A DNA stretch of 64,000 nt from Fibrobacterota bacterium (GTDB lineage: Bacteria; Fibrobacterota; Fibrobacteria; UBA11236), in assembly GCA_019509785.1 (NCBI GenBank), contig JAEKLQ010000023.1:62001-126000 (forward strand), written 5' to 3'. This document shows positions 1 through 64,000 of the stretch, piece after piece; the stretch's first letter is position 1, and each line of letters starts with the position of its first letter. The notes beneath the pieces were generated by a model that had not been told where the DNA came from, did not search any database, and saw nothing but the letters and a program-made list of their open reading frames with translations. The position numbers and the translations under genes were made by a program.

Positions 1-485
1 TCCCGCTCATGGAGTCGGGCCACTTGACCTGCGTGGCCAACGATTACGGATGGGACGAAGTATTCGCCCGCGGGGTGGAAGCCTACGGGAAGCCGGGCGA
101 TATGCTGGTGTTGTTATCGACCAGCGGTAACTCGCCCAACGTGGTGAAGGCGGCCATCGCGGCCCGCCGCGCCGGCTTGAAAATCCTGTTGCTGTTGGGC
201 AGGGAGGGCGGCGCCCTTAAAGGACAGGGCGACCTCGAGATCATCGTCCCAGGGCTGAATTCCGATCGCATCCAGGAAATCCACATGCAGGTCCTGCACA
301 TCCTGATCGAAGGGGTGGAGCGGGAGATGTTCCCGGAGAATTATGCGGAAGCGGCTTCCGCGGATGGGCGGCCTAAGGCGGACGATCGGCCTAAGTCTGC
401 CGAGCAAACCCGAGGGGACGATCGTCCTCAGGATTGGGCGCCGCGTACTACTCCGGAACGCGCCTCACGTCGTCTTCGCCAATAG
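1..485 (+). CDS. gmhA: Phosphoheptose isomerase (SIS domain), 5' end outside window
   Basis: The reading frame is open from base 3, so this is the C-terminal part (about 160 residues) of a longer protein. It carries the sugar isomerase signature: ANDYGWDEVFAR, then the phosphate-binding loop STSGNSPNV, then RIQEIHMQVLHILIEGVE, which matches the end of GmhA. GmhA converts sedoheptulose 7-phosphate to D-glycero-D-manno-heptose 7-phosphate in the cytoplasm, for lipopolysaccharide core or S-layer heptose. The last 45 or so residues form a charged tail (GRPKADDRPK-like repeats) beyond the usual GmhA end. The stop codon overlaps the 3' end of the convergent nucleotidyltransferase gene by 21 bases. 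A DiaA-type SIS protein is the main alternative. Confidence 0.85.
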   Translation, partial: PLMESGHLTCVANDYGWDEVFARGVEAYGKPGDMLVLLSTSGNSPNVVKAAIAARRAGLKILLLLGREGGALKGQGDLEIIVPGLNSDRIQEIHMQVLHILIEGVEREMFPENYAEAASADGRPKADDRPKSAEQTRGDDRPQDWAPRTTPERASRRLRQ

Positions 486-1031
486 ACGCTCGCAAGCCTT
501 AGCGGACCGGGCCCCGAACCCTTTGCAGAGCTTACGGATCAAATCGAGATCAAGACGGCCCGCTTGCACGCGAAGAACCCCTTCGGCGTCTTCTAGATCC
601 TTTGGGCCTCCAGCGTAGAGCTTGAGCGCGATGAGATCTTCGGCGGAAGCGATTCGCAAGCGCATCCCGTCCCAGCTCTCTTCAATCACCCTGTCCCAGA
701 ATACCGATTCGAGCTTTCTTATTCCGCCGATCAAATCCGCTTGGTTGCCGGCTTCATCCTTGATCCTAACCACGAATCCAAGGGGATCACCGGGTTCGCC
801 CATTCTCAATTCGGTTTGAAAACCATTGCTTCTGAGACGTTCCGCAAGCTGGTCGATGTCGAATGTGCTCCCGCGTAAACTGAGCAGGGCATCCGCGTCC
901 AAACTGGCTCGTACCCATCCATGGTAAGCAACAGCCATCGCGCCGATTACGGCCCAGTTTGCCCCGGCCTCATCCAGAACTTTTCCTATTGCGGCTAGGA
1001 GATGCGGGGAGTCGGCGAACTTATTGCTCAT
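465..1031 (-). CDS. Nucleotidyltransferase-fold protein, toxin-antitoxin-like
   Basis: A 188-residue protein with the minimal nucleotidyltransferase pattern near residues 28-48: GAMAVAYHG, then R, then a DAD acidic pair that would hold metal and NTP. A later ASAEDLIALKLYAGGPKDLED segment is typical of AbiEii/DUF6036-type nucleotidyltransferases, which often act as toxins or antitoxins by transferring nucleotides to tRNA or protein. The ATG overlaps the stop codon of the small upstream gene, so the two are probably translationally coupled. No HEPN partner is visible. The fold assignment is reasonably safe; the toxin-antitoxin role is inferred from the family and the gene pairing. Confidence 0.7.
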   Translation of the reverse strand: MSNKFADSPHLLAAIGKVLDEAGANWAVIGAMAVAYHGWVRASLDADALLSLRGSTFDIDQLAERLRSNGFQTELRMGEPGDPLGFVVRIKDEAGNQADLIGGIRKLESVFWDRVIEESWDGMRLRIASAEDLIALKLYAGGPKDLEDAEGVLRVQAGRLDLDLIRKLCKGFGARSAKACERLLAKTT

Positions 1032-1200
1032 CTGGGTATTTCGATATGGCGGTTGCCCCGCGACGGCGTTCCCCCATTTCTCGCAGTTTGCGCATGAGCT
1101 TGGAATGCTCTACGAAGAGATCCAGCCGCTGGGCCGGCGTTAGCCTGCGCGCCTGCTCGATCAGGCCCGCCTTCAGGAAATCCGCGTTCTTGGACAGCAT
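1021..1200 (-). CDS. Small helical protein coupled to nucleotidyltransferase
   Basis: A 59-codon ORF, ATG to TAA, whose last 11 bases overlap the start of the nucleotidyltransferase gene (stop at 1021-1023, next ATG at 1031). The product is charged and predicted to be helical: MLSKNADFLKAGLIEQARRL at the N-terminus, then TPAQRLDLFVEHSKLMRKLREM. It has the size and position of a partner or antitoxin subunit. It matches no family I can name. The overlap and the continuous sensible composition support it as real. There is no clear Shine-Dalgarno sequence before the ATG. Confidence 0.6.
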   Translation of the reverse strand: MLSKNADFLKAGLIEQARRLTPAQRLDLFVEHSKLMRKLREMGERRRGATAISKYPDEQ

Positions 1201-1264
1201 GGCTTAAAGATACCGCGTTTTGACCTGAGAAGGAAGCCCGGTTCCGCTTAGACCGCTCCCGTTT

Positions 1265-2278
1265 TCAGACCTTGTAGTAGCCCCGGTACCATTCCACGAA
1301 GCGCCCGATCCCCGTCTCCACCGTGGTCGCGGGCTTGAAGCCCACGTCCCGCACGAGATCGGAGACATCGGCGGCGGTTTCCGGCACATCGCCCGGCTGC
1401 AAGGGGAGCATGTTGATTTGCGCCTTCTTCCCCAGCTTGTCCTCTAGCGTGTGGATGTAGTGCATCAATTCCACCGGGGAACTGTTGCCGATATTGTAGA
1501 TGCGGTACGGCGCCTTGGAAGTGCCCGGGTCCGGATGCGCCCCGCTCCAATCGGGATTGGGCTTGGCGGTATTGAAGGTCACCCGGTAAACGCCTTCGAC
1601 GATGTCGTCCACGTAGGTGAAGTCGCGCCGGTGGTGGCCGCCGTTGAAAACGTCGATGGGTTTGCCGGCCAGGATATTCTTGGTGAAGATGAAGAGGGCC
1701 ATGTCGGGGCGGCCCCAGGGCCCGTAGACGGTGAAGAAGCGCAGGCCCGTGGTGGGCAGCGCGAACAGGTTGCTGTAGGTGTGGGCCATCAACTCGTTGG
1801 CCTTCTTAGACGCCGCGTAGAGGCTCAAAGGATGATCCACGTTATGGTGGATGGAGAAGGGCAAGGTGGTGTTGGCGCCGTACACCGAACTGCTCGAGGC
1901 ATAGGCTAAGTGCTCCACCTTGTGGTAGCGGCAGGCCTCCAGGATGTTCAGGAAGCCCACGATATTCGCATCGATATAGGCCCGCGGGTTTTCGATGCTG
2001 TAGCGCACGCCTGCCTGGGCGGCCAGGTTCACCACCCTGGTCGGGCGGTAGGTAACGAAGATCCGCTCGATGGCCGCCTTGTCCTCCAGTTGCGCCTTTT
2101 CGAAAGTGAACCGGCTGTCGGGAGTGAGCTGCGCCAATCGGGCCTGCTTCAAGGCGGGATCGTAGTAGTCGTTGACGCAATCCAAGCCCACCACGGTGTG
2201 CCCGCGTTCCAGGCAAAGCTTGCTGAGATGGAATCCGATGAATCCGGCCGCGCCGGTAATGAGCAGGGTTTCGGGCAT
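1265..2278 (-). CDS. NAD-dependent epimerase, UDP-glucuronate 4-epimerase-like
   Basis: A 337-residue short-chain dehydrogenase of the extended type. The NAD-binding motif GAAGFIG is at residues 8-14, the YASSSSVYG segment follows, and the catalytic Tyr-Lys pair is in YAASKK near residue 154. The sequence [16 protein letters not shown] and the [12 protein letters not shown] segment are characteristic of UDP-glucuronate 4-epimerases (CapI/LspL), which give UDP-galacturonate. The open frame extends further upstream, but the N-terminal motif fixes the start at the ATG at 2278. The dehydrogenase at 2987-4282 on the same strand is a likely pathway partner. WbpP/TviC-type UDP-GlcNAc 4-epimerase is a less likely alternative. 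Confidence 0.85.
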
Positions 2279-2409
2279 GGAAGGAAAACGTAAAAAAGAA
2301 CGTGGCCGTCCGCACTTCGGGGATTGTTGGAGAGGGTTAAAATGAATGGCCGTTGTCGCTTCGGGTTTGCGGATGCCATGGGGCGGGGTAGGTGCACTAC
2401 AGAAAGGGC

Positions 2410-2456
2410 TGGCGCGCCAATGGAGCGCCATTCGGCGCGCCAAAGTAGCGCCGAAC
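2410..2456. repeat. Palindrome-rich repeat, first cluster
   Basis: The gene-free stretch 2279-2588 holds two related palindromic blocks. This first one starts with the self-complementary TGGCGCGCCA (2410-2419), continues through TGGAGCGCCA, and contains an inverted repeat TTCGGCGC (2431-2438) / GCGCCGAA (2448-2455) around the loop GCCAAAGTA. The eight-base GGCGCGCC word recurs within it. It looks like an intergenic REP-type element, not coding sequence. No transposase is adjacent. Confidence 0.6.
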
Positions 2457-2500
2457 GTTGGCTTGATGCCTTCGGATACAGCGGATTGACGTACTGAGCG

Positions 2501-2542
2501 GGCGCGCCATTGGAGCGCCGGATGTAGCTCCAATGGCGCGCC
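2501..2542. repeat. 16-bp perfect inverted repeat, second palindrome block
   Basis: GGCGCGCCATTGGAGC (2501-2516) and its exact reverse complement (2527-2542) flank the ten-base loop GCCGGATGTA. The loop resembles that of the first block (GCCAAAGTA), and the arms reuse the same GGCGCGCC and GGAGCGCC words. The stem is long and GC-rich but no T-run follows, so a plain terminator is unlikely. It lies 46 bases before the GTG start of the ribbon-helix-helix-like gene and could also act as a regulatory site. Confidence 0.7.
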
Positions 2543-2588
2543 ACGGTTTTAGACCCCAATGCGCCGGGGGATATGAAAGGGAGGAATC

Positions 2589-2948
2589 GTGACGGAAAGA
2601 GAGTTCGGATGGGATTGGATGGAGGACGAGTACCGCCCCGGTAAACCACGCACGGATGCGGAATTCAAGGAAGCCTTGCGTCGGGCGGCGTACGGGCGCA
2701 GGCCTCGGACCGAAATCGACCTTTACCGGGAATGGGCCAAGGAACAGCGGAAGGATATCCGCATCAGCATGCGGATCAGCAGCACGGACGTGATGAAACT
2801 GAAGGCATTGGCCCGCATGCGGGCCGCCAAATTCAGGACCTATGTTGTCGAGATTCTGAAGCGCGAAATCAGCTTAGAGGAAGAGAGGCTTGCCAGCCTG
2901 AAGATCAAGCGGCAAGCTCGCGCGGCAGTGGGGGAAGAAGAGGGATAG
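2589..2948 (+). CDS. Ribbon-helix-helix-like (BrnA/CopG-type) protein, orphan
   Basis: A 119-residue protein starting at GTG behind a strong GGGAGG ribosome-binding site at 2579-2584. The segment KDIRISMRISSTDVMKLKAL followed by two predicted helices (ARMRAAKFRTYVVEILKREI) looks like the strand-helix-helix DNA-binding unit of CopG/BrnA antitoxins. The tail is a charged helix. I found no BrnT-like or other toxin ORF on either side, so it may be an orphan antitoxin or a stand-alone regulator. The palindromes just upstream could be its operator, which is a guess. Confidence 0.6.
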   Translation: MTEREFGWDWMEDEYRPGKPRTDAEFKEALRRAAYGRRPRTEIDLYREWAKEQRKDIRISMRISSTDVMKLKALARMRAAKFRTYVVEILKREISLEEERLASLKIKRQARAAVGEEEG

Positions 2949-2986
2949 GGCTGGAACCCTGAGGATAGGGCCACAACCCTGCAGGG

Positions 2987-4282
2987 CTATAGCCGCCAGA
3001 GGGTGATGCCCGCCGGAATCTTGTCGCGCGGCAACAGGTTCTTGATGTCCGCGACCACTCCCTTGCCGCCCCTCAGAAGGCGCTGGGGCAACGCCCAACC
3101 TTCCTTCTTGAATTGATCGTGGGCGACCGCTAGCACCACGGCCACGGCCGGTTTCAGCTTATCCAACGGAATGGGATCCTCGCCGTATTCGTGTTTGGCC
3201 TCTTCCGGGTAGGCCATCGGATCGGTCACCTGCACTTCGAAACCGAAGCTACGCAGCTCGGCGATGATGTCCACCACCTTGGTGTTGCGGATGTCGGAAA
3301 CGTTTTCCTTGAAGGTAAGGCCCAGCACGGTGATGACCGGGCGGTTGCCGTCGAAGCTGACATTGCCCAGCTTCAGGAGTTCCTTGGTCATCTCGCGGGC
3401 GATGAAGCGGCCCATGCTATCGTTGATGCGGCGGCCCGCCAGGATCACCTGCGGGATATAGCCCACCTGCTCGGCCTTATGGGTGAGATAGTAAGGATCG
3501 ACTCCGATGCAATGCCCGCCCACCAGCCCCGGTTGGAACTTGAGGAAGTTCCATTTGGTGCCGGCCGCGGCCAGGACGTCGCTCGTGTCGATGCCGAGGC
3601 GATGGAAAATCACCGACAATTCGTTCACCAGGGAAATGTTCAGATCGCGTTGGGTGTTTTCGATGACCTTGGCCGCTTCCGCCACCTTGATGGACGAGGC
3701 CTTGAACACGCCTGCGGTCACCACCTGGGAATAGGTCTCCGCCACGATGTCCAGCGTCTCCGCATCCATGCCGGAAACCACCTTGGTGATGCGGGTGAAG
3801 GTATGCTCATGGTCGCCGGGGTTGATGCGCTCGGGGGAGTAGCCCACCTTGAAGTCCACCCCGCATTTCATCCCCGATTCCTTCTCCAGGACTGGAACGC
3901 AATCTTCCTCGGTCGCGCCGGGATAAACGGTGGACTCGTAGACCACGATGGCGCCCTTCTTGAGGTTGCGGCCGACCGTGAGGGATGCCTTCTTGAGCGG
4001 CGTGAGATCGGGGCGGTTGGCGGTGTCCACCGGCGTGGGCACGGTGACGATGACGAAATCGGCTTCTTTGATGCGGGCGGCATCCAAGGTCCAATCCACC
4101 GTCGACTTCGCGATCTCTTCCGAGTTCACGTCGTGGTTGCGGTCGATATTGCGCTTGAGCTCATCGATGCGCTGGGGGTTGATATCGAACGCGATGACGC
4201 GCTGGACCCGTCCGAAGTAAACCGCGATGGGCATGCCCACATAACCGAGGCCGACCACGGCGATTTGACGATTCTTGCTCAT
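2987..4282 (-). CDS. UDP-N-acetyl-hexosamine 6-dehydrogenase (TviB/WbpO/WecC-like)
   Basis: A 431-residue nucleotide-sugar dehydrogenase that oxidises C6 of a UDP-N-acetylhexosamine with NAD to give a uronic acid. The N-terminal Rossmann motif GLGYVG is at residues 11-16. The middle domain has KVAEAAKVIENTQRDLNIS. The catalytic cysteine is in GGHCIGVDPYYL near residue 257. The C-terminal UDP-binding domain begins at LGLTFKENVSDIRN. Length and motifs fit the Vi-polysaccharide TviB/WbpO group, and UDP-ManNAc dehydrogenase (WecC) is close. A wecB gene lies at 34.3 kb. The start follows an AAGGAAACGGGA ribosome site. It is divergent from mrp. Confidence 0.88.
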   Translation of the reverse strand: MSKNRQIAVVGLGYVGMPIAVYFGRVQRVIAFDINPQRIDELKRNIDRNHDVNSEEIAKSTVDWTLDAARIKEADFVIVTVPTPVDTANRPDLTPLKKASLTVGRNLKKGAIVVYESTVYPGATEEDCVPVLEKESGMKCGVDFKVGYSPERINPGDHEHTFTRITKVVSGMDAETLDIVAETYSQVVTAGVFKASSIKVAEAAKVIENTQRDLNISLVNELSVIFHRLGIDTSDVLAAAGTKWNFLKFQPGLVGGHCIGVDPYYLTHKAEQVGYIPQVILAGRRINDSMGRFIAREMTKELLKLGNVSFDGNRPVITVLGLTFKENVSDIRNTKVVDIIAELRSFGFEVQVTDPMAYPEEAKHEYGEDPIPLDKLKPAVAVVLAVAHDQFKKEGWALPQRLLRGGKGVVADIKNLLPRDKIPAGITLWRL

Positions 4283-4357
4283 TCCCGTTTCCTTTCCGTA
4301 ACCCGAACCACAGAGCGGTTTCTAAGATAGAATCGGAAAGCTATATTTTGTCCCCCC

Positions 4358-5470
4358 ATGCCCGCCGTATCCGAAAACCAAGTCCTGGAAGCCTTAAGAA
4401 GCGTAAACGATCCCGACTTGGATAAGGATATCGTCGCGCTTGACTTCGTCAAGAATTTGAAGATCACCGGCGGGGCGGTGAAATTCGACGTCCAGTTGAC
4501 CACTCCCGCCTGCCCGGTAAAAGAGGACCTCAAGGCCCAATGCATCCAGGCCGTCAACGCCATCCCCGGGGTGACCTCCGTAGACGTCAACATGACGGCC
4601 CAGGTAACCCGCACCTCCACCTCGAAAAAGACCGATCTGCTCAAGGACGTACGCCACGTGATAGCCGTGGCCTCGGGCAAGGGGGGGGTGGGCAAGTCCA
4701 CGGCGACGGCTAATCTGGCGGTCGCATTGGCCCAGACTGGCGCCCAGGTAGGCGTACTCGATGCCGACATCTACGGCCCCTCGATGAACATGATGTTCCA
4801 GGTACGCGAGTCCCCGGTCCTGGACGACAAGCAGAAGTTGCATCCGGTGGTGGTCAACGGCATCAAGATCGTCTCCATGGCCATGTTCGCCGACGATGAG
4901 AAGCCGGTCATTTGGCGCGGCCCCATGGTCTCCCAGATGATCCAGAACTTCGTCCACAACGTAGTCTGGGGCTCCCTCGACTATCTGCTCATCGACATGC
5001 CCCCGGGCACCGGCGACGTGCAATTGACCCTTACCCAGAGCGCTCCCATATCCGGCGGCGTCATCGTGACCACGCCGCAGGACGTGTCCGTGCTGGACGC
5101 CAAAAAGGGCCTCAAGATGTTCCAGAAGGTCTCCGTGCCCGTACTCGGCATCATCGAGAACATGAGCTACTTCATCTGCGACAACTGCGAGAAGAAGCAT
5201 TACATCTTCCGGCAGGGGGGCGGTCGGCGCATCTCCCAGTCCCTGGGCGTCCCGTTCCTCGGGGAAATCCCCATCGAGCCCGAAGTGGCCATAGGCGGGG
5301 ACGCGGGGCTGCCCATCGTAGAGAAGAACCCCGCATCGGAATCAGCCGCGGCCTACCGCCGCATCGCCGGGCTCCTCGCCTCCGAACTCTCGGTCTTGTC
5401 CGCGGCCCAGAGCGGGGTCCTGGGGGAATTCGACTACGCCTGGGACAGCCTCCCGAAAGCGAGCGCTTGA
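4358..5470 (+). CDS. mrp: Mrp/NBP35-type iron-sulfur cluster carrier ATPase
   Basis: A 370-residue protein with an N-terminal MIP18/DUF59 domain (about residues 5-85) and a P-loop ATPase domain with the deviant Walker A GKGGVGKST near residue 106. Later motifs are DADIYGPSM and DMPPGTGD. A CxxC pair (CDNC, near residue 274) is the dimer-bridging Fe-S site of this family. The protein carries and delivers 4Fe-4S clusters in the cytoplasm. A DUF971 gene follows 8 bases downstream, a common pairing. A TATATT box sits 10 bases before the ATG with no Shine-Dalgarno sequence, so the leader may be very short. Confidence 0.92.
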   Translation: MPAVSENQVLEALRSVNDPDLDKDIVALDFVKNLKITGGAVKFDVQLTTPACPVKEDLKAQCIQAVNAIPGVTSVDVNMTAQVTRTSTSKKTDLLKDVRHVIAVASGKGGVGKSTATANLAVALAQTGAQVGVLDADIYGPSMNMMFQVRESPVLDDKQKLHPVVVNGIKIVSMAMFADDEKPVIWRGPMVSQMIQNFVHNVVWGSLDYLLIDMPPGTGDVQLTLTQSAPISGGVIVTTPQDVSVLDAKKGLKMFQKVSVPVLGIIENMSYFICDNCEKKHYIFRQGGGRRISQSLGVPFLGEIPIEPEVAIGGDAGLPIVEKNPASESAAAYRRIAGLLASELSVLSAAQSGVLGEFDYAWDSLPKASA

Positions 5471-5478
5471 AACGAACT

Positions 5479-5805
5479 ATGGCCGATCCCCAGCAATCCT
5501 TCGCGAAGGTTATCGCACCCACCTCCTTGTCCCGCGCCGAACCCGATATCCTGGTCGTCGCATGGAACGACGGATCGATCTCGCGCTACCCAGCCCGTTT
5601 CTTGCGGTCCGCCTGCCCCTGCGCAGCCTGCGTGAACGAATGGACCGGCGAGAAGATGCTGGACGAAGCCCGCATCCCCAAGGACATCCACCCCGTACGC
5701 CTGATCTCGGTGGGCCGCTACGCGATGGCCATCCACTGGTCCGATGGCCACAAGACGGGGATCTACGCCTACGATTACTTGAGGAAGTTAAGCCCCGGCC
5801 CCTGA
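5479..5805 (+). CDS. DUF971 domain protein
   Basis: A 108-residue protein equivalent to the N-terminal domain of gamma-butyrobetaine hydroxylase. It has the typical order: WNDGSISRYPARFLR, then a CPCAACVNEWTG cysteine cluster, then a C-terminal GRYAMAIHWSDGHKTGIY segment. In this family the cysteines bind zinc or sit near an Fe-S site, and stand-alone copies are frequently next to mrp or Fe-S assembly genes. It starts 8 bases after the mrp stop and should be co-transcribed with it. Its exact biochemical role is not established. Confidence 0.85.
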   Translation: MADPQQSFAKVIAPTSLSRAEPDILVVAWNDGSISRYPARFLRSACPCAACVNEWTGEKMLDEARIPKDIHPVRLISVGRYAMAIHWSDGHKTGIYAYDYLRKLSPGP

Positions 5806-5913
5806 CGGCACCGACGGGGAATAGGCCCTCCCCTTGCAAAGGCTTGAGGGACGCCGACTTAGAATTGTAGATTAGACGGACGATATCGCTTTTGGCGGGG
5901 GAGTCGCACAGCA

Positions 5914-6744
5914 TTGGTCGATCAAAACGAACAGCTCTATTTCCGCGATCTCTATCGGCATGCCATCATCACGCCGGATGAGGAGAAGGACTTGGTGCAA
6001 CGCATCAAGAGGGGCGATTCCAAATCCATGCATCGCCTCATCCTGGGCAACCTGCGCTTCGTGGTTTCCATCGCCCGGCGCTACCAGGGCAAAGGGCTTT
6101 CGCTTCTCGAGCTGATCAACGAAGGCAACCTCGGACTCTATAAGGCCGCCAAGCGTTACGATCCTTCCCGCGAAGTCAAGTTCATCTCCTATGCCGTCTG
6201 GTGGATCCGCCAATCGATCCAGAAGGCGCTGTTCGAACAGGTGGGCGCCGTGCGCGTGCCCCCCAACAAGCTGGCCATGGTCAACCGCTTCAAGAAGGCG
6301 CTGGTCCAGAACGGCGGCGATTACGAGAAGACCATCTCGCTTCCCGACTTCGTCGAGTACGAGCAGGAAATCGCCGAGATCATGGAGAAGATCGCCGACG
6401 TCTCCCTGAACGCGCCCCTGGGCGCGGAGAGCGACGGCCGCGATCCGGTCACCACCCTGATGGACGTGCTCGGCAACGAGGGCAACCAAGAGCCCGACAA
6501 CGAGAAGGCGGAGCTCTCGCGCGTCATCGATTCGGTGCTCGGGCAGATGTCCGAACGCGAGGAGAAGGTGCTGCGCATGTACTACGGCATCAACTATTCC
6601 CGCGAGTTCACCTTGGACGAAATCGGCAAGGAACTGAAGCTGACGCGCGAACGCGTGCGCCAGATCAAGAACAAATCCCTCCGCAAGCTGCTCCGCTCCA
6701 AGGAGTCGAAGGACAAGCTGATGCCCTTCGTCTCCGAAAACTGA
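5914..6744 (+). CDS. rpoD: RNA polymerase sigma-70 factor, RpoD/SigA type without region 1.1
   Basis: A 276-residue sigma factor. Region 1.2 (LYFRDLYRHAIITPDEE) is near the N-terminus, region 2 includes NLRFVVSIARRYQGKGLSLL and the -10 recognition segment FISYAVWWIRQSI, region 3 follows, and region 4 carries the helix-turn-helix LTRERVRQIKNKSLRKL. The short form without region 1.1 is usual for primary sigma factors in the Bacteroidetes/FCB group, and a RpoS-like group 2 factor is the alternative. The start is TTG, chosen because no ATG or GTG lies upstream in frame and GGGGGAG sits at 5897-5903. It stands alone between convergent-safe neighbours. Confidence 0.9.
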   Translation: MVDQNEQLYFRDLYRHAIITPDEEKDLVQRIKRGDSKSMHRLILGNLRFVVSIARRYQGKGLSLLELINEGNLGLYKAAKRYDPSREVKFISYAVWWIRQSIQKALFEQVGAVRVPPNKLAMVNRFKKALVQNGGDYEKTISLPDFVEYEQEIAEIMEKIADVSLNAPLGAESDGRDPVTTLMDVLGNEGNQEPDNEKAELSRVIDSVLGQMSEREEKVLRMYYGINYSREFTLDEIGKELKLTRERVRQIKNKSLRKLLRSKESKDKLMPFVSEN

Positions 6745-6856
6745 CCCCGCCCTGCGGCCCCGCCCTGCGGTCCCGCGCCCCGCCATTCGCTGAAATCGCC
6801 CTCCGCCCTCTCTCCGGCCCGTCCTTTCCTTGCGGATCCCCAAAAATCCATAATGC

Positions 6857-6862
6857 TATAAT
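6857..6862 (+). promoter_or_regulatory. TATAAT -10 box 8 bases before start (possible leaderless mRNA)
   Basis: A perfect TATAAT ends 8 bases before the ATG of the TPR protein, and no Shine-Dalgarno sequence lies between. Transcription from this box would begin about at the start codon. A TTGCGG at 6830-6835 is too far away (21-base spacer) to be a convincing -35. Confidence 0.45.
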
Positions 6863-6870
6863 CGGCTGAT

Positions 6871-8745
6871 ATGGGGGAAGAGGAATTCATCCAATCGAGC
6901 GCGGATCCAGGGCCCGAGGAACGCGAGCGCTCGGAGCGCCGCGAGCGGACCGACCGCCGCATTTCCGATCGGCGCAACCAGGAAAGGCGTGTGCAGCCGC
7001 GCCGCCAAGGGGAAGGGCCCGAAGGCGCGCCCCGCCGTGCCTGGTTACTGCCTTCTTCCACCGTGCTGGCCGGCCTCATAGGCTTGGCCGCCGGCTTCGG
7101 CCTCTCCCGATTCGCCTCCTTCGGAACGGTGCGGATCAAGGAATCGGCCTTCGGGCTGGACGCCGCCCGGAACATTTCCCGCGGCCGCGACTTCGCCGGC
7201 ATCAAGGAAATGCGCCGTTGGAGCGATCCCGATCGCGCCGGCTACCGTAAGGCGTTGGACGCCCTGAACGCCGGCCAAGCCGGCCAGGCCGCCGCCGGCT
7301 TGGGCGAATTACGCAAGCAACATCCCGAATACCCTTTGCCGCATGCCTTGGCCGCCTATGCCCTGCTGGAAGCGGCGGGGAGGGAAGGCGGCGATCTCGT
7401 CGCCGCGCAAACGGCCTACCGCGCGGCCTTGGCCGCCGACAGCGTCCATCCCTTCGGGCAGTACGCGGCCGGCCGCGTCTGCGAGGCCCTGGGACAACCC
7501 GACTCGGCCGAAGCCCATTACGCGCGCGCCGTGCGCGTCTCGCCTCAGTTCGCCTTTCCCTACGTGGGCCTGGGGCGCGTGCATGCGCAGCGCGGCGAGG
7601 CGCGCACCGCCCGCCTCAACTTCCGCATGGCCATCGGCCTCCTGGAATCCGACCCGGAGGCCTACAAGCAGGGGCCGGCATCGGCCTTGCCCACCGCCGA
7701 ACACGAGCCCATCGATTTGCTGGCGGCCTTGTTCTTCCAAGGCGGAGCCGAAGACAGCGCGCGCATGGCATTGGAATACGGGGAAGAGCGCGGCGTCCAT
7801 AGCGGGCAAATGGCTTTGGTGCAAGGCTGGCTGTGGGAGAGCCGAGGATTCCTGGCCAAGGCCGACTCCCTCTACCGCGCCTGGCAAACCAAGGATCCCG
7901 GCAATCCCGATTTCCGTGAGGCCCTGACCACCCTGGGCTGGAAGCCCGCGAGCCGCGAAGGGAACGCGGCGCCGGACGCCGAGGCCGCCTTCGCCATCTC
8001 CTTGCTCGATCCCCTGGCCCGCCAGCATCCGCAGAACCCGCCGCTGTGGATGGCCCTGGGGCAGGCCTATTACCGGCGCGGCCTTTTCGGGATGGCCACC
8101 GAAGCCTTCGACTCCAGCCTCAAATACGATCCCGTGCTCCCCGGCCTGGCCGAAAAGCGCGATGCCGCCTATCAGGCGCTGGTGCGCCAAGCCGCGCCGA
8201 CCGGGGGAGTTCCCGCCCGCAAATCCGCGGGCCCGACCGCGGACGAACAAGCTCCGGTGGTCATACCGGGCAGCATCGCCTTGCTCGGCACCTACAGCGT
8301 ACCCTGGGGCAGCACGCCCACCGAACTCCGCCAGGCTTACCCCAAGAAGATCTTCCGCACCTTGGCCAACGGCAACCTCCTCGACGTGTTCGATCAGGAA
8401 GGGGTCCGCCACGAATACCTGCTGGCCTTCCGCCAGGGAAAGCTATGGGGCGTGCGCGCCTGGGTCACCGACAGCGGGGGCGTTTCGAGCGACCTCTTCG
8501 GGCGGGTGATCACGACCAAGGCCAAGATCTCCGGCGAAGGCAAGGGCACGGGCGAAGCCAAGTGCAACGGCTTTAAGGCATTCCAAGGCGCCATCTGGGA
8601 GAACGACGACACCTTCGAGTTCATGGCCCAGTTCCAGGGCGAAGACCATCGCGTGCGCCTGGTCCGCATGGGCCGGGACTTCCTGCCGCAAAACCGCCGT
8701 CTCTGCGATCTGGCAGTGTTCCTGCGCGACGATACCTGGAAGTAA
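6871..8745 (+). CDS. TPR-repeat membrane protein with arginine-rich N-terminus
   Basis: A 624-residue protein. Residues 1-57 are strongly charged with alternating acidic and RR pairs (ERRERTDRR, SDRRNQERR). One hydrophobic segment near residues 60-82 (STVLAGLIGLAAGFGL) probably anchors it in the inner membrane with the charged tail in the cytoplasm. Residues about 115-450 form tetratricopeptide repeats with typical A-x-Y-x-A-L spacing, such as FGQYAAGRVCEALGQPDSAE. The last 160 residues are a separate domain of no family I recognise. Its partner is unknown; TPR proteins of this layout usually scaffold envelope complexes. It converges with the superoxide dismutase gene, with 6 bases between. 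Confidence 0.75.
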   Translation: MGEEEFIQSSADPGPEERERSERRERTDRRISDRRNQERRVQPRRQGEGPEGAPRRAWLLPSSTVLAGLIGLAAGFGLSRFASFGTVRIKESAFGLDAARNISRGRDFAGIKEMRRWSDPDRAGYRKALDALNAGQAGQAAAGLGELRKQHPEYPLPHALAAYALLEAAGREGGDLVAAQTAYRAALAADSVHPFGQYAAGRVCEALGQPDSAEAHYARAVRVSPQFAFPYVGLGRVHAQRGEARTARLNFRMAIGLLESDPEAYKQGPASALPTAEHEPIDLLAALFFQGGAEDSARMALEYGEERGVHSGQMALVQGWLWESRGFLAKADSLYRAWQTKDPGNPDFREALTTLGWKPASREGNAAPDAEAAFAISLLDPLARQHPQNPPLWMALGQAYYRRGLFGMATEAFDSSLKYDPVLPGLAEKRDAAYQALVRQAAPTGGVPARKSAGPTADEQAPVVIPGSIALLGTYSVPWGSTPTELRQAYPKKIFRTLANGNLLDVFDQEGVRHEYLLAFRQGKLWGVRAWVTDSGGVSSDLFGRVITTKAKISGEGKGTGEAKCNGFKAFQGAIWENDDTFEFMAQFQGEDHRVRLVRMGRDFLPQNRRLCDLAVFLRDDTWK

Positions 8746-8751
8746 AGGCGG

Positions 8752-9387
8752 CTACGCCGGCTGCTCCACGAACCAGGCCGGCTCCTCCGCGTACAAGCGT
8801 TCCACCTGGTCCCACGCGACCAGGCTCCACCAGGTATCCACCCAATCCGCGCGCTTGTTCTTCCACTTCAGGTAATGCGCATGCTCCCACAAATCAACCA
8901 ATAATAATGGTTTCTCAAGCAGGCTGATGGGGCTGTCCTGGTTGGCGAGATTACGGATATGCAGCTTGCCTTCCTGGTCCTGGGTCAGGAAGGTCCAACC
9001 GCTGCCGAACAGGTCCAGGGCCTGGGCGGTGAATTGCTTTTTGAAATCGGCGAAGGATTTGAACTCCTTCTGGATGGCCTGGGCGATGCGGCCCTTAGGT
9101 TCGCCGCCCTTACCCGGACCCATGGTGATCCAGAATAGGCTGTGGTTGGCATGGCCACCGCCGAAGTTGATCACGGCCCGGCGCTTCGCGGACGGCACCG
9201 CATCCAGATCGGCCAGCACCTCCTCGATGGCTCTGCCTTCGAAGAAGGTTTCGCCGGCCAGGGCGGCGTTCAATTTCTCCACGTAGGCGGCATGATGCTT
9301 GCCATAATGGACTTCCAAAGTGGCCTTGTCGTAGAAGGGCTCCAAGGCGTCGAGGGCATAGGGGAGGGGAGGAAGGGAATAGGCCAT
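8752..9387 (-). CDS. Superoxide dismutase, Fe/Mn family
   Basis: A 211-residue single-domain enzyme converting superoxide to oxygen and peroxide. The four metal ligands are visible: His27 in VHYGKHH, His82 in NHSLFW, and Asp165 with His169 in DLWEHAHYL. The GGGHANHSLFW and GSGWTFL segments are family hallmarks. No signal peptide is present, so it should be cytoplasmic. Whether it uses Fe or Mn cannot be decided from these motifs. The start follows a GGAGA ribosome site. Confidence 0.95.
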   Translation of the reverse strand: MAYSLPPLPYALDALEPFYDKATLEVHYGKHHAAYVEKLNAALAGETFFEGRAIEEVLADLDAVPSAKRRAVINFGGGHANHSLFWITMGPGKGGEPKGRIAQAIQKEFKSFADFKKQFTAQALDLFGSGWTFLTQDQEGKLHIRNLANQDSPISLLEKPLLLVDLWEHAHYLKWKNKRADWVDTWWSLVAWDQVERLYAEEPAWFVEQPA

Positions 9388-9497
9388 TTCGGTCTCCGTG
9401 GATAGGTTGAAGGAGTAGGGGGGAAAATACGGGTTGGCGGGTCGGGGCGCAACGATTTCGATGCCCTGAAACCCGCCCGTATCGCCCGGTTCCGGGC

Positions 9498-9503
9498 TAT
9501 ATT
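9498..9503 (+). promoter_or_regulatory. TATATT -10-like box 6 bases before start
   Basis: TATATT ends 6 bases upstream of the ATG of the YWTD propeller gene, and no Shine-Dalgarno sequence is present. It shows the same arrangement as the boxes before 6871 and 12953. No matching -35 is evident at 16-18 bases. Confidence 0.35.
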
Positions 9504-9509
9504 GGCGGC

Positions 9510-10577
9510 ATGCCCGTCCCTTCCCGCCCCTTGCGCCTTTTCCTGGCCTGCCTCTGCGCCGCCGGGATGGCGTGGGGCGCGGCCCCGCAAGCCCGTATCT
9601 ACTGGCTCGAATTCACCGGCTTGCATTCCGCCAACGCCGACGGCTCCGACGCCAAGACCCTGGTCCCCTTGAACGACGGCCCCGACGGCGTGGCGGTCGA
9701 TGCGGTTGCCGGCAAGATTTATTGGACCAACATGGGTTCGGGCGGCAATGGCAGCGTGCAGCGTTCCAACCTGGACGGATCGAAAGTGGAATACGTGGTG
9801 CCCAAGGCCGGCACCTATTTCGCGAAGCAAATCCAATTGGACCTCATCCATGGCAAAGCCTATTGGAGCGATCGCGACGGGCTGAAAATCCAACGGTGCA
9901 ACCTGGACGGGAGCCAGAACGAAGTCCTCATCTCGGGCGTGGACCATCCCGTGGGCATGGCCCTGGATACGGCCGGCGGCGTGTTCTATTTCAGCGAGAA
10001 GGATGGCGGCACCCTCAAGCGGGCGCCCATGGCCATGCCGCCCGCGGGCCAAACCGCCGCCAAACGCACGGACGTGGAGACCTTGATCTCGGGCTTGGAC
10101 CAGCCCATCGACGTCGGCATCGACCTGGGCAAAAAGCAGATCTATTGGACCGATCGCGACGAGGGCACGGTGCATCGGGCGGGCATCGAAATCCCGGCGG
10201 GGCAGACGGCGGCGACGCGGAAGGACATCGAGACCCTGATGCGCGGCCTCAATACGCCCATCGGCATCGCCTTGGATTTGGCGGGAGGGAAGTTGTTCAC
10301 GACGGAATCGGGGACCGGGGCCGTGTGGCGCGCCAATCTCGACGGGACGGGAAAGGAAGCGGTCATTCCCGCGCGCGCCGGCGCGACCCTGACCGGCATC
10401 TGCTTCGTGCCCGCTGCCGGGACGCAACCCGTCTCCCTGCCGTCCTTACCGATCCGGCGCGGGACGGCCGCGCGCGCCATCGAGGCCCGCGTCGATGCCT
10501 TGGGGCAACGCAGGGCGCCCGTCCAGGACGGCCGAACCTTCCAGGCCTTCTTCCCGATTCCCGGCCTATTCCGCTAG
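9510..10577 (+). CDS. Secreted YWTD/NHL-type six-bladed beta-propeller
   Basis: A 355-residue protein with a Sec signal peptide (residues 1-24, cleavage near AWGA-AP). It contains repeated LDL-receptor class B-like units with IYWTNMG, AYWSDRDG, FYFSEKDG and IYWTDRDEG at about 45-residue spacing, each followed by N-L-D-G-S type turns. These build a six-bladed propeller, usually a protein or glycan binding platform, in the periplasm or outside the cell. No catalytic residues were recognised. The 3' end overlaps that of the convergent membrane protein gene by 12 bases. Confidence 0.75.
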   Translation: MPVPSRPLRLFLACLCAAGMAWGAAPQARIYWLEFTGLHSANADGSDAKTLVPLNDGPDGVAVDAVAGKIYWTNMGSGGNGSVQRSNLDGSKVEYVVPKAGTYFAKQIQLDLIHGKAYWSDRDGLKIQRCNLDGSQNEVLISGVDHPVGMALDTAGGVFYFSEKDGGTLKRAPMAMPPAGQTAAKRTDVETLISGLDQPIDVGIDLGKKQIYWTDRDEGTVHRAGIEIPAGQTAATRKDIETLMRGLNTPIGIALDLAGGKLFTTESGTGAVWRANLDGTGKEAVIPARAGATLTGICFVPAAGTQPVSLPSLPIRRGTAARAIEARVDALGQRRAPVQDGRTFQAFFPIPGLFR

Positions 10578-11663
10578 ACTAGGTTTTCTGGTCACCCGGA
10601 ACGCCCAGGCCGCCGCCAAGGCCGTCCCCAGCAGGCTGAAGAAAAGGGTCCAGTTCCGATTGGGAAGGATCCAGGGGCCGAACATGTGGTGGGGCAGGGA
10701 GATCACGGCGCAGGCCACCAGGCCGGGAGCCAGGCGGGGGCGCTGCGCGAGGAGATGCGCCGCCACGGCGTAAACCAGGGGGATGGCGGGCAGCAGTAGC
10801 CTTTCCATATCGCCGCCCAGGGACGCGGCGAAAAGGGTTCCCGCCCCCAGGGCGAGGAGATCGGGACGGCGCCGCAGGAATTCGCGGGTGTCCCGGAAGA
10901 ACACCCAGGGCAAAAAGGAAATGGGGATCCACGCGTTCACGAAGTACCGTGCCGGCGTCACCGGCGAGAACCATTTAATCCCATAGAGCTTGAGAAGCCC
11001 CAGGTAGCCCGCTTCGGCGGGGAGCCGGTAGTGGGCGCGCATCCAGGCCGCCGCCAGGAGGCCGGGGACGAGCGCAAGCCCGAGCGCGATCCATTCCCGC
11101 CGACCGGATTTGCGCATCCAGGCCGCGATGGCGAAACCCGGCAGAAGCAGGATGGGCGCTTCGCGCGCGAGTATGCCCGCCAGGAAAGCCCCGGCCAACA
11201 GGAACCACCGCTTGCGTTCGAAGGCCAACAGGGCGACGAGCATCCCGAGGAGGGCCAGCAAATCGTCCAGCTGGTAGAAATTCCAAATCTCGAAACCGGC
11301 CAGGTATTTGTTGAGCAGCCAAAGGATCACCGTGATGCCCGCGGCCGCGGCCGGGTTGCCGAAAGCGATCAAAAGGAGATAGAGCGCGAGCGCGCAGCCG
11401 GCGGCTGCGGCGTCGGTCAGCACGCGAAACGCCAGATGCACGTCGATCGGCATGGCGCCGGCCAGCCAAGGCCCCAGGATCCGGTAGCCGTAAGGCGCCG
11501 GTACCGATGCGGGGCCGCCCGAGCTCATGGTCACGTAGAACTTGGCGTCGGCCTCGGGATGGGCCGCGAAGTCCATGGACCCGTAATAGAAATGCAAGAG
11601 GATGGCCGCCAGCGGCAGGAACAGCGGCCAAAAGCGTCCGGGGCGGGAAGGCGCGTCGGCCAT
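10566..11663 (-). CDS. Polytopic membrane protein, GT-C glycosyltransferase-like
   Basis: A 365-residue integral membrane protein with about nine hydrophobic segments. The first extracytoplasmic loop is acidic and contains EADAKFYVTM followed by PYGYRILGPWL, a pattern seen in polyprenyl-phosphate-dependent GT-C mannosyl-type transferases and related uncharacterised membrane proteins. A second loop has WNFYQLDDLLALLG. I chose the ATG at 11663. A TTG at 11693 would add ten residues. It could glycosylate lipids or polymers, but no acceptor is indicated. Its neighbours do not form an operon with it. Confidence 0.6.
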   Translation of the reverse strand: MADAPSRPGRFWPLFLPLAAILLHFYYGSMDFAAHPEADAKFYVTMSSGGPASVPAPYGYRILGPWLAGAMPIDVHLAFRVLTDAAAAGCALALYLLLIAFGNPAAAAGITVILWLLNKYLAGFEIWNFYQLDDLLALLGMLVALLAFERKRWFLLAGAFLAGILAREAPILLLPGFAIAAWMRKSGRREWIALGLALVPGLLAAAWMRAHYRLPAEAGYLGLLKLYGIKWFSPVTPARYFVNAWIPISFLPWVFFRDTREFLRRRPDLLALGAGTLFAASLGGDMERLLLPAIPLVYAVAAHLLAQRPRLAPGLVACAVISLPHHMFGPWILPNRNWTLFFSLLGTALAAAWAFRVTRKPSLAE

Positions 11664-11733
11664 CGGGTCAGGGCGCTTCCACGCCAAGGTCAACGCGCAT
11701 CCACGCTATAGCCACGCGGCATCCGCGCTAGGG

Positions 11734-12141
11734 TCACGGAGCATTCAGGAACTTGTGGATCTTCGCCACGTCCTCATCGGTGATCGGGAGCTTCACCATG
11801 ATGTGGGTGGTCCGCTTGGGGGTGTAACCGGGAGGATACTCCCCCCGCATGACGCGCGCCTGCACCAGCTCCAGGGACGAGCCCTTGATGGCGGGGCCCA
11901 GGGACCCGTCCCGGGAGGGATCCACGTTATGGCAGGCGATGCAGTGGGACATGAATATGGCGCGGCCCATGGCTACGTCCGAATCGCCTCCGGCCGCTTC
12001 CTTCTTATTGCAAGCGGTCCACAATTGCAAAACGCAGGCCACCAGGAAGGCCGCGGCCACGGCGCGGGCGATCAGCCGGGCCGGCCGCAAAAAGGAAAGG
12101 CGCCCACGGGGGACGCCTTCGGAATGATGGGATGCGGGCAA
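11734..12141 (-). CDS. Cytochrome c-type lipoprotein paired with PuuD-like protein
   Basis: A 135-residue protein with a signal segment ending in the lipobox-like LWTAC (Cys44), one haem-binding CIACH motif (residues 67-71) and a downstream HIMVKLP methionine that can be the axial ligand. The start is TTG, supported by a strong AGGAGG site 5 bases upstream. That site overlaps the stop codon of the preceding gene (TAAGGAGG), so translation is coupled. It is the same kind of domain that is fused to the C-terminus of membrane urate oxidase PuuD, suggesting it takes electrons from the gene product encoded just upstream. Confidence 0.8.
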   Translation of the reverse strand: MPASHHSEGVPRGRLSFLRPARLIARAVAAAFLVACVLQLWTACNKKEAAGGDSDVAMGRAIFMSHCIACHNVDPSRDGSLGPAIKGSSLELVQARVMRGEYPPGYTPKRTTHIMVKLPITDEDVAKIHKFLNAP

Positions 12142-12151
12142 AAGGGCCTCC

Positions 12152-12856
12152 TTAGCGAGGATGCAGGATGACTTCGGCCAGGACGTAGAAGACTATGGCG
12201 AGCAACAATCCCATGTGGATGACGCCCACGGGCTTTTCGATGAGCTTGGTGGTGGCGCCCTTGTCGGCCAGCAATGCGTTGGCTTCCAGAAGGCCGGCGA
12301 TCACGACCACGACGCCCAGCCACATCCCCACCTTGGCGGGATCCACGGCGATGGCCAGATGGCTGGCGGCGCCCATGAAGAACAGCAAGGGAATGGACAT
12401 GAGGGTATTGGTGCGGGAGGCCAGGAAGGCGCGGCGCGCGAGGGCGGGCAGGTTCTCCACCTTCTCGCCATTGGCCGAGGCGATGATTTTCTTCTGGCGG
12501 GGCCAGATCACGAACCAGACGTTGAACCACATGATGGTGCCGAGGATGGCGCCGGTCATGATGGTGGCGCCCCAGTTGGTCATGAAGATGTCGTGGCCGC
12601 CCTGGCTGCCGCGCAGGATGATGATGAGCCAGCCGGTCAGGAGGGTGCCCATGGCGCCCCAACGGAAATACCAGAGCGCGAGCGGCACGAGGCCCTTGGT
12701 GGCTTCGGTCTTGGTCGACGCATCCGCTTTCGCGAAGAACGGGCCTTGCACGAAGTTGAAGTACCAGAGCATGCCGATCCAGGCGATGCCGAAAATGAAG
12801 TGACCCCAACGAAGCAGGAATAACAACCCGTCAAAGCTGAATAGAGCCCATTGCAT
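12152..12856 (-). CDS. puuD: Membrane urate oxidase-like protein (PuuD N-terminal domain)
   Basis: A 234-residue membrane protein with about seven transmembrane segments. Its start WALFSFDGLLFLLRWGHFIFGIAWIG is held within the urate oxidase N-terminal (PuuD) family, and conserved histidines follow in GHF and in the last helices. PuuD oxidises urate to 5-hydroxyisourate with a fused cytochrome c. Here the cytochrome is a separate downstream gene. No other purine catabolism gene is in the window, so the substrate could differ. A GGAGGT ribosome site precedes the ATG. Confidence 0.75.
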   Translation of the reverse strand: MQWALFSFDGLLFLLRWGHFIFGIAWIGMLWYFNFVQGPFFAKADASTKTEATKGLVPLALWYFRWGAMGTLLTGWLIIILRGSQGGHDIFMTNWGATIMTGAILGTIMWFNVWFVIWPRQKKIIASANGEKVENLPALARRAFLASRTNTLMSIPLLFFMGAASHLAIAVDPAKVGMWLGVVVVIAGLLEANALLADKGATTKLIEKPVGVIHMGLLLAIVFYVLAEVILHPR

Positions 12857-12939
12857 CGATACCTCCGTGAATGACGGCGAAATATAACCAATCAGGACAT
12901 TTTGACAATGCCGCGTGCATTCCTTGCCGGGAATCTCCG

Positions 12940-12945
12940 TATAAT
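12940..12945 (+). promoter_or_regulatory. TATAAT -10 box 7 bases before start (possible leaderless mRNA)
   Basis: A perfect TATAAT ends 7 bases before the ATG at 12953. No Shine-Dalgarno sequence fits in the gap, so transcription would begin at or next to the start codon. The TTGACA at 12902-12907 is 32 bases away and cannot be its -35 element. Confidence 0.5.
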
Positions 12946-12952
12946 AACGGTC

Positions 12953-14290
12953 ATGCGGGAATTGTCCGGATGGGGAGGCCGCCCCCGCTTTTCCGTCGAA
13001 GAGATGGAGCCCGACGGCCGGGCCGGGCTATCGGATCTGATCGGATCGCCTTACCTGCCCCGCGGCCGCGGGCGCAGCTACGGGGATGCGGGTTTGCCCG
13101 CTTCCGGCCACCGCGCCGTCAATTCCCGCCGCTTCCAGCGTATTCTCTCCTTCGATGCCGCCGCGGGCGTGGTGGATGCCGAGGCGGGCGTAACCTTCAA
13201 GACCCTTTTGGCCCTCGTTTTGCCGCGGGGATTTTTCCTCCCCGTAACCCCGGGTACCATGGACGTGACCTTAGGCGGGGCCTTGGCCAGCAACGTCCAC
13301 GGCAAGAATCACCATCGCGCGGGATCGATCGAGCGATTCGTGATCGAAGCGGAGGTGGCCACCCCTATCGGGACCTTCACCTGTTCCCCTTCCGAACGCC
13401 CCGATCTTTTCCGCGCCACCGTGGGGGGCTACGGCCTCACCGGCTTCATCGTGCGGGCCAAGCTGCGGCTGGTACGGGTGGCGACCGCCCAAGTCGAGGC
13501 CCTACGCCTGCGCGCGCCCGATTTGGCAGCGATGTTCGCGCTCTTCGCGAGGCACGACCACGCGTACGAGTACTCCGTAGCCTGGCTGGACACGCTGGCG
13601 CGAGGGCGCAGCCTGGGGCGTGGCGTGCTGATGCTCGGCAACCACGCCGCCCCGAGCGGCAGACAGCCGGGCCCCGATTTGGCGCTGCGCCCGCGGCGCG
13701 CCCTGGCCGTGCCCTTCGCTCTGCCGGGGTTCGCCTTCAACCGCCCGGCCCTGACCGCTTTCAACGGGCTCTTCTACCGCTTCTCCCGCGCGGGCCGTTC
13801 CCGGGAGCCTTTGGAGGCCTTCTTCTATCCTCTCGATCGCATCCGCGACTGGAACCGGCTCTACGGACGGCGGGGCTTTTTCCAATACCAATGCGCCATA
13901 CCCGATCCCAACGGCGAAGCGGGGATGGCGGAAGTCCTGGATCTATTGGCCCGCGAGCGCCTGGGGGCCTTCCTCTCGGTGCTCAAGCGCTGCGGCGATG
14001 ATGAGGCGCTGCTTCCCTTCTGCAAGCGCGGCTATACCTTGGCCCTGGACGTGCCCTACCGCGGGCCCGCCACCTTGGCGGCCCTGGATCGCCTCGACGA
14101 ATTGGTGATCCGCCATGGCGGCCGGGTGTACCTGACCAAGGACGCGCGCCTTTCGCCGGCGGCCTTCCGCGCCATGTACCCGGAGGCTCCCGCCTTCATG
14201 GCGACCGTGCGCCATTACAATCCCGAAGCGGGCGGCGGCCGCCGCTGCGATTCCCGCCTGGCGCAAAGGCTAGGGCTATGGCAGGTCTGA
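12953..14290 (+). CDS. DprE1-like FAD-dependent polyprenyl-P-pentose 2-oxidase
   Basis: A 445-residue FAD-linked oxidase that can be followed end to end against mycobacterial DprE1: LSGWGG at the start, RGRGRSYGD (residues 37-45) and PGTMDVTLGGALASNVHGKNHH (100-121) in the FAD domain, then FYPLDRIRDWNRLYG, and VYLTKDARL near the C-terminus. DprE1 oxidises decaprenyl-P-ribose at C2 on the way to decaprenyl-P-arabinose. The region equivalent to Cys387 of M. tuberculosis reads YTLALDVP, with Ala at that place. It overlaps the UbiA-like gene by 13 bases, so the two form an operon. The ATG at 12953 is preferred over upstream GTG/ATG codons because homology begins there. Confidence 0.85.
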   Translation: MRELSGWGGRPRFSVEEMEPDGRAGLSDLIGSPYLPRGRGRSYGDAGLPASGHRAVNSRRFQRILSFDAAAGVVDAEAGVTFKTLLALVLPRGFFLPVTPGTMDVTLGGALASNVHGKNHHRAGSIERFVIEAEVATPIGTFTCSPSERPDLFRATVGGYGLTGFIVRAKLRLVRVATAQVEALRLRAPDLAAMFALFARHDHAYEYSVAWLDTLARGRSLGRGVLMLGNHAAPSGRQPGPDLALRPRRALAVPFALPGFAFNRPALTAFNGLFYRFSRAGRSREPLEAFFYPLDRIRDWNRLYGRRGFFQYQCAIPDPNGEAGMAEVLDLLARERLGAFLSVLKRCGDDEALLPFCKRGYTLALDVPYRGPATLAALDRLDELVIRHGGRVYLTKDARLSPAAFRAMYPEAPAFMATVRHYNPEAGGGRRCDSRLAQRLGLWQV

Positions 14291-15234
14291 GCCCTTCCGG
14301 ACGCGGCCCCGAGGCGTCCTCCTCCGACGCGTCGGCCTTTTCGCCCGCGGGTTTACCGTCCCCGCTTTGGCGGGCCCTGGTCGAACTGGCGCGGCCATCG
14401 CATTGGTTCAAGAACATATTCGTATTGGCCGGCGCCTTCTTCGCCAAGGATTGGCGCGATCCCGAGGTGTTGCGGGCCGCGGGCGCCGCCTTCGTCGCCT
14501 TCTGCCTGGCCGCCAGCGCCGTATACGCCTTCAATGACGCCCTCGACGCGGACGAAGATCGCCTGCATCCGCGCAAGCGCCTTCGGCCGGTGGCATCGGG
14601 AAGGGTGTCCGCCGCGACGGCCTTCGCCCTTGCGGCGGCGCTGGGAGCGGCGGCGCTGGGAGCGGGAATGATCGCCGGCCCGCGATTGCAGGTTTGCCTC
14701 TTCGCATACGGCTTGGTCAATGCCTTGTATTCCCGGATCCTCAAACGCATGGTGCTGCTGGACGTATTCTGCATCGCCGCCGGCTTCCTGCTGCGCTTGT
14801 TGGCAGGAACCTGGGGCATCGGGGTAGAGCCATCGGAATGGTTCCTGCTCTGCACCCTGAACCTGAGCCTGTTCTTGGGGTTCTCCAAGCGTTACGCGGA
14901 ACGCGTCGATCCCGTGCGGCCGTTGGAGGCGAAGCGGGAAGTCTTGCGCAGCTATTCCCCCGAGTTCCTGCGCACCTTGCTCGCCATCACCTTGGCCTCC
15001 ACGGTGATCACCTACGGCCTCTACACCACCAGCCCACGCACCGCGCTGGTCCATCCCCATGCGCGACTCATCTATACCTTGCCCATCGCCTTGTTCGGAT
15101 TATTCCGCTACCTGTATCTGGTAATGGAAAAGGGTTACGGCGAAAATACCGTAGCCGACGTGCGCAAGGACATTCCGCTTCTGCTCGCATGCGCGGTATA
15201 CGTGGTCGTAAGCCTGCTTTTATTGGCCGATTGA
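14278..15234 (+). CDS. UbiA-family polyprenyl-phosphate phosphoribosyltransferase-like
   Basis: A 318-residue membrane prenyltransferase-fold protein with about eight helices. The first aspartate motif is NDALDADEDRLHPRKRLRP, whose HPxKRxRP ending marks the decaprenyl-phosphate 5-phosphoribosyltransferase (DPPR synthase) subgroup, not the ubiquinone enzymes. The second region contains YSRILKRMVLLDVF. The N-terminal RPSHWFKN is also typical. It would move phosphoribose from PRPP to polyprenyl phosphate, giving the precursor of the DprE1 substrate made next door. The phosphatase and the DprE2 reductase of that pathway are not in the window. Confidence 0.85.
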   Translation: MAGLSPSGRGPEASSSDASAFSPAGLPSPLWRALVELARPSHWFKNIFVLAGAFFAKDWRDPEVLRAAGAAFVAFCLAASAVYAFNDALDADEDRLHPRKRLRPVASGRVSAATAFALAAALGAAALGAGMIAGPRLQVCLFAYGLVNALYSRILKRMVLLDVFCIAAGFLLRLLAGTWGIGVEPSEWFLLCTLNLSLFLGFSKRYAERVDPVRPLEAKREVLRSYSPEFLRTLLAITLASTVITYGLYTTSPRTALVHPHARLIYTLPIALFGLFRYLYLVMEKGYGENTVADVRKDIPLLLACAVYVVVSLLLLAD

Positions 15235-15375
15235 CGCATCGTCGGCAATCTTTGCGCTCCTTCGACCGGAATTTATCTTCCCTAACAGAATGACGCATCG
15301 CCCCGTTTTTAAGCGGCGGGGAGACCAGCGGCCAAGGCGCTAGCGCGCCTTTTACCTCTCCGTGAGGAGTAGCAT
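15235..15375 (+). promoter_or_regulatory. Hairpin-rich leader before FemAB-like gene
   Basis: This stretch contains three short stems in a row: CCCCG/CGGGG (15301-15305 with 15317-15321); AAGGCGC-TAGC-GCGCCTT (15334-15351) followed by TT, resembling a terminator; and CTCC-GTGA-GGAG (15358-15369), whose right arm is the GAGGAG ribosome site of the next gene. A terminator-like hairpin followed by one hiding the ribosome site is the layout of an attenuator or riboswitch. A 10-base direct repeat TGACGCATCG (15232-15241 and 15291-15300) also brackets the upstream half. I could not match it to a known riboswitch. Confidence 0.4.
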
Positions 15376-16614
15376 ATGATTCGCATTTACGACCCGAGCC
15401 TGGAACGGGCTTGCCGGGATTTCCTGGACCGATCCCCGAAGGCCAATTATTGCCATGACCCCGCCTGGCTCGACGTAATACGCGAAGCCTACGGAAAGGA
15501 AGCGTTCGCCTTCGTGCGGACCGACCCCGTAACCGGGAAGATACGGGGCTACGCCCCCGCCTGCCACCTGGCCTCGGCGGCCTTCGGGCGCCACCTGGTG
15601 GCGCTGCCTTATCTGGATTACGGCGGCATCCTGGCCGAAGATCTCGACAGCGAGGACGTGCTGCGCGAGAAGCTTTTGTCCGAAGCCGTACGCGGCAAGG
15701 CGGGCCTCGAGATCCGCAGCCGCTTTCCCCTCGCCGGCCTGCCGGTTCCCGAGGACGGGAAGGTGTGCATGATCCTGCCCTTGCGCGAAGAGCCGCCCGA
15801 AGAGTCCCCGGAGGCCGATTGGACCCCCGTCGCGGCCGATGAAATGGAAGATGGCCTGGAGAGCGAGGAGCCCTGGATAGCGGAAGGGGCGGTCTGGTCG
15901 GAATGGGATGGGGCCGTACCCGTCGATGCGGCCACCTATCCTATCAAGACAGGGACGCGTAAGGGCCAGGGCGGCGCGAAGCCGGCCCCCGACCACGGCG
16001 CCAACGCTTACTGGAAGAGCCTCGACGCCAAGGTGCGCAACCAGGTGCGTAAGGCGGAGAAATCGGGCGTGACCGTAAGCTGGGGCCGCGAGGAACATCT
16101 GGACGAATTCTACGAGGTTTTCTGCGTGAACATGCGCGACCTGGGCTCGCCCACCCACGCCAAGGGATTCTTCGCCGCCGTCCTCAAGCATTTCCCGGGC
16201 GCTTCCATCGGCATCGCCCATCGCGAAGGGAAGTGCATCGGCGGGCTTTTCCGCATCCTGTGGAAGGACGAGCTGGTCATCCCCTGGGCTTCGACCCTTA
16301 AGGAGGAACGGGTGCATTGCCCCAATAACGCGCTCTACTGGGAGGCCATCCAGTTCGCCTTCGAACGGGATTGCGCGCGCGTCGATTTCGGCCGCAGCAC
16401 CAAGGACGAAGGCACCTACCGGTTCAAGAAGCAGTGGTTGGCCCGGGAAAGTAATTTGTATCGTTACCAATTCGATGACAAAGGCCACTTCCTGGAACGG
16501 GCCTGGCACGTTTCGCAGGGCAAGCTAGGATGGACCCGAAACGTATGGGCGAAGCTCCCCTTGAAGCTGGCAAACGCCCTGGGCCCCATGGTGCGGGGAA
16601 GCATCTCGGCCTGA
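15376..16614 (+). CDS. FemAB/GNAT-like peptidyl or acyl transferase, XrtA FemAB relative
   Basis: A 412-residue protein related to the XrtA-associated FemAB family. Its N-terminal half begins NYCHDPAWLDVIREAYG and contains LPYLDYGGILAEDL. The C-terminal half has LDAKVRNQVRKAEKSGV, then NMRDLGSPTHAKGFF, and ends with VDFGRSTKDEGTYRFKKQW. Between them, residues about 135-215 are an acidic, proline-rich insert absent from the paralogue at 24.3-25.3 kb. Fem-type enzymes transfer aminoacyl or acyl groups to cell-surface precursors. The true donor is unknown. GAGGAG precedes the ATG. Confidence 0.75.
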   Translation: MIRIYDPSLERACRDFLDRSPKANYCHDPAWLDVIREAYGKEAFAFVRTDPVTGKIRGYAPACHLASAAFGRHLVALPYLDYGGILAEDLDSEDVLREKLLSEAVRGKAGLEIRSRFPLAGLPVPEDGKVCMILPLREEPPEESPEADWTPVAADEMEDGLESEEPWIAEGAVWSEWDGAVPVDAATYPIKTGTRKGQGGAKPAPDHGANAYWKSLDAKVRNQVRKAEKSGVTVSWGREEHLDEFYEVFCVNMRDLGSPTHAKGFFAAVLKHFPGASIGIAHREGKCIGGLFRILWKDELVIPWASTLKEERVHCPNNALYWEAIQFAFERDCARVDFGRSTKDEGTYRFKKQWLARESNLYRYQFDDKGHFLERAWHVSQGKLGWTRNVWAKLPLKLANALGPMVRGSISA

Positions 16615-17921
16615 GAGCGCCTTCCGCCGCTCCGGCGGGGGCGGCCCGCCCCCGCAAAAAGACCGCCCGCCTGCTGTGGATCATGTTCGCGGTGTTCGTC
16701 GTGTACGGCACCACTTTCCCTTTCCGCTTCGACATCGGATGGCATGGATTCCTCCGCGAGGCCCAGCGCATCAATTGGCGCCCGCTGGGGGGTACCGCGG
16801 ACAACATCATCCTTTCCGATATCGTCCAGAACATCATGTTGTTCATGCCCTTCGGTTTCCTGGGCTATTTCTCGCTCATCTACAAGAGCTCCCTGGCCCG
16901 CAAGGCCGCCGTGGTGCTGATGGGCGCGTCCCTCTCCGCCAGCGTGGAGTTCCTGCAGATCTTCTCGCCGGTGCGCTATCCCGCCCTGTCCGACGTCATC
17001 TTCAATACCGTGGGCACCGCCGTCGGCCTTTTGGTCGCCATGTCCTTCAAGCGGTCGGTGCTCGGCTTCAAGACCCATCCCCTGGCGCGCCGCTTCCTGG
17101 ACGCGCCCTCCGCCTTCCCCGCTATCATCTTCCTGGGCCTGGTGATCGCCGGTTGCTGGGAGCCTTTCGATTTCAGCCTGGACGTGGGGCTCGTCATCTC
17201 CCATCTCAAGCCCCTCATCCGCCATCCCTTCACGTTCGCCAATCCCGATGACGATCTGATGAGCTTCATCCGGTTCCTGTTGGCTTCGCTCTTCATGTGC
17301 CGCCTGTTCGCGGAAGCGGGTCTCCGGCTGCCGGCGTTGTGGGGCGCGATCCTTTTGGGCGCCCTGGGAGGGGCGCTCGAGCTTTCCCAAGCCTTCATCC
17401 AATCCCGCTTGCCCGAGGTCCAGGACGCCCTGGTTGCCATGCTGGGATCGGCGGCGGGCGGCATCGCCTACTTCTTCCCCGGTTTCCATCTCCGCCCGCG
17501 CACCTGGACCCTGGCCGGCGCGGCCATGATCTTCCTGTCGTCCGCGGCGCGCGCGTGGTATCCCTATCATTTCTCGTCCCACTACTCCGGGTTCAACTGG
17601 GTGCTATTCATGCCCTACTACGAGCACACCACTTTCCAGGCCCTGGGGGATTTCATCGAAAGCGCGATGCTGTTCTTCCCCTTGGGATTCCTGCTGGCCT
17701 ATTTCCACCCCGGGGTCCGCATGGAGGCCAAGGGCGTTTTGCTATCCGGCGCGCTCGCCTTCGTCGTGGAAGCGTTGCAGGGATTCGTGCCCGGCCGCTA
17801 CGCCGATGCCACCGACGTGCTGGGAGCCGTGCTGGGCGGCTTCGCCGGCGCTTTGGCCCTTTCGCGCGGCTGGCCGGCCTTCAGGGAATACATGGCCCGG
17901 GACGACGACGAGCAGGTGTAA
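16530..17921 (+). CDS. VanZ-like membrane protein with repeated VanZ units
   Basis: A 463-residue membrane protein with at least ten hydrophobic segments. The VanZ hallmark (a Glu-x2-Gln in a helix, then an Arg, an Asp and a Gly-rich helix) appears three times: VEFLQIFSPVRYPALSDVIF, LELSQAFIQSRLPEVQDALV and VEALQGFVPGRYADATDVLG. VanZ proteins are linked to teicoplanin resistance and envelope polysaccharide loci; their chemistry is unknown. The annotated ATG overlaps the FemAB-like gene by 85 bases. The first 45 residues are low-complexity, so a later start is possible, but the overlap suggests coupling. Confidence 0.7.
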   Translation: MDPKRMGEAPLEAGKRPGPHGAGKHLGLRAPSAAPAGAARPRKKTARLLWIMFAVFVVYGTTFPFRFDIGWHGFLREAQRINWRPLGGTADNIILSDIVQNIMLFMPFGFLGYFSLIYKSSLARKAAVVLMGASLSASVEFLQIFSPVRYPALSDVIFNTVGTAVGLLVAMSFKRSVLGFKTHPLARRFLDAPSAFPAIIFLGLVIAGCWEPFDFSLDVGLVISHLKPLIRHPFTFANPDDDLMSFIRFLLASLFMCRLFAEAGLRLPALWGAILLGALGGALELSQAFIQSRLPEVQDALVAMLGSAAGGIAYFFPGFHLRPRTWTLAGAAMIFLSSAARAWYPYHFSSHYSGFNWVLFMPYYEHTTFQALGDFIESAMLFFPLGFLLAYFHPGVRMEAKGVLLSGALAFVVEALQGFVPGRYADATDVLGAVLGGFAGALALSRGWPAFREYMARDDDEQV

Positions 17922-17929
17922 GCCGGCGC

Positions 17930-19135
17930 ATGGGCGAAAGAGCGGACGTCATTATCGCCGGCGGCGGCATCGTGGGGTTGGCGACCGCCTTCCGTTTGCT
18001 GGAGGCCCATCCCGGCCGCAAGGTGCTGGTTCTGGAGAAGGAAGCCGGCGTGGCGCGCCACCAGACGGGGCATAATAGCGGCGTCATCCATTCCGGCATC
18101 TACTATAAGCCGGGAAGCTTCAAGGCCCGGCTGTGCCGCCGCGGCTACGCGCAGATGGTGGAGTTCTGCCGAGCGAGAAGCATCCCCCACGAGATCTGCG
18201 GCAAGATCGTGGTCGCGCTTTCCGATGCCGAGCTGCCCCAACTGGAAACCTTGCGGCAGCGGGCGGAGGCCAACGGGCTGCGCGGGGTGCGCGTGCTGGA
18301 AAAGGAATCCATCGCCGAGCGGGAACCGCATGCGGGGGGCATCCGGGCCTTGCACGTGCCCGAGACCGGCATCGTGGACTATAAAAAGGTGTCGGAGGCC
18401 CTGGCCGCCGGGATCCGTTCCCTGGGCGGCGAGGTGCGGCTTTCGAGCCGTGTGGATTCGTTGCGCGATCTGCCCGACGCCAAGGTGGTGGGCGCGGGAG
18501 AGGCGGAGTTCTCCGCCGGCTTCTTCATCAATTGCGGCGGCCTCATGAGCGACCGCTTGGCGCGTCTGGACGGGCTCGATCCCAAGATCGCCATCGTCCC
18601 TTTCCGCGGCGAGTATTACGACTTGTCCCCCGCCGCCGCCCCGCTGGTGCGGAACCTCATCTATCCGGTTCCCGATCCCGCCTTCCCCTTCCTGGGCGTG
18701 CACTTCACGCGCATGATCGGCGGAGGCATCGAATGCGGCCCCAACGCCGTGTTGGCCTTCAAGCGCGAAGGCTACCGGAAGTCCGATCTCGATGCGCGCG
18801 ATTTGGCCGAGGTGCTGCTGAACCCCGGCTTCCGCAAGCTGGCCGCGCGCCATTGGCGCATGGGCCTGGGCGAATTCCATCGCTCGTTCTCCAAGGCCGC
18901 CTTCGTGAAAGCCCTGCAACGCCTCTTACCCGAAGTACGCGCGGAGATGCTGACGCCTGCCGGCGCGGGCGTGAGGGCCCAAGCCCTCAAGCGCGACGGA
19001 TCCCTCGTCGACGATTTCGCCTTCGCGGAAGGCAAACGCAGCCTGCACGTCCTCAACGCCCCCTCCCCCGCCGCCACCGCCTCCCTGGCCATCGGCGAAG
19101 AAATCGTCTCCCGCTACACCGCCGCTACCCGCTGA
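17930..19135 (+). CDS. lhgO: L-2-hydroxyglutarate oxidase-like FAD protein
   Basis: A 401-residue FAD-dependent oxidoreductase of the DAO family. The N-terminal dinucleotide motif is VIIAGGGIVGLATAFRLLE, followed by RHQTGHNSGVIHSGIYYKPGS, which is diagnostic for L-2-hydroxyglutarate oxidase/dehydrogenase. Further family segments are VPFRGEYYDL, HFTRMIGGGIECGPNAVLAF and LNAPSPAATASLAIG at the C-terminus. It returns L-2-hydroxyglutarate to 2-oxoglutarate, passing electrons to the quinone pool or oxygen. The ATG lies 8 bases after the VanZ-like stop, so it is probably in the same transcript. Confidence 0.88.
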   Translation: MGERADVIIAGGGIVGLATAFRLLEAHPGRKVLVLEKEAGVARHQTGHNSGVIHSGIYYKPGSFKARLCRRGYAQMVEFCRARSIPHEICGKIVVALSDAELPQLETLRQRAEANGLRGVRVLEKESIAEREPHAGGIRALHVPETGIVDYKKVSEALAAGIRSLGGEVRLSSRVDSLRDLPDAKVVGAGEAEFSAGFFINCGGLMSDRLARLDGLDPKIAIVPFRGEYYDLSPAAAPLVRNLIYPVPDPAFPFLGVHFTRMIGGGIECGPNAVLAFKREGYRKSDLDARDLAEVLLNPGFRKLAARHWRMGLGEFHRSFSKAAFVKALQRLLPEVRAEMLTPAGAGVRAQALKRDGSLVDDFAFAEGKRSLHVLNAPSPAATASLAIGEEIVSRYTAATR

Positions 19136-19336
19136 GCGCGCCGGGGCCGATCGTCCCGTCCACCCCGCCCCATAATCCCGCCCCCTCAACTCGGCATTTC
19201 TCTCCGTTCCCCCGTAAGATGAGGGAGAAGGCGCCAGCCCCGACACGGCAACACAAAGCGAAGGCGGCTGGCCGTCAAGCGACGCGGGACCGCGCGGGGT
19301 CGGCCCGGCGGGGGCGCCGGGCGCATAACAAGCGGG

Positions 19337-19437
19337 CACGTTCCGGAAATAGGCGATAACCGGTTTACCGATGGCCCGCGAACGCGCATCCACGGCCCCG
19401 AAGAAAGATTCGCGGGCCTGCCTATTCCCGGAACGTG
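19337..19437. repeat. Long interrupted inverted repeat in a 546-bp gene-free region
   Basis: CACGTTCCGGAAATAGGC (19337-19354) pairs with GCCTATTCCCGGAACGTG (19420-19437) with one mismatch. A second perfect 10-bp pair, GGCCCGCGAA (19373-19382) with TTCGCGGGCC (19409-19418), is nested inside. Together they give a stacked stem with a one-sided 18-base bulge. The rest of 19136-19681 has no plausible gene: the open frames there are short and of unusual composition. The element could be a mobile repeat, a structured RNA or a replication/recombination site. No transposase is near. Confidence 0.6.
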
Positions 19438-19681
19438 GAAAGACCCGGGGATCGGCCTAGCGCCGTGCGCGCCCGGTGTCCCCGCCGGGACGAACCCGCA
19501 GAGACCCACGCGCGCAGCGCCCACAACCAGTCTTCGATTTCTTTTCCATACCCCCAAGCGAAAGCGTATTTTCCCTCCGTAGCGCTTCGTCAAAAAATCC
19601 GTCGCATCACCTGATGGACCCCGTCCACGGGGGTTCGACGCCCTGAATCGAATGGATCCCATGCGGGATCGGGAGAGAACC

Positions 19682-21427
19682 ATGTCCAAATCGTTCTTGC
19701 CGCCGGCGTTCTTCCTGTCCATTTTGCTCATCGCTTTCGCGCCCGTGCGGGCGGCCTTCACGACCCCGGCGTGTTCCGATTGGAAGCCGGGCGAATTCCG
19801 TTACGCCAAGCTGATCAGCCAAGGGACGACCGATTCCACCTTGAATGAACCCCTGAAGCTGGCCACCGCCCTGCGCGGGGACGGCAAGGTGGACGTCTAC
19901 TTCATCGAGCGGCATGGCAAGGTGAAGCGATGGAACCCCGATGACAGCACGGTCAGCACCTTGCTCTCCCTGAACACCTGGACGGATTCCCCCGACAAGG
20001 TCGATAGTACCGGTCCGGATGCCGAAACGGGCATGGAAGCCATCGCCCTCGATCCCGGCTTCGGCAAGAACCATCGCATCTTTCTCCGCTACGAGCCCTG
20101 GGACAAACCGGTATACCGCATCTCGCGTTTCGAAGTGGACGGCGACTCCATCCCCATGGCTTCGGAAAAGGTGATCCTGGAGATCCCCTATGTCCGTGAA
20201 CATACCCACTTGCAGGCGATAGTGCTGGGCGGCGCGGGCATGGCCTTCGATCCGGACGGCAACCTCCTCATCAACGTCGGCGCCAATACCGAGCTTTCGC
20301 CTTCGGTGAACGAGAAGTACCGCGATTTCAGCGCCGAGTATACCTCTTCCTATCTGCGCAATCTGCGCGGAGCGATCCTGCGCATCCATCCCGACGATTC
20401 GCCCAAAGGCTATACCATCCCCAAAGGCAATTTCGCCGAATACTACTCGGATTGGTTCAAGCAGAAGGGGCAGGACAGCCTGGCCGGCGTCTATGCCGAC
20501 ACGTCCATGGTGAAGCCGGAGATCTACATCAAAGGCGTCCGCAATCCCTACTCCATCACCGTCGATCCCGTGCGGGGCTGGGTGACCTGGGGCGAGTTCG
20601 GCCCCAACCGCATGGGCATGACCCGCGTCGAAGAGGACAATGTCGCCATGCATCCCGTCTACGGAGGCTATCCCTATTGGGCCGGCAAGAACGAGTTCCT
20701 GCTCGAAGGCATGCATCCGTGGGTGGATAACAATCCCGATCCCAAAGCGCCGATGAACAATTCGGTCTGGAACGACGGGCCCAAAACCCTGCCGCCCGCC
20801 GATACCCCGCGCTACGCTTACAGCAACCTGCTCAACTACGGATTCCTGGTCGGCAACCATCCCACCGTAGGCCCGTTCTACCATTACGACCCGGAATCGC
20901 CTTCGACTATCAAGTTCCCGCCGCATTTCGACAAGGCCTGGTTCCTGGCCGAACGGGCTACCAAAAGCCTCCGCGTGCTGCAATTGGACGAAACCGGATC
21001 TTACGTGATCGATTCGGTTATGGTTAGCGCGGACCAGCAATTGAGCCGTCCCCTGGATGTGGAACAAGGCGCGGATGGGGCAATTTATGTGGTCGATTAC
21101 GGGGACGGTTGGCACTCAACCTCCCCGAATACCCAGATTGGCCGCTTCGAGTACACGGGGTCCTGCCATCCGGGGGCTTCCGAAGCGATCCGCAGGCTCC
21201 CGGGCCGGCAACCGGACATCCGCTTGGGCGCGCGGTCATTGGAAATCCGTGAAGCGGGCAGTCATGTAGTGCGCGAGAAGGACCTGAAAGGGCGTGAAAT
21301 CGGGATTTGGCGCGGTACAGGGCCCCAAACCTACTCTTTGGGCAGGCCGGGTCAAGGTGTGAGCATCATCACCATAACCTTCCCGGAATCAGGAAAGATT
21401 GTGACGGGGATTACAGTTTCACCGTGA
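19682..21427 (+). CDS. Secreted PQQ-dependent sugar dehydrogenase-like propeller
   Basis: A 581-residue protein with a Sec signal peptide (FLSILLIAFAPVRA). Its body resembles the soluble glucose/sorbosone dehydrogenase fold: FIERHGKVKRWNPD, GMEAIALDPGFGKNHRIFLRY, then GGAGMAFDPDGNLLINVG, KGVRNPYSITVDP and YVVDYGDGW. These are six-bladed propellers that oxidise sugars with PQQ. The last 70 residues (LGARSLEIREAGSHV onward) look like a small beta-sandwich of the type that ends secreted FCB-group proteins. A GGGAGAG ribosome site supports ATG 19682 rather than upstream codons. PQQ binding is inferred from the fold. Confidence 0.7.
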   Translation: MSKSFLPPAFFLSILLIAFAPVRAAFTTPACSDWKPGEFRYAKLISQGTTDSTLNEPLKLATALRGDGKVDVYFIERHGKVKRWNPDDSTVSTLLSLNTWTDSPDKVDSTGPDAETGMEAIALDPGFGKNHRIFLRYEPWDKPVYRISRFEVDGDSIPMASEKVILEIPYVREHTHLQAIVLGGAGMAFDPDGNLLINVGANTELSPSVNEKYRDFSAEYTSSYLRNLRGAILRIHPDDSPKGYTIPKGNFAEYYSDWFKQKGQDSLAGVYADTSMVKPEIYIKGVRNPYSITVDPVRGWVTWGEFGPNRMGMTRVEEDNVAMHPVYGGYPYWAGKNEFLLEGMHPWVDNNPDPKAPMNNSVWNDGPKTLPPADTPRYAYSNLLNYGFLVGNHPTVGPFYHYDPESPSTIKFPPHFDKAWFLAERATKSLRVLQLDETGSYVIDSVMVSADQQLSRPLDVEQGADGAIYVVDYGDGWHSTSPNTQIGRFEYTGSCHPGASEAIRRLPGRQPDIRLGARSLEIREAGSHVVREKDLKGREIGIWRGTGPQTYSLGRPGQGVSIITITFPESGKIVTGITVSP

Positions 21428-21440
21428 GTTAAAGTCCATA

Positions 21441-21469
21441 TTGTGATCGACGGCCAGTAAAGGTTTATT
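21441..21469 (+). promoter_or_regulatory. Possible sigma-70-type promoter for PEP-CTERM gene
   Basis: TTGTGA (21441-21446) and TTTATT (21464-21469) are spaced by 17 bases in an AT-rich stretch upstream of the PEP-CTERM gene. Each box matches consensus at four of six places. No GG-N10-GC sigma-54 element, common for XrtA-regulated genes, was seen here. Confidence 0.3.
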
Positions 21470-21516
21470 CAGATTCAAATTAGGTTTTTAACAGATTCTA
21501 AAGTAAGGTGGTCCGA

Positions 21517-22056
21517 ATGCGACCGATGAACTCACTCCCGGCGGCAGCCGGTCTCCTTCTCGTCCTCGCTACGGGATCATTCTCGGCGCCCATCCACTCG
21601 GAAACCTCCGTAGGCGGGCACGGGGGGTATTGGACCGTGCCGGCTACTTATGATCCCTGGGCCCCCGGGTGGATCGGCCACCGCGGGCATCGTTCGCCTG
21701 GATTGGCTCCGCGGGACAGGGGGCTTGCGAAAGACCATGGCGGCTATGGGGCGGCGAACCTCCCCTTCGGGCTGGGAAGAATGGATGAAGGCTACCCGAT
21801 CCCGTCGCGGCTTTGCGGAGGCGCGGTCGGTACGGGCTTGTCGCAGTATCCGTTAGAGGGCCCTGATTCGGAGACGCCGGACTTGGACGTGACACAGCCA
21901 GGCGATGACGGATCGGATGCGCGGATTGCCGCCACCGCGGACTTGGACCGGAACGCGAACCCTATCCCGGCAGTACCCGAGCCGGGATCTTTGGCGATGC
22001 TGGGGGCGGGAGCGTTAGGCCTTTTGGCTGCGCGCGGACTGCTCAAGGATCAATAA
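21517..22056 (+). CDS. PEP-CTERM sorting-domain protein
   Basis: A 179-residue secreted protein with a signal peptide (AAAGLLLVLATGSFSA) and a Gly/His/Pro-rich middle of no recognised fold. The end is a PEP-CTERM tail: VPEP, a hydrophobic helix (SLAMLGAGALGLLA) and a short basic segment ARGLLKDQ. Such tails are cut and possibly linked to a carrier by exosortases during export of the matching exopolysaccharide. It is the only PEP-CTERM protein I see in the window. ATG 21517 has AAGGTGG 6 bases upstream; a GTG at 21508 is in frame. Confidence 0.85.
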   Translation: MRPMNSLPAAAGLLLVLATGSFSAPIHSETSVGGHGGYWTVPATYDPWAPGWIGHRGHRSPGLAPRDRGLAKDHGGYGAANLPFGLGRMDEGYPIPSRLCGGAVGTGLSQYPLEGPDSETPDLDVTQPGDDGSDARIAATADLDRNANPIPAVPEPGSLAMLGAGALGLLAARGLLKDQ

Positions 22057-22068
22057 AGCGGGGAACCA

Positions 22069-22090
22069 CGGGTCGCACCTGCGCGGCCCG
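22069..22090 (+). terminator. Weak hairpin after PEP-CTERM gene
   Basis: CGGGTCGC (22069-22076) pairs with GCGGCCCG (22083-22090), with one G-T wobble and a six-base loop, 13 bases after the stop codon. Only TT follows, so it is a poor match to an intrinsic terminator. Confidence 0.25.
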
Positions 22091-22233
22091 TTGATGTTCG
22101 CGAAAATGTCCTCTAACCGCCGTAATCGCGTACGGCCGTTTCCCGTTTCCATCCTCGGATTTCCCTGGCTCAGGGGTTTCCGCGAACGTTAATTTTGATC
22201 ATTCGGCAATCCTGTATCGGATTCCGATGCAAA

Positions 22234-22929
22234 ATGGAAACTACCCGCCCTTTCCGAGCCGATCTGGAGAAATACTACCGAATCGAATTCGGCGGGAAGA
22301 CCGTCACGTTCTGGCGGAAAGCCAAGCTCTGGTCCACCCATCTGGGCTTGCAATGCGTAGCCGTGTACCGCCTGACCCGGTATTGCCGGGCCCTTTTGCG
22401 CGAAGGCCGGATTTGGGCCGCTCCCATTTTCATCCTTTCGGAATACCTCGCGTTTCTGGTGAGGTTCTTCCATCACGTGGATATCTTCGCTGCCGAGATT
22501 GGACCCGGATTCTACATCGGCCATCTGGGAACCATTTACATCGGAAGGACCCGCATCGGGGAGAACGTCAGCGTCACGCATAACCTGACCATCGGGACCG
22601 GCCTCTCCGGGGGCCTCCCCCGCCTGCCTATCGTGGGCAATAACGTGTGGATCGGAACGGGATGCATCCTGTACGGGAACATCCATGTAGGCGACGGGGT
22701 GACCGTGAATTGCGGCACGGTGCTGTCGCGCAGCGTTCCCGACGGCTGCCTGGTCGGGGGGAATCCGGGCCGGATCATCTCGGTGCGTCACGAAAATTCC
22801 AAGCTCTTCGGGTTGGCCGGCGCCGGCGCGCCGGCTTTCGCCTCGGCCGCGAATCCCCTTGAAGATGCCGTTTCGGCCCCGTCGGCAGCGCCCGGAACGC
22901 GACCGGATCCCCAACCCCTGCAGAGATGA
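22234..22929 (+). CDS. Serine acetyltransferase-like hexapeptide transferase
   Basis: A 231-residue protein with an N-terminal helical part and a left-handed beta-helix: IGPGFYIGHLGTIYIG, then IGENVSVTHNLTIGTG, then IVGNNVWIGTGCILYG and NIHVGDGVTVNCGTVLSRSV. The order fits CysE-type O-acetyltransferases often found in polysaccharide clusters, which acetylate sugars from acetyl-CoA. The catalytic histidines are expected in GHLG and THN. The tail after residue 200 is Ala/Pro-rich. The ATG at 22234 was chosen because homology begins at RPFRADLEKYY; the open frame reaches a TTG at 22195. Confidence 0.75.
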   Translation: METTRPFRADLEKYYRIEFGGKTVTFWRKAKLWSTHLGLQCVAVYRLTRYCRALLREGRIWAAPIFILSEYLAFLVRFFHHVDIFAAEIGPGFYIGHLGTIYIGRTRIGENVSVTHNLTIGTGLSGGLPRLPIVGNNVWIGTGCILYGNIHVGDGVTVNCGTVLSRSVPDGCLVGGNPGRIISVRHENSKLFGLAGAGAPAFASAANPLEDAVSAPSAAPGTRPDPQPLQR

Positions 22930-22992
22930 GCCTTTTCCGGTAGCCCTTTGGGCCGCCCCCGCCCGCATCGGATGCGAGTGAGGTTTCCGGAT

Positions 22993-24255
22993 TTAGGGGC
23001 CGGGAGCGGTGCTTCCGGCCAGCAACGGGAGCAGGTCGTGTTCCAGATTCCTTTCCCACGACAGATGCTCGACGATATAGGCGCGCGCCGCTTTGCCCAT
23101 CGACTCCACCATGGAGGGATCGGATAGCAGGCGGCCCAGGCAAGACCGGAATTCCGCCGGCGTTTCGGCTACGAAGAGATCGCGGCCATGCTCGGCGTGG
23201 ATGCCGCCCATGGCGGCCTTGCCCACCACCACGGCCTTGCCGCTGGACATGGCTTCCAGGACCTTGTTCTGCATGCCGCGCGCGATGCGCAAGGGCACTA
23301 CCACGATATGCGCCTTCGCCTGTTCGGCGCGCATATCCGGCACGAAACCGGTCACGTCCACGCCGTCGACGCGGGCCAGGGCCCGGACCCGCGCGGTGGG
23401 ATTGCTGCCGGCGATCACGAAGCGCGCATGGGGATGATCCTTGAGCACGTACGGGAATACTTCTTTGGCGAACCAGGCCACGCCTTCTTCGTTGGGGAAA
23501 TAATCCATGGCCCCGGTGAAGAGGATGCGGCCCGGTTCGGGCCGGGGCGCTCCGCCCCGAGGCGCCTCGCCTCCCTGCGCTCCGCCTTCAGGTTTACCGT
23601 CCCCGGCTTCGCTCGGGACGAAGTAGGTGGTATCGACGCCGTTCCCCATCACCAGGAGATTGCCTTGGCCGCCCAACCCCAGGTAGATCTGGCGCTCGGC
23701 GGGCGTGATGAACAGGGTGGCCAGGGCCAGGCGGCTGGCGGCATTCTCGAAGGCGAAGAGGCGGCGGGCCTCCAGGCGGTAGAACCAGGCGAAATAGACG
23801 GGCAGGCGATCGGCGTAATTGTCCCACTTGTGCGAGTCCACGTCGCAATAATCGAGCACCGTGCCGGGGAGGCGTTCGTCCGGGATGTATTGGGCCATCT
23901 GGCTCGAGAAGACCACGATGCGGGCGTATTCGTGCTCGCCGATAAGGCGGCGGATCTTGGCGCGCATCGCCCCATGATCGTAAATGGCCACGCTCAACGG
24001 CCGGGCGGTCAGGAAGCCCGTGAACAGGCGCCAGGCCTTGAGGAGCGGGCCGCGATAGAAGCCGGTGGCCGTGCGGCAGAGATCTTGCAGTACCCTAAGG
24101 TGTTTGATGTCCTCCGGGCCCTCCAGAAAGCAAACCAGATCGACTTCGTAACGCTTGGAAAGGAAAAGCACCTCGTTGTATGACCGGATCTTATCCCCTT
24201 TGTTGGGAGGATAGGGGATGCGGTGGGCGATGTAGAGGAGGCGGGGGGAGGACAT
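22993..24255 (-). CDS. Sugar transferase, PEP-CTERM/EpsH1 system, first type (GT4)
   Basis: A 420-residue GT-B glycosyltransferase. The start RLLYIAHRIPYPPNKGDKIR is diagnostic for the XrtA-associated sugar transferase group 1 (TIGR03087). Later features are the nucleotide-sugar part GNGVDTTYF, ILFTGAMDYFPNEEGVAWF and the C-terminal EAMSSGKAVV acidic motif. It should add a sugar to a lipid-linked exopolysaccharide unit at the inner membrane. A Gly/Glu-rich insert lies near residue 235. The open frame extends well upstream, but the motif fixes ATG 24255, two bases after the FemAB stop, so the pair is an operon. Confidence 0.88.
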   Translation of the reverse strand: MSSPRLLYIAHRIPYPPNKGDKIRSYNEVLFLSKRYEVDLVCFLEGPEDIKHLRVLQDLCRTATGFYRGPLLKAWRLFTGFLTARPLSVAIYDHGAMRAKIRRLIGEHEYARIVVFSSQMAQYIPDERLPGTVLDYCDVDSHKWDNYADRLPVYFAWFYRLEARRLFAFENAASRLALATLFITPAERQIYLGLGGQGNLLVMGNGVDTTYFVPSEAGDGKPEGGAQGGEAPRGGAPRPEPGRILFTGAMDYFPNEEGVAWFAKEVFPYVLKDHPHARFVIAGSNPTARVRALARVDGVDVTGFVPDMRAEQAKAHIVVVPLRIARGMQNKVLEAMSSGKAVVVGKAAMGGIHAEHGRDLFVAETPAEFRSCLGRLLSDPSMVESMGKAARAYIVEHLSWERNLEHDLLPLLAGSTAPGP

Positions 24256-24257
24256 CG

Positions 24258-25301
24258 TCAAGGCAGGAAACGGTTCAGGAAAGGGCCGGCGAGCTTGGAG
24301 GTCCAGAGCGGTTGGCGGGACCAGATATCCAGCAACCGGGCGAGCTTGGGGTTGGATGGGTTGAAAGTGGGCAGCTCGCTGCGGGTGTTGAAGATGAATT
24401 GGAACGGCAAGGGTTGCGGCTCGAAACCCATGTTCTTCTTGAAGTCGAAGGATCCGCTGCCGCGCCGGCTTTTGCCGAAGTCGAATCGCTTGCATCCCCT
24501 CTTCAGGCCGTGGCACATGAGCGCGTAATACATGTAATTGTTGGCGCCGGTGGAATTGGATTCCGGAAGGGAGCCGGAGAAGTAGGGGTTACAGATGTCG
24601 CGGAAGTAGAAGTTCATCACGCCGGCCACCGCCTTGCCCTTCTGGAGGACGAATAGGATGTCGGCCTTTTCGCCCATCGCTTCCATGATGGCGCGGAAGA
24701 AGGATTTGGGGAAAACGGGCGTCCCCAGCTTCTTGAGATTCACGGCATGCAGATGCCACAACAGATCGACGTCGCGATTGACGACGTAAGCGAGGCCATG
24801 GTTCTGGATGGCCTTGCGCACCGTGGCCCGCGACTTGCGCGGAATGGATTCCAGGCAGGCCTCTTCGGTATCGGGGAGGGGCTTGGAGAATTGCACGTTG
24901 AGATCGGAAGTGGGCAAGTCCAGCCCCGAAGCCACCGTGTTGCGAAGATGGACCATGCCCGCGCCCTCCTTCCGCGCCTCTTCCAGGCAGGCGTCGTGGA
25001 GCTGACGCGCCACGGCCGCATCGTCGGCCAGGACGCCCCCGTAGGCGGTGAAGGGCAAGGAGTACAGGCTTTTCTTTCCCGAAAGGCCGCGCACCCGGTA
25101 CACGCTCACCAATCCGCGGATGCGCCCGTCCTCTTTCACCGCGAAGTGATGGTAGGGACGCCGGTAACTACGGTCCAGGATTTCCAGCCACGTGGTAGAG
25201 TGGAAAACGGTGCCGCCCGCATGGCCGGCCACATAAGCGTCCCACGCGGCGGCGTCATTGCCGCTAAGAGGGGATTTGGGAGTCCAGGTCTGGATGGGCA
25301 A
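24258..25301 (-). CDS. FemAB family XrtA/PEP-CTERM-associated protein
   Basis: A 347-residue protein matching the XrtA-associated FemAB family (TIGR03019) along its length: WDAYVAGHAGGTVFHSTTW, SLPFTAYGGVLADD, then CLESIPRKSRATVRKAI, NLKKLGTPVFPKSFFRA, NYMYYALM and FDFGKSRRGSGSFDFKKNMG. These proteins are required for exopolysaccharide-linked functions in XrtA loci and have the fold of aminoacyl or acyl transferases. The start is probably the TTG at 25301 (GAGGA upstream), where homology begins; the long upstream frame is non-coding or antisense to asnB. It precedes the sugar transferase by two bases. Confidence 0.87.
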   Translation of the reverse strand: MPIQTWTPKSPLSGNDAAAWDAYVAGHAGGTVFHSTTWLEILDRSYRRPYHHFAVKEDGRIRGLVSVYRVRGLSGKKSLYSLPFTAYGGVLADDAAVARQLHDACLEEARKEGAGMVHLRNTVASGLDLPTSDLNVQFSKPLPDTEEACLESIPRKSRATVRKAIQNHGLAYVVNRDVDLLWHLHAVNLKKLGTPVFPKSFFRAIMEAMGEKADILFVLQKGKAVAGVMNFYFRDICNPYFSGSLPESNSTGANNYMYYALMCHGLKRGCKRFDFGKSRRGSGSFDFKKNMGFEPQPLPFQFIFNTRSELPTFNPSNPKLARLLDIWSRQPLWTSKLAGPFLNRFLP

Positions 25302-25421
25302 GCGTCCTCGGATTTCGGAAGTAAGGAAATTGAATAATTGACAAGCGTTCGGGAAAGGGCTCCGCGGGTTTCCGCGCCTATTGTTTATCTTTGGTTGTCC
25401 CGTCCCGGAGGTTGATTTTCT

Positions 25422-27341
25422 ATGTGCGGAATCGCCGGATTCGTCTATCCCGACAGGCGCCCTCCCGATCCCGAGGTCTTGAGGGCGATGACCCGCGCCC
25501 TCATCCATCGCGGCCCGGACGAGGAAGGCTACCATGCCGAGCCCGGGATTGCCCTGGGCCAGCGGCGCTTGTCCATTATCGACCTGGCCGGCGGCCGTCA
25601 ACCCATCTACAACGAGGATGGTACCATTGCCGTGGTCTTCAACGGGGAAATCTTCGATTACGTCGAGATCCGGGCCGAGCTGGAGGCGCTGGGCCACCGC
25701 TTCAAGACCAAGACGGATACCGAGGTCATCGTCCATGGCTACGAGGAATGGGGCCTGGATTTCCCCAACCATCTCAACGGCCAATTCGCCATCGCCGTCT
25801 GGGACGAGCCTAAGCGCCGCCTGATCCTGGCGCGCGACCGGGTGGGCATCCGGCCCCTCTTCCATGCCACCGCTCCGGACGGAGCCCTCCTGTTCGCCTC
25901 CGAAATGAAGGCGTTGTTCCGCTATCCCGGCCTTAATGCGGAAATGGATCCCCGCGGCCTGGGGCAAATCTTCACCTTCTGGGCCAACATCCCGCCCCGC
26001 ACCGTATTCAAAGGAGTCTCGGAACTACCTCCCGGCCACGTGCTGGTCGCGGAAGCGGGATCGATGCGCATCCACGCCTATTGGAAGCACCGTTTCCCCG
26101 ATCGCGGCGGCTATGAGGATCACCCGGAATCGTGGTGGATCGAGCGCCTGCGCGCCTTGCTGCACGATGCGACCGCCTTGCAACTCCGCGCGGACGTGCC
26201 GGTCGGCTCCTACCTGAGCGGGGGCCTGGATTCCTCCATCATCGCCTCCTTGGTGAAGCGCCACCATAATCCCGGCCTCACCACCTTTTCCGTCGGCTTC
26301 GCCGATCCGGCCTACGACGAGCGGGCCTACCAGAAGCAGATGGCGGAGTTCCTCGGCACGGATCACCATATCATGGAGGTCGATTACGCCGATATCGGCG
26401 AAGCCTTTTCCGACGTGGTCCGCTTCGCGGAAAAACCGATGACGCGTACGGCCCCCGCCCCGTTGATGTCGCTTTCGGGTCTGGTACGCAAGCACGGCAT
26501 GAAGGTGGTCCTGACCGGGGAAGGGGCGGACGAGATCTTCGGCGGCTACAATATCTTCCGGGAGGATAAGATCCGCCGTTTCTGGGCGCGCAGCCCGGAA
26601 GCGGTCTGGCGCTCCCTGCCGCTTTCGGGCCTATACGGGTACGTGGCGAAGAACGCCGCGGCCGGCGCCTTCTGGCGCCAGTTCTTTAAGCGCGGCCTCA
26701 CCGACGTCGATCATCCTTATTACTCGCATCTGATCCGCTGGCGCAATACCGGTTGGATCAAGGGCCTGTTCGCTCCCGCCTTCCGCGAAAGCCTGGGGAC
26801 GGAGGAGGAACTGATCGCCGATCTGGACGCCTACGTCGATCCCGAGATGCGCCGCTGGCATCCGCTCTGCCGCGCGCAATACCTGGAGATGGCGGTATTC
26901 ATGTCGGGCTATCTGCTCTGCTCGCAAGGCGACCGCATGCTGATGGCGCATTCGGTGGAAGGGCGCTTCCCTTTCCTCGACCATCGCCTGATCGAATTCG
27001 CGGCCACCATCCCGCCCAAGTACAAGGTGAAGACCTTGACCGAGAAGTACATCCTCAAGCAGGCCTACGCCGACGTGCTGCCCCCCGCCATCGTGAATCG
27101 GCCCAAGCATCCCTACCGGGCCCCGATCAGCCGTTGCTTTTCCGATCCGGGCAAGAACCTGGCCGCCTCGCTATTGACCCCGGAGGCGCTCCAGGCCACG
27201 GGCTATTTCGACCCGCAAGCGGCGACGCGGCTTCTGGACAAGGCCCGTCAGAGCGAAAGCGGCCATCTCGGCGAACGCGAAGAGATGGGGGTGGTGGCCA
27301 TGGCCTCCACCCAATTGCTGCACCATCATTTTTTGTCCTAA
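25422..27341 (+). CDS. asnB: Asparagine synthase (glutamine-hydrolysing), copy 1
   Basis: A 639-residue two-domain amidotransferase. The N-terminal glutaminase domain has Cys2 (MCGIAGFV) and HRGPDEEGYH. The synthetase domain has the ATP-pyrophosphatase loop SGGLDSS (residues 265-271) and LTGEGADEIFGGYNIF. It uses ATP and glutamine nitrogen to amidate an acid. In XrtA loci such enzymes probably modify sugars or the acyl substituent rather than free aspartate. The start is backed by GGAGGT about 10 bases upstream. It is divergent from the FemAB gene, sharing a 120-bp intergenic region. Confidence 0.9.
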   Translation: MCGIAGFVYPDRRPPDPEVLRAMTRALIHRGPDEEGYHAEPGIALGQRRLSIIDLAGGRQPIYNEDGTIAVVFNGEIFDYVEIRAELEALGHRFKTKTDTEVIVHGYEEWGLDFPNHLNGQFAIAVWDEPKRRLILARDRVGIRPLFHATAPDGALLFASEMKALFRYPGLNAEMDPRGLGQIFTFWANIPPRTVFKGVSELPPGHVLVAEAGSMRIHAYWKHRFPDRGGYEDHPESWWIERLRALLHDATALQLRADVPVGSYLSGGLDSSIIASLVKRHHNPGLTTFSVGFADPAYDERAYQKQMAEFLGTDHHIMEVDYADIGEAFSDVVRFAEKPMTRTAPAPLMSLSGLVRKHGMKVVLTGEGADEIFGGYNIFREDKIRRFWARSPEAVWRSLPLSGLYGYVAKNAAAGAFWRQFFKRGLTDVDHPYYSHLIRWRNTGWIKGLFAPAFRESLGTEEELIADLDAYVDPEMRRWHPLCRAQYLEMAVFMSGYLLCSQGDRMLMAHSVEGRFPFLDHRLIEFAATIPPKYKVKTLTEKYILKQAYADVLPPAIVNRPKHPYRAPISRCFSDPGKNLAASLLTPEALQATGYFDPQAATRLLDKARQSESGHLGEREEMGVVAMASTQLLHHHFLS

Positions 27342-27399
27342 GGGATCCAGGGCTCCGGCTTCCGGTACCGGTTCCCTGTCCGGCGGCCTCGGCCGCGGG

Positions 27400-28326
27400 C
27401 TAAGCCGATCTGCGCGCCATGAGCGCCCGCACGGCCCCCGCCTCGTCGCAGGCGGTTTCCACCAGATCGTAGTCGGAGGAGCGGCGCAATTGCTTGGCCA
27501 TCGGTTCGCCTTGGCCCAATCCGGCTTCGAAACAAAGCCAGCCGCCGGGCTTCAGGAAGCGCGGGGCCTGCTTGATCAGCTTCATCAGGATGGATACCCC
27601 GAAAGGGCCGCCGTCGAAAGCCATGGAGGGCTCGCGGGCGATCGCGTTTGGAAGATCGGGCACCTTGGCGGAAGAGATGTACGGAGGGTTGCAGGCGACC
27701 AGATCGGCGCTGCCCTGGAAGCGTTCCTCTTCGAAAGGGGAGAGCAAATCGCCGACCCGGAACTCCACCCGGAGGCCCGTCCCGTCCCCCCCGCGGCCCG
27801 CACCCGTAACCTCCAGGTTACGCCGGGCGAGGCCGACGGCCTCGGGGGAAAGATCGGAGGCGAAGATGCGGGCGCGCGGTTCGCCCGCCGCGATGGCCAG
27901 CGCCACGTTGCCGCTGCCGGTGCAGGGTTCGAGCACCAGCAATTCCCGGCCGGCCATGGCCTTCAGTTTGCCTAAGGCGGCGCGCGCCAGGATTTCCGTT
28001 TCCTTGCGGGCGATGAGGGCCTCGGGCCCGGCCAAAAGCTCCAGGCCCAGGAAGTCCTGCCGGCCGGTAAGGTGGGCCAGGGGCTCGCCCGCGCGCTTGC
28101 GCTCGAACAGGGCCGAGAGGCGAGCCTGGGCCGCGTCGTCGAGAGGGGGCAAGGGCAGGGTGGCCGCGCGCACCGCCGAGGCGGGGCTTCCCGCGGCGGC
28201 CAGCCACAAGGCCTTCAAAACCGTTTCCGCTGTTTCCTCGGGCATGTCAGGGGCCGGGGACCAAAAGGATTGCAGCTCGGAAAGGCGGGCCTCGGCTGCC
28301 GCATCGAAGCCGGAAAGGTCGGTCAT
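27400..28326 (-). CDS. prmC: PrmC/HemK-family protein N5-glutamine methyltransferase
   Basis: A 308-residue SAM-dependent methyltransferase. Near the middle it has LTGRQDFLGLELLAG, the conserved link between the helical N-domain and the catalytic domain, then LEPCTGSGNVALAIA for SAM binding and the active-site NPPY motif (ACNPPYISS). PrmC methylates the GGQ glutamine of release factors. Its first codons overlap the stop of the AMP ligase by four bases (ATGA), so it is translated from the ligase transcript. A role within the polysaccharide locus is possible. Release-factor methylation is the family default, but prfA, its usual neighbour, is absent. Confidence 0.8.
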   Translation of the reverse strand: MTDLSGFDAAAEARLSELQSFWSPAPDMPEETAETVLKALWLAAAGSPASAVRAATLPLPPLDDAAQARLSALFERKRAGEPLAHLTGRQDFLGLELLAGPEALIARKETEILARAALGKLKAMAGRELLVLEPCTGSGNVALAIAAGEPRARIFASDLSPEAVGLARRNLEVTGAGRGGDGTGLRVEFRVGDLLSPFEEERFQGSADLVACNPPYISSAKVPDLPNAIAREPSMAFDGGPFGVSILMKLIKQAPRFLKPGGWLCFEAGLGQGEPMAKQLRRSSDYDLVETACDEAGAVRALMARRSA

Positions 28327-29879
28327 AGCGGCTCCCGGGACAATTCCTTCTTGCGGATTTTCCCCGTGGCGGTTTTAGGCAACTCCGGCAGGAAGATCAC
28401 TTCTTTGGGTACCATGAAATTCTCCAGGCGCGCCAGGCAATGGGCCTTGATCTCCTTGTCGGAAAGCGCGGCGCCTTCTTCCAAGGCCAGGTAGGCGCGG
28501 ATGGCTTCGCCCATGAGCGCGTCGCGGACGCCCACCACGGCGGCCTCGCGCACCCCGGGAATCCCGTGTAGGCAATTCTCCACCTCGATGGGGCTCACCT
28601 TCTCGCCGCGGCTCTTGATGATATCGTCGCTGCGGCCCACGAAGTAGAGGAAGCCTTCCGCGTCCATGCGGAAGAAATCCTGCGTGCAAAGCACGCGTTC
28701 GCCCGGCAGCTTCCCCGGTTTCAGCATCTCCGCGGATAGATCGGGACGGTTGAGGTATCCGAGCATCACGTGGGGGCCGCGCACGTACAGGACGCCGGTT
28801 TCGCCGGGCGGCACGGGCTTGCCGTCCTCGGAGAGCAGGAAGACTTCCGTGCCCGGGATGGCTTTCCCGACCGATTCGGGCTTGACGTCGATCAACTCGG
28901 GCTCCAGATAACACACCCGCTTGCATTCGGTAAGGCCGTACATGCGGAAGATGAGGGCATTGGGGAAGATCTCGCGCAACCTCGGCACGATGTCGGCCGG
29001 CAGGGCCGCCGCCGTGTTGGTGACGCGCTCCACCGAAGGGAAGCAAAGGGGCTTGCGCGCGTGCATTCCCAAAAGGGTCATGTAGACGGTGGGCACCCCG
29101 GGGAAGACGGTGACCCCTTCGGACTGCACCCGGTTCAGGATCTGGGCGGGATAGGTGAAGGAACGCTCCAGCACGAGCGTGGCGCCCAGGCGCATGGCCA
29201 TCAGCAATTGGTAGAGGCCGTAGTCGAAGGCGAGAGGCAGGACGTTCAGGATGCGATCGGTGTCGCGCAAGCGCAAATATTCTATTAGACTCCCGGCGGT
29301 GAATGTCATGGCCTGGTGGGTCATCATCACGCCCTTGGGATTGCCGGTACTGCCCGAGGTATAGATGAGGGCGGCCAGATCCAGGGGGATGATCTGGCTC
29401 GGCAACTTCCCGGCAGGCGTAGCGACAGCCGAATCGAAAGCGATCAAGGGGCGCGGGCATGCGGCCGGAAGGGTTCCCGAAGCGATGACCGATTGGATCG
29501 AAGGCGCGTCCGCCAGGGCTTCGACGAAAGCGGTTGCGATGTGCCCGTCGCTGAAGAGGAACCGGGCGCCGCAATCGTTGAGGATGAAGCGCAGCTTATC
29601 GGGTTTGGTTTGCGGGTTCACCACCACGAAGGTTCCGCCCGCCATCAGGATCGCGAAAATCGATACGACGCAGGGCCAGGTATTATCCATGTAGATGGCC
29701 ACGCGATCCCCGCGTTGTAAACCTTCCCGACACAAGAAGGAGGCCAGGTTACAAGCTTGCTCCCTCAAATTGTCGTAGCGGTATGGCTTTCCTTCCACAA
29801 CCAAAGCGGTTTTCGAAGGAAAGCGCGTACTTGAGTCAAGCAGGCTGTCGTGCAATAATCTCTGGTATCGGTGATCCAT
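28323..29879 (-). CDS. AMP-dependent acyl ligase, copy 1
   Basis: A 518-residue ANL-superfamily enzyme. The AMP-binding loop is LIYTSGSTGNPKGVMMTHQA. Later motifs are MYGLTECKR, the hinge FVGRSDDIIKSRGEKVSP and the catalytic lysine in KTATGKIRKKEL at the C-terminus. It adenylates a carboxylic acid and passes it to a thiol. The acyl carrier protein gene at 29977 is divergent with its start only 98 bases away, so the carrier is the likely acceptor. The acid is unknown. It is upstream of prmC in a two-gene operon. Confidence 0.87.
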   Translation of the reverse strand: MDHRYQRLLHDSLLDSSTRFPSKTALVVEGKPYRYDNLREQACNLASFLCREGLQRGDRVAIYMDNTWPCVVSIFAILMAGGTFVVVNPQTKPDKLRFILNDCGARFLFSDGHIATAFVEALADAPSIQSVIASGTLPAACPRPLIAFDSAVATPAGKLPSQIIPLDLAALIYTSGSTGNPKGVMMTHQAMTFTAGSLIEYLRLRDTDRILNVLPLAFDYGLYQLLMAMRLGATLVLERSFTYPAQILNRVQSEGVTVFPGVPTVYMTLLGMHARKPLCFPSVERVTNTAAALPADIVPRLREIFPNALIFRMYGLTECKRVCYLEPELIDVKPESVGKAIPGTEVFLLSEDGKPVPPGETGVLYVRGPHVMLGYLNRPDLSAEMLKPGKLPGERVLCTQDFFRMDAEGFLYFVGRSDDIIKSRGEKVSPIEVENCLHGIPGVREAAVVGVRDALMGEAIRAYLALEEGAALSDKEIKAHCLARLENFMVPKEVIFLPELPKTATGKIRKKELSREPL

Positions 29880-29976
29880 TTGGCTGAATCTCTCCCTGGT
29901 GAACCGGTAAAATTAGCTTTATCTTGATCCGGTCGAATAATTGTGTAAGTAGTAAATCTAAAAGAGGTAAGTCGTC

Positions 29977-30243
29977 ATGGGTTTCACATCCGATCAGGTC
30001 AAGTCCGCTTTGCGGGATTTCGTGGCCGGGAATTTCCTGCTCGGGAAGGACGCCAAGACGATTGGCGATCAGGATTCGTTCCTGGACAGCGGCTTGGTGG
30101 ATTCGACAGGAATCCTGGAGTTCGTCGGATTCCTGGAAGAAAAGTGGAACATCTCCGTCGCCGACGAAGAATTGTTGCCCGAGAATTTCGACACTCTGCA
30201 GAACCTGACCGCGTTCGTACTCCGCAAAGCCGCGAAAGCCTGA
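29977..30243 (+). CDS. Acyl carrier protein, copy 1
   Basis: An 88-residue single-domain carrier protein with the phosphopantetheine site VDSTGILEF (Ser43) in the usual position at the start of helix 2, preceded by FLDSGL. The overall acidic composition and four-helix length fit. It would hold an acyl or aminoacyl group delivered by the divergent AMP ligase. An AGAGGT ribosome site is 8 bases before the ATG. The NadE-like gene begins 13 bases after the stop, and the genes from 29977 to about 35368 look like one transcript. Confidence 0.88.
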   Translation: MGFTSDQVKSALRDFVAGNFLLGKDAKTIGDQDSFLDSGLVDSTGILEFVGFLEEKWNISVADEELLPENFDTLQNLTAFVLRKAAKA

Positions 30244-30256
30244 GCGGGCGCAGCAC

Positions 30257-31249
30257 ATGCCGGCCCCATTTTCCCCCGCGCTTTTAGTCCTCGACTACCC
30301 ATCCGAAGCCGATCGCATCGCGGCGACCCTGCGCGATTATCTCCTCTCCGTGCGCCGCAAGGGCGTCGTAATCGGGCTTTCCGGAGGCATCGACAGTTCG
30401 GTTACCCTGGCCCTTTGCGTCCGCGCCATCGGCGCCGAACGCGTCTTCGGCCTGCATATGCCCGAGCGCGATTCCTCCGAAGACACCCTGGACCTGAGCC
30501 AGTCGGTCGCTCGCCATTTCAGCGTCGCTTCCGAGGTGGAAGACATCACCGCGCTCCTCGATGCCGCCGGATGTTACCGTCGCCGCGATGCCGCCATCCG
30601 CACCGTGATTCCCGAATACGCGGCCGATTGGAAATGCAAAATCGTGCTCTCCGGCGGGGTCTCCGGAGGCGGCCTCAACGTTTTCCACGTGGTGGCGCAA
30701 GCCCCCGACGGCACCCAGACCAAGAAACGACTGCCCCTAGAGGCGTATCTGGGAGTGGTGGCCGCCAGCAATTTCAAGCAGCGCATCCGCAAGATGCTGG
30801 AATATTACCATGCCGATCGGCTCAACTACGCCACCACGGGCACGCCGAACCGCCTCGAATACGATCAGGGTTTCTTCGTGAAGCAAGGCGACGGCGCGGC
30901 CGATATCAAGCCCATCGCCCATCTGTATAAGACGCAAGTCTATGCGCTGGCCGAATACCTGAACGTACCCGAAGAAATCCGCCGCCGGCCGCCCACCACC
31001 GATACCTATTCCCTCCCCCAGGGCCAGGACGAATTCTATTTCGCGCTCCCTTACGCCCAGATGGATTTGTGCCTTCTGGGCAAGAACCGCGGGTATGCGC
31101 CCGCGGAAGTGGCTCCCTCGGTCGGGATTACCGCCGAGCAAGTGGAACGTGTCTATAAGGATATCGATGCCAAGCGCAGCGCGACGCGCTACCTGCATCT
31201 TGGCCCCAGGCTGGTCGAGGCCGTTACCGAGACGGGAGCGAAGGCATGA
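30257..31249 (+). CDS. nadE: NadE-family amidating enzyme (NAD synthase-like)
   Basis: A 330-residue ATP-pyrophosphatase-fold enzyme with the loop SGGIDSS (residues 42-48) and the NadE-type C-terminal half: GTPNRLEYDQGFFVKQGDGA, ADIKPIAHLYKTQVYALAEYL and RPPTTDTYSLPQGQDEFYF. True NAD synthases have GTxNxSE here, whereas this copy reads GTPNRLE. It also carries an extra segment near residues 120-165. It lacks a glutaminase domain, so it would use ammonia. Being between an acyl carrier protein and a methyltransferase gene, it may amidate a sugar or carrier-bound acid. NAD synthesis cannot be excluded. Confidence 0.75.
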   Translation: MPAPFSPALLVLDYPSEADRIAATLRDYLLSVRRKGVVIGLSGGIDSSVTLALCVRAIGAERVFGLHMPERDSSEDTLDLSQSVARHFSVASEVEDITALLDAAGCYRRRDAAIRTVIPEYAADWKCKIVLSGGVSGGGLNVFHVVAQAPDGTQTKKRLPLEAYLGVVAASNFKQRIRKMLEYYHADRLNYATTGTPNRLEYDQGFFVKQGDGAADIKPIAHLYKTQVYALAEYLNVPEEIRRRPPTTDTYSLPQGQDEFYFALPYAQMDLCLLGKNRGYAPAEVAPSVGITAEQVERVYKDIDAKRSATRYLHLGPRLVEAVTETGAKA

Positions 31250-32058
31250 CATCTGCGGCCAAGCCGTTCGATCGCGAAGAGTATTGGGCGGAACGTTACC
31301 GCGTCATCGATCTCACCAAATCGGGCCATATCGATTTGCCCGTCGCCTATAACAAATGGCTTTACCGCCGCAAGGTGGAATGCCTAATGCGTGATTTGCG
31401 CCGCGCCGGCTTCCACCCGAAAGGCGCCTCGGTACTTGAAATCGCGACCGGCACCGGAGTCTACGTGGAGGCTTGGAAGGGCGCCGGCGTGGCCCGCCTG
31501 GTCGGCATCGACATCAGCCAAGCCGCCACGGATGCCCTACGCGTACGTTTCCCCGCTTACTCCTTCCACAAGCGGGATCTGGGCGAGCCGGGGTTGGCCA
31601 AGCTCACCGGCACGGGCTTCGACTTGGTCACGGCGGTGGACATGGTCTACCATATCGTGGAGGACGAACGGTTTCCGGTAGCCCTCGCGAATATGGCCGA
31701 AGCGGTAAAGCCGGGAGGGCTGCTCGCCATCCACGACGTGTTCCCCCATCGCGAGGAGCTCGATTTCGGTTATCTCAAGCTGCGGACTTTGGAAACCTTC
31801 GTCCGCGCATTGGATAAGGCCGGGTTCGACATCGTCTCGCGCACGCCCACTTTCTTCTTCGCGGTGCAAACCCACGACCACCTTTCCGAGCAAGCGCAAA
31901 AACGCATGGACGCCATTTGGGACCGCTTTACGGCGCGCCTCATCCAACGGGCTCCGGGCGCCGCCGGGGCCTTCACCTATGCTATCGACCGCGCGCTGGG
32001 CATGGTCCTGCGCGAAGGCCCGTCCTTCGAGATGCTCGTCTGCCGGAGGCGCGGCTGA
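31246..32058 (+). CDS. Class I SAM-dependent methyltransferase
   Basis: A 270-residue methyltransferase with the SAM-binding motif VLEIATGTGVYVEAW near residue 65, motif II region LVGIDISQAATDALR and the DLVTAVDMVYHIVEDERF segment typical of class I enzymes acting on small molecules or sugars. The first codons overlap the NadE-like stop by four bases (ATGA), and its own stop overlaps the next ATG by one base. That places it firmly in the operon. The substrate is unknown; O- or N-methylation of the polysaccharide unit is the likely use. Confidence 0.8.
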   Translation: MTSAAKPFDREEYWAERYRVIDLTKSGHIDLPVAYNKWLYRRKVECLMRDLRRAGFHPKGASVLEIATGTGVYVEAWKGAGVARLVGIDISQAATDALRVRFPAYSFHKRDLGEPGLAKLTGTGFDLVTAVDMVYHIVEDERFPVALANMAEAVKPGGLLAIHDVFPHREELDFGYLKLRTLETFVRALDKAGFDIVSRTPTFFFAVQTHDHLSEQAQKRMDAIWDRFTARLIQRAPGAAGAFTYAIDRALGMVLREGPSFEMLVCRRRG

Positions 32059-32660
32059 TGAAGAATTGGTATTGGACGATGCGCTCGGAAATCCCCGAGT
32101 TCTTCTTCTGGTTCCTGAACCGCCTCCCCGGGAAGACGGGCATCAAGCTGCGCAAGGTGTTCCTGCCGCGGTGGCTGGGGGCTTGCGGAACCAATCCGGT
32201 CTTCCACACCAACATCCGCATCACCAATCCCGAACGCCTGAAAATCGGGGATTCCTGCGCCTTCGCCGACGGGACCTTCTTCACCGCGGGCGGCGGCATC
32301 ACCATCGGCAATTTCGTGGCGACGGGTCCCGACGTCAAGATCTGGTCGGTGAACCATCGCTTCGAGGATCCCGATATCCCTTGGATGGAACAAGGATACG
32401 AGCAAAACCCCGTGGTCATCGAGGACGACGTGTGGCTGGGCGCCTCCGTCTTCGTGAAGCCAGGCGTTCGCATCGGCAAGGGAGCGATCATTTCCGCCGG
32501 CACCGTGCTTTCGAAATCGGTACCGGCCTTTTCCATCGTGGCGGGAAATCCCGGACGCGTGGTGGGTTGGCGCAAGCGGCCCGAGGGCGGGGGGTCCCCG
32601 CTGGAAAAGCCCGGCATCGGCCAGAAGCTCGCCGCAGCGGAATCCCAGGCGGAGGAATGA
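32058..32660 (+). CDS. Hexapeptide-repeat acetyltransferase
   Basis: A 200-residue left-handed beta-helix acetyltransferase of the NodL/LacA/maa type. Repeats are visible as IRITNPERLKIGDSC, ITIGNFVATGPDVKIW, VVIEDDVWLGASVFVKPG and VRIGKGAIISAGTVLSKSV, ending in IVAGNPGRVVG. The catalytic histidine is expected in SVNHRFEDP. The frame runs upstream, but the ATG at 32058 overlapping the methyltransferase stop (TGATG) is the natural start. It probably O-acetylates a sugar in the repeat unit using acetyl-CoA. Confidence 0.82.
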   Translation: MKNWYWTMRSEIPEFFFWFLNRLPGKTGIKLRKVFLPRWLGACGTNPVFHTNIRITNPERLKIGDSCAFADGTFFTAGGGITIGNFVATGPDVKIWSVNHRFEDPDIPWMEQGYEQNPVVIEDDVWLGASVFVKPGVRIGKGAIISAGTVLSKSVPAFSIVAGNPGRVVGWRKRPEGGGSPLEKPGIGQKLAAAESQAEE

Positions 32661-32663
32661 AGC

Positions 32664-33548
32664 ATGCGCAGAATCATGGCGCTCGGAATCGCATTGCTCG
32701 CCCTGTGTTCCTGCGACAAGGAAACCGGTAGCGCGTCCGTGACCGCTTTCGTCCCGGATCCCGGATTGGCCGCCGATCTGGCCAAGACATCAGCCCTGCG
32801 CGTTTTCTTCGGCCATCAAAGCGTGGGCGGCAACATCGTTGACGGGCTGGAAGAGTTGCGTTCCCAAGCGGGCGATACTGCCTTCCGCGTGATTCACGGC
32901 ACCGGGGATTCCGCCTTGCCCCCGGCCTTCTTCGCCGAGGCCAAGGTGGGCAGGAACGGCGATCCCATCGGGAAACTCTCCGACTTCAAGCTTCGGTTGG
33001 ACGGGCCCTTGCGGGGCAAGGTGAACGTGGCGCTCGTCAAGATCTGCTACGTGGATCTGGCGGCCGGCGCCGGAGTCGATCCGGACTCCCTGTTCGGGGC
33101 GTACCGCCGGACCGTACTCGATCTGGAAACGGAACATCCCGGCCTCGTCGTGGTTCCGGTTACCTCGCCGTTGACCGTTCCCGATTTCGGGGCGCGCGGT
33201 AGGCTCGACGCCCTCAAAGGGATGCTTGGCCGCTGGCTCGGCCGGCCCGACGACAACGCGCGCCGCGCGCGCTTCAACGCGCGCATACGGGATAGCTTCC
33301 GCGATCGGATCATCTTCGACCTGGCCGCGATCGAATCGACCCGTCCCGACGGGACCCTCGTCCGTTACGGCCGCGGGGGATTGGTGGAGGCTCTAGCGCG
33401 GGAATACTCTTCCGATGGCGGCCATCTCAATGCCTTGGGGCGCAAGGTCGCCGCGCGCGCATTGTTGCGTACCTTGGCGCGCGTCCCGTCCCGCCCGGTG
33501 CCCGTTGGCGACGCGGGAGCCATTGGCGGGCCGCGGCCCAATTCTTAG
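32664..33548 (+). CDS. SGNH/GDSL-like lipoprotein hydrolase
   Basis: A 294-residue protein with a short signal peptide and lipobox-like LALCSC, so it is probably a lipoprotein. Near residue 50, FFGHQSVGGNIVDG could supply the block I serine, and SSDGGHLNALG near the C-terminus supplies the Asp-x2-His block V of SGNH hydrolases. The family removes or transfers O-acyl groups, which fits beside the acetyltransferase gene. The catalytic roles are inferred from motif order only. GGAGGA lies 8 bases before the ATG, and the gap from the previous gene is 3 bases. Confidence 0.6.
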   Translation: MRRIMALGIALLALCSCDKETGSASVTAFVPDPGLAADLAKTSALRVFFGHQSVGGNIVDGLEELRSQAGDTAFRVIHGTGDSALPPAFFAEAKVGRNGDPIGKLSDFKLRLDGPLRGKVNVALVKICYVDLAAGAGVDPDSLFGAYRRTVLDLETEHPGLVVVPVTSPLTVPDFGARGRLDALKGMLGRWLGRPDDNARRARFNARIRDSFRDRIIFDLAAIESTRPDGTLVRYGRGGLVEALAREYSSDGGHLNALGRKVAARALLRTLARVPSRPVPVGDAGAIGGPRPNS

Positions 33549-33561
33549 CTTTCCCCGGAAG

Positions 33562-34254
33562 ATGGTTTCCCCCAGATTCCCAATCTCCGTCCTTTTCGCG
33601 GCAGCGCTCGTCTTGGCGATCCATGCGGGAGCCGCCCCCTTGCCGACGGAGCCGCGCTCGGAACACTTCGTAGCCGGAGCGGCGCTTACCATCGAAATCC
33701 CCCTCGACACCGCCGGCATCATCCGGGGCGGTTATCCGATCGATTCGACCGGCTTCGTGGATTTACCCATCGTGGGCCGGATCGAGGTGGGCGGCCGCAG
33801 CCAGGAAGAAGTCGAGACCTTCCTCTCCGAACGCTTGGCCAACTACCTGAAGGACACCCATCTCAAGGTATCCCCGGCCTGGCGCATCACCTTCCTCGGC
33901 CACTTCGCTCATCAGGGCCAGTTTTACGTTCCCCCAAACGCGACGGTGTGGGAGGCCACGCGCATGGCGGGAGGCATCGCGGGAGAGCGGACCTTGGATA
34001 AGATCGTGATCTGGCGGGGCGGGCATCTGGTCGATATCCCCTTCCTGGACATGTATTCCCAGGGCCGCACCCTCGCCAACGCCGGTTTCCTCTCCGGGGA
34101 TATCATCGTGGTTCCGGTGCCGCGCGATAATACCGGCGCATGGTATTGGTTCAAGGAAACCATCGGCGTAACCGCCCAGGTGACCAGCATCGTTACCGGG
34201 GTCATCACCCTCTACATCACCTATCTCGTCCTCCAAAACCAGAACGGGCGCTAA
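33562..34254 (+). CDS. Polysaccharide export (Wza-like) protein with C-terminal helix
   Basis: A 230-residue protein with a signal peptide ending near HAGA-AP and the Poly_export signature: ALTIEIPLDTAG, GYPIDSTGFVDLPIVGRIEV, then QEEVETFLSERLANYL. A SLBB-like domain follows (GQFYVPPNATVWEATRMAGG), ending in LSGDIIVVPVP. It lacks a lipobox. The final 25 residues form a hydrophobic helix (VTSIVTGVITLYITYLVL), an arrangement that could span the outer membrane as Wza does. It should be the outer-membrane export channel of the locus. The ATG at 33562 is chosen because the signal peptide begins there. Confidence 0.82.
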   Translation: MVSPRFPISVLFAAALVLAIHAGAAPLPTEPRSEHFVAGAALTIEIPLDTAGIIRGGYPIDSTGFVDLPIVGRIEVGGRSQEEVETFLSERLANYLKDTHLKVSPAWRITFLGHFAHQGQFYVPPNATVWEATRMAGGIAGERTLDKIVIWRGGHLVDIPFLDMYSQGRTLANAGFLSGDIIVVPVPRDNTGAWYWFKETIGVTAQVTSIVTGVITLYITYLVLQNQNGR

Positions 34255-34267
34255 GCGTATCCATCCT

Positions 34268-35368
34268 ATGAAAAAGGTCATCCTTGTCTGCGGGGCGCGC
34301 CCGAACTTCATGAAAGTCTCGCCGATCATCAAGGCGATGAACGCTTCCGGCAAACTCAAACCCTACCTGGTGCATACCGGCCAGCATTACGACGAGAAAA
34401 TGTCGAAGTCATTCTTCGATCTATTGCATATCCCCAAACCCGACGTGGACCTGGGAGTGGGATCGGGCAGCCATGCCGAGCAGACGGGCAAGGTGATGGT
34501 GGAGTTCGAGAAGGTTTGCCAGCGGGAAAAGCCGGATTTGGTGATCGTGGTCGGCGACGTCAATTCGACCATGGCTTGCACCATTTCCGCGAAGAAGCTT
34601 TGGATTCCCGTCGCCCACGTCGAGGCCGGCCTGCGGTCATGGGACATGAAAATGCCCGAAGAGGTGAACCGCGTCGTCACCGATGTGCTTTGCGATCTGT
34701 TCTTCACCACCGATCCCGATGCCAACGAGAACTTGCGGCGTTCCGGCGCGCCCGCCGACCGCATCCTCTTCGCCGGCAACGTGATGATCGATACCTTGCT
34801 GGACAACGTGGAGCATTCCAAGGACAATCCCATCCTCGAAACGATGGGGGTTAAGCCGAAGGAATATTGCTTCCTGACCATGCATCGCCCTAGCAACGTG
34901 GACGATAAGGAAGTGCTATCGGGCCTGTTGGGCGCTTTCGATCATATCCAAAAGCGGATCCCCATCGTATTCCCGGCCCATCCCCGCACGATGAAGATGA
35001 TCCGCGAGTTCGGGCTGGGGAGCCGGTTCGAGGCCATGTCCGGCATCAAGGTGTGCGAACCCCTGGATTACCACCAGATGCTGAAGCTGAATAAGAATTC
35101 GCGCTTCGCGCTCACCGATTCCGGCGGACTCCAGGAAGAAACCACCGTCCTGGGCATTCCTTGCATCACCATGCGCAACAACACCGAACGGCCGGTGACG
35201 GTGTCCATCGGGACCAGCGAAGTGGTGGGCAACGATCCCGCGAAGATCATCGACGCCGTCGATCGGATCCTCGCGGGCCGGTGGAAACAGGGCGGCACCC
35301 CGGAAGGCTGGGACGGCAAAGCCGGAGAGCGCATCGTGCGCTTGGTCGAAAACTACCTCGGCGCGTGA
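34268..35368 (+). CDS. wecB: UDP-N-acetylglucosamine 2-epimerase (non-hydrolysing)
   Basis: A 366-residue GT-B fold epimerase converting UDP-GlcNAc to UDP-ManNAc. Signature segments are VCGARPNFMKVSPII at the N-terminus, HTGQHYDEKMS, VVGDVNSTMACT, HVEAGLRSWDMKMPEEVNR and, in the C-domain, FALTDSGGLQEET and RNNTERPVTV. Active-site acids and His are at the expected places. With the dehydrogenase at 2987-4282 it could give UDP-ManNAc uronic acid. It is 13 bases after the export gene and lacks an obvious Shine-Dalgarno sequence, so it probably depends on translation from upstream. Confidence 0.95.
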   Translation: MKKVILVCGARPNFMKVSPIIKAMNASGKLKPYLVHTGQHYDEKMSKSFFDLLHIPKPDVDLGVGSGSHAEQTGKVMVEFEKVCQREKPDLVIVVGDVNSTMACTISAKKLWIPVAHVEAGLRSWDMKMPEEVNRVVTDVLCDLFFTTDPDANENLRRSGAPADRILFAGNVMIDTLLDNVEHSKDNPILETMGVKPKEYCFLTMHRPSNVDDKEVLSGLLGAFDHIQKRIPIVFPAHPRTMKMIREFGLGSRFEAMSGIKVCEPLDYHQMLKLNKNSRFALTDSGGLQEETTVLGIPCITMRNNTERPVTVSIGTSEVVGNDPAKIIDAVDRILAGRWKQGGTPEGWDGKAGERIVRLVENYLGA

Positions 35369-35521
35369 GCGCTTTACTCCCAGCCATAGCGGCGATAGTA
35401 AGATTTTCCGACACGGTTTAGGGAATAACCTGTTTCCGATTTATTCCGTTGGAACGGTTTGCAAGAAAAGGCTGGATCCTCTCTTGAGGAATAATTAACT
35501 GATTATGGCCGCGGACGAAAT

Positions 35522-36355
35522 ATGAGTAATACTTTGGAATCCATGCGGGGCGAATCTCCGCCTACGATGGGGGCGACCCCGACGGAGGATGCCGTCATGC
35601 CCGGCGCCGCCGCATTCCGGTATTCGCCGCGGGAGCAAGCGCGCATCGCCGCCCTGTTCAACCTCATCCCCGAACGCGGCGGGACCGCCCTCGACATCGG
35701 GGCGCGGGACGGGTTCCTGAGCGTGCGCCTGTCGCAACGTTATGAAACCGTCATCGCCTGCGATCTCGAGAAACCGGCCTCCGTTCCGCCTTCCCTGGCC
35801 TGGGTGGTGGGCGATGCGGCGAGGCTGCCTTTTCCCGATCGCGCCTTCGATTTGGTCATGTGCGTGGAAGTGCTCGAGCATATTCCCGAGCGTTTACTGC
35901 GCAGGGTTTGCGCGGAACTGACCCGCGTCACCCGGCGCAATCTGATCATCGGCGTGCCGTACGATCAGGATCTCCGCCTGGGCCGCACCACTTGCGCGAC
36001 CTGCGGAGGCAAGAATCCCCCTTACGGCCACGTGAACGTTTTCAACGAGTTGAATCTGGAATGCCTGTTCCCCGAATTGCGCGCCGAGAAGACGGAGCTG
36101 GTGGGGGAAAGCCAGGAGCGCACCAACGGCGTTTCGGCACGGCTGTACGATTGGGCGGCGAACCCGTATGGGACCTATGAACAGGACGAGCCTTGCATCC
36201 ATTGCGGAGCCAAGCTGGTCCGTCCCGCCCAACGCAGCCTTCCCCAGCGGGCGTTCGCCTTCGCCGCCACCCACTTGCAGCGGGCGCAGGTCGCCGTCAC
36301 CGGGCGCCGCTCGAATTGGATGCACGTACTCTACAGCGTCGATCCGAGCCGCTAA
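35522..36355 (+). CDS. Class I methyltransferase with CxxC pairs
   Basis: A 277-residue SAM-dependent methyltransferase with [16 protein letters not shown], the acidic motif CDLEKP and [17 protein letters not shown]. After the Rossmann part come two CxxC pairs, CATC near residue 160 and CIHC near residue 226, which could form a zinc site. This is not usual for sugar methyltransferases. The ending NWMHVLYSV is hydrophobic. The 153 bases before it hold no recognised promoter or structure. The substrate is unknown. Its place after wecB suggests modification of the polysaccharide. Confidence 0.75.
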
Positions 36356-36358
36356 GCG

Positions 36359-36436
36359 AGACATCTGCCAATAGGCCTTGGGTAAGTCAAAATCCAGGGA
36401 CTTGTTACCGTTCAATCCCGGTAGATGTCTTATTTT
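36359..36436 (+). ncRNA. Cloverleaf-like structured RNA or 3' terminator
   Basis: Just after the methyltransferase stop, AGACATCTGCC (36359-36369) pairs with GGTAGATGTCT (36420-36430), with one wobble. Inside are CCAA/TTGG, AAGTC/GACTT (loop of 10) and TACCG/CGGTA around TTCAATCC. This makes a four-stem, tRNA-like cloverleaf of 72 bases. The inner loops have the wrong sizes for a real tRNA, and no CCA follows. TTATTTT follows the closing stem, so a large terminator is an alternative reading. No riboswitch class was recognised. Confidence 0.4.
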
Positions 36437-36506
36437 GATTCCCGCGTTTACGGCCTTTTCATCCGAAATAACGGTTTCAGGGCCGGAAACATGGGGCGTA
36501 ATGCGC

Positions 36507-36535
36507 TTGCTTAGGCCTTAAGGCGGGGCTATAAT
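36507..36535 (+). promoter_or_regulatory. Sigma-70-type promoter for large secreted protein
   Basis: TTGCTT (36507-36512) and a perfect TATAAT (36530-36535) are separated by exactly 17 bases. Transcription would start near 36542, leaving a leader of about 59 bases that contains the GGGAG ribosome site of the gene at 36601. It is the clearest promoter in the window. Confidence 0.7.
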
Positions 36536-36600
36536 CTCTAGCCGGCGCCGATTGTTCAAGTCCTCGCCGTTTACGAGGCACGGAATTGCAGGGAGTCACC

Positions 36601-39600
36601 ATGAACGGTTCTAATTTCATCGCTATTCTCCTCGCATCCGCCGCCATTTCCGGTGCCGCGCTCAACGTCCCCCTGGAAGTACACAATTGGGCCGCCGTAG
36701 CCCGATCGGGCGAACCCGTTACGGCCGGCATCCCTCTGCCCGCCGGCGCCGTTACCGATCTCTCCAAATTGCGCATCGTCGACGCCGCGGGCAAGAACGT
36801 GCCGGCCCAATTCAAGGCCCTAAGCCGGTGGTGGTACGAGAAGAACGATCTCGGCAGCGCCAACCCTTCCGCCAAATGGGTGCTTTGCGACTTCCAGGCC
36901 AATGCGGGTTCCCAAGCCGTGGCCGCCTATAGCCTCAAGGACGATGCCCCTTCCGCCGCCACCTCCGGGATCAAGGTCACCGACGCCGCCGACGGCGTCA
37001 CCGTGGAAACCGGTCCCTTGAAATTCATCGTCTCGAAAAAACGTTCGGGTCCTTTCGAATCGCTATGGTTGGATTCGGACGGGAACGGGCAATTCTCGGA
37101 CGCGGAACAGATCATCGCTCCGGACGCGGCCAATGCGGCCGTCATTACCGCGGCGGATTGGGCCGCCGGCGGCGCCACCGAGGATCAGGAGCATTCCTCC
37201 GCCACCAAGGCTCCCGAACGCGTGGTCATCGAAGAGCAAGGCCCGGTCAAAGTGGTCATCCGCGTGGAAGGCCGCCATTACGCGGCTTCCGGGGGCGCGA
37301 CCAAGGGATTGTACGGATACCGCGCTTTCATCACCGCCTATGCCGGACTGCCGTTCGTGGACGTGCAATGGGCATTGACCAACACCTATCTGGAGGGCAC
37401 CGAGCCGGGCACCGGCTCCACTCCCTATGTGGCGTATGTCTGGCCCTTCAAGCAATACCGCCTGGACCTGAACCTGAAATTGGGCGCTTCCCAGACTTAT
37501 ACCTTGCTGGGCGAAACCGAGTCGCAGGGCACGGCGGGGGCGACCGCGGCCACCTTGCACCAGGGCTCGAGCGCCTACACGGTTACGGGGGGCGCGGGAG
37601 GGACCGCCGCCAAGGGAGCGGGCGCCCTCAGCGATGGCAGCGTAACGGTGATGGCGGCGGTGCGCGATTTCGCGCCCAACGCTCCGCAAGGGATTTCCAT
37701 TTCCAAGGGAAAGCTCTCGCTCGAACTCTTCGCCGCTTCCGGGGCTTCGCAATCCCTGGATCCCATGAGCCTCAAGAGCCACCGCTTCCGCCTGGCGTTC
37801 ACCAAGGGGGCGGCCGCCGCCGGCGCCCTCACCGATTTCTGGAAAGGCGTGGACGCGCCGCTAAAGCTGCTGGCGCCGCGGGAATGGTACCGCGCCACCT
37901 TGGCCTGGGACGGCGGCTTCGGCATCCCCCCGGACGCTTCCTGGAACCGCATGGCGCCGTCGGCATGGCAGCGCCTGGCCAAGCCCGCCGCGACGACTTG
38001 GCTTACCTGGGGCGAGCTGGAAGAGCAGAACGGCGGCGGCGATCATGAAAACCTCACGAGCTGCTTCTGGAAGTACCTGCTGACCGGCAATCCCAAGGAG
38101 TACGAGCTATGGGAAAGCCGCGCCCAGTACTACACGGAAGTCATGCCCATCCAGAGCGGATATAACCGCTGGGACGATTTGAAATTCATGGCCGCGCCCG
38201 AAGACCACCTTTCCGCGCCCGGCATTTCCAACATGGATACGCCCGAGAACAATTACTCGATCAAGATCACCGCCTATCCCGGCTATGCCCGGAACCGGGA
38301 CAACCTTCCCGATTCCGGCCACATGATCAATATGGAGGGCCTGGAATACTACCTGCTGACCGGGGATCCGGGCGTGCGCGACGGCGTGGAAAGCGCCGCC
38401 ATCCGGGCCGTGTGCTACGTGTTCTTCCGCGCCTACGGCTACTACGGTTATTGGCCTTACCGCGATCACAAAGGCACGAAGCTGGACGTGAACACCGTCG
38501 CCATCTTCTCCTACGGGCCCCGTTATATCGCCCGTCCCGGCGTGGTGGCCATGCACGGCTACGAAATCACCGGCGATGATCGTTATCTGTACCCGGCGAA
38601 AATCGCCGCCTATTCCAACCGCAATCTCGCGCGTCTCAATCCCATCGGCTATATCGCCAAGGCAAACGACAAGCTGTACATGGGAAACATCGAAACCGTC
38701 TGGAAGGCCGCCCATCTCGGCGTGGCCACGCCTGCCTTCTTCTCCGGATCGGATTTCCAAATCGGCATAGCCGTGCGCTGCCTGCGGAATTATTGGGAAG
38801 CCACCCATGACGAAAACATCAGCGACGCGGTCATCTTCGCCGGGAAATCCTTCGAGTGGCGCTCGGGCCTGGTCGCCGGCAAGTACACGGGTTTTTCCTA
38901 CGACGGCTGGGCGGATTACCTATCGGACGGTAAGCGCTATACCGACGTGGGCCTCGCGGGCAGCTTCACGAGTTCGGCCTCGGAGGGCTTCCAGGGGCTC
39001 ATCAACGGATACCTCGCCAGCGGCCGGAAGGATTTGCTCAAGGTGGTGAACGACGGCAAGCTCGTTTACGCGAGCACATACACCTACGGCAGCGCCGTGG
39101 AAATGAAATTGATCAATTTGTGGGAAGCGGATTGGCGGAGCCGCGAACTCGATACCGTGCCCCCCGCCAAGGTCACCGATCTGGCCGTGACGCAGGAAGG
39201 GGATCGGCTGGTATTGCGTTGGACCGCTCCGGGCGGCGACGGCGGTTCCGGCAAGGCCGCCAAGTACCAGGTGAAATACGGCCTCTCGCCCATCGTGGAT
39301 TTCCCCAAGCGCTGGGATGCAACCACCAAGACCGGCTGGCCGGATTTGAACGATCCTTTGCCCGCTACCGATACCGCCTTGCTCCTCAAGGCGAAAGCCT
39401 ACCAAGAGAAGCAGGAAGTGTCCTTCTGGGGAGCGGAAAACACGACCGGGGAGCCCGCACCGCAATCGGTGGGCGCCAAGGAAACCTTCAAGCCCATCAA
39501 TATCCCCGGCAATGCCGATTATTACTTCGCCATGGTTTCCTACGACGATGTCGGCAACGTTTCGGACATTTCCAACGTGGCTTTCATCAAGGCGGGGCAA

Positions 39601-39918
39601 TTGGCCGTGCATAAGCCCGCGGGGAAACACGCCGGTTACGCCTTCGCGCGGCCGGGCGCGGTGGCCGATGGGGCCGGCTTCAGCTTGCGCTTGCGGGTTC
39701 CCGAGGGGGCCGGCGCCTCCCCGCTTTCCCTGCGCTTCTACGGGATACGCGGCGCCTTGATCAAGGTTCTCCAGGTGGGATCGCTGGCCCCGGGAGCCCG
39801 TTCCGTATATTGGGACGGCCGCGACGGCGAAGGCAGGAGAATCGGCGGGCAGAAATTCGTTTGCCGACTGGTGAGCGGAACCGATGTCGAAGACAGCATC
39901 GTGCTGACGCGCCCCTGA
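36601..39918 (+). CDS. Large secreted protein, exo-rhamnogalacturonan lyase-like
   Basis: A 1105-residue exported protein. After a signal peptide (FIAILLASAAISGAA), residues about 20-110 (VARSGEPVTAGIPLPAGAV, then FKALSRWW and WVLCDFQA) resemble the N-terminal RIFT-barrel of PcRGLX/YetA-like lyases. A large helical-barrel-like middle follows. Near residue 853 a fibronectin type III domain begins (PPAKVTDLAVTQEGDRLVLR), and the last 75 residues form a FlgD-like or type IX-signal-like sandwich (YWDGRDGEGRRIGGQKF). It may cleave the locus polysaccharide or a plant polymer. The lyase role is a family guess. A promoter at 36507 and a hairpin at 39921 frame it as a single-gene unit. Confidence 0.65.
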   Translation: MNGSNFIAILLASAAISGAALNVPLEVHNWAAVARSGEPVTAGIPLPAGAVTDLSKLRIVDAAGKNVPAQFKALSRWWYEKNDLGSANPSAKWVLCDFQANAGSQAVAAYSLKDDAPSAATSGIKVTDAADGVTVETGPLKFIVSKKRSGPFESLWLDSDGNGQFSDAEQIIAPDAANAAVITAADWAAGGATEDQEHSSATKAPERVVIEEQGPVKVVIRVEGRHYAASGGATKGLYGYRAFITAYAGLPFVDVQWALTNTYLEGTEPGTGSTPYVAYVWPFKQYRLDLNLKLGASQTYTLLGETESQGTAGATAATLHQGSSAYTVTGGAGGTAAKGAGALSDGSVTVMAAVRDFAPNAPQGISISKGKLSLELFAASGASQSLDPMSLKSHRFRLAFTKGAAAAGALTDFWKGVDAPLKLLAPREWYRATLAWDGGFGIPPDASWNRMAPSAWQRLAKPAATTWLTWGELEEQNGGGDHENLTSCFWKYLLTGNPKEYELWESRAQYYTEVMPIQSGYNRWDDLKFMAAPEDHLSAPGISNMDTPENNYSIKITAYPGYARNRDNLPDSGHMINMEGLEYYLLTGDPGVRDGVESAAIRAVCYVFFRAYGYYGYWPYRDHKGTKLDVNTVAIFSYGPRYIARPGVVAMHGYEITGDDRYLYPAKIAAYSNRNLARLNPIGYIAKANDKLYMGNIETVWKAAHLGVATPAFFSGSDFQIGIAVRCLRNYWEATHDENISDAVIFAGKSFEWRSGLVAGKYTGFSYDGWADYLSDGKRYTDVGLAGSFTSSASEGFQGLINGYLASGRKDLLKVVNDGKLVYASTYTYGSAVEMKLINLWEADWRSRELDTVPPAKVTDLAVTQEGDRLVLRWTAPGGDGGSGKAAKYQVKYGLSPIVDFPKRWDATTKTGWPDLNDPLPATDTALLLKAKAYQEKQEVSFWGAENTTGEPAPQSVGAKETFKPINIPGNADYYFAMVSYDDVGNVSDISNVAFIKAGQLAVHKPAGKHAGYAFARPGAVADGAGFSLRLRVPEGAGASPLSLRFYGIRGALIKVLQVGSLAPGARSVYWDGRDGEGRRIGGQKFVCRLVSGTDVEDSIVLTRP

Positions 39919-39920
39919 AG

Positions 39921-39948
39921 GAATGACCCAATCCGGGCCATTCTTTCT
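39921..39948 (+). terminator. Intrinsic terminator after large secreted protein
   Basis: GAATGACCC (39921-39929) pairs with GGGCCATTC (39935-39943) with one mismatch and a five-base loop, followed by TTTCT. It begins three bases after the stop codon. A second small stem GGGCG/CGCCC (39957-39971) follows. Confidence 0.5.
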
Positions 39949-40056
39949 AGATTTGCGGGCGTTTTCCGCCCATTCCGGAGTCATCCTGAAAACAAGAACG
40001 TTCTTTGGTACCGGGCGATGAACCGTACCGCCTTTGCGGCGAAGTTGGGCTGATCG

Positions 40057-41931
40057 ATGTGCGGCATCACCGGATACGTGCTCCGTTCGGGGTCGGCGGA
40101 AAGCAAGCGGCAGGTGCTCGAGGCCATGTGCGGGCTGATTTCCTATCGCGGCCCGGACGGCTCCGGCGTGCTGATCCAGGGCCAGGCCGCGCTGGGGCAT
40201 CGCCGGCTTAGCATCATCGATTTGGCCGGCGGCGCGCAGCCCATGGCCACCCCGGACGGATCGCTCACCGTGGTATTCAACGGCGAGATCTACAACTTCC
40301 CCGAACTCAAGCGGGAATTGATCGATAAAGGCCATTCCTTCCGCACCAACTCCGATACGGAAGTGCTCTTGCACGGCTACGCCGCCTACGGAACCAAGCT
40401 GCTGGCGAAGCTGAACGGCATGTTCGCCTTCGCGTTGTGGGACGACAAGCGCAAGGTGCTCTTCGCCGCGCGCGATCGCATGGGCAAGAAGCCGTTCTAC
40501 TACCATGCCACCGGCGAACGGATCATTTTCGCCTCGGAGATGAAATCGCTACTGGCCGAACCGGAAGTGCCGCGCCGCCTGGACCCGGAGGCCATCGACG
40601 ATTTCTTCTCGTTCGGCTACATACCGGCGCCGCGCACCGCTTTCCTGGATGTGCAGAAACTGCGTCCGGGCCATTTCCTGCTTTGGGAAGACGGGAAAAC
40701 CCGCGTCGAGAAGTACTGGGACGTGCGTTATGCGCCCGACCCCGATTGCAAAACCGAAAACGATTACGTCGACAAGCTGGAAACCCTGCTGCAGGCGGCC
40801 GTGAAGCGCCGCCTCATCAGCGACGTCCCGCTCGGCGCGTTCCTGAGCGGCGGCCTCGATTCCAGCGTCATCGTGGGCCTGATGGCGCGCGTCTCCGGCG
40901 AGCCCGTGCGCACCTTCACGATCGGCTTCGAGGAGAAGGAATTCAACGAGCTGGAGGACGCGCGCGTCGTGTCCGATGCCTTCGGCACCCTGCATCGCGA
41001 GCATATCGTGCGGCCCGACGCCTTGTCCATCCTGCCGTCCCTGGTATGGCATTTCGACGAGCCCTTCGCGGACTCTTCCGCCGTGCCCACCTATTACGTA
41101 TGCCAGGCGGCCCGCCGCGAGGTGACGGTGATCCTTTCCGGCGACGGCGGCGACGAGTTGTTCGCCGGCTACAACGCCTATTTGGGGCGGGATCGTTACG
41201 ATAAGTACAAAGCCATCCCGGCCCCCCTGCGCCGCATGGTCTGCGGGACGGCCGGGCGCCTATTGCCCTGGAACGCGCCGGGCCGCAACCTGATGCGCCG
41301 CTTGGGGCACCTGGAGGCTTTCGAACGCGGCGACATCCCCGAGTTATTCCCGCCCATCAAGGAAGCCCTGTACGCGCGCGAATGGGGCCGCAAGCTGACC
41401 GAGCGCGATCCCGCCTCCGTCTTCGCTTATTGGGAGGGCGCCCCGGCGTCCGGCCTCAGCCGCCTGCAATACCTGGATACCAAGGTCTATCTGCCCGAGG
41501 ACATCCTCACCAAGGTCGATCGCATGTCCATGGCCAACTCCCTGGAAACGCGTGCGCCCCTGCTGGACTATACCGTGGTCGAATTCGCCGCTTCCATCCC
41601 GCCCGCATTGCAGATCAAGGACGGCAAGGGGAAGTACATCCTCCGCAAATTGGCCGGGCGCTTTTTGACGCCCCGGGTATTGGCCAAGAAGAAGCAGGGA
41701 TTCGCGATCCCCCGCGAGAAGTGGTTCCAGGGCGCCTTGCGCGATTTCGCGCGCGATATTTTGACCAGCCCCCGCTTCCGGCAGCGGGGATTCTTCCGCC
41801 AGGACATGGTCGAAATGATGCTGCGCGAGCATGATCGGGGATCCCGCGACTACAGCATCTGGATCTGGAGCCTTATCAATTTCGAACTGTGGAACCAGGC
41901 CTTCCTGGACGGCGATACCCGGAAAATCTGA
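40057..41931 (+). CDS. XrtA-associated amidotransferase 1 (asparagine synthase type), copy 2
   Basis: A 624-residue asparagine-synthase family enzyme that fits exosortase A system amidotransferase 1 (TIGR03108). It has Cys2 (MCGITGYV), YRGPDGSGV, HRRLSIIDLAGG and NGEIYNF in the glutaminase domain, and SGGLDSS (residues 262-268), EPFADSSAVPTYYVCQ and LSGDGGDELFAGYNAY in the synthetase domain. It is first in a tight seven-gene run ending with the decarboxylase at 48845. In that context it probably amidates or condenses a carrier-bound acid or a uronic sugar. Confidence 0.9.
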   Translation: MCGITGYVLRSGSAESKRQVLEAMCGLISYRGPDGSGVLIQGQAALGHRRLSIIDLAGGAQPMATPDGSLTVVFNGEIYNFPELKRELIDKGHSFRTNSDTEVLLHGYAAYGTKLLAKLNGMFAFALWDDKRKVLFAARDRMGKKPFYYHATGERIIFASEMKSLLAEPEVPRRLDPEAIDDFFSFGYIPAPRTAFLDVQKLRPGHFLLWEDGKTRVEKYWDVRYAPDPDCKTENDYVDKLETLLQAAVKRRLISDVPLGAFLSGGLDSSVIVGLMARVSGEPVRTFTIGFEEKEFNELEDARVVSDAFGTLHREHIVRPDALSILPSLVWHFDEPFADSSAVPTYYVCQAARREVTVILSGDGGDELFAGYNAYLGRDRYDKYKAIPAPLRRMVCGTAGRLLPWNAPGRNLMRRLGHLEAFERGDIPELFPPIKEALYAREWGRKLTERDPASVFAYWEGAPASGLSRLQYLDTKVYLPEDILTKVDRMSMANSLETRAPLLDYTVVEFAASIPPALQIKDGKGKYILRKLAGRFLTPRVLAKKKQGFAIPREKWFQGALRDFARDILTSPRFRQRGFFRQDMVEMMLREHDRGSRDYSIWIWSLINFELWNQAFLDGDTRKI

Positions 41932-41948
41932 GCGGAGAGCGAGCGCGT

Positions 41949-43919
41949 ATGGGAGCAATTTGCGTGATAGTCAATCGCCGGGAAAGCGAGCCGGCGCGCA
42001 CCGATGTCGTGGACGCCATGCTCCGGGAAGCCGTGGCCGCCCGCAGCGGGAATCCGGCCCAGCCGCTTCCCGCGCCCGCCAGCCGGGCCTTTTCCAACGT
42101 GGCGGCCGGCGCCATCGACGCCCTCAAGGGGGATTCCGGGCAATGCCTGTACGAGGACGAAGCCGTGCTTGTGGCTTGCGACGCGGAGATTTACAACGGC
42201 AAGGAATTGGCCGGTAGCGCCGGCGTCCCCGAGAACGCCGGCGAAGCGGCCTTGATCGCGGCTTTGTACCGGCGGCATGGGGAATCGTGGTTCGAAAAGG
42301 TGGCCGGCATTTACGGGGTCTTCATATACGACAAGGGCAAGCGCAAGGGATTGGCCTTTTCCGATCGCCTGGGCGTGCGGCCCTTGATCGTCCACGAGGA
42401 CGACGAGCGCATCGTGGTGGCCACGTATTTGGCCTCTCTGGCCGGATTGCCGGGCTTCCAGGCTACGCTCGATCACCAAGCCGTGTGCAGCTACCTGTTC
42501 ATGGAGATGATCCCCACGCCTTTCACCATCTACCGTTCGGCGCGCAAGCTGGAAGGCGGCCATGTCTTGCGCATTTCCGGCGGGCGGACGGAAACGGCGC
42601 GCGTGTGGAACATGAAATACCCCGAGCCGAAGCTGGCGGACGAAGGCGAAATGATCGCCGGCATGCGGCGCCTGATGCGGCAATCGGTGCAGCGCCAGGC
42701 CGCCCTCGGGGTGAAGACCCCGGAAGAACTCGGATCCTTTCTCAGCGGCGGAACCGATTCCAGCCTCATCGCCGGCTTGCTCAGCGAATTGAACCCGGGC
42801 CGGGCGAAAACCTTCACCATCGGTTTCGAAGAGCCCGGCTACGATGAAATGGAATTTTCCCGCATCGCCAGCAACCGCTTCAAGACCAAGGCCGACGAAT
42901 ACTACGTGACCCGGGACGATATTGTCGACGCCTTGCCCCTGATCGTGCGCGCTTTCGACGAGCCTTTCGCCAACTCCTCCGTCATCCCCACCTATTTCTG
43001 CGCCCGGCGCGCGCGCGAATCCGGCGTGCGCGTGATCATGGGAGGGGACGGGGGCGACGAGATTTTCGGAGGCAACTCCCGCTACCGCGATTATTACCAG
43101 GATTTCCACCGCTTCAATCCCGCCGTGGAAATGGCGATGTCGCTGGCGGTGGGGGCGACCCCCAAGTGGGCCCAGGTAGGCCCCATGCGCAAGGTGGCCA
43201 ATTACCTGGCGCGTAAGCATGCGCCTTTGCACGAGCGCATCCACGCGTATGATTTGTCCTTCTATTTCGGCAAACGCGAGAACATCTTCGCCGCCGGTTT
43301 CCTGGCCGGCCAGGGCCAGTTCCTGAACGCCCAGGAAATCGCGCGCCGCATCCTGGAAGGCGCCGAGACCACGGATGAATTGGATCGTTACCTGTATCAC
43401 GATTTGAAGAATACCTTGATGGACAACGATCTCCGCAAGGTGAACACCATGACCGAGCTGGCGGGAGTGCAGGTGCGCTATCCCTTCCTCGATACCGAAC
43501 TGGTGGAGTTCACCGGGCTTATCCCCTCCAACCTCAAGGTGAAGGATGGCGCGCTCCGCTACCTGTACAAGGAAGCCTTCAAGGATATCCTGCCGCTGGA
43601 GATCATCAACAAGAAGAAGCACGGCTTCGGGCTGCCGGTGGTGCAGTGGATGTTCCGCAAGGGACGATTCAACGACATGCTGCGCGACGCGCTTTTCGAT
43701 GGGCGCCTCAAGGCGCGCGGCATCTTCCACGACGCCTTCGTGGACGGCCTGTACAAGCGGGCCCAGGCGGACAAGACGGCCTATTTCGGATACTTCCTTT
43801 ATTACATTTTTTTCCTGGAACTCTGGCTGCGGGAACATGTCGACGGGAGCGCCAGCCGCGCATCGTCGCGATTCTCCGCCGCCGCCGGGGTTCCGGGCTC
43901 ATCGGGAAGGGACCTATGA
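41949..43919 (+). CDS. Asparagine synthase homologue without N-terminal Cys, copy 3
   Basis: A 656-residue protein with both asparagine-synthase domains, but starting MGAICVIVNRRE. The catalytic Cys2 of the glutaminase domain is Gly, and the first Cys is residue 5. The glutaminase half is also diverged: the usual HRGPD and RLSIID motifs are not visible, though EIYNGKELAG and SDRLGVRPL remain. The synthetase domain is intact, with SGGTDSS (265-271), EPFANSSVIPTYFCA and MGGDGGDEIFGGN. It likely cannot use glutamine and may instead join another amine, as beta-lactam synthetase does. Its stop overlaps the acyl carrier protein start by four bases. Confidence 0.85.
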   Translation: MGAICVIVNRRESEPARTDVVDAMLREAVAARSGNPAQPLPAPASRAFSNVAAGAIDALKGDSGQCLYEDEAVLVACDAEIYNGKELAGSAGVPENAGEAALIAALYRRHGESWFEKVAGIYGVFIYDKGKRKGLAFSDRLGVRPLIVHEDDERIVVATYLASLAGLPGFQATLDHQAVCSYLFMEMIPTPFTIYRSARKLEGGHVLRISGGRTETARVWNMKYPEPKLADEGEMIAGMRRLMRQSVQRQAALGVKTPEELGSFLSGGTDSSLIAGLLSELNPGRAKTFTIGFEEPGYDEMEFSRIASNRFKTKADEYYVTRDDIVDALPLIVRAFDEPFANSSVIPTYFCARRARESGVRVIMGGDGGDEIFGGNSRYRDYYQDFHRFNPAVEMAMSLAVGATPKWAQVGPMRKVANYLARKHAPLHERIHAYDLSFYFGKRENIFAAGFLAGQGQFLNAQEIARRILEGAETTDELDRYLYHDLKNTLMDNDLRKVNTMTELAGVQVRYPFLDTELVEFTGLIPSNLKVKDGALRYLYKEAFKDILPLEIINKKKHGFGLPVVQWMFRKGRFNDMLRDALFDGRLKARGIFHDAFVDGLYKRAQADKTAYFGYFLYYIFFLELWLREHVDGSASRASSRFSAAAGVPGSSGRDL

Positions 43920-44161
43920 CGGAAGACATCAAGGAAAGCGTACGGAAGATCGTGGCCCGCAGCGTGGGCGGCGAATACCGGGACAAGCCCATCCCCGACG
44001 GCATGAAGTTGATCGGAAATCTGCTCGACTCCATGGCCGTGAACAGCTTGATCGTGGCGCTGGAGGAGAATTTCGGATTCGCCTTCGAGGACGAAGAACT
44101 TTCCGCCGAGTCCTTCGAAACCGTCGAGTCGCTGGCGGAACTCGTGAAAAGAAAGCTCTAA
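43916..44161 (+). CDS. Acyl carrier protein, copy 2 (XrtA cassette)
   Basis: An 81-residue carrier protein with the attachment site NLLDSMAVNSL (Ser39) and typical flanking helices (SLIVALEENFGFAFEDEEL). It begins inside the stop of copy 3 (ATGA) and the next gene follows after 7 bases. In exosortase A loci, a carrier protein in this place goes with two hydrolases, an AMP ligase and a PLP decarboxylase, all present here in the same order. It likely tethers the ligase product during modification. Confidence 0.87.
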   Translation: MTEDIKESVRKIVARSVGGEYRDKPIPDGMKLIGNLLDSMAVNSLIVALEENFGFAFEDEELSAESFETVESLAELVKRKL

Positions 44162-44168
44162 GGGCGGG

Positions 44169-44999
44169 ATGACGGGATCCAGCGAAGAGATGTTTTTCTT
44201 CGACGGCGTCGGCGGAAAAAGGCTGCTCGGCTTTTTCCACCCGGCGGCGGGGCCCGCCCGGCGGGGCGGCGTGGTGTATTGCCATCCCTTCGCGGAAGAG
44301 AAGAACCAAAGCCATGCGGTCATCGTCCGCACTGCGCGCGGCCTGGCCGCGGCCGGCATTCCCGTGCTGCGTTTCGATTTCAGCGGCTGCGGCGACAGCG
44401 AAGGCGATTTGCAGGATGCCTCCGCGGAGGATTGGGTGGCCGAAGTGGGTTGCGCGGCGGATTGGCTGCGGAAGCGCACCGGGAACGCGCGCGTGGGCCT
44501 GTGGGGTTTGCGGGCCGGCGCCAACCTGGCCGCCTTATATGCCGCCGGCCGCAGCGACGTGGCCTTCGCGGTCTTGTGGCAGCCCCTGCCCGATCTCAAA
44601 ACCTGCATGACCCAGTTCTTGCGGCAGAAGTTCAGCTCCGAACTCGCCGCCGGCAACGCCGAAGGCTTTTCCGTGAAGGGCCTGGTCAAGCGGCTGGAGG
44701 CGGGCGAAACCCTCGATGTCATGGGCTATCCGGTGACTCGCCGCCTGTATGAAAGCTTCGCGACGAAAACGCCTCCGTTATCCGCCTGCGAATTCCCCTT
44801 CCCCCTTTGCCTGGCCGCCATCACCGAAGCGGATGCGCCCCCGGACGCCCTCAAGCGGATGGCCGAGGGCTTGCGCGCCTCCAATCGGCCCGCGCCTTTG
44901 CAGCATGCCCGCGAAGTGCCTTTTTGGGATCGGTATTGGCGCTGGGAAGCCCCTTCCCTGCCGCAGCTCACGTCCGGCTGGATAGCCTCCGTAGCCTAG
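44169..44999 (+). CDS. Exosortase A system-associated hydrolase 2
   Basis: A 276-residue alpha/beta-hydrolase-fold protein of the XrtA hydrolase 2 group (TIGR03101-like): VVYCHPFAEEKNQSH, FDFSGCGDSEGDLQDAS and LWGLRAGANLAALYA. At the nucleophile elbow, where active hydrolases have G-x-S-x-G, this protein has G-L-R-A-G with Arg115. The C-terminal Asp/His pair is also not obvious. It may therefore bind rather than cleave, perhaps holding the carrier-bound product. It lies between the carrier protein and hydrolase 1 genes with gaps of 7 and 5 bases. Confidence 0.82.
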   Translation: MTGSSEEMFFFDGVGGKRLLGFFHPAAGPARRGGVVYCHPFAEEKNQSHAVIVRTARGLAAAGIPVLRFDFSGCGDSEGDLQDASAEDWVAEVGCAADWLRKRTGNARVGLWGLRAGANLAALYAAGRSDVAFAVLWQPLPDLKTCMTQFLRQKFSSELAAGNAEGFSVKGLVKRLEAGETLDVMGYPVTRRLYESFATKTPPLSACEFPFPLCLAAITEADAPPDALKRMAEGLRASNRPAPLQHAREVPFWDRYWRWEAPSLPQLTSGWIASVA

Positions 45000-45004
45000 G
45001 AGCC

Positions 45005-45985
45005 ATGATGGAGGAACCCGTCCGCTTCCTCGCCTCGGGCAAGGCCTTGTACGGCATCCTGCATTTGCCGCAGGACGCGGCGCAGGCGGAAGAGGTCCTG
45101 GTCATGATCGTGGGGGGTCCGCAAACGCGGGTCGGAAGCCACCGTTCCTATACCCTCATCGCCCGGGAGCTCTGCCGCCGGGGCCTGGCCGTGCTTCGCT
45201 TCGACTATGCCGGCATCGGCGACGGCGAAGGGGATTTCGCCGGCTTCGCCTACGCCGGCCCCTCCCTGGAAGCCGCCTTGGATTACCTGCACAAGCGTTT
45301 CCCGGGCCTACGCAAAACCGTGCTCTGGTCCCTATGCGACGGCTCGGCGGCTTGCGCCCTGAACGCGCGCCAGGCGGCGCGCCGCGTTTCCGGGATGATC
45401 TTATGCAACCCTTATGTGCATTCGCAGCAGGGCCACGCGAAGGCGCTGCTCAAGCACTATTACCGCAAGCGCATCATGGATCCCGCGTTCTGGAAGAAGC
45501 TGCTTTCCTTCCGGATGGATCCGCGCAAGGTGCTCTCCTCCTTTTTCGGCTTGGCCAAAAGCGCGACGCAAGCATCGGATACGCGCTCCCCTAAAACCGG
45601 ACCCGCCGACGCCGGCGTCCCCTCCGCCGCGGTCGCCGCCGACGCTGGCAGCTCCTCCGCCCCGGTTGCCGCTCCCGCGCCGGCCGCGCCTCCCGGGCTG
45701 GTGGGACCGGGCGATGATCCGGAAGGACTGCCCGAGTTGGTGATGGAAGCCCTCGAGGCCTACGCGGGTCCGTTAACGCTGATCATGAGCACGGACGATT
45801 TTACCGCGCAGGAATTCCTGGCCTTGTACCGCGAGCGCGATACCGGAAAACGCCGGGGACGGCATCGCACGGATATGCGCATCGTGGACGGGGCCGATCA
45901 TACCTTTACGGCTTCGGAATGGAAAAAGGCCGTATGCGATTTGACCATGGAGGCCTGGGACAAGACGCCCGGGCGGGAGGGATAG
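45005..45985 (+). CDS. Exosortase A system-associated hydrolase 1
   Basis: A 326-residue alpha/beta-hydrolase-fold protein of the XrtA hydrolase 1 group (TIGR03100-like): VMIVGGPQTRVGSHRSYTL, FDYAGIGDGEGDF, then LWSLCDGSAACALNA, in which Cys111 takes the nucleophile place. VDGADHTF near the C-terminus supplies the Asp-x-x-His of the triad. An Ala/Pro-rich insert of some 40 residues lies near 195-235. It may be a thioesterase or acyltransferase releasing the product from the carrier protein. ATG 45005 begins 5 bases after hydrolase 2. Confidence 0.82.
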   Translation: MMEEPVRFLASGKALYGILHLPQDAAQAEEVLVMIVGGPQTRVGSHRSYTLIARELCRRGLAVLRFDYAGIGDGEGDFAGFAYAGPSLEAALDYLHKRFPGLRKTVLWSLCDGSAACALNARQAARRVSGMILCNPYVHSQQGHAKALLKHYYRKRIMDPAFWKKLLSFRMDPRKVLSSFFGLAKSATQASDTRSPKTGPADAGVPSAAVAADAGSSSAPVAAPAPAAPPGLVGPGDDPEGLPELVMEALEAYAGPLTLIMSTDDFTAQEFLALYRERDTGKRRGRHRTDMRIVDGADHTFTASEWKKAVCDLTMEAWDKTPGREG

Positions 45986-45988
45986 GCG

Positions 45989-47593
45989 GTGATAAGGGTA
46001 TTGCACGACATTTTATCCGCGGCCGCCGAGGCCTGCCCGAACAAGAACGCCGTCCTGCACAAGGATGATGCCTGGACCTACGCGCGCGTGCGCTCGGATT
46101 CGGCGAAGCTGGCCGCCATCCTGATGGAGGCGGGCATCGGCAAGGGCGATCGCGTGGGCTTCTACCTGGAAAAGCGCATCGAAAAGGTGAATGCCATTTT
46201 CGGGATCTCCATGGCGGGAGGCGTATTCGTGCCCATCCGCTGGCAGAACCTGGGGCATCAGGCCGCGCATATCATCCGGGACAGCGGCACCACGGTGCTC
46301 ATTACCACCTACGCGCGCCTTCCCGCCATCGCGGAAGTGCTCGGCGAGGCCGCCTGCCTGAAGTTGATCGTCGCCATCGGAAAGCCGGAAGAGGGCAAAG
46401 GCGCGGCGCTGCCGGGCGTGCAGGTGCTGGATTGGAGCGCCGCCATGGCCGCGGCTCCGGATACCCGGCGCGGGCCGCGCGTGGTGGAACCCGATCTCGC
46501 CGCCATCCTGTATACCTCGGGATCGACGGGCAAACCCAAGGGCGTTGTGCTCAGCCATTTGAACATCGTGGCCGGGGCCCGTATCGTATCCGAATTCCTC
46601 CAGCTCACGGAAAACGATCGCCTCCTCAGCCTGCTCACCTTCGGTTTCGACTACGGCCTCAACCAATTGACCACCGCGTTCCTCAACCGGGCGCAAATCG
46701 TGCTGATGGAATACCTGTTCCCGCGGGATGTCGTTTCCGTGGCGCGCAAGCATGCGGTCACGGGCATCGCCAACGTGGCCGCCGGTTGGATCCAATTAGT
46801 GGATCTCCCCGGCCTCAACCAAGGCAACCTCCCCTCGCTGCGGTACATCACCAACTCCGGGGGCGCGGTCCCGGAGAACGTGGTGCGTAAGCTACGCCAG
46901 AACCTTTCCGGCACGTCCATCTTCCTGATGTACGGCCTCACGGAAGCCTTCCGATCCACTTTCCTGGATCCAGCCCTGGTCGACAGCCATCCCACTTCCA
47001 TGGGCAAAGCCATTCCGGGCGAAGAGATCATCATCGTCGACGAACACGGCAAGCCCGTGCGGCCGGGGGAAACCGGTGAGCTGGTCCATCGCGGCGTCCT
47101 GGTGGCGCAAGGGTATTGGAACGCGCCCGATCTCACCGCTGTCCGCTACCGCCGCAGCCCGTTACAGCCGGCGGAGGTGCCGGTGCCGGAAATGGCGGTT
47201 TTCTCCGGCGACCAAGTGCGCATCGACGAAGAAGGCCTGCTGTATTTCGTGGGACGCAAAGACGAAATGATCAAGTGCTCCGGGAACCGCATCAGCCCCA
47301 CCGAAGTGGAAGAGCAGTTGCATGCCTCCGGCATGGTCAAGGACGCCATGGCGCTGGGCATTCCCCATGCGGTTTACGGCCAGGCGGTCTACGCCGTGAT
47401 CGTTCCCGCGGAGGGCCGCGCCGCCTTGCAAGAGAGGGAGTTGCTAGATTATTGCAAAACATCCATGCCGCCTTATATGATCCCCCAACACGTCGAAATC
47501 CGCGAGGACCTGCCCAGGAACGCCAACGGCAAATTGGATCGCGCCTTGATCAAAACGCAGGTGTACGCCAAATTGGGGATCGCTCCGAAATGA
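45989..47593 (+). CDS. AMP-forming acyl ligase, exosortase A-associated, copy 2
   Basis: A 534-residue ANL-superfamily ligase fitting the XrtA-associated group (TIGR03098). It starts at GTG behind GGGAGG and has LYTSGSTGKPKGVVLSHLN, FLMYGLTEAFRSTFL, YFVGRKDEMIKCSGNRISP and the catalytic lysine in RNANGKLDRALIK. It activates an unknown acid, probably for the carrier protein at 43916. It follows hydrolase 1 by three bases and precedes the decarboxylase by 13, so expression is coupled. Confidence 0.88.
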   Translation: MIRVLHDILSAAAEACPNKNAVLHKDDAWTYARVRSDSAKLAAILMEAGIGKGDRVGFYLEKRIEKVNAIFGISMAGGVFVPIRWQNLGHQAAHIIRDSGTTVLITTYARLPAIAEVLGEAACLKLIVAIGKPEEGKGAALPGVQVLDWSAAMAAAPDTRRGPRVVEPDLAAILYTSGSTGKPKGVVLSHLNIVAGARIVSEFLQLTENDRLLSLLTFGFDYGLNQLTTAFLNRAQIVLMEYLFPRDVVSVARKHAVTGIANVAAGWIQLVDLPGLNQGNLPSLRYITNSGGAVPENVVRKLRQNLSGTSIFLMYGLTEAFRSTFLDPALVDSHPTSMGKAIPGEEIIIVDEHGKPVRPGETGELVHRGVLVAQGYWNAPDLTAVRYRRSPLQPAEVPVPEMAVFSGDQVRIDEEGLLYFVGRKDEMIKCSGNRISPTEVEEQLHASGMVKDAMALGIPHAVYGQAVYAVIVPAEGRAALQERELLDYCKTSMPPYMIPQHVEIREDLPRNANGKLDRALIKTQVYAKLGIAPK

Positions 47594-47606
47594 AAACCTC
47601 CCTTCC

Positions 47607-48845
47607 ATGCTGAGCCCCGCCACCGAATTCTTCCCCGGAACCCGCTTCGGCCGCATCGGGGACGCTTTGGCGGTCGCGGGAAAGCCCATCGCCGACATCG
47701 TGCGCCAATACGGATCGCCTCTCTTCATCTACGACACCGGCATTCTTCGCTGGCGCCATGACGCCCTCCGCGCGGTGCTGCCGAAGGAATTGCTGATCAC
47801 CTACGCCGTCAAGGCCAATCCCAACCCGGACATTGTGCGGCTTTTGGGGCAATGGTACGACGGCGTGGACCTCGCCTCGCAAGGCGAGATGGAAGTGGCG
47901 CTCAAGGGCGGCGTCCCCGGCGCCAAGATGAGCTTCGCCGGCCCCGGGAAATCGCGGGAGGAATTGCGCTTCGCGGTGGCCAACGGCATCGGGACCTTGA
48001 GCCTGGAAAGCGAAAGGGAACTGGACCACTTGGAGGCCATCTGCGCCGAAACCGGCAAGACCACCCAGGCGCTCATCCGCGTCAATCCCGATTTCGAATT
48101 CTCGCGCTCGGGATTGAAGATGGGCGGCGGCTCCAAGCAATTCGGCATCGACAGCGAGCGCGTGCCCGCGCTCATCCAGCGCTTGGCAGCCTCCAAAAAC
48201 GTCCGCTTCAAAGGCATCCATATCTTTTCCGGAACCCAGAATCTGAACGCCGATTCCGTCGTGGAGGCGTTCGGCAAGATCCTCGAGTATGCCGTGGGCC
48301 TGAAGGCGGCGACGGGCTGCCGAATCGACATCCTCAATCTGGGCGGGGGCTTCGGCATCCCGTACTTCAAGGGCGATGCCCCGCTGGATTTGGAACGCGC
48401 GGGCGAAGGCGTGCGCAGGCTTTTCGCCGAGTACGCGCCCAAGCTGCCGGGCACGCGCTTCAAGACCGAACTGGGACGGTTCCTGGTGGGCGAGGCCGGG
48501 ATTTATGTTTCGCAGGTGCGCTACCGGAAGGTATCCCGCGGCACGGTATTCCTCATCCTCGACGGCGGCATGCATCATCATCTCGCCGCCTCGGGCAATA
48601 TCAGCCAAAGCCCCATCCGCCGGCAGATGGTGCTGGCGGCGGCCAACAAGATGAACGGCCCGACGGAAAAAGTGAACGTGGTGGGGCCGCTTTGCACCCC
48701 TTTGGATACCTTCGGCATGGGCATCGAGCTGCCGGCCCTGGACGAGGGCGATTTCGTGGCCATCCCGAATTCGGGGGCCTACGGGCCCAGCATGAGCCCG
48801 GTGGGGTTCCTCAGCCATCCGCCGCCCCGGGAAGTCCTGCTCTGA
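47607..48845 (+). CDS. PLP-dependent decarboxylase, exosortase A system-associated
   Basis: A 412-residue fold-type III decarboxylase of the diaminopimelate/ornithine family, XrtA group (TIGR03099). The PLP lysine is Lys69 in YAVKANPN. FSGTQNLNA and LNLGGGFGIPYF form the phosphate-binding part, ELGRFLVGEAG follows, and VVGPLCTPLDTFG carries the active-site Cys from the partner subunit. It removes CO2 from an amino acid to give an amine. The amine would suit condensation with the ligase-activated acid by an AsnB-like enzyme (inference). Confidence 0.9.
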   Translation: MLSPATEFFPGTRFGRIGDALAVAGKPIADIVRQYGSPLFIYDTGILRWRHDALRAVLPKELLITYAVKANPNPDIVRLLGQWYDGVDLASQGEMEVALKGGVPGAKMSFAGPGKSREELRFAVANGIGTLSLESERELDHLEAICAETGKTTQALIRVNPDFEFSRSGLKMGGGSKQFGIDSERVPALIQRLAASKNVRFKGIHIFSGTQNLNADSVVEAFGKILEYAVGLKAATGCRIDILNLGGGFGIPYFKGDAPLDLERAGEGVRRLFAEYAPKLPGTRFKTELGRFLVGEAGIYVSQVRYRKVSRGTVFLILDGGMHHHLAASGNISQSPIRRQMVLAAANKMNGPTEKVNVVGPLCTPLDTFGMGIELPALDEGDFVAIPNSGAYGPSMSPVGFLSHPPPREVLL

Positions 48846-48852
48846 AGCCGTT

Positions 48853-48888
48853 CGCGAGGCGGGGCGCGGCCGAGACCGCCCCCTCGCG
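48853..48888 (+). terminator. GC-rich hairpin after decarboxylase gene
   Basis: CGCGAGG and a following G-run (48853-48865) pair with CCGCCCCCTCGCG (ending 48888) across a short loop, with one bulge, starting 8 bases after the stop codon. No T-run follows, so it is a stable stem of uncertain role, perhaps a 3' end stabiliser or a Rho-independent-like pause. Confidence 0.35.
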
Positions 48889-48921
48889 GATCAGAGCAAT
48901 TGATACCTTTCCGAATCATCC

Positions 48922-50052
48922 ATGCCGCGCCCGTCCATCCGCATCCTGCACATCATCCAATCGCTGGGAATAGGCGGGATGGAAAACCGCATCGCCCGCC
49001 TGGCCGGCGGGCTTGATCGCGGGCGTTTCGCGGTGGAGGTGCTGAGCTTCCGCCCGCCGCAAAGCGGCCGCCTGGAATTGCCTCCCGGCACCCCCCACCA
49101 TTATTTCCCCGTCCCCTCCGGCCTGCATCCCCTGCGCATCCTCCGGCTGGCGCGCTTCATACGCGCGGGCGGTTATACCGCGGTGCACACCCATAACTGG
49201 TCGACCATGTTTTATGGCATAACGGCGGCCTGGTTGGCGCGCCGCCCGGTCATCCTGCACGGCGAACATGGCTTGAACCGGTCCGACCTGGCCGGCATCC
49301 CTTGGAAGCGGCTATGGGCCCAGCGCATCCTCTGCCGCATGGCCGACGCCATCGTCCCCGTGAACGGCGTCATCGCCGCCTACGTATGCAAGCATTGGCG
49401 GCTGGCCGCCGGTATCCCGCGCGTGATTCCCAACGGCGTCGATTTGTCGCGCTTCCATGCCAAGGAAACGCGCGGCGACTCCGCACGCGACCCGGCGCGA
49501 TTCGAGATGGGGATGGTGGGGCGGCTGGACGAGGTCAAGGATATCGGTTGCGCGCTCCGGGCGCTCCAAAGGCTCAAAGCCGCGGGCCAAGCCGGGGGCA
49601 TGCGCCTGACCCTGGTGGGAGACGGGCCGTTGCAGGCCAAGCTGGCCGATGAGGCCCGCGCCATGGGCGTTGCGGAAATGGTGGACTTCGCCGGCGCCCG
49701 CGCCGACGTACCTGCCTGGTACGGCCGTTTCGACCTGTACCTGAATACTTCCGTCTACGAAGGCATGAGCAATACCCTGCTGGAAGCGATGGCCTGCGGC
49801 CTGCCGCTGATCGCTTCCCGCGTTCCCGGCAATGCCGCTTGGCTGGCCGAGGGGGAGAACGCGAGGTTTTTCGAAAGCGGCGACGATGCGGCCTTGGCCG
49901 CGGCCATCCTGGCTTTGCGGGACGACCCGGCCTCCCGGGCGGAAATGGGACGGCGCAACCGTGCGAAGGTCGAGAAGGAATATGATAATAGGCGGTTCCT
50001 CGCAACCTATGCCGGACTTTACACGGAATTATCGGGCCATGCCGCAAGCTAG
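48922..50052 (+). CDS. Sugar transferase, PEP-CTERM/EpsH1 system, second type (GT4)
   Basis: A 376-residue GT4 glycosyltransferase fitting TIGR03088: ILHIIQSLGIGGMENRIARLA at the start, VHTHNWSTMFYG, LHGEHGLNRSDLAG, then VIPNGVDLSRF and the C-domain MGMVGRLDEVKDIG. The acidic E-x7-E donor motif is in EGMSNTLLEAMACGLPL. It likely extends the lipid-linked oligosaccharide on the inner face of the cytoplasmic membrane. It heads a run with the GNAT protein and another GT4. Confidence 0.88.
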   Translation: MPRPSIRILHIIQSLGIGGMENRIARLAGGLDRGRFAVEVLSFRPPQSGRLELPPGTPHHYFPVPSGLHPLRILRLARFIRAGGYTAVHTHNWSTMFYGITAAWLARRPVILHGEHGLNRSDLAGIPWKRLWAQRILCRMADAIVPVNGVIAAYVCKHWRLAAGIPRVIPNGVDLSRFHAKETRGDSARDPARFEMGMVGRLDEVKDIGCALRALQRLKAAGQAGGMRLTLVGDGPLQAKLADEARAMGVAEMVDFAGARADVPAWYGRFDLYLNTSVYEGMSNTLLEAMACGLPLIASRVPGNAAWLAEGENARFFESGDDAALAAAILALRDDPASRAEMGRRNRAKVEKEYDNRRFLATYAGLYTELSGHAAS

Positions 50053-50088
50053 GCCCGTCGGGGCCGGTTGCATGGCCAGGAGGCGGAT

Positions 50089-51522
50089 ATGATTGAAGTG
50101 AGGTTGGCGGAAACCCAGGCGGAAAGGGACGCCCTTCTCGAGCCGGCGCGCGTATTGGCGCGGGAGGCGGAAAGCAACCTCACCTTCCATCAATTGCCCG
50201 TGCCCATGGCCTGGTGGAAGCAATTCCATAGCGAACCCGGAGAGGGCGATTTCGGGAGCAAGCGCATGCGCAATTTCCTGGGCATGCGCAGCCGCCTGGA
50301 AGAATGCTTTTTCGCAGCGGCGGAATCCGACGGCAAGTTGGTAGGCCTGGCCCCGCTCGCGGTCTTTTCCGTCACCGTGAAATCCAACGCCCCTCCCCTT
50401 AAGGTGCTCTGCTTTTGCGCCGACTCGGTCACGGTCTTCTACCAGGATCTGCTGATCCACCCGGGTAACCGCGAAGATACCCTCGCGGCCTTGCTGGATT
50501 TCCTGTGCGCGCATGCCGAGAAGCAGAACATGCTGCTTTTCCTCGGGTACATCCCGGAGGATTCGCCCAATCTTCCCGGCTTGAAAAAGGCCGCGGAGGC
50601 GCGCTTGCAGGCGGGCTGGAAAGGCGGCCTGGTCACCAACCGCTATCGCGGCGGCGTATATCCCTGGACCTTGCATCCCTTGGACTCGGCGCTGGCGGGG
50701 CTTAAGGAAACCGTCCCGGCCGATGCGGCGTTGTGCGAATCGATCGAGGCGCTCAAGGAAAAGCTAGGGAAGCAAGGCCCCACCTTGCTGACCTTCCAGG
50801 CCACGCGCAAAGGCCTGGAGCAGGAACTGGAATCCTTACTTGGCCGCATCCCGGCGGAGGGCGCTCCCGGCGAGGCGGCCCGCAAAGCGCGCGAGGCCAT
50901 CGCATCCGACGTGATCATCTACCCGCATCTGAAGCTGCCCGCATCGGTGGAAGAGTTCCAGCAAACCTTGAGCTCCAGTCGCCGCTATTATTTCCGCCGC
51001 TACCTGAAGAAATTCCTGGAGGCGAACGGCTCCTTCGAAGACATCGCCCCCGCGGACCTGTCCAGCGCGGACGTGGAAGAATACTTGGCCTTGCATCGGC
51101 AGCGTTGGGGCAGCGACTCGGTGGCGGTAAACGATTCCACCATCGATTTCCACCGGCAGATAGCGATGGAAGGGGCTAAGATCGGTATATTCCATCTGTT
51201 TTTCGCCAAAGTGGAAGGCCGCCGCATCGCGGCCCATGCCTGCTTTGACATCGGCAACCGCCGGGAGTACTTTTTTTCCGGCCGCACTCCAGAGCTGGAA
51301 GACCTCCGGGCCGGCAAGCTGCTGGTCATGCATACCGTACAGGACGCCATCGCCAAGGGATTCAAGTTCTATGATTTCGGGTATGGCGGCGACGAATATA
51401 AAAGCGAATTCACCCGGACGCATCGGTTGGCCAAGTCGCTATTCCTGGCGAAGGACGGGGCTTTGCTCGATCTGGAAAAGATCTTCCCGAAATACGAATA
51501 CATGTCCTTGGAAAGCGCGTAA
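50089..51522 (+). CDS. GNAT/BioF2-like acyltransferase, CelD-related
   Basis: A 477-residue protein. The C-terminal part, from about residue 290, is a BioF2-like GNAT domain: SSSRRYYFRRYLKKFLEANG, LALHRQRWG, then IAAHACFDIGNRREYFFSGR and FYDFGYGGDEYKSEF. The N-terminal 280 residues have a related but diverged fold (LAPLAVFSVTVKSN). Such proteins occur in cellulose and exopolysaccharide loci and probably acylate sugars. The ATG at 50089 is chosen for AGGAGG 5 bases upstream. It ends 2 bases before the next GT4. Confidence 0.78.
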   Translation: MIEVRLAETQAERDALLEPARVLAREAESNLTFHQLPVPMAWWKQFHSEPGEGDFGSKRMRNFLGMRSRLEECFFAAAESDGKLVGLAPLAVFSVTVKSNAPPLKVLCFCADSVTVFYQDLLIHPGNREDTLAALLDFLCAHAEKQNMLLFLGYIPEDSPNLPGLKKAAEARLQAGWKGGLVTNRYRGGVYPWTLHPLDSALAGLKETVPADAALCESIEALKEKLGKQGPTLLTFQATRKGLEQELESLLGRIPAEGAPGEAARKAREAIASDVIIYPHLKLPASVEEFQQTLSSSRRYYFRRYLKKFLEANGSFEDIAPADLSSADVEEYLALHRQRWGSDSVAVNDSTIDFHRQIAMEGAKIGIFHLFFAKVEGRRIAAHACFDIGNRREYFFSGRTPELEDLRAGKLLVMHTVQDAIAKGFKFYDFGYGGDEYKSEFTRTHRLAKSLFLAKDGALLDLEKIFPKYEYMSLESA

Positions 51523-51524
51523 GG

Positions 51525-52772
51525 GTGGCTAAGCGTGTTCTCATCATCGCTTTCCATTTCCCCCCCATCCAAGGCAGCAGCGGTTTTTTGCGCACGCTCA
51601 AGTTCGCCCGCTACCTGCCGGACTACGGCATCGAGCCGACGGTGCTTACGGTGAACCCCCGGGCTTACGTGGCCGTGGATCCCAAACCGGTGAACCAGTT
51701 GCCCGCCGGAGTGGAAGTGCATCGCAGCTTCGGATTGGACGCGCAGAAGCACATGGGCATAGCCGGGCGTTACCCCGCCTTCCTGGGCATTCCCGACAAG
51801 CATGCCTCCTGGATCCCCGCCGCCGTGCTGGACGGCAAACGCCTGATCCGCAAAAAGAGGATCGAAGCCATCTACTCCACCTATCCCATCCCCAGCGCGC
51901 ACGTCATCGGCCATGCGCTGGCCAAATGGACGGGCTTGCCCTGGGTGGCCGACTTCCGCGATCCGATGTGGGACGAATTCCTGGAAGTGCCCAAGCCCGT
52001 GTTGTGGGCGCGCAAGCGCATCGAAGCCGCCGCCATACGCAAGTGCACGCAGGCTTTGACCACCACGCAAGGCATCGCCGATCTTTTCTACCGACGCTAT
52101 CCCGAACTGCCCAAAGAAAAGCTCACCGTCATCTCCAACGGCTTCGACGAGAACGATTTCTCCCGGCTGCCGCCGCACTCGGGCGCGCGCGCGCCCGGTC
52201 CCGTGACTCTGACGCATGCGGGCCTCCTGGAACAAGTCGATCGCGACCCGGTGCCTTTCTTCCGCGGCATTAAGCTGGCCATCGATCGCGGCGGCATCCG
52301 CCGCGAACAACTGCAAGTCAATCTGATGGGCACGGGCAACGATGCCATCTACCAAAAGGAAATCGCCGATCTGGGCCTGGGCGACGTGGTCCGGCTGAAG
52401 TCGCCGGTGCCTTACGCGCAAGCCATCGACATCATGTCCGCGTCGGACATCCTCTTGCTTTTCCAAGGGCCCAGCTGCGAAGCGCAGATTCCCGCCAAGC
52501 TGTACGAATACATGCGCGTTGGCCGCCCCATCCTCGCCTTGACCACCCATGAGGGCGAAACCGGCCGCTTGGTGAAAGAGACCGCCTCCGGAACGGTGGT
52601 GCGGCCGGAAGATCCCGAACCGATCGCGCGGGCCGTCACCGAATGGGTGCGTGCGGTGCAAGCGGGCCAGGCTTTGCCCGCCGCCAGCGCCGGGACCGCG
52701 CGCGGATTTTCGCGCCAGAACCAGGCCCAGCGTCTGGCCGGGATATTCGCCGGCCTCGGCAATGCCAAATGA
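51525..52772 (+). CDS. Glycosyltransferase family 4-like protein
   Basis: A 415-residue GT-B enzyme starting at GTG: LIIAFHFPPIQGSSGFLR with the extended N-terminal loop, VADFRDPMWDEF, then LTVISNGFDENDF and, in the donor domain, QIPAKLYEYMRVGRPILAL. This is the layout of exopolysaccharide GT4 enzymes related to those of Wzx/Wzy-type loci. The sugar cannot be told. It is 2 bases after the GNAT gene and so shares its transcript. Confidence 0.82.
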   Translation: MAKRVLIIAFHFPPIQGSSGFLRTLKFARYLPDYGIEPTVLTVNPRAYVAVDPKPVNQLPAGVEVHRSFGLDAQKHMGIAGRYPAFLGIPDKHASWIPAAVLDGKRLIRKKRIEAIYSTYPIPSAHVIGHALAKWTGLPWVADFRDPMWDEFLEVPKPVLWARKRIEAAAIRKCTQALTTTQGIADLFYRRYPELPKEKLTVISNGFDENDFSRLPPHSGARAPGPVTLTHAGLLEQVDRDPVPFFRGIKLAIDRGGIRREQLQVNLMGTGNDAIYQKEIADLGLGDVVRLKSPVPYAQAIDIMSASDILLLFQGPSCEAQIPAKLYEYMRVGRPILALTTHEGETGRLVKETASGTVVRPEDPEPIARAVTEWVRAVQAGQALPAASAGTARGFSRQNQAQRLAGIFAGLGNAK

Positions 52773-52821
52773 AACCGGAAACCGAAATCGAAAACACAGT
52801 CATCACCCATAAGGGATCCCC

Positions 52822-54252
52822 ATGCGCAACCTGATCCGACTTCTCGCTTTATGCTCACTGATAGGCGCGGCCTTCGCCGCCAAGGGCGGCCCCGCGGCCA
52901 AGCGGGCGGCCCCGGCCCGGAAGGCCGACGTCGCCCCGTTCTATTGGTACTACTACGCCGTGGACTCCAGCCATCAGGACGGCAAGGAGATCGGGTTTTA
53001 TTCAAAGCTGCGTTACGCCCCGGACGGTAAGCTCAAGGTGGGTTATCGCGGGCATTACGACGTACGCTTCGCGGAGTTCGACGGCCGGAATTGGCAAAAG
53101 CAAACCATCGACACCGGGGCGGGATCCGACGCCAAGATCGACATGGCCTTGGACAAGGACGGCAATCCCCACATCATCTACCACGACTGGCAATACGCTT
53201 ACGTCTACTACGTCTGGTCGGACGGCCACGATTGGCACCGCAGCACGCTCGATACGCTCGGCAGCGGCGGCGGCTTCTACCAATTGTCGGCGCAGATGGA
53301 CGCCAACAACGTTTTCCATGCCATCTACACGGCCAAGTACCAGGACTACGCCAATCTTACCTACTCCTATCTGCCGGTAGGCGGGGAGCGCGTCGGGCCG
53401 ACCCGGCCCTGCGACTGCGGTCTCAGCGCGAAGTGGAACTCGATCACCTTCGATAAGAACGAGAAGCCCGTATTCGGCTTCTTCATCCATAACGGCGAGT
53501 ACCTGAACGTGACCTATATGGACGGGGGCCAATGGAAGAACCAGGCCGTGGATACCGCCGGGGGAACCGGCAAGTTGCCGGGATTCTACGCCTCCATCGC
53601 GCATGACACGGGCGATTCCTTCTACCTCTCCTACCAGGACAACGACAAGAAGGGCTTGTACATGGCGTATGGCACGCCGGGCGGAACCTGGACGGTGGAA
53701 AAGATCGATAGCATGCCCAGCTTCACCTATTTCACCACGCAAAGCGCCTTGGTCCTGGGCCCCGACCGCACCCCCTATGTGGTCTATCCCTGGGTCGAAT
53801 CCTCCGATGCCCTGGTCGCGACCAAGGCCAAGCTGAAGCTCGCGTACAAGAAGGACGGCCAATGGATCACCCAGACCGTCGACTCCGGCGAAGTGGTCGG
53901 CGAGTTCCCTTCCATCGCCATTTCCAAGGATGGCCTCCCGGCCATCACCTACGTCGATCGCAAGGGATTGACGCTGTGGTCGGCGATGGCGAGCAAGACC
54001 GCGCCTCCCGACACCAACAACAACGGCATCCCCGATTATAAGGAGCAGCCGTCGGGCATCAAGGCCATCGGGAGGCCGGGGAAAATCCTCGGGGGACGGC
54101 ACGGCAGGGGCGCCTTCTTCGACTCCAAAGGCCGGACCGTAGCGCCGAAAGGGCAAGCCGCGTCGGGCGCGCCTGCCGCGGGCAGATCCGCTACGGGCGC
54201 TTATTTCCAGGTCGAGGCCGGCAACGCGGTAAGCGAACCCCAAGCCCGTTAG
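52822..54252 (+). CDS. Secreted propeller-like protein with calcium-type motif
   Basis: A 476-residue exported protein with signal peptide (LLALCSLIGAAFA) followed by an Ala/Lys spacer and repeats of the kind D-G-x-P-x-I-x-Y (GNPHIIYHDW, EKPVFGFFIH, RTPYVVYPW, GLPAITYVD). These suggest a BNR/sialidase-like propeller without the Asp boxes. Near residue 395, DTNNNGIPDYKE is a thrombospondin-3-like calcium motif. The C-terminus is low-complexity and Gly/Ala-rich. No enzyme activity can be named. It may decorate or bind the exopolysaccharide. It lies 49 bases after the GT4 and 5 before the next gene. Confidence 0.65.
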   Translation: MRNLIRLLALCSLIGAAFAAKGGPAAKRAAPARKADVAPFYWYYYAVDSSHQDGKEIGFYSKLRYAPDGKLKVGYRGHYDVRFAEFDGRNWQKQTIDTGAGSDAKIDMALDKDGNPHIIYHDWQYAYVYYVWSDGHDWHRSTLDTLGSGGGFYQLSAQMDANNVFHAIYTAKYQDYANLTYSYLPVGGERVGPTRPCDCGLSAKWNSITFDKNEKPVFGFFIHNGEYLNVTYMDGGQWKNQAVDTAGGTGKLPGFYASIAHDTGDSFYLSYQDNDKKGLYMAYGTPGGTWTVEKIDSMPSFTYFTTQSALVLGPDRTPYVVYPWVESSDALVATKAKLKLAYKKDGQWITQTVDSGEVVGEFPSIAISKDGLPAITYVDRKGLTLWSAMASKTAPPDTNNNGIPDYKEQPSGIKAIGRPGKILGGRHGRGAFFDSKGRTVAPKGQAASGAPAAGRSATGAYFQVEAGNAVSEPQAR

Positions 54253-54257
54253 GCGCC

Positions 54258-56051
54258 ATGCGCGGATTCCTGGTCCTTTACTTTCCCGGCCAACCGGAGC
54301 CGGGCGGCGATAGCGCCGGCTTTTCCGGGCGGCTGGGGCGATGGATCGCCTCCTTCCCGCCGGGATCGCTGGAGTCGCATCAACGGCCGGGATTCGCCTG
54401 CCATCTCTTTTCCCGTTCCCCGGTTCCGCCGGGCCTCAACCAGGTGACGGCGGATTCGCCGGCGGGCTTCCGCCTGTTCGTAGGCCCGAAGGCGGGCTTG
54501 CAGGCCGGTTCCCTTCCGGAGATCCCCGACCACGGATTGGACGCGCTCGCCGCGCGCCGCAGCTTGTTCGGGGACGGCATGGAAACCACCGTGCTGCTCA
54601 GCCTGGACGCGCGCGACGGCTCCCTGGCGGTGAAAACCGATTTGCTCAACTCCACCTACGTCTATCACGCCCGCATCGGCGGCATGCTGGCCTTTTCCAA
54701 TTCCTCGCTCCTGCTGGCGCGGCTGACGGAAGCGGAGCCGGAACCGGAATCGCTTCTGGATTTCCTTTCCACCGGTTCGATTTACGGCAATCGCAGCCTG
54801 TTCCGCGGCATCACCACCTTGCGCCCTTCCTGCTTTTACAAATGGGAAAAGGGAAACGGGAAGGCGTTCGCGGAAAGCCGTCTCGAATACTGGAAGATGC
54901 GGGACATCGCTTTCGCTTCCTTGAGCCTGCGCGAGGGGAGCGATCGCATCCTCGCCGCCTTGGACGGCGAATTCGCATGGCTTAAGCGCAGCGGCGGCAA
55001 GTTCGTATTCGATCTCACGGGAGGCTACGACTCCCGCGCCAACGTGGGGATTGCCTTGCGTAGCGGCCTGCCCTTCCGCGCCACGGTTTCCGGCGACGAC
55101 CGGCACGAGGACGTGGTGCTGGCGCGCCGCATCAGCGAGCGTTACGGCATCGATCTCAAGGTGGCCCGGCCGTTGGATACCACGGACGGCGAGGAATTGC
55201 GCGCCATCCTGGAGCAGGCGGTCGCCTGCTGCGATGGCGAATACGATGCCTTGGAGTACGCCAACATCCTGCACATCCATACCCGGTATTTTTCCGAGGG
55301 CGAGGCCAGCGTACACGGGTCCACGGCGGACGTGGCCCGGAATTATTTCCTGCTGCCGGGATTCTACCGTCCCACGCCGGAAGGCGCGCTCGACCTCGAC
55401 GCTCTGATCGCCAAGAAGTTTTCCCCTTTCCTCGATCCCGCCCGCGTTTTCAAGTCCGACCTGGGCCGGGGCTGGGCCGCGCATATGCGCGACCAGATCG
55501 CCGCCTACGACGCGCCCGGTCTGCCCGCCTACGCGCGGCTCGACCTCGTCTACCTGCGCGTGCGCATGCAGTACTGGCAGGGGCGCATCGCCTCATCCAC
55601 CAATCGCGTCCATTCCAGTTTCACGCCGTGGACCCGCATCGACGTATTGGAAGCGATACTCTCAACGCGTTGGCAGGAGAAATCCGGCGGCATGCTGAGC
55701 CGGACCTTGCTACAGCGGATGCATCCCGGATTGGATGGCTTTCCCATGACCGGGGGGAATTTCCCCGGCATCGGCGCGGCCGCGGCGCTGCGAAGCCTCC
55801 CATCCCTGGCCGGTTTCTTCGCGGGTAAGGTGGCGAAACGGGTGTCCCGTTCGGTACACCCTCCGAGGCCCGCCCAACCTTTGGCCTCCTTGCAGAGCGA
55901 CGTAAACGCGGGCATCGGCAGGATCGAAAACCTTCTCCACCCCGATTTCATCGCCGCTTTGCGCCGCCAAGGGACGGATTCGCCACCGGCACTTTTGGTC
56001 TCGCGAATTTGGACGGTGCTTAAAGCTTATGATTGGAGTCGTAAAATCTGA
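54258..56051 (+). CDS. Asparagine synthase-like protein with degenerate glutaminase, copy 4
   Basis: A 597-residue protein starting MRGFLVLYFPG, with no Cys2 and no recognisable glutaminase residues in the first 190 residues. The synthetase domain keeps an altered pyrophosphate loop TGGYDSR (residues 253-259) within FVFDLTGGYDSRANVG, plus VHGSTADVARNYF in place of the usual SGDGGDE loop. This is the most diverged of the four homologues. It may use ATP to activate an acid for a different amine, or be non-amidating. It begins 5 bases after the propeller gene and has no Shine-Dalgarno sequence, so coupling is likely. Confidence 0.78.
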   Translation: MRGFLVLYFPGQPEPGGDSAGFSGRLGRWIASFPPGSLESHQRPGFACHLFSRSPVPPGLNQVTADSPAGFRLFVGPKAGLQAGSLPEIPDHGLDALAARRSLFGDGMETTVLLSLDARDGSLAVKTDLLNSTYVYHARIGGMLAFSNSSLLLARLTEAEPEPESLLDFLSTGSIYGNRSLFRGITTLRPSCFYKWEKGNGKAFAESRLEYWKMRDIAFASLSLREGSDRILAALDGEFAWLKRSGGKFVFDLTGGYDSRANVGIALRSGLPFRATVSGDDRHEDVVLARRISERYGIDLKVARPLDTTDGEELRAILEQAVACCDGEYDALEYANILHIHTRYFSEGEASVHGSTADVARNYFLLPGFYRPTPEGALDLDALIAKKFSPFLDPARVFKSDLGRGWAAHMRDQIAAYDAPGLPAYARLDLVYLRVRMQYWQGRIASSTNRVHSSFTPWTRIDVLEAILSTRWQEKSGGMLSRTLLQRMHPGLDGFPMTGGNFPGIGAAAALRSLPSLAGFFAGKVAKRVSRSVHPPRPAQPLASLQSDVNAGIGRIENLLHPDFIAALRRQGTDSPPALLVSRIWTVLKAYDWSRKI

Positions 56052-56204
56052 TTCGGATAAGACCTATCTTTTGATTCTGGCCCCGTTTTATGGGCCTCCC
56101 AAGGGCCAAATACCGCTTGACAAGAATGCCGATCCTGCCGAAAATATGATGTTACGAGTCTCACCGGGAAAATCGTTTTTTAAAATCGTCCGGAGGTAGG
56201 TTTT

Positions 56205-57572
56205 ATGCCTTCCAACCCAGCGCTCGGCCTCCTTTTCCTCGGCGTACTGGCCGCCTTTCCGGTAGCGGCCAAACCCAACCAAAAGCTCGCCGATCTTCCG
56301 GCGGATACCTGGTATACCGTCCAGAATTCCCAGATGTCGAAATACTGCCCCACCCCTTACGTGGGCGGGACCAACGGTTGCAAAGCCATTGTCCAATCCT
56401 GGAACGGGGGACTTTTCATTCCCGACACCAAGTCCATGCTCGTTTGGGGCGGCGGGCACGGCGACTATTACGGCAACGAGGTGTATGCCTTCAGCATCGA
56501 TTCCCTGGGCTGGACGCTCTTGACCCAGCCTTCCCGGACCTCGCCGCTCATCGATCAGGATCCCCTGCCGGACGGGAACCCGGTAGCGCGGCATACCTAT
56601 GATGACCTGGCCTACATCGGCCACGCCAAGAAGATGTTCGCCTACGGAGGCTCGCGGGCGGGTAACGGCTACGCTACTACGGTGACCTGGACCTTGGACA
56701 TCGCCTCGAAGGCCTGGAAGAACATGGCGCCCCCCGGTACCACTCCCCAAGGCGCTTGCTGCAACATGTCGTCGGATTACGACCCCGTGAGCAAGATGGT
56801 GCTGTTCCGGGATCCCTATTCCGTTTTCTCCTACGATTACGACGGCAACAAGTGGAGCAAGCTGTTGGATTGGAGCCATAGCTGGGGGCCCCAGAAGGGC
56901 GTGGTCGTACCCGCGCGCCGGTTGTATTTCACCATCGGCAGCGGGGAGTTCCTGGTTTACGACATCGCCGCGAAGAAGGACGTCAGCGCCAGCTGGAAAA
57001 CCACGGGAGGCGACTCCATCATCGCCGGGTACGGCCCCGGCATGGCCTATGACAGTAAAACGGACAAGCTGGTGGCCTGGAACGGGGGCGGGGTTTACGC
57101 GCTCGACCTGACCACCAAGGCATGGACGCGCATGTCCTCGACGGGAGCGCCGCCGGCGCAATCCCAATACGGGACCTACGGGCGTTTCCGCTATGTCCCC
57201 GAGGAGAACGTGTTCATCCTGGTGAACGATATCGAACAGAACGTTTCCTTCTACAAGTTGTCGGCGGGCCCGGGCACCTCCAATGGCGTGCGAATCCCCC
57301 ATCCCGCCGCGCCGGGCACGGGCATGCAAAAGCTGATCTTGGAACCCGGCCGCCCCGGGCAATGGCCCGCCTTGACCATCCCCCTGGACGGATCCAGAAG
57401 CCGGGTGGATGTGGGGATTTACGATACGCGGGGTCGGCTACAGACCCGCTTCGGCGACGTGCGCGCGGCGGGCCGGCTGATGCTCTCCTTGCCGGGAGGG
57501 AAAGGCGTTTACCTGGTGGAAGCGCATGCCTCGGGCAAGACTTTTTTCCGCGCCATGCTGACTTCGGGCTAA
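56205..57572 (+). CDS. Secreted kelch-type propeller with type IX-like C-terminal domain
   Basis: A 455-residue exported protein with signal peptide (LLFLGVLAAFPVAA). The body has kelch-like repeats: SMLVWGGGHGDYYGNEVYAF, KMFAYGGSRAGNGY, KMVLFRDPYSVFSY and KLVAWNGGGVYALDL. The final 70 residues (RVDVGIYDTRGRLQTRFG, then GVYLVEAHASGKTFFR) closely resemble type IX secretion C-terminal signals. GGAGGT is 10 bases before the ATG. The 153-base upstream gap is AT-rich but has no well-spaced promoter. Function unknown; kelch propellers include galactose-oxidase-like enzymes, but no copper ligands were identified. Confidence 0.7.
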   Translation: MPSNPALGLLFLGVLAAFPVAAKPNQKLADLPADTWYTVQNSQMSKYCPTPYVGGTNGCKAIVQSWNGGLFIPDTKSMLVWGGGHGDYYGNEVYAFSIDSLGWTLLTQPSRTSPLIDQDPLPDGNPVARHTYDDLAYIGHAKKMFAYGGSRAGNGYATTVTWTLDIASKAWKNMAPPGTTPQGACCNMSSDYDPVSKMVLFRDPYSVFSYDYDGNKWSKLLDWSHSWGPQKGVVVPARRLYFTIGSGEFLVYDIAAKKDVSASWKTTGGDSIIAGYGPGMAYDSKTDKLVAWNGGGVYALDLTTKAWTRMSSTGAPPAQSQYGTYGRFRYVPEENVFILVNDIEQNVSFYKLSAGPGTSNGVRIPHPAAPGTGMQKLILEPGRPGQWPALTIPLDGSRSRVDVGIYDTRGRLQTRFGDVRAAGRLMLSLPGGKGVYLVEAHASGKTFFRAMLTSG

Positions 57573-57626
57573 GGCCGAAGCCCGGCGCTCTCCGGAACCC
57601 TTTCCGCCTGCTTGCCTAGCCCGCGA

Positions 57627-58616
57627 TCAACCGACGGCCATCGCCACCGCTTGCTGGGGGCGCGCCAGCAAAAAGGTCCCGGCCGTGGTCGCGTCCTCCG
57701 GCGACAACGCTTTGAACGCGCCCGCCAGCTGATCGATTTTCAATCCGTCCTCGCGCACCGATTTCGATTCGTGGATCACTTCGAAACCCACGTCGTTCAG
57801 CAATTGGATATGCGCCGAGCGCGGCTTGCGGTTGAGCAGGAAGATGCGCTTGCCCTTGATGAGGCTCCAGAGCAGCTCCGGATAGGCCCAATGCCCGTTC
57901 CAGATGCGCGAAGTGTGATGCGCCTTGAAGTCGATGGTATGCGACATGAAGCCGTCCGGCTTGAGCCACATCGCCAGGGCGCGATAAGTGCCGCTCAGGC
58001 CTTCCACGTGTTCGAGCACCGCTTGGGAAAAGACCATATCCACGGAAGCGCGTTGCAGTACCTCGGGGCGATCCCAGGGCGCGAAATAGGCGATGCGTCC
58101 CTTGGGGTTGGAGCCGTCGCCTTCCAGCTCCTTGCGCAGCGAGGCGACGCGGGCGGGCGCCAGGGCCTGGCCCAGCCGATCCGCATCCAGAAAGGCGGGG
58201 AACGCGTACGACGACAAGGTGGGCCGTACGGAAGGGAATTCATCCGGGCCGGGAATGGGCTCGCGCTTGCGCAGCAACTCAACCAGCTCGTCGAAGATGC
58301 GGAGGTTGCGGGTGAAGTTGGCGAAGCGGACAACGTCCAAGGCGAAGTACCGTTCCGATCCGGAGAGCAGGCCGGCCAATCCCAATCCCAGGGAATCGCC
58401 CGGTCCCAACTCCGCGATCACCTTGGGATAGGCGTCGCAGCCGGCCGCATGGGCCAGCGACAAATGCCGTAGCCATACCGAGTAGCAATAGCGGGCGGAA
58501 TCCGATCCGCCGGTCCCTTCGCGGCGCTGGACGATCTCGCGAAGGTAAGGAAAACGCGTGGCAATCCCCTTTACCAGCTCGCGGGAATTCATGTATTTCA
58601 AGGCGATCAGTCCCAT
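57627..58616 (-). CDS. SAM-dependent methyltransferase-like protein
   Basis: A 329-residue protein with a class I methyltransferase core: VIAELGPGDSLGLGLAGLL as the SAM loop, YFALDVVRFA, then VDMVFSQAVLEHVEGLSGTY and MWLKPDGFMSHTID. The N-terminal 80 residues are helical, and the C-terminal part (AHIQLLNDVGFEVIHES) is usual for these enzymes in polysaccharide loci. ATG 58616 has GAGGA 7 bases upstream. An upstream in-frame start would overlap the promoter region of the deacetylase, to which it is divergent. Confidence 0.75.
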   Translation of the reverse strand: MGLIALKYMNSRELVKGIATRFPYLREIVQRREGTGGSDSARYCYSVWLRHLSLAHAAGCDAYPKVIAELGPGDSLGLGLAGLLSGSERYFALDVVRFANFTRNLRIFDELVELLRKREPIPGPDEFPSVRPTLSSYAFPAFLDADRLGQALAPARVASLRKELEGDGSNPKGRIAYFAPWDRPEVLQRASVDMVFSQAVLEHVEGLSGTYRALAMWLKPDGFMSHTIDFKAHHTSRIWNGHWAYPELLWSLIKGKRIFLLNRKPRSAHIQLLNDVGFEVIHESKSVREDGLKIDQLAGAFKALSPEDATTAGTFLLARPQQAVAMAVG

Positions 58617-58693
58617 GGGTATTTCCTCGGTTACGGCACCAAAAGTAGACAAAAGGCGGGCCCGCTTAATAAACTTTCGGAGCCCTGCCCTCA

Positions 58694-59743
58694 ATGCCAA
58701 AATCCCTCAAACATTTCTGCCTCGATTCGCTGGGAAACCTCCTTCGTAAGCTGCCTTTCGCCCCCCGCCTCGCCGCTTTCTGCGATTCCCATCGTTTGGG
58801 TTTGCGTCCGTTTCCGCGCTTGTCTTCCCACTTAGGGCCCAAATTCCAAATCCTGATTTACCACCGCGTCGTGCCCGAGACCGATCCGTTCGCCATCACC
58901 CCCTGTCCCACGGCCGATTTCCGGGCCCAGATGCGGGTGCTCCACGACTACTTCCATGTGGTTCCTTTGCGGGAAATGGTGACGGCCCTGACGGAAGGCC
59001 GCTCCATCCCCGGCGCCGTGGCCATTACTTTCGACGACGGCTATCGCGACAATCACGACCACGCCTTTCCCATCCTGCGAGAATTCGGATTGCCCGCCAC
59101 CATTTTCCTGGCCACCGATTTCATCGGCACCGGCGCCGTGCCCTGGCATGATCGGGTGCTGGCCGACTTCCGCGACGCCACCGCGGCGCGTTTCGCCTTT
59201 CCCGATGCGGGCATCGCCGAGATGGATTTCACGGACCGGTCCGCGCGATGCGACGCCGCCTTCCGCGTGCTGGGCTGGCTCAAGCGCTTCACGCCTTCCG
59301 AACGGGAGGTTCAGATCGCCCGGCTGAAGGGGAAATGCGCGCCCCTGCCCGCGGACGGACCGCCGCTGATGCTGGATTGGGACCAGGTGCGGACCATGCG
59401 CGCCAATGGCATCGCCTTCGGGGCGCACACCATGTCCCATCCCATCATTTCGCGCTTGCCCGCGGCCGAGATGGAAAAGGAAATCCAAGGTTCCAAGGCG
59501 GTGATCGAACGGGAGTTGGGCGAGAAAATCGATCTGTTCGCCTATCCCAACGGCCAGCCCGGAGACTATAACGAGGTGAGCCGGGATTTGGTGCGCCAGG
59601 GAGGCTTCGCTTGCGCGCTCACCACCAGCTCCGGGGTGGTCATCGGCGGGCAGGACCCTTACGCTCTGCTGCGCCGGCAGGTGTGGGATCCGGACGTGGA
59701 CGGTTTCTTCTTCCGGATGCTGGCCGAAAGGTTGGCCGCGTAA
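58694..59743 (+). CDS. Polysaccharide deacetylase (NodB family)
   Basis: A 349-residue carbohydrate esterase family 4 protein. IYHRVVPETDPFAI precedes the NodB core TFDDGYRDN, whose first Asp is catalytic and second binds metal. FGAHTMSHPIISRL supplies the metal histidines, and LFAYPNGQPGDYN follows. It removes N-acetyl groups from the polymer, probably in the periplasm although no clear signal peptide is seen. Relatives of this length occur in XrtA loci. The 3' end is one base from the convergent O-ligase gene. Confidence 0.87.
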   Translation: MPKSLKHFCLDSLGNLLRKLPFAPRLAAFCDSHRLGLRPFPRLSSHLGPKFQILIYHRVVPETDPFAITPCPTADFRAQMRVLHDYFHVVPLREMVTALTEGRSIPGAVAITFDDGYRDNHDHAFPILREFGLPATIFLATDFIGTGAVPWHDRVLADFRDATAARFAFPDAGIAEMDFTDRSARCDAAFRVLGWLKRFTPSEREVQIARLKGKCAPLPADGPPLMLDWDQVRTMRANGIAFGAHTMSHPIISRLPAAEMEKEIQGSKAVIERELGEKIDLFAYPNGQPGDYNEVSRDLVRQGGFACALTTSSGVVIGGQDPYALLRRQVWDPDVDGFFFRMLAERLAA

Positions 59744-59744
59744 C

Positions 59745-61061
59745 CTAGGCGTTACCTAGGGCGGCCTGCGGCCCGGCGTCCGGCCTGGGGGCGCGGCCGG
59801 CTTTCCCCGCTTTCCGCTTCGTCTGCCCACGCTGCCTGGCGACGCTGGCCGGGTACACCCCCGCGAAGGCGTTGGCGAGCATCACCCAGGCCATCAGGTA
59901 TTCGTTGAAGGGCGCGTTCAGGAAGGACATGGCCGAGAGCAGCCCCAAGATCCCCGTCACGAAGGACAATCCCAGCCCCGCCATTCTCTTGTCGCCCATC
60001 CGGTTGGCGAGATTGACGGCCTTGATGGTGCGCGTAAAGGTGACCCCGATCAGGACCAGATAGAGGATCAATCCGGGAACGCCCACCTCCGAACTGAGCT
60101 TGAGATAGATGTTATGCGGGTTGTGGGTATCGTTGGTATAGGAAAACGCCACTTCCAGCCAGCCGTCGGGTCCCCATCCGAAGACGGGCCGATCCAGGCT
60201 GGCGTGCAGGGCCCCCGTCATGAGATTCATGCGCGAGGCCGCCGAGGCTTCCTTTTGATCCACGCCCAGGTTGATGGTGCCCATGCGCTCGAACCAGGCC
60301 GCGGGGAGGATCAGGTAGACCACCAGCCCGATGAGGATCAGAAAGCCGGTATCGCGGAACTTGCGCCGGGAAATGAAGAGGACGTAGCTGAGCGACATGA
60401 GCGCCAGGCCGATGGACGCGCCGCGCGAAAGGGAATAAAAGATGGTGGAAAGGCTCAGCAGGAAGAATAGCCAAAGGACGGCGCGCACCGGGATCTTGAG
60501 CTTGTAATCGTAATTCCTGGCGAAGTACAACAGCACCGGCAAGGTGCCGACGATGGCGGCGGTGAAATCGTTGCGCTCGGCCATCTGGCCGCCCCCGATG
60601 CCCAGATCGATGTTGACCCCGTGGATGAGGCAATGCAGCCCGGCTTCGGCGGCCCAAGGGGCCACGGAGGCGCATAGGGCTCCGGCGATGAGCAGCACGT
60701 CCCGCGGCTTGTTGATGGCCGTGAACATCAGCATCAAGGGGAGGAGATACTTGAGGTAGCGTACGAACTCCGGCCAGGCCACCACCTGGAACGGGGACAT
60801 GGCGGTGCATACCAGGATCCAACCGAGCAAGGCGCCGGCGGCCAGGAAATAAGGCCCGAAGATGGGCCGGAAGTTCCCGCGCGCGAGGTTGATGCCATAG
60901 GAGAGGATGAGCACCCCGAGCACGTAATAGGCCACGGGATAGGCCCCGTAATCCTTGGCGAAAGTGAGCGGCTGGAAGATATCGTTCCACAGGAAAAGGC
61001 CGGTGGCGTAAGCGACCGTGTTCAGCGCCAGGAAGGTGCCGAGCAGATAACAGAATCCCAT
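59745..61061 (-). CDS. O-antigen ligase/polymerase family membrane protein
   Basis: A 438-residue membrane protein with about twelve helices and a large periplasmic loop containing FGWGPDGWLEVAF and the conserved NPHNIYLKLSSEVG, the hallmark of the Wzy_C/O-antigen ligase family. In exosortase A loci the member at this place is called the putative O-glycosylation ligase and may join glycan to protein or lipid. FYSLSRGASIGL in the middle is also conserved. The C-terminal tail is basic. It follows the GT4 at 61110 by 48 bases on the minus strand. Confidence 0.85.
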   Translation of the reverse strand: MGFCYLLGTFLALNTVAYATGLFLWNDIFQPLTFAKDYGAYPVAYYVLGVLILSYGINLARGNFRPIFGPYFLAAGALLGWILVCTAMSPFQVVAWPEFVRYLKYLLPLMLMFTAINKPRDVLLIAGALCASVAPWAAEAGLHCLIHGVNIDLGIGGGQMAERNDFTAAIVGTLPVLLYFARNYDYKLKIPVRAVLWLFFLLSLSTIFYSLSRGASIGLALMSLSYVLFISRRKFRDTGFLILIGLVVYLILPAAWFERMGTINLGVDQKEASAASRMNLMTGALHASLDRPVFGWGPDGWLEVAFSYTNDTHNPHNIYLKLSSEVGVPGLILYLVLIGVTFTRTIKAVNLANRMGDKRMAGLGLSFVTGILGLLSAMSFLNAPFNEYLMAWVMLANAFAGVYPASVARQRGQTKRKAGKAGRAPRPDAGPQAALGNA

Positions 61062-61109
61062 GACGATGAGTCTGATGATGCGCTCCCGTGCGGTCGGCGG
61101 CGATCGCCG

Positions 61110-62294
61110 CTATTTCCCGGCCAGTCTAGTGAAGATGGGGTGCAATTGCGCGGAGACGGCCTCCCAGGTGCGCGCGCCGCCTTGCCTGGCGATGGCGGGG
61201 CGATCCCAGGCGCGAGCCAGGGCCCGTTCCAAGGCTTGCGCGAGGGCGTCCGGTTCGCGTTCGTCGATGAGCAGGCCCAATTCCGGCGAGGTCACGATTT
61301 CCGGCATGCCCCACACCTTGGTGCCCACCAACGGCAGGCCGCAGGCCAACGCTTCGGTGACGGCATTGGGCCAGCCTTCGCGGGAGCTGGCCATCACGAA
61401 CAGGTCGCAGGCGCCGTACCAATCCGGCAAGGCGGAGTTCCCCACCGCCCCCGGGAAAATCACGCTGCCGGCGATGCCCAGGTCCGCCGCCAACCGCTTC
61501 AGCTCCTGGCGCATTTCCCCGTCGCCGACGATGGCCACGCGCAAACCGCCCCGGTCGCGCAATTTCGCGAAGGCGCGCAGCAGGATGTGGAAGCCCTTCC
61601 GCTCGATCAAGTGCCCGACGGAAAGGATGATGCGCGCGTCGGCGGGCAGGCCCAGCTTGGCGCGCGCCGCGGCGGCATCCACCGGCCGGAATTTATCCGT
61701 GTCCACGCCGTTGCCGATCACGGAGACGCGCGCGTCCTCCATCCCCAATTCCAGGGCCACCTTCTTGAGATCGCTGCATACGCAGATCAGATGGTCGCAG
61801 GCGGCCAGGTTCTTCCGCAGCAGCGGGCGGATGGCGGGCAGTTGCGGGTAGAAATTCAGATCCGTGCCGCGCGCGGAAAGGACCACCGGTACTCCCAGCA
61901 TGCGCCCGGCTTCCAGGGCGGCGTTGGCGTCCGGATAGATGTAATGCCCGTCGATGACGTCGATGGGGTCGCGGGCATGGATGCGCGCGACCGTGGACCG
62001 GATGCCGCGGGCCATCCAGGCGCCGTAGTAACGCATCCCGTATTTGGGGGTGATCAGGTAGCGCGGGTGATGCACTTGATATCCGGGACCCTGTTCCAGC
62101 GCGGGGACGCGCGCGTAGCGATCGTACGCGGGCGAGGTGGCGAAGGGCAGCTTGGGGTACCAGGGCACGGGGGCGACCACGGTCCAGCGATGGCCATGGC
62201 GGCGCGTATAATCCTCCATGCGCGCGCGGATGAAAAGGCCGTGCACGGGCTGCATGGCGTTGGGGAAAAGCGTGGTGAGGGTGAGGATATGCAT
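61110..62294 (-). CDS. Glycosyltransferase family 4
   Basis: A 394-residue GT4 enzyme: LTLTTLFPNAMQPVHGLFI, DVIDGHYIYPDANAAL, SVIGNGVDTDKFRPVD, then ILSVGHLIERKGFHILLRAF and the donor-site motif REGWPNAVTEALACGLPLV. It begins four bases after the stp3-like gene, so both share one mRNA with the ligase. The open frame continues upstream, but the glycosyltransferase N-terminus fixes the ATG at 62294. The sugar and acceptor are unknown. Confidence 0.87.
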   Translation of the reverse strand: MHILTLTTLFPNAMQPVHGLFIRARMEDYTRRHGHRWTVVAPVPWYPKLPFATSPAYDRYARVPALEQGPGYQVHHPRYLITPKYGMRYYGAWMARGIRSTVARIHARDPIDVIDGHYIYPDANAALEAGRMLGVPVVLSARGTDLNFYPQLPAIRPLLRKNLAACDHLICVCSDLKKVALELGMEDARVSVIGNGVDTDKFRPVDAAAARAKLGLPADARIILSVGHLIERKGFHILLRAFAKLRDRGGLRVAIVGDGEMRQELKRLAADLGIAGSVIFPGAVGNSALPDWYGACDLFVMASSREGWPNAVTEALACGLPLVGTKVWGMPEIVTSPELGLLIDEREPDALAQALERALARAWDRPAIARQGGARTWEAVSAQLHPIFTRLAGK

Positions 62295-62298
62295 GCGA

Positions 62299-63519
62299 TC
62301 AGACTTTGAGGCCGAGGGACCGGTAGGTTTGGCGGTGGGCCTCGATGAGCTTGCGCCAGGAACGCTCCGAGGCCACGTATTCGCTGGCGCGCAGGCCCAA
62401 ATCCCGCATGCGTTGGGGATCGGAGAGCAGGCCGTCGGCCACGCGGGCCAAATCCCCGGGGTCGTCCGCCTTGAAAAGCAGCCCATTTCGGCCTTCCTCG
62501 ATCAGCTCCTTGATGCCGCCCACATCGCTGCCGATCACCGGTTTGCGCATGGACATGGCTTCCAAAGGCTTCAAGGGCGTCACCAGTTCCAGCAGGCGGG
62601 AGCGGATGCGGGGATAGACCAGTATGTCGATGAGGGAATAAAACGAGTTCACCCGTTCATGCGGCACCTTGCCCTGGACGATCACGGCATGGGAAATCCC
62701 CAGGCTCTCGGCCTTCTGCTTGAGCTCCGCTTCTTCGTTGTCGTAACCGCCGCCCACGATGAGGCAGCGCAGGTCGGGATGCTTGGGTAACATCAAGGCT
62801 ACCGCGGCGAGCAGATGGACCAGGCCCTCGTACCGGTACAACGACCCGATGAAACCCAAGACCTGCTTGCCTTCCAGGCCCAATTCGGCCTGGAGCTTGC
62901 GGTCCAGCTCCGGGGGCGGGAATTTCCCCACGTCCACGCCGTTGGGGAGCACGAACAATTTGCTTTGCGGGATCCCCCGCTCCAATAGCCCCTTGCGCAG
63001 CCCCTGGCAAATGGTCACCACCGCATCGGCCTTTTTGCAGGCCGAGGTTTCGAAGGTCCTCGTGGCGCGGTAGCGCAAGCTGCCTTCCGTGGTGGATCCG
63101 TGCTCCACGGCGGCGTCTTCCCAAAAGGCGCGGATCTCGTAGACGGCGGGGATGCCCAGCTTGCGGCCCGCCCAGATGGCCGGCCACGCGTTCAATACCG
63201 GCGAGTGGGCATGCAGCACGTCCGGCTTTTCCTTTTCCGCCACCTCCAGGATGCGCTTTTCCAGCGCTTTCATCTGCGCCCATTCGCGCATCACCGGGGC
63301 CTTCTGCGTCCACGGCGCCACCGCGCCCACGCGATACACGCGCACGCCATCGAAGGTTTCCATGGGCGAAGGGCTGATCCCTTGCTTCGCCGAGGTGACG
63401 ACCACCGGTTCGATCCCCAGGGCCTGCTTCTGGCTGTCCAGGATATAGCTGCTGCGGAAGGTGTATCCGCTGAAGAGGGGGAGATAGTGGTCGAGAATGT
63501 GCAATACCTTCAAGGGCAT
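62299..63519 (-). CDS. PEP-CTERM/exosortase A-associated glycosyltransferase, Daro_2409 type
   Basis: A 406-residue GT4 enzyme with the diagnostic start LHILDHYLPLFSGYTFRSS of the exosortase A-associated Daro_2409 family, then VVTSAKQGISPSP, DVLHAHSPVLNAWPA, EIRAFWEDAAVEHG and the donor domain FIGSLYRYEGL. The third XrtA-type sugar transferase of the window, it would act with the 61.1-kb GT4 on the lipid-linked glycan. TGGAG is 6 bases before the ATG. The frame continues upstream without homology. Confidence 0.88.
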   Translation of the reverse strand: MPLKVLHILDHYLPLFSGYTFRSSYILDSQKQALGIEPVVVTSAKQGISPSPMETFDGVRVYRVGAVAPWTQKAPVMREWAQMKALEKRILEVAEKEKPDVLHAHSPVLNAWPAIWAGRKLGIPAVYEIRAFWEDAAVEHGSTTEGSLRYRATRTFETSACKKADAVVTICQGLRKGLLERGIPQSKLFVLPNGVDVGKFPPPELDRKLQAELGLEGKQVLGFIGSLYRYEGLVHLLAAVALMLPKHPDLRCLIVGGGYDNEEAELKQKAESLGISHAVIVQGKVPHERVNSFYSLIDILVYPRIRSRLLELVTPLKPLEAMSMRKPVIGSDVGGIKELIEEGRNGLLFKADDPGDLARVADGLLSDPQRMRDLGLRASEYVASERSWRKLIEAHRQTYRSLGLKV

Positions 63520-63580
63520 AGTCGCTCCAGATGTTCCTTTTGGGGATCCGAATCCAAGGACGGGGGCAGGGGAGGGCGGC

Positions 63581-64000
63581 TCACGGCTGGGGAATCGATT
63601 CCAAGGCCCGCCCGCGCGAGTCCCGCGGACGATCGCGATCCGGTACGCCATGGAAATAAACCCCGGCTGCGATCCCGACCCCGGGGGTAATCCGCAAGTT
63701 ACCCAGGCCGGGCTTCGCCGGGCGCGGTTTGCCCTTTACCGGCCGCACCGGGAGCGAGGATCCCGATTTGAAGCCCGGGCCGATGGCCCACCCCGGATTC
63801 TCCGCGCCGCCGCGTTCATAGGCCCCCGCGTCGGCGGCCGCGCCCTGGGGCCGCGCCGTTCCGTTGAAATCCTTCTCGGGCGATTTGGCCGCATCGGCCA
63901 CCGCCTCCAAAAGGGGGGAAGCGGCCGACGGATAAAAATCGCAGGACGCCGGAGCGCCGGCCGCGGTCACGCGCAGGAAGTCGGCCAGCCCCGTGCCCGC
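63581..64000 (-). CDS. Secreted parallel beta-helix protein, C-terminal part only
   Basis: The frame is open to the window edge, so only the last 139 residues are seen. FNGTARPQGAAADAGAYE is the recurring end of a right-handed parallel beta-helix domain in secreted pectate-lyase-like proteins. It is followed by a Pro/Lys-rich linker and a short tail ending at ESIPQP. It is probably an exported carbohydrate-binding or degrading protein. It lies upstream of the glycosyltransferases on the same strand with a 61-base gap. The N-terminus and function cannot be judged here. Confidence 0.6.
   Translation of the reverse strand, partial: AGTGLADFLRVTAAGAPASCDFYPSAASPLLEAVADAAKSPEKDFNGTARPQGAAADAGAYERGGAENPGWAIGPGFKSGSSLPVRPVKGKPRPAKPGLGNLRITPGVGIAAGVYFHGVPDRDRPRDSRGRALESIPQP

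Follow-up and report, generated by a model that had tools for sequence, protein, structure and literature searches.

The NAD(+) synthetase family (NadE; PF02540, NF002048/PRK00876) is the closest described relative of the protein discussed here, sharing with it the fold, the SGGxDS loop and the metal- and ammonia-site residues. Members of the wider NadE fold can change their substrate, as in the Francisella NMN synthetase (3fiu), a NadE homologue that, unlike the activity we propose, serves an alternative route to NAD (De Ingeniis et al. 2012, PMC3376133). The XrtA/PEP-CTERM module, with its ligase (TIGR03098), amidotransferase (TIGR03108), FemAB protein (TIGR03019) and decarboxylase (TIGR03099), contains members that the ligase, acyl carrier protein (ACP) and AsnB-type protein of our locus resemble. 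Finally, the AsnB-type WbpS, the FemAB-like VimA, the deacetylase and the sugar dehydrogenase of the Wbp/Vim linking-sugar pathway all have counterparts in the DNA analysed here, while a ligase, an ACP and a NadE-like enzyme go unmentioned in the excerpted account of that pathway (Veith et al. 2020, PMC7468200). PMC3684757 describes, in excerpt, a polysaccharide cluster with wbpS-type asparagine synthases.

Within a 64,000-nucleotide stretch of a Fibrobacterota genome, which we call the window, a NadE-like gene lies together with genes for an AsnB-type glutamine amidotransferase, an ACP and an AMP-forming ligase. Polysaccharide genes abound in the window, and the features that bear on this four-gene cassette are as follows.

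2987–4282, reverse strand: TviB-like UDP-GlcNAc 6-dehydrogenase (489.5 bits, below the TviB cut-off of 592 and above the TIGR03026 cut-off)
24258–25250 (start approximate), reverse strand: FemAB-type transferase, candidate acyl/aminoacyl transferase (TIGR03019, 319.5 bits, cut-off 260.35, scored at 24261–25397)
25422–27341, forward strand: AsnB-type glutamine amidotransferase, cassette member (TIGR01536, 503 bits, cut-off 267)
27400–28326: prmC-like gene (PrmC, 178 bits, cut-off 199)
28323–29879, reverse strand: AMP-forming ligase, divergent relative of TIGR03098, cassette member (PF00501, 305.7 bits)
29977–30243, forward strand: ACP with a DST phosphopantetheine site, cassette member (PF00550, 25.5 bits, cut-off 20.8)
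30257–31249, forward strand: NadE-like protein of the NF002048/PRK00876 subfamily, proposed ATP-dependent amide synthetase (PF02540, 168.4 bits)
30563–30757, forward strand: part of the NadE-like gene coding for residues 103–167, with the family-specific insertion of about 53 residues
31246–32058, forward strand: SAM methyltransferase, a local addition that shares 4 nt with the end of the NadE-like gene
32058–32660 (start approximate), forward strand: hexapeptide acyltransferase (WcaF-like), occasional cassette neighbour
32664–33548, forward strand: unnamed SGNH/GDSL-fold protein, occasional cassette neighbour
34268–35368: WecB epimerase
about 43916–44161, forward strand: ACP of an XrtA-type module
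45989–47593, forward strand: TIGR03098 ligase of the XrtA-type module (627.8 bits, above the cut-off of 592.35)

Our analysis suggests that the NadE-like protein is probably a dedicated ATP-dependent amide synthetase in a cassette for making or modifying a surface polysaccharide decoration, and not the cell's main NAD synthetase. In the pathway that we envisage, the ligase would adenylate a small carboxylic acid and load it onto the ACP, as the chemistry of its family implies, and a separate transferase, here most likely the FemAB-type protein if the Wbp/Vim pathway is taken as a model, would move the group onto an amino sugar. The AsnB-type enzyme would amidate one carboxylate with glutamine, as WbpS does on a uronic acid, and the NadE-like enzyme, whose catalytic set is intact by sequence, would adenylate a second carboxylate, ammonia then displacing AMP. 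The least certain step is the choice of this last carboxylate: we favour the free carboxyl of the group delivered by ligase and ACP, or that of its nucleotide-bound precursor, and after these a sugar uronate. The first-pass annotation had argued for amidation instead of NAD synthesis, a claim that appears likely and no more, since the catalytic residues are kept.

The NadE-like enzyme could instead act on a nucleotide-linked uronic acid, for example turning UDP-GlcNAcA into the uronamide, with the AsnB-type enzyme amidating the acyl group. The NadE pocket is shaped for a carboxylate carried on a nucleotide, and the window encodes both a TviB-like dehydrogenase and a WecB epimerase; however, the known uronamide-forming enzyme of such loci, WbpS, is of the AsnB type (PMC7468200, in excerpt), and a nucleotide sugar dehydrogenase-like cluster, judged by eye, occurs in only seven neighbourhoods among the matches listed. 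We regard this alternative as unlikely.

The proposed amide synthetase must also be weighed against its name. NF002048 (505.3 bits, cut-off 313, covering residues 7–325 of 330) and TIGR00552 are both titled NAD(+) synthase, and the protein passes both cut-offs; it might be a true NAD(+) or NMN synthase paralogue for special conditions, for example to supply those sugar dehydrogenases and epimerases in polysaccharide loci that depend on NAD. Beside the fold, the P-loop, metal-site and ammonia-site residues are all kept: the SGGxDS loop, E201, D212 and K225 are present in every row, in the NadE-like family and ordinary enzymes alike, with N172 kept in 83 and R176 in all of 84 NadE-like members (a set that includes the best 80 of at least 550). 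The aromatic that stacks on the nicotinic ring is retained as well (F206, where the M. tuberculosis enzyme has Trp490), so a nicotinate-like substrate is still conceivable.

What sets the protein apart from ordinary NadE is its insertion, the GTPNRLEYDQGFF and PPTTDTYS motifs and a Thr-Thr pair in the P2 loop. The GTPNRLE segment singled out in the first-pass annotation does occupy residues 195–201, its G, T, P, N and E being invariant in 84 of 84 family members (including the best 80 of at least 550), and both this motif and the insertion are common to the known NF002048/PRK00876 subfamily. The GTxNxSE pattern that the annotation took as usual is approximate only, since the segment varies in ordinary enzymes (GTDHAAE in E. 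coli, CNANKAE in the NAD synthetase of the same genome). The extra segment that it put at about 45 residues is real and family-wide, with a size nearer 53: residues 103–167 lie opposite 12 residues of 2e18, the closest PDB sequence, and the predicted model places three short strands within the insertion (126–131, 143–148 and 154–158). Both P2-loop positions carry Thr in all 84 NadE-like members (again including the best 80 of at least 550), whereas Ala and Leu are each found in 19 of 21 ordinary NAD synthetases (E. coli, the same genome and 19 of 20 control loci, one control giving no profile match). We infer that these positions correspond to Ala573 and Leu575 of the human enzyme, which contact the nicotinic moiety and the AMP phosphate (PMC6946656, in excerpt). 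Both exceptions among the ordinary enzymes are of the M. tuberculosis type, and such enzymes according to the same excerpt do make NAD, so the P2-loop argument is weak alone. In a quick tree with long branches flagged, the NadE-like group is monophyletic, a grouping that comes partly from the choice of rows.

The first-pass annotation had proposed searching the genome for another nadE, the absence of which, together with successful complementation of a nadE mutant, would refute its reading. Indeed, that search reveals a separate, glutamine-dependent NAD synthetase with a CN_hydrolase domain (TIGR00552, 104.5 bits, cut-off 63.65), so another nadE is present, and the idea that the NadE-like protein is the genome's only NAD synthetase is ruled out. 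A separate NAD synthetase was likewise found in 79 of 80 other genomes with close relatives (the best 80 of at least 550 loci); none was found in an Armatimonadetes bin, and bins can be incomplete. This second enzyme, the replacement of the P2-loop Ala and Leu by Thr, and the steady presence of ligase, ACP and AsnB, none with a recognised role in NAD synthesis, all argue against an NAD synthase paralogue, a reading that we also hold to be unlikely.

A structure model of the protein (pLDDT 91) has the NAD/NMN synthetase fold, and a fold search with this model put the Francisella enzyme 3fiu (Z 28.3, rmsd 2.6, 238 aligned) at the head of the list, level with 2e18 and 1xng_B. Further down come GMP synthase and LarE, with Z of about 15 to 16. 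Amidine formation from a carbonyl has been proposed for PseA/WbpG-type PP-loop enzymes, whose adenylation chemistry is the same, and the NadE-like enzyme might similarly make an amidine, or add an amine other than ammonia. Yet its nearest relatives by fold and by sequence are NAD/NMN synthetases (Z about 28), which place ammonia on a carboxylate, making this reading improbable.

The strongest fact of the analysis, absent from the first-pass annotation, is the cassette of AsnB, ACP, ligase and NadE-like genes; the most frequent partner, AsnB (25422–27341), lies outside the coordinates which that annotation covered (28323–31249). Near the NadE-like gene we detected AsnB at 76, the ligase at 75 and the ACP at 73 of 84 loci. 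The 80 genome loci among these have the highest scores of at least 550, so that near relatives are over-represented and the loci are not independent; Hyphomicrobiales, judged by title, account for 20 of the 84. About twelve phyla are represented by title among these best 80 of at least 550, some labels coming from metagenome bins. Where at least 8 kb was available on both sides (48 loci among the matches listed), AsnB was present at 45, the ligase at 46 and the ACP at 45; all three occurred at 41, and seven lacked at least one partner at the thresholds used. By comparison, 20 control stretches around ordinary NAD synthetase genes, hand-picked from 20 of the same 80 genomes and including three shorter than 13 kb, contained no ligase, no ACP and one weak AsnB match of 37 bits. 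A chance meeting of neighbours without a shared pathway, which the abundance of polysaccharide genes in the window and the housekeeping look of the adjoining prmC-like gene might suggest, is contradicted by these neighbourhood counts and largely refuted. In Sinorhizobium and Nitratireductor, moreover, the four genes cluster with no polysaccharide gene as a direct neighbour, and we consider a chance meeting very improbable.

The 59 loci with all four genes inside 6 kb (among the matches listed) show 17 arrangements, the commonest being A-C-L-N (28 loci); gene order is thus fluid, and the association is not one frozen block. The gene ending close to the projected NadE-like start is the ligase at 39, AsnB at 20 and the ACP at 7 of 84 loci (including the best 80 of at least 550). 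Among the matches listed, all 67 AsnB members with a readable N-terminal RGPD motif have the N-terminal Cys, and nine further members have no readable motif. In the A4 region of the ligases, FDYGLYQ occurs in 37 of 74 (among the matches listed); there is more than one motif class, which weakens any claim of a single substrate, and we rejected an amino-acid specificity based on the A4 Asp. Gene fusion gave no proof of partnership, since none of seven NadE-like frames longer than 420 residues carries a partner domain. A rhizobial GNAT-like neighbour of 370 residues was rejected as a fifth universal member, as BLAST against its Azospirillum counterpart and the FemAB proteins of the window gave no significant match. 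A scan of viral contigs gave no match.

The first-pass annotation also relied on the setting, naming a methyltransferase, an acetyltransferase and export. The tie to ligase and carrier and the frequent polysaccharide genes support its interpretation; the remaining neighbours are not constant, with relatives of the methyltransferase (31246) found by phmmer at 2 of 84 loci (the window and one other), the hexapeptide acyltransferase family at 25 and the SGNH/GDSL-fold family at 16, one a short weak match (all including the best 80 of at least 550). Polysaccharide markers lie within 10 kb of 35 of 47 full cassette loci among the matches listed, versus 4 of 20 controls, a comparison that favours cassette loci because the six marker profiles were built from families recurring around the cassette; the other 12 of the 47 have none of the six. 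The four genes of S. medicae and S. meliloti lie near minCDE, with no polysaccharide gene directly adjacent. We rejected the idea that the prmC-like gene provides the cassette with an amide N-methyltransferase: no other gene of the genome matches PrmC as well, the next reaching 55 bits, and its product is more likely a housekeeping release-factor enzyme. PrmC-like genes do occur within 10 kb of 17 of 84 cassette loci (including the best 80 of at least 550) versus one weak match in 20 controls, which counts against a purely housekeeping view.

The window also holds a version of the XrtA/PEP-CTERM module, at 40–49 kb, with no NadE-like gene inside. Its ACP and ligase form the other of the two ligase/carrier modules that the first-pass annotation had counted, correctly. 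Unlike the XrtA module proper, the cassette ligase and AsnB fall below the family cut-offs: the best NCBIfam match of the ligase is TIGR03098 at 435.8 bits (cut-off 592.35), so the annotation's "divergent" is the right word, and AsnB reaches 470.4 bits against TIGR03108 (cut-off 816.9). Two AsnB-like proteins at 40057 and 41889 also stay below the latter cut-off (646.3 and 276.8 bits). The genome encodes an exosortase (188.7 bits), and exosortase matches occur in 43 of 81 cassette genomes among the matches listed, 41 of them over the cut-off, and in 1 of 14 reference genomes. Exosortase is therefore enriched in cassette genomes and not required, and we rejected the cassette as an obligate exosortase partner. 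Shinella zoogloeoides ATCC 19623, reported to encode no PEP-CTERM proteins (PMC9012009, in excerpt), carries the cassette.

Searches of open-licence PMC papers gave no description of the four-gene cassette. NadE1 and NadE2 in the excerpted PMC7196632 are glutaminase-fused enzymes outside the NF002048 subfamily, and no mention of a ligase, carrier or amidotransferase was found in the excerpt of PMC1569441. The broader reading of our data, that a NadE-fold family labelled NAD(+) synthase has left NAD metabolism to form an amide on a carrier- or nucleotide-bound acid for surface polysaccharide, within a mobile four-gene cassette spread over about twelve phyla, is in our judgement just short of evenly balanced. 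If it is true, the name nadE or NAD(+) synthase is probably wrong for hundreds of genes, one of them on pSymB of Sinorhizobium meliloti, and metabolic models would be counting one NAD synthetase too many. The cassette would also add a fold not tied to polysaccharide amidation in the open-licence PMC papers searched, and it narrows the search for the product, in a tractable laboratory strain, to four genes open to mutant analysis and mass spectrometry.

The ligase, acyl carrier protein (ACP) and NadE-like genes that the first-pass annotation had described, together with the GTPNRLE motif of the NadE-like protein, were all found as stated. The window lies on contig 23 (genome size 5.4 Mb), and the cassette region occupies 25.4–31.2 kb:

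25422-27341, + strand, AsnB-type amidotransferase
27400-28326, − strand, prmC-like gene, inside the region
28323-29879, − strand, AMP ligase
29977-30243, + strand, ACP
30257-31249, + strand, NadE-like gene, whose stop codon overlaps a methyltransferase start by four bases

At 505.3 bits against a cut-off of 313, the NadE-like protein falls in the NF002048/PRK00876 subfamily, labelled NAD(+) synthase at NCBI. Among matches listed, the closest named relative locus (L029, Fibrobacteria by title) shares 74% identity. The prmC-like product is the genome's top PrmC match by a wide margin, despite its location in a polysaccharide region. No description of this cassette, or of a role for the NF002048 NadE subfamily, was found in open-licence papers, most subscription papers lying outside the search's scope; the accessible part of De Ingeniis et al. 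(PMC3376133) gives NMN synthetase of Francisella as the only other role assigned.

We compared 84 loci, comprising the window, three plasmid loci and the best 80 of at least 550 genome loci, searching neighbourhoods with the window proteins alone and then with profiles built from their relatives. Within this best-match set, AsnB was detected at 76 loci, the ligase at 75 and the ACP at 73; where at least 8 kb was available on each side (48 loci), the counts were 45, 46 and 45, with all three partners together in 41. Around ordinary NAD synthetase genes from 20 of the same genomes, the same profiles gave one weak AsnB match (37 bits) and neither ligase nor ACP in any of the 20 stretches. Gene order is variable, with 17 arrangements among 59 of the best-match loci. 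Going by record titles, the listed loci can be assigned to Fibrobacterota, Verrucomicrobiota, Planctomycetota, Desulfobacterota, Actinomycetota, Pseudomonadota, Acidobacteriota, Myxococcota, Nitrospirota, Armatimonadota, Omnitrophota and Gemmatimonadota. The four genes also occur on plasmids. On a Nitratireductor plasmid (L132:3298-12981) they adjoin Mu-type transposase, TniB and TniQ genes, a placement that fits spread by mobile elements, and in Sinorhizobium meliloti and S. medicae they are carried on a large plasmid, 1–3 kb upstream of minCDE (L028:6167-15446). PrmC-like genes occur near 17 of the 84 loci.

The subfamily label would make the NadE-like protein the cell's NAD synthetase, which it can hardly be. 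The first-pass annotation had proposed a search for another nadE, and contig 27 carries one (G000:C27, about 1.2–3.3 kb; L001:388-2490): a 701-residue open frame with CN_hydrolase and NAD_synthase domains, which passes TIGR00552 and is very divergent, falling below the PRK13981 cut-off. This glutamine-dependent enzyme sits on a long tree branch. An extra NAD synthetase match, counted by eye from match positions, was present in 79 of the 80 genomes reached via relatives (the best 80 of at least 550), the exception being an Armatimonadetes bin. In a sample of 61 relatives' genomes, mostly of the same class, five exceeded the NF002048 cut-off, and all five also have a weaker match in a frame of 673–814 residues, the glutamine-dependent size.

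We aligned the 84 NadE-like proteins of the best-match set with 21 ordinary sequences. SGGxDS, E201, D212 and K225 are unchanged throughout; N172 is kept by 83 of the 84 and by all 21 ordinary rows, R176 by all 84 and by 19 of the 21. D212 and F206 align with Asp497 and Trp490 in the M. tuberculosis enzyme (numbered one higher in the PDB chain used). The predicted structure (pLDDT 91.2, 54 sequences) matches NAD and NMN synthetases, with 3fiu_A (Z 28.3, rmsd 2.6, 238 aligned), 2e18_A (Z 28.3, rmsd 3.4, 252 aligned) and 1xng_B (Z 28.1, rmsd 3.2, 252 aligned) tied. The P2 loop, in contrast, reads P-T-T-D-T, against P-[ST]-A-[DE]-L in ordinary enzymes: Thr248 and Thr250 are present in 84 of 84, where Ala and Leu each occupy 19 of the 21 ordinary rows. 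Judging from motif and spacing, these threonines probably correspond to human Ala573 and Leu575, which, according to the accessible part of PMC6946656, contact the nicotinic moiety and AMP phosphate. Retention of catalytic residues and fold with an altered P2 loop suggests that the chemistry is kept and the substrate changed. A substrate differing from that of ordinary NAD synthetase is thus likely, though not proven; the two ordinary rows without Ala and Leu are M. tuberculosis-type, which makes NAD with a different P2 loop and so argues against a strong conclusion.

The window contains two paralogous sets, the other one lying at 40–49 kb, and cassette profiles tell them apart (AsnB 935 versus 551 and 269 bits; ligase 702 versus 520; ACP 114 versus 29). 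Neighbouring features are:

2987-4282, nucleotide sugar dehydrogenase
21508-22056, PEP-CTERM protein, mid-locus (TIGR02595, 18.3 bits, cut-off 16)
32664-33548, putative lipoprotein, 294 residues
40057-48845, exosortase A type module, encoding an ACP, a TIGR03098 ligase, a TIGR03099-like decarboxylase, two hydrolases and two AsnB-like proteins
58694-59743, polysaccharide deacetylase

In the module, the TIGR03098 ligase and TIGR03100 hydrolase score above cut-off and the TIGR03101-, TIGR03099- and TIGR03108-like proteins below; FemAB TIGR03019 and glycosyltransferase TIGR03087 exceed theirs at 23–25 kb. The window's own genome has an exosortase, as do 24 of 41 and 19 of 40 cassette genomes by match (best-match set). 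The putative lipoprotein matches nothing in Pfam or NCBIfam; motifs like FFGHQSVGxNI, KxCYxD and DGGHLN recur across 14 aligned members of its family, its predicted model (pLDDT 84.5) resembles SGNH/GDSL esterases and PatB-type O-acetyltransferases, and relatives occur at 16 of the 84 best-match loci, one a short weak match.

Of the 47 full loci (best-match set, window excluded), 35 had a polysaccharide marker within 10 kb, versus 4 of 20 control stretches; the markers represent six families (two glycosyltransferase kinds, export protein, deacetylase, hexapeptide transferase, Wzc-like ATPase). This contrast is flattering, since the profiles were drawn from families recurring near the cassette. 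AsnB-type amidation of surface sugars is already known. As described in the accessible part of PMC7468200, an AsnB-type enzyme of the Wbp/Vim pathway converts a sugar uronate to the uronamide, and VimA, related to TIGR03019, determines the amino acid attached to the sugar. Counterparts of these two proteins are encoded in the window, along with the polysaccharide deacetylase and nucleotide sugar dehydrogenase listed above. We therefore assign the cassette to similar chemistry; the subfamily, the partner genes, the separate NAD synthetase and the altered motifs are observed directly, and its every catalytic step and substrate are inferred. The NadE-like enzyme would then provide a second amide-forming step beside the AsnB-type enzyme.
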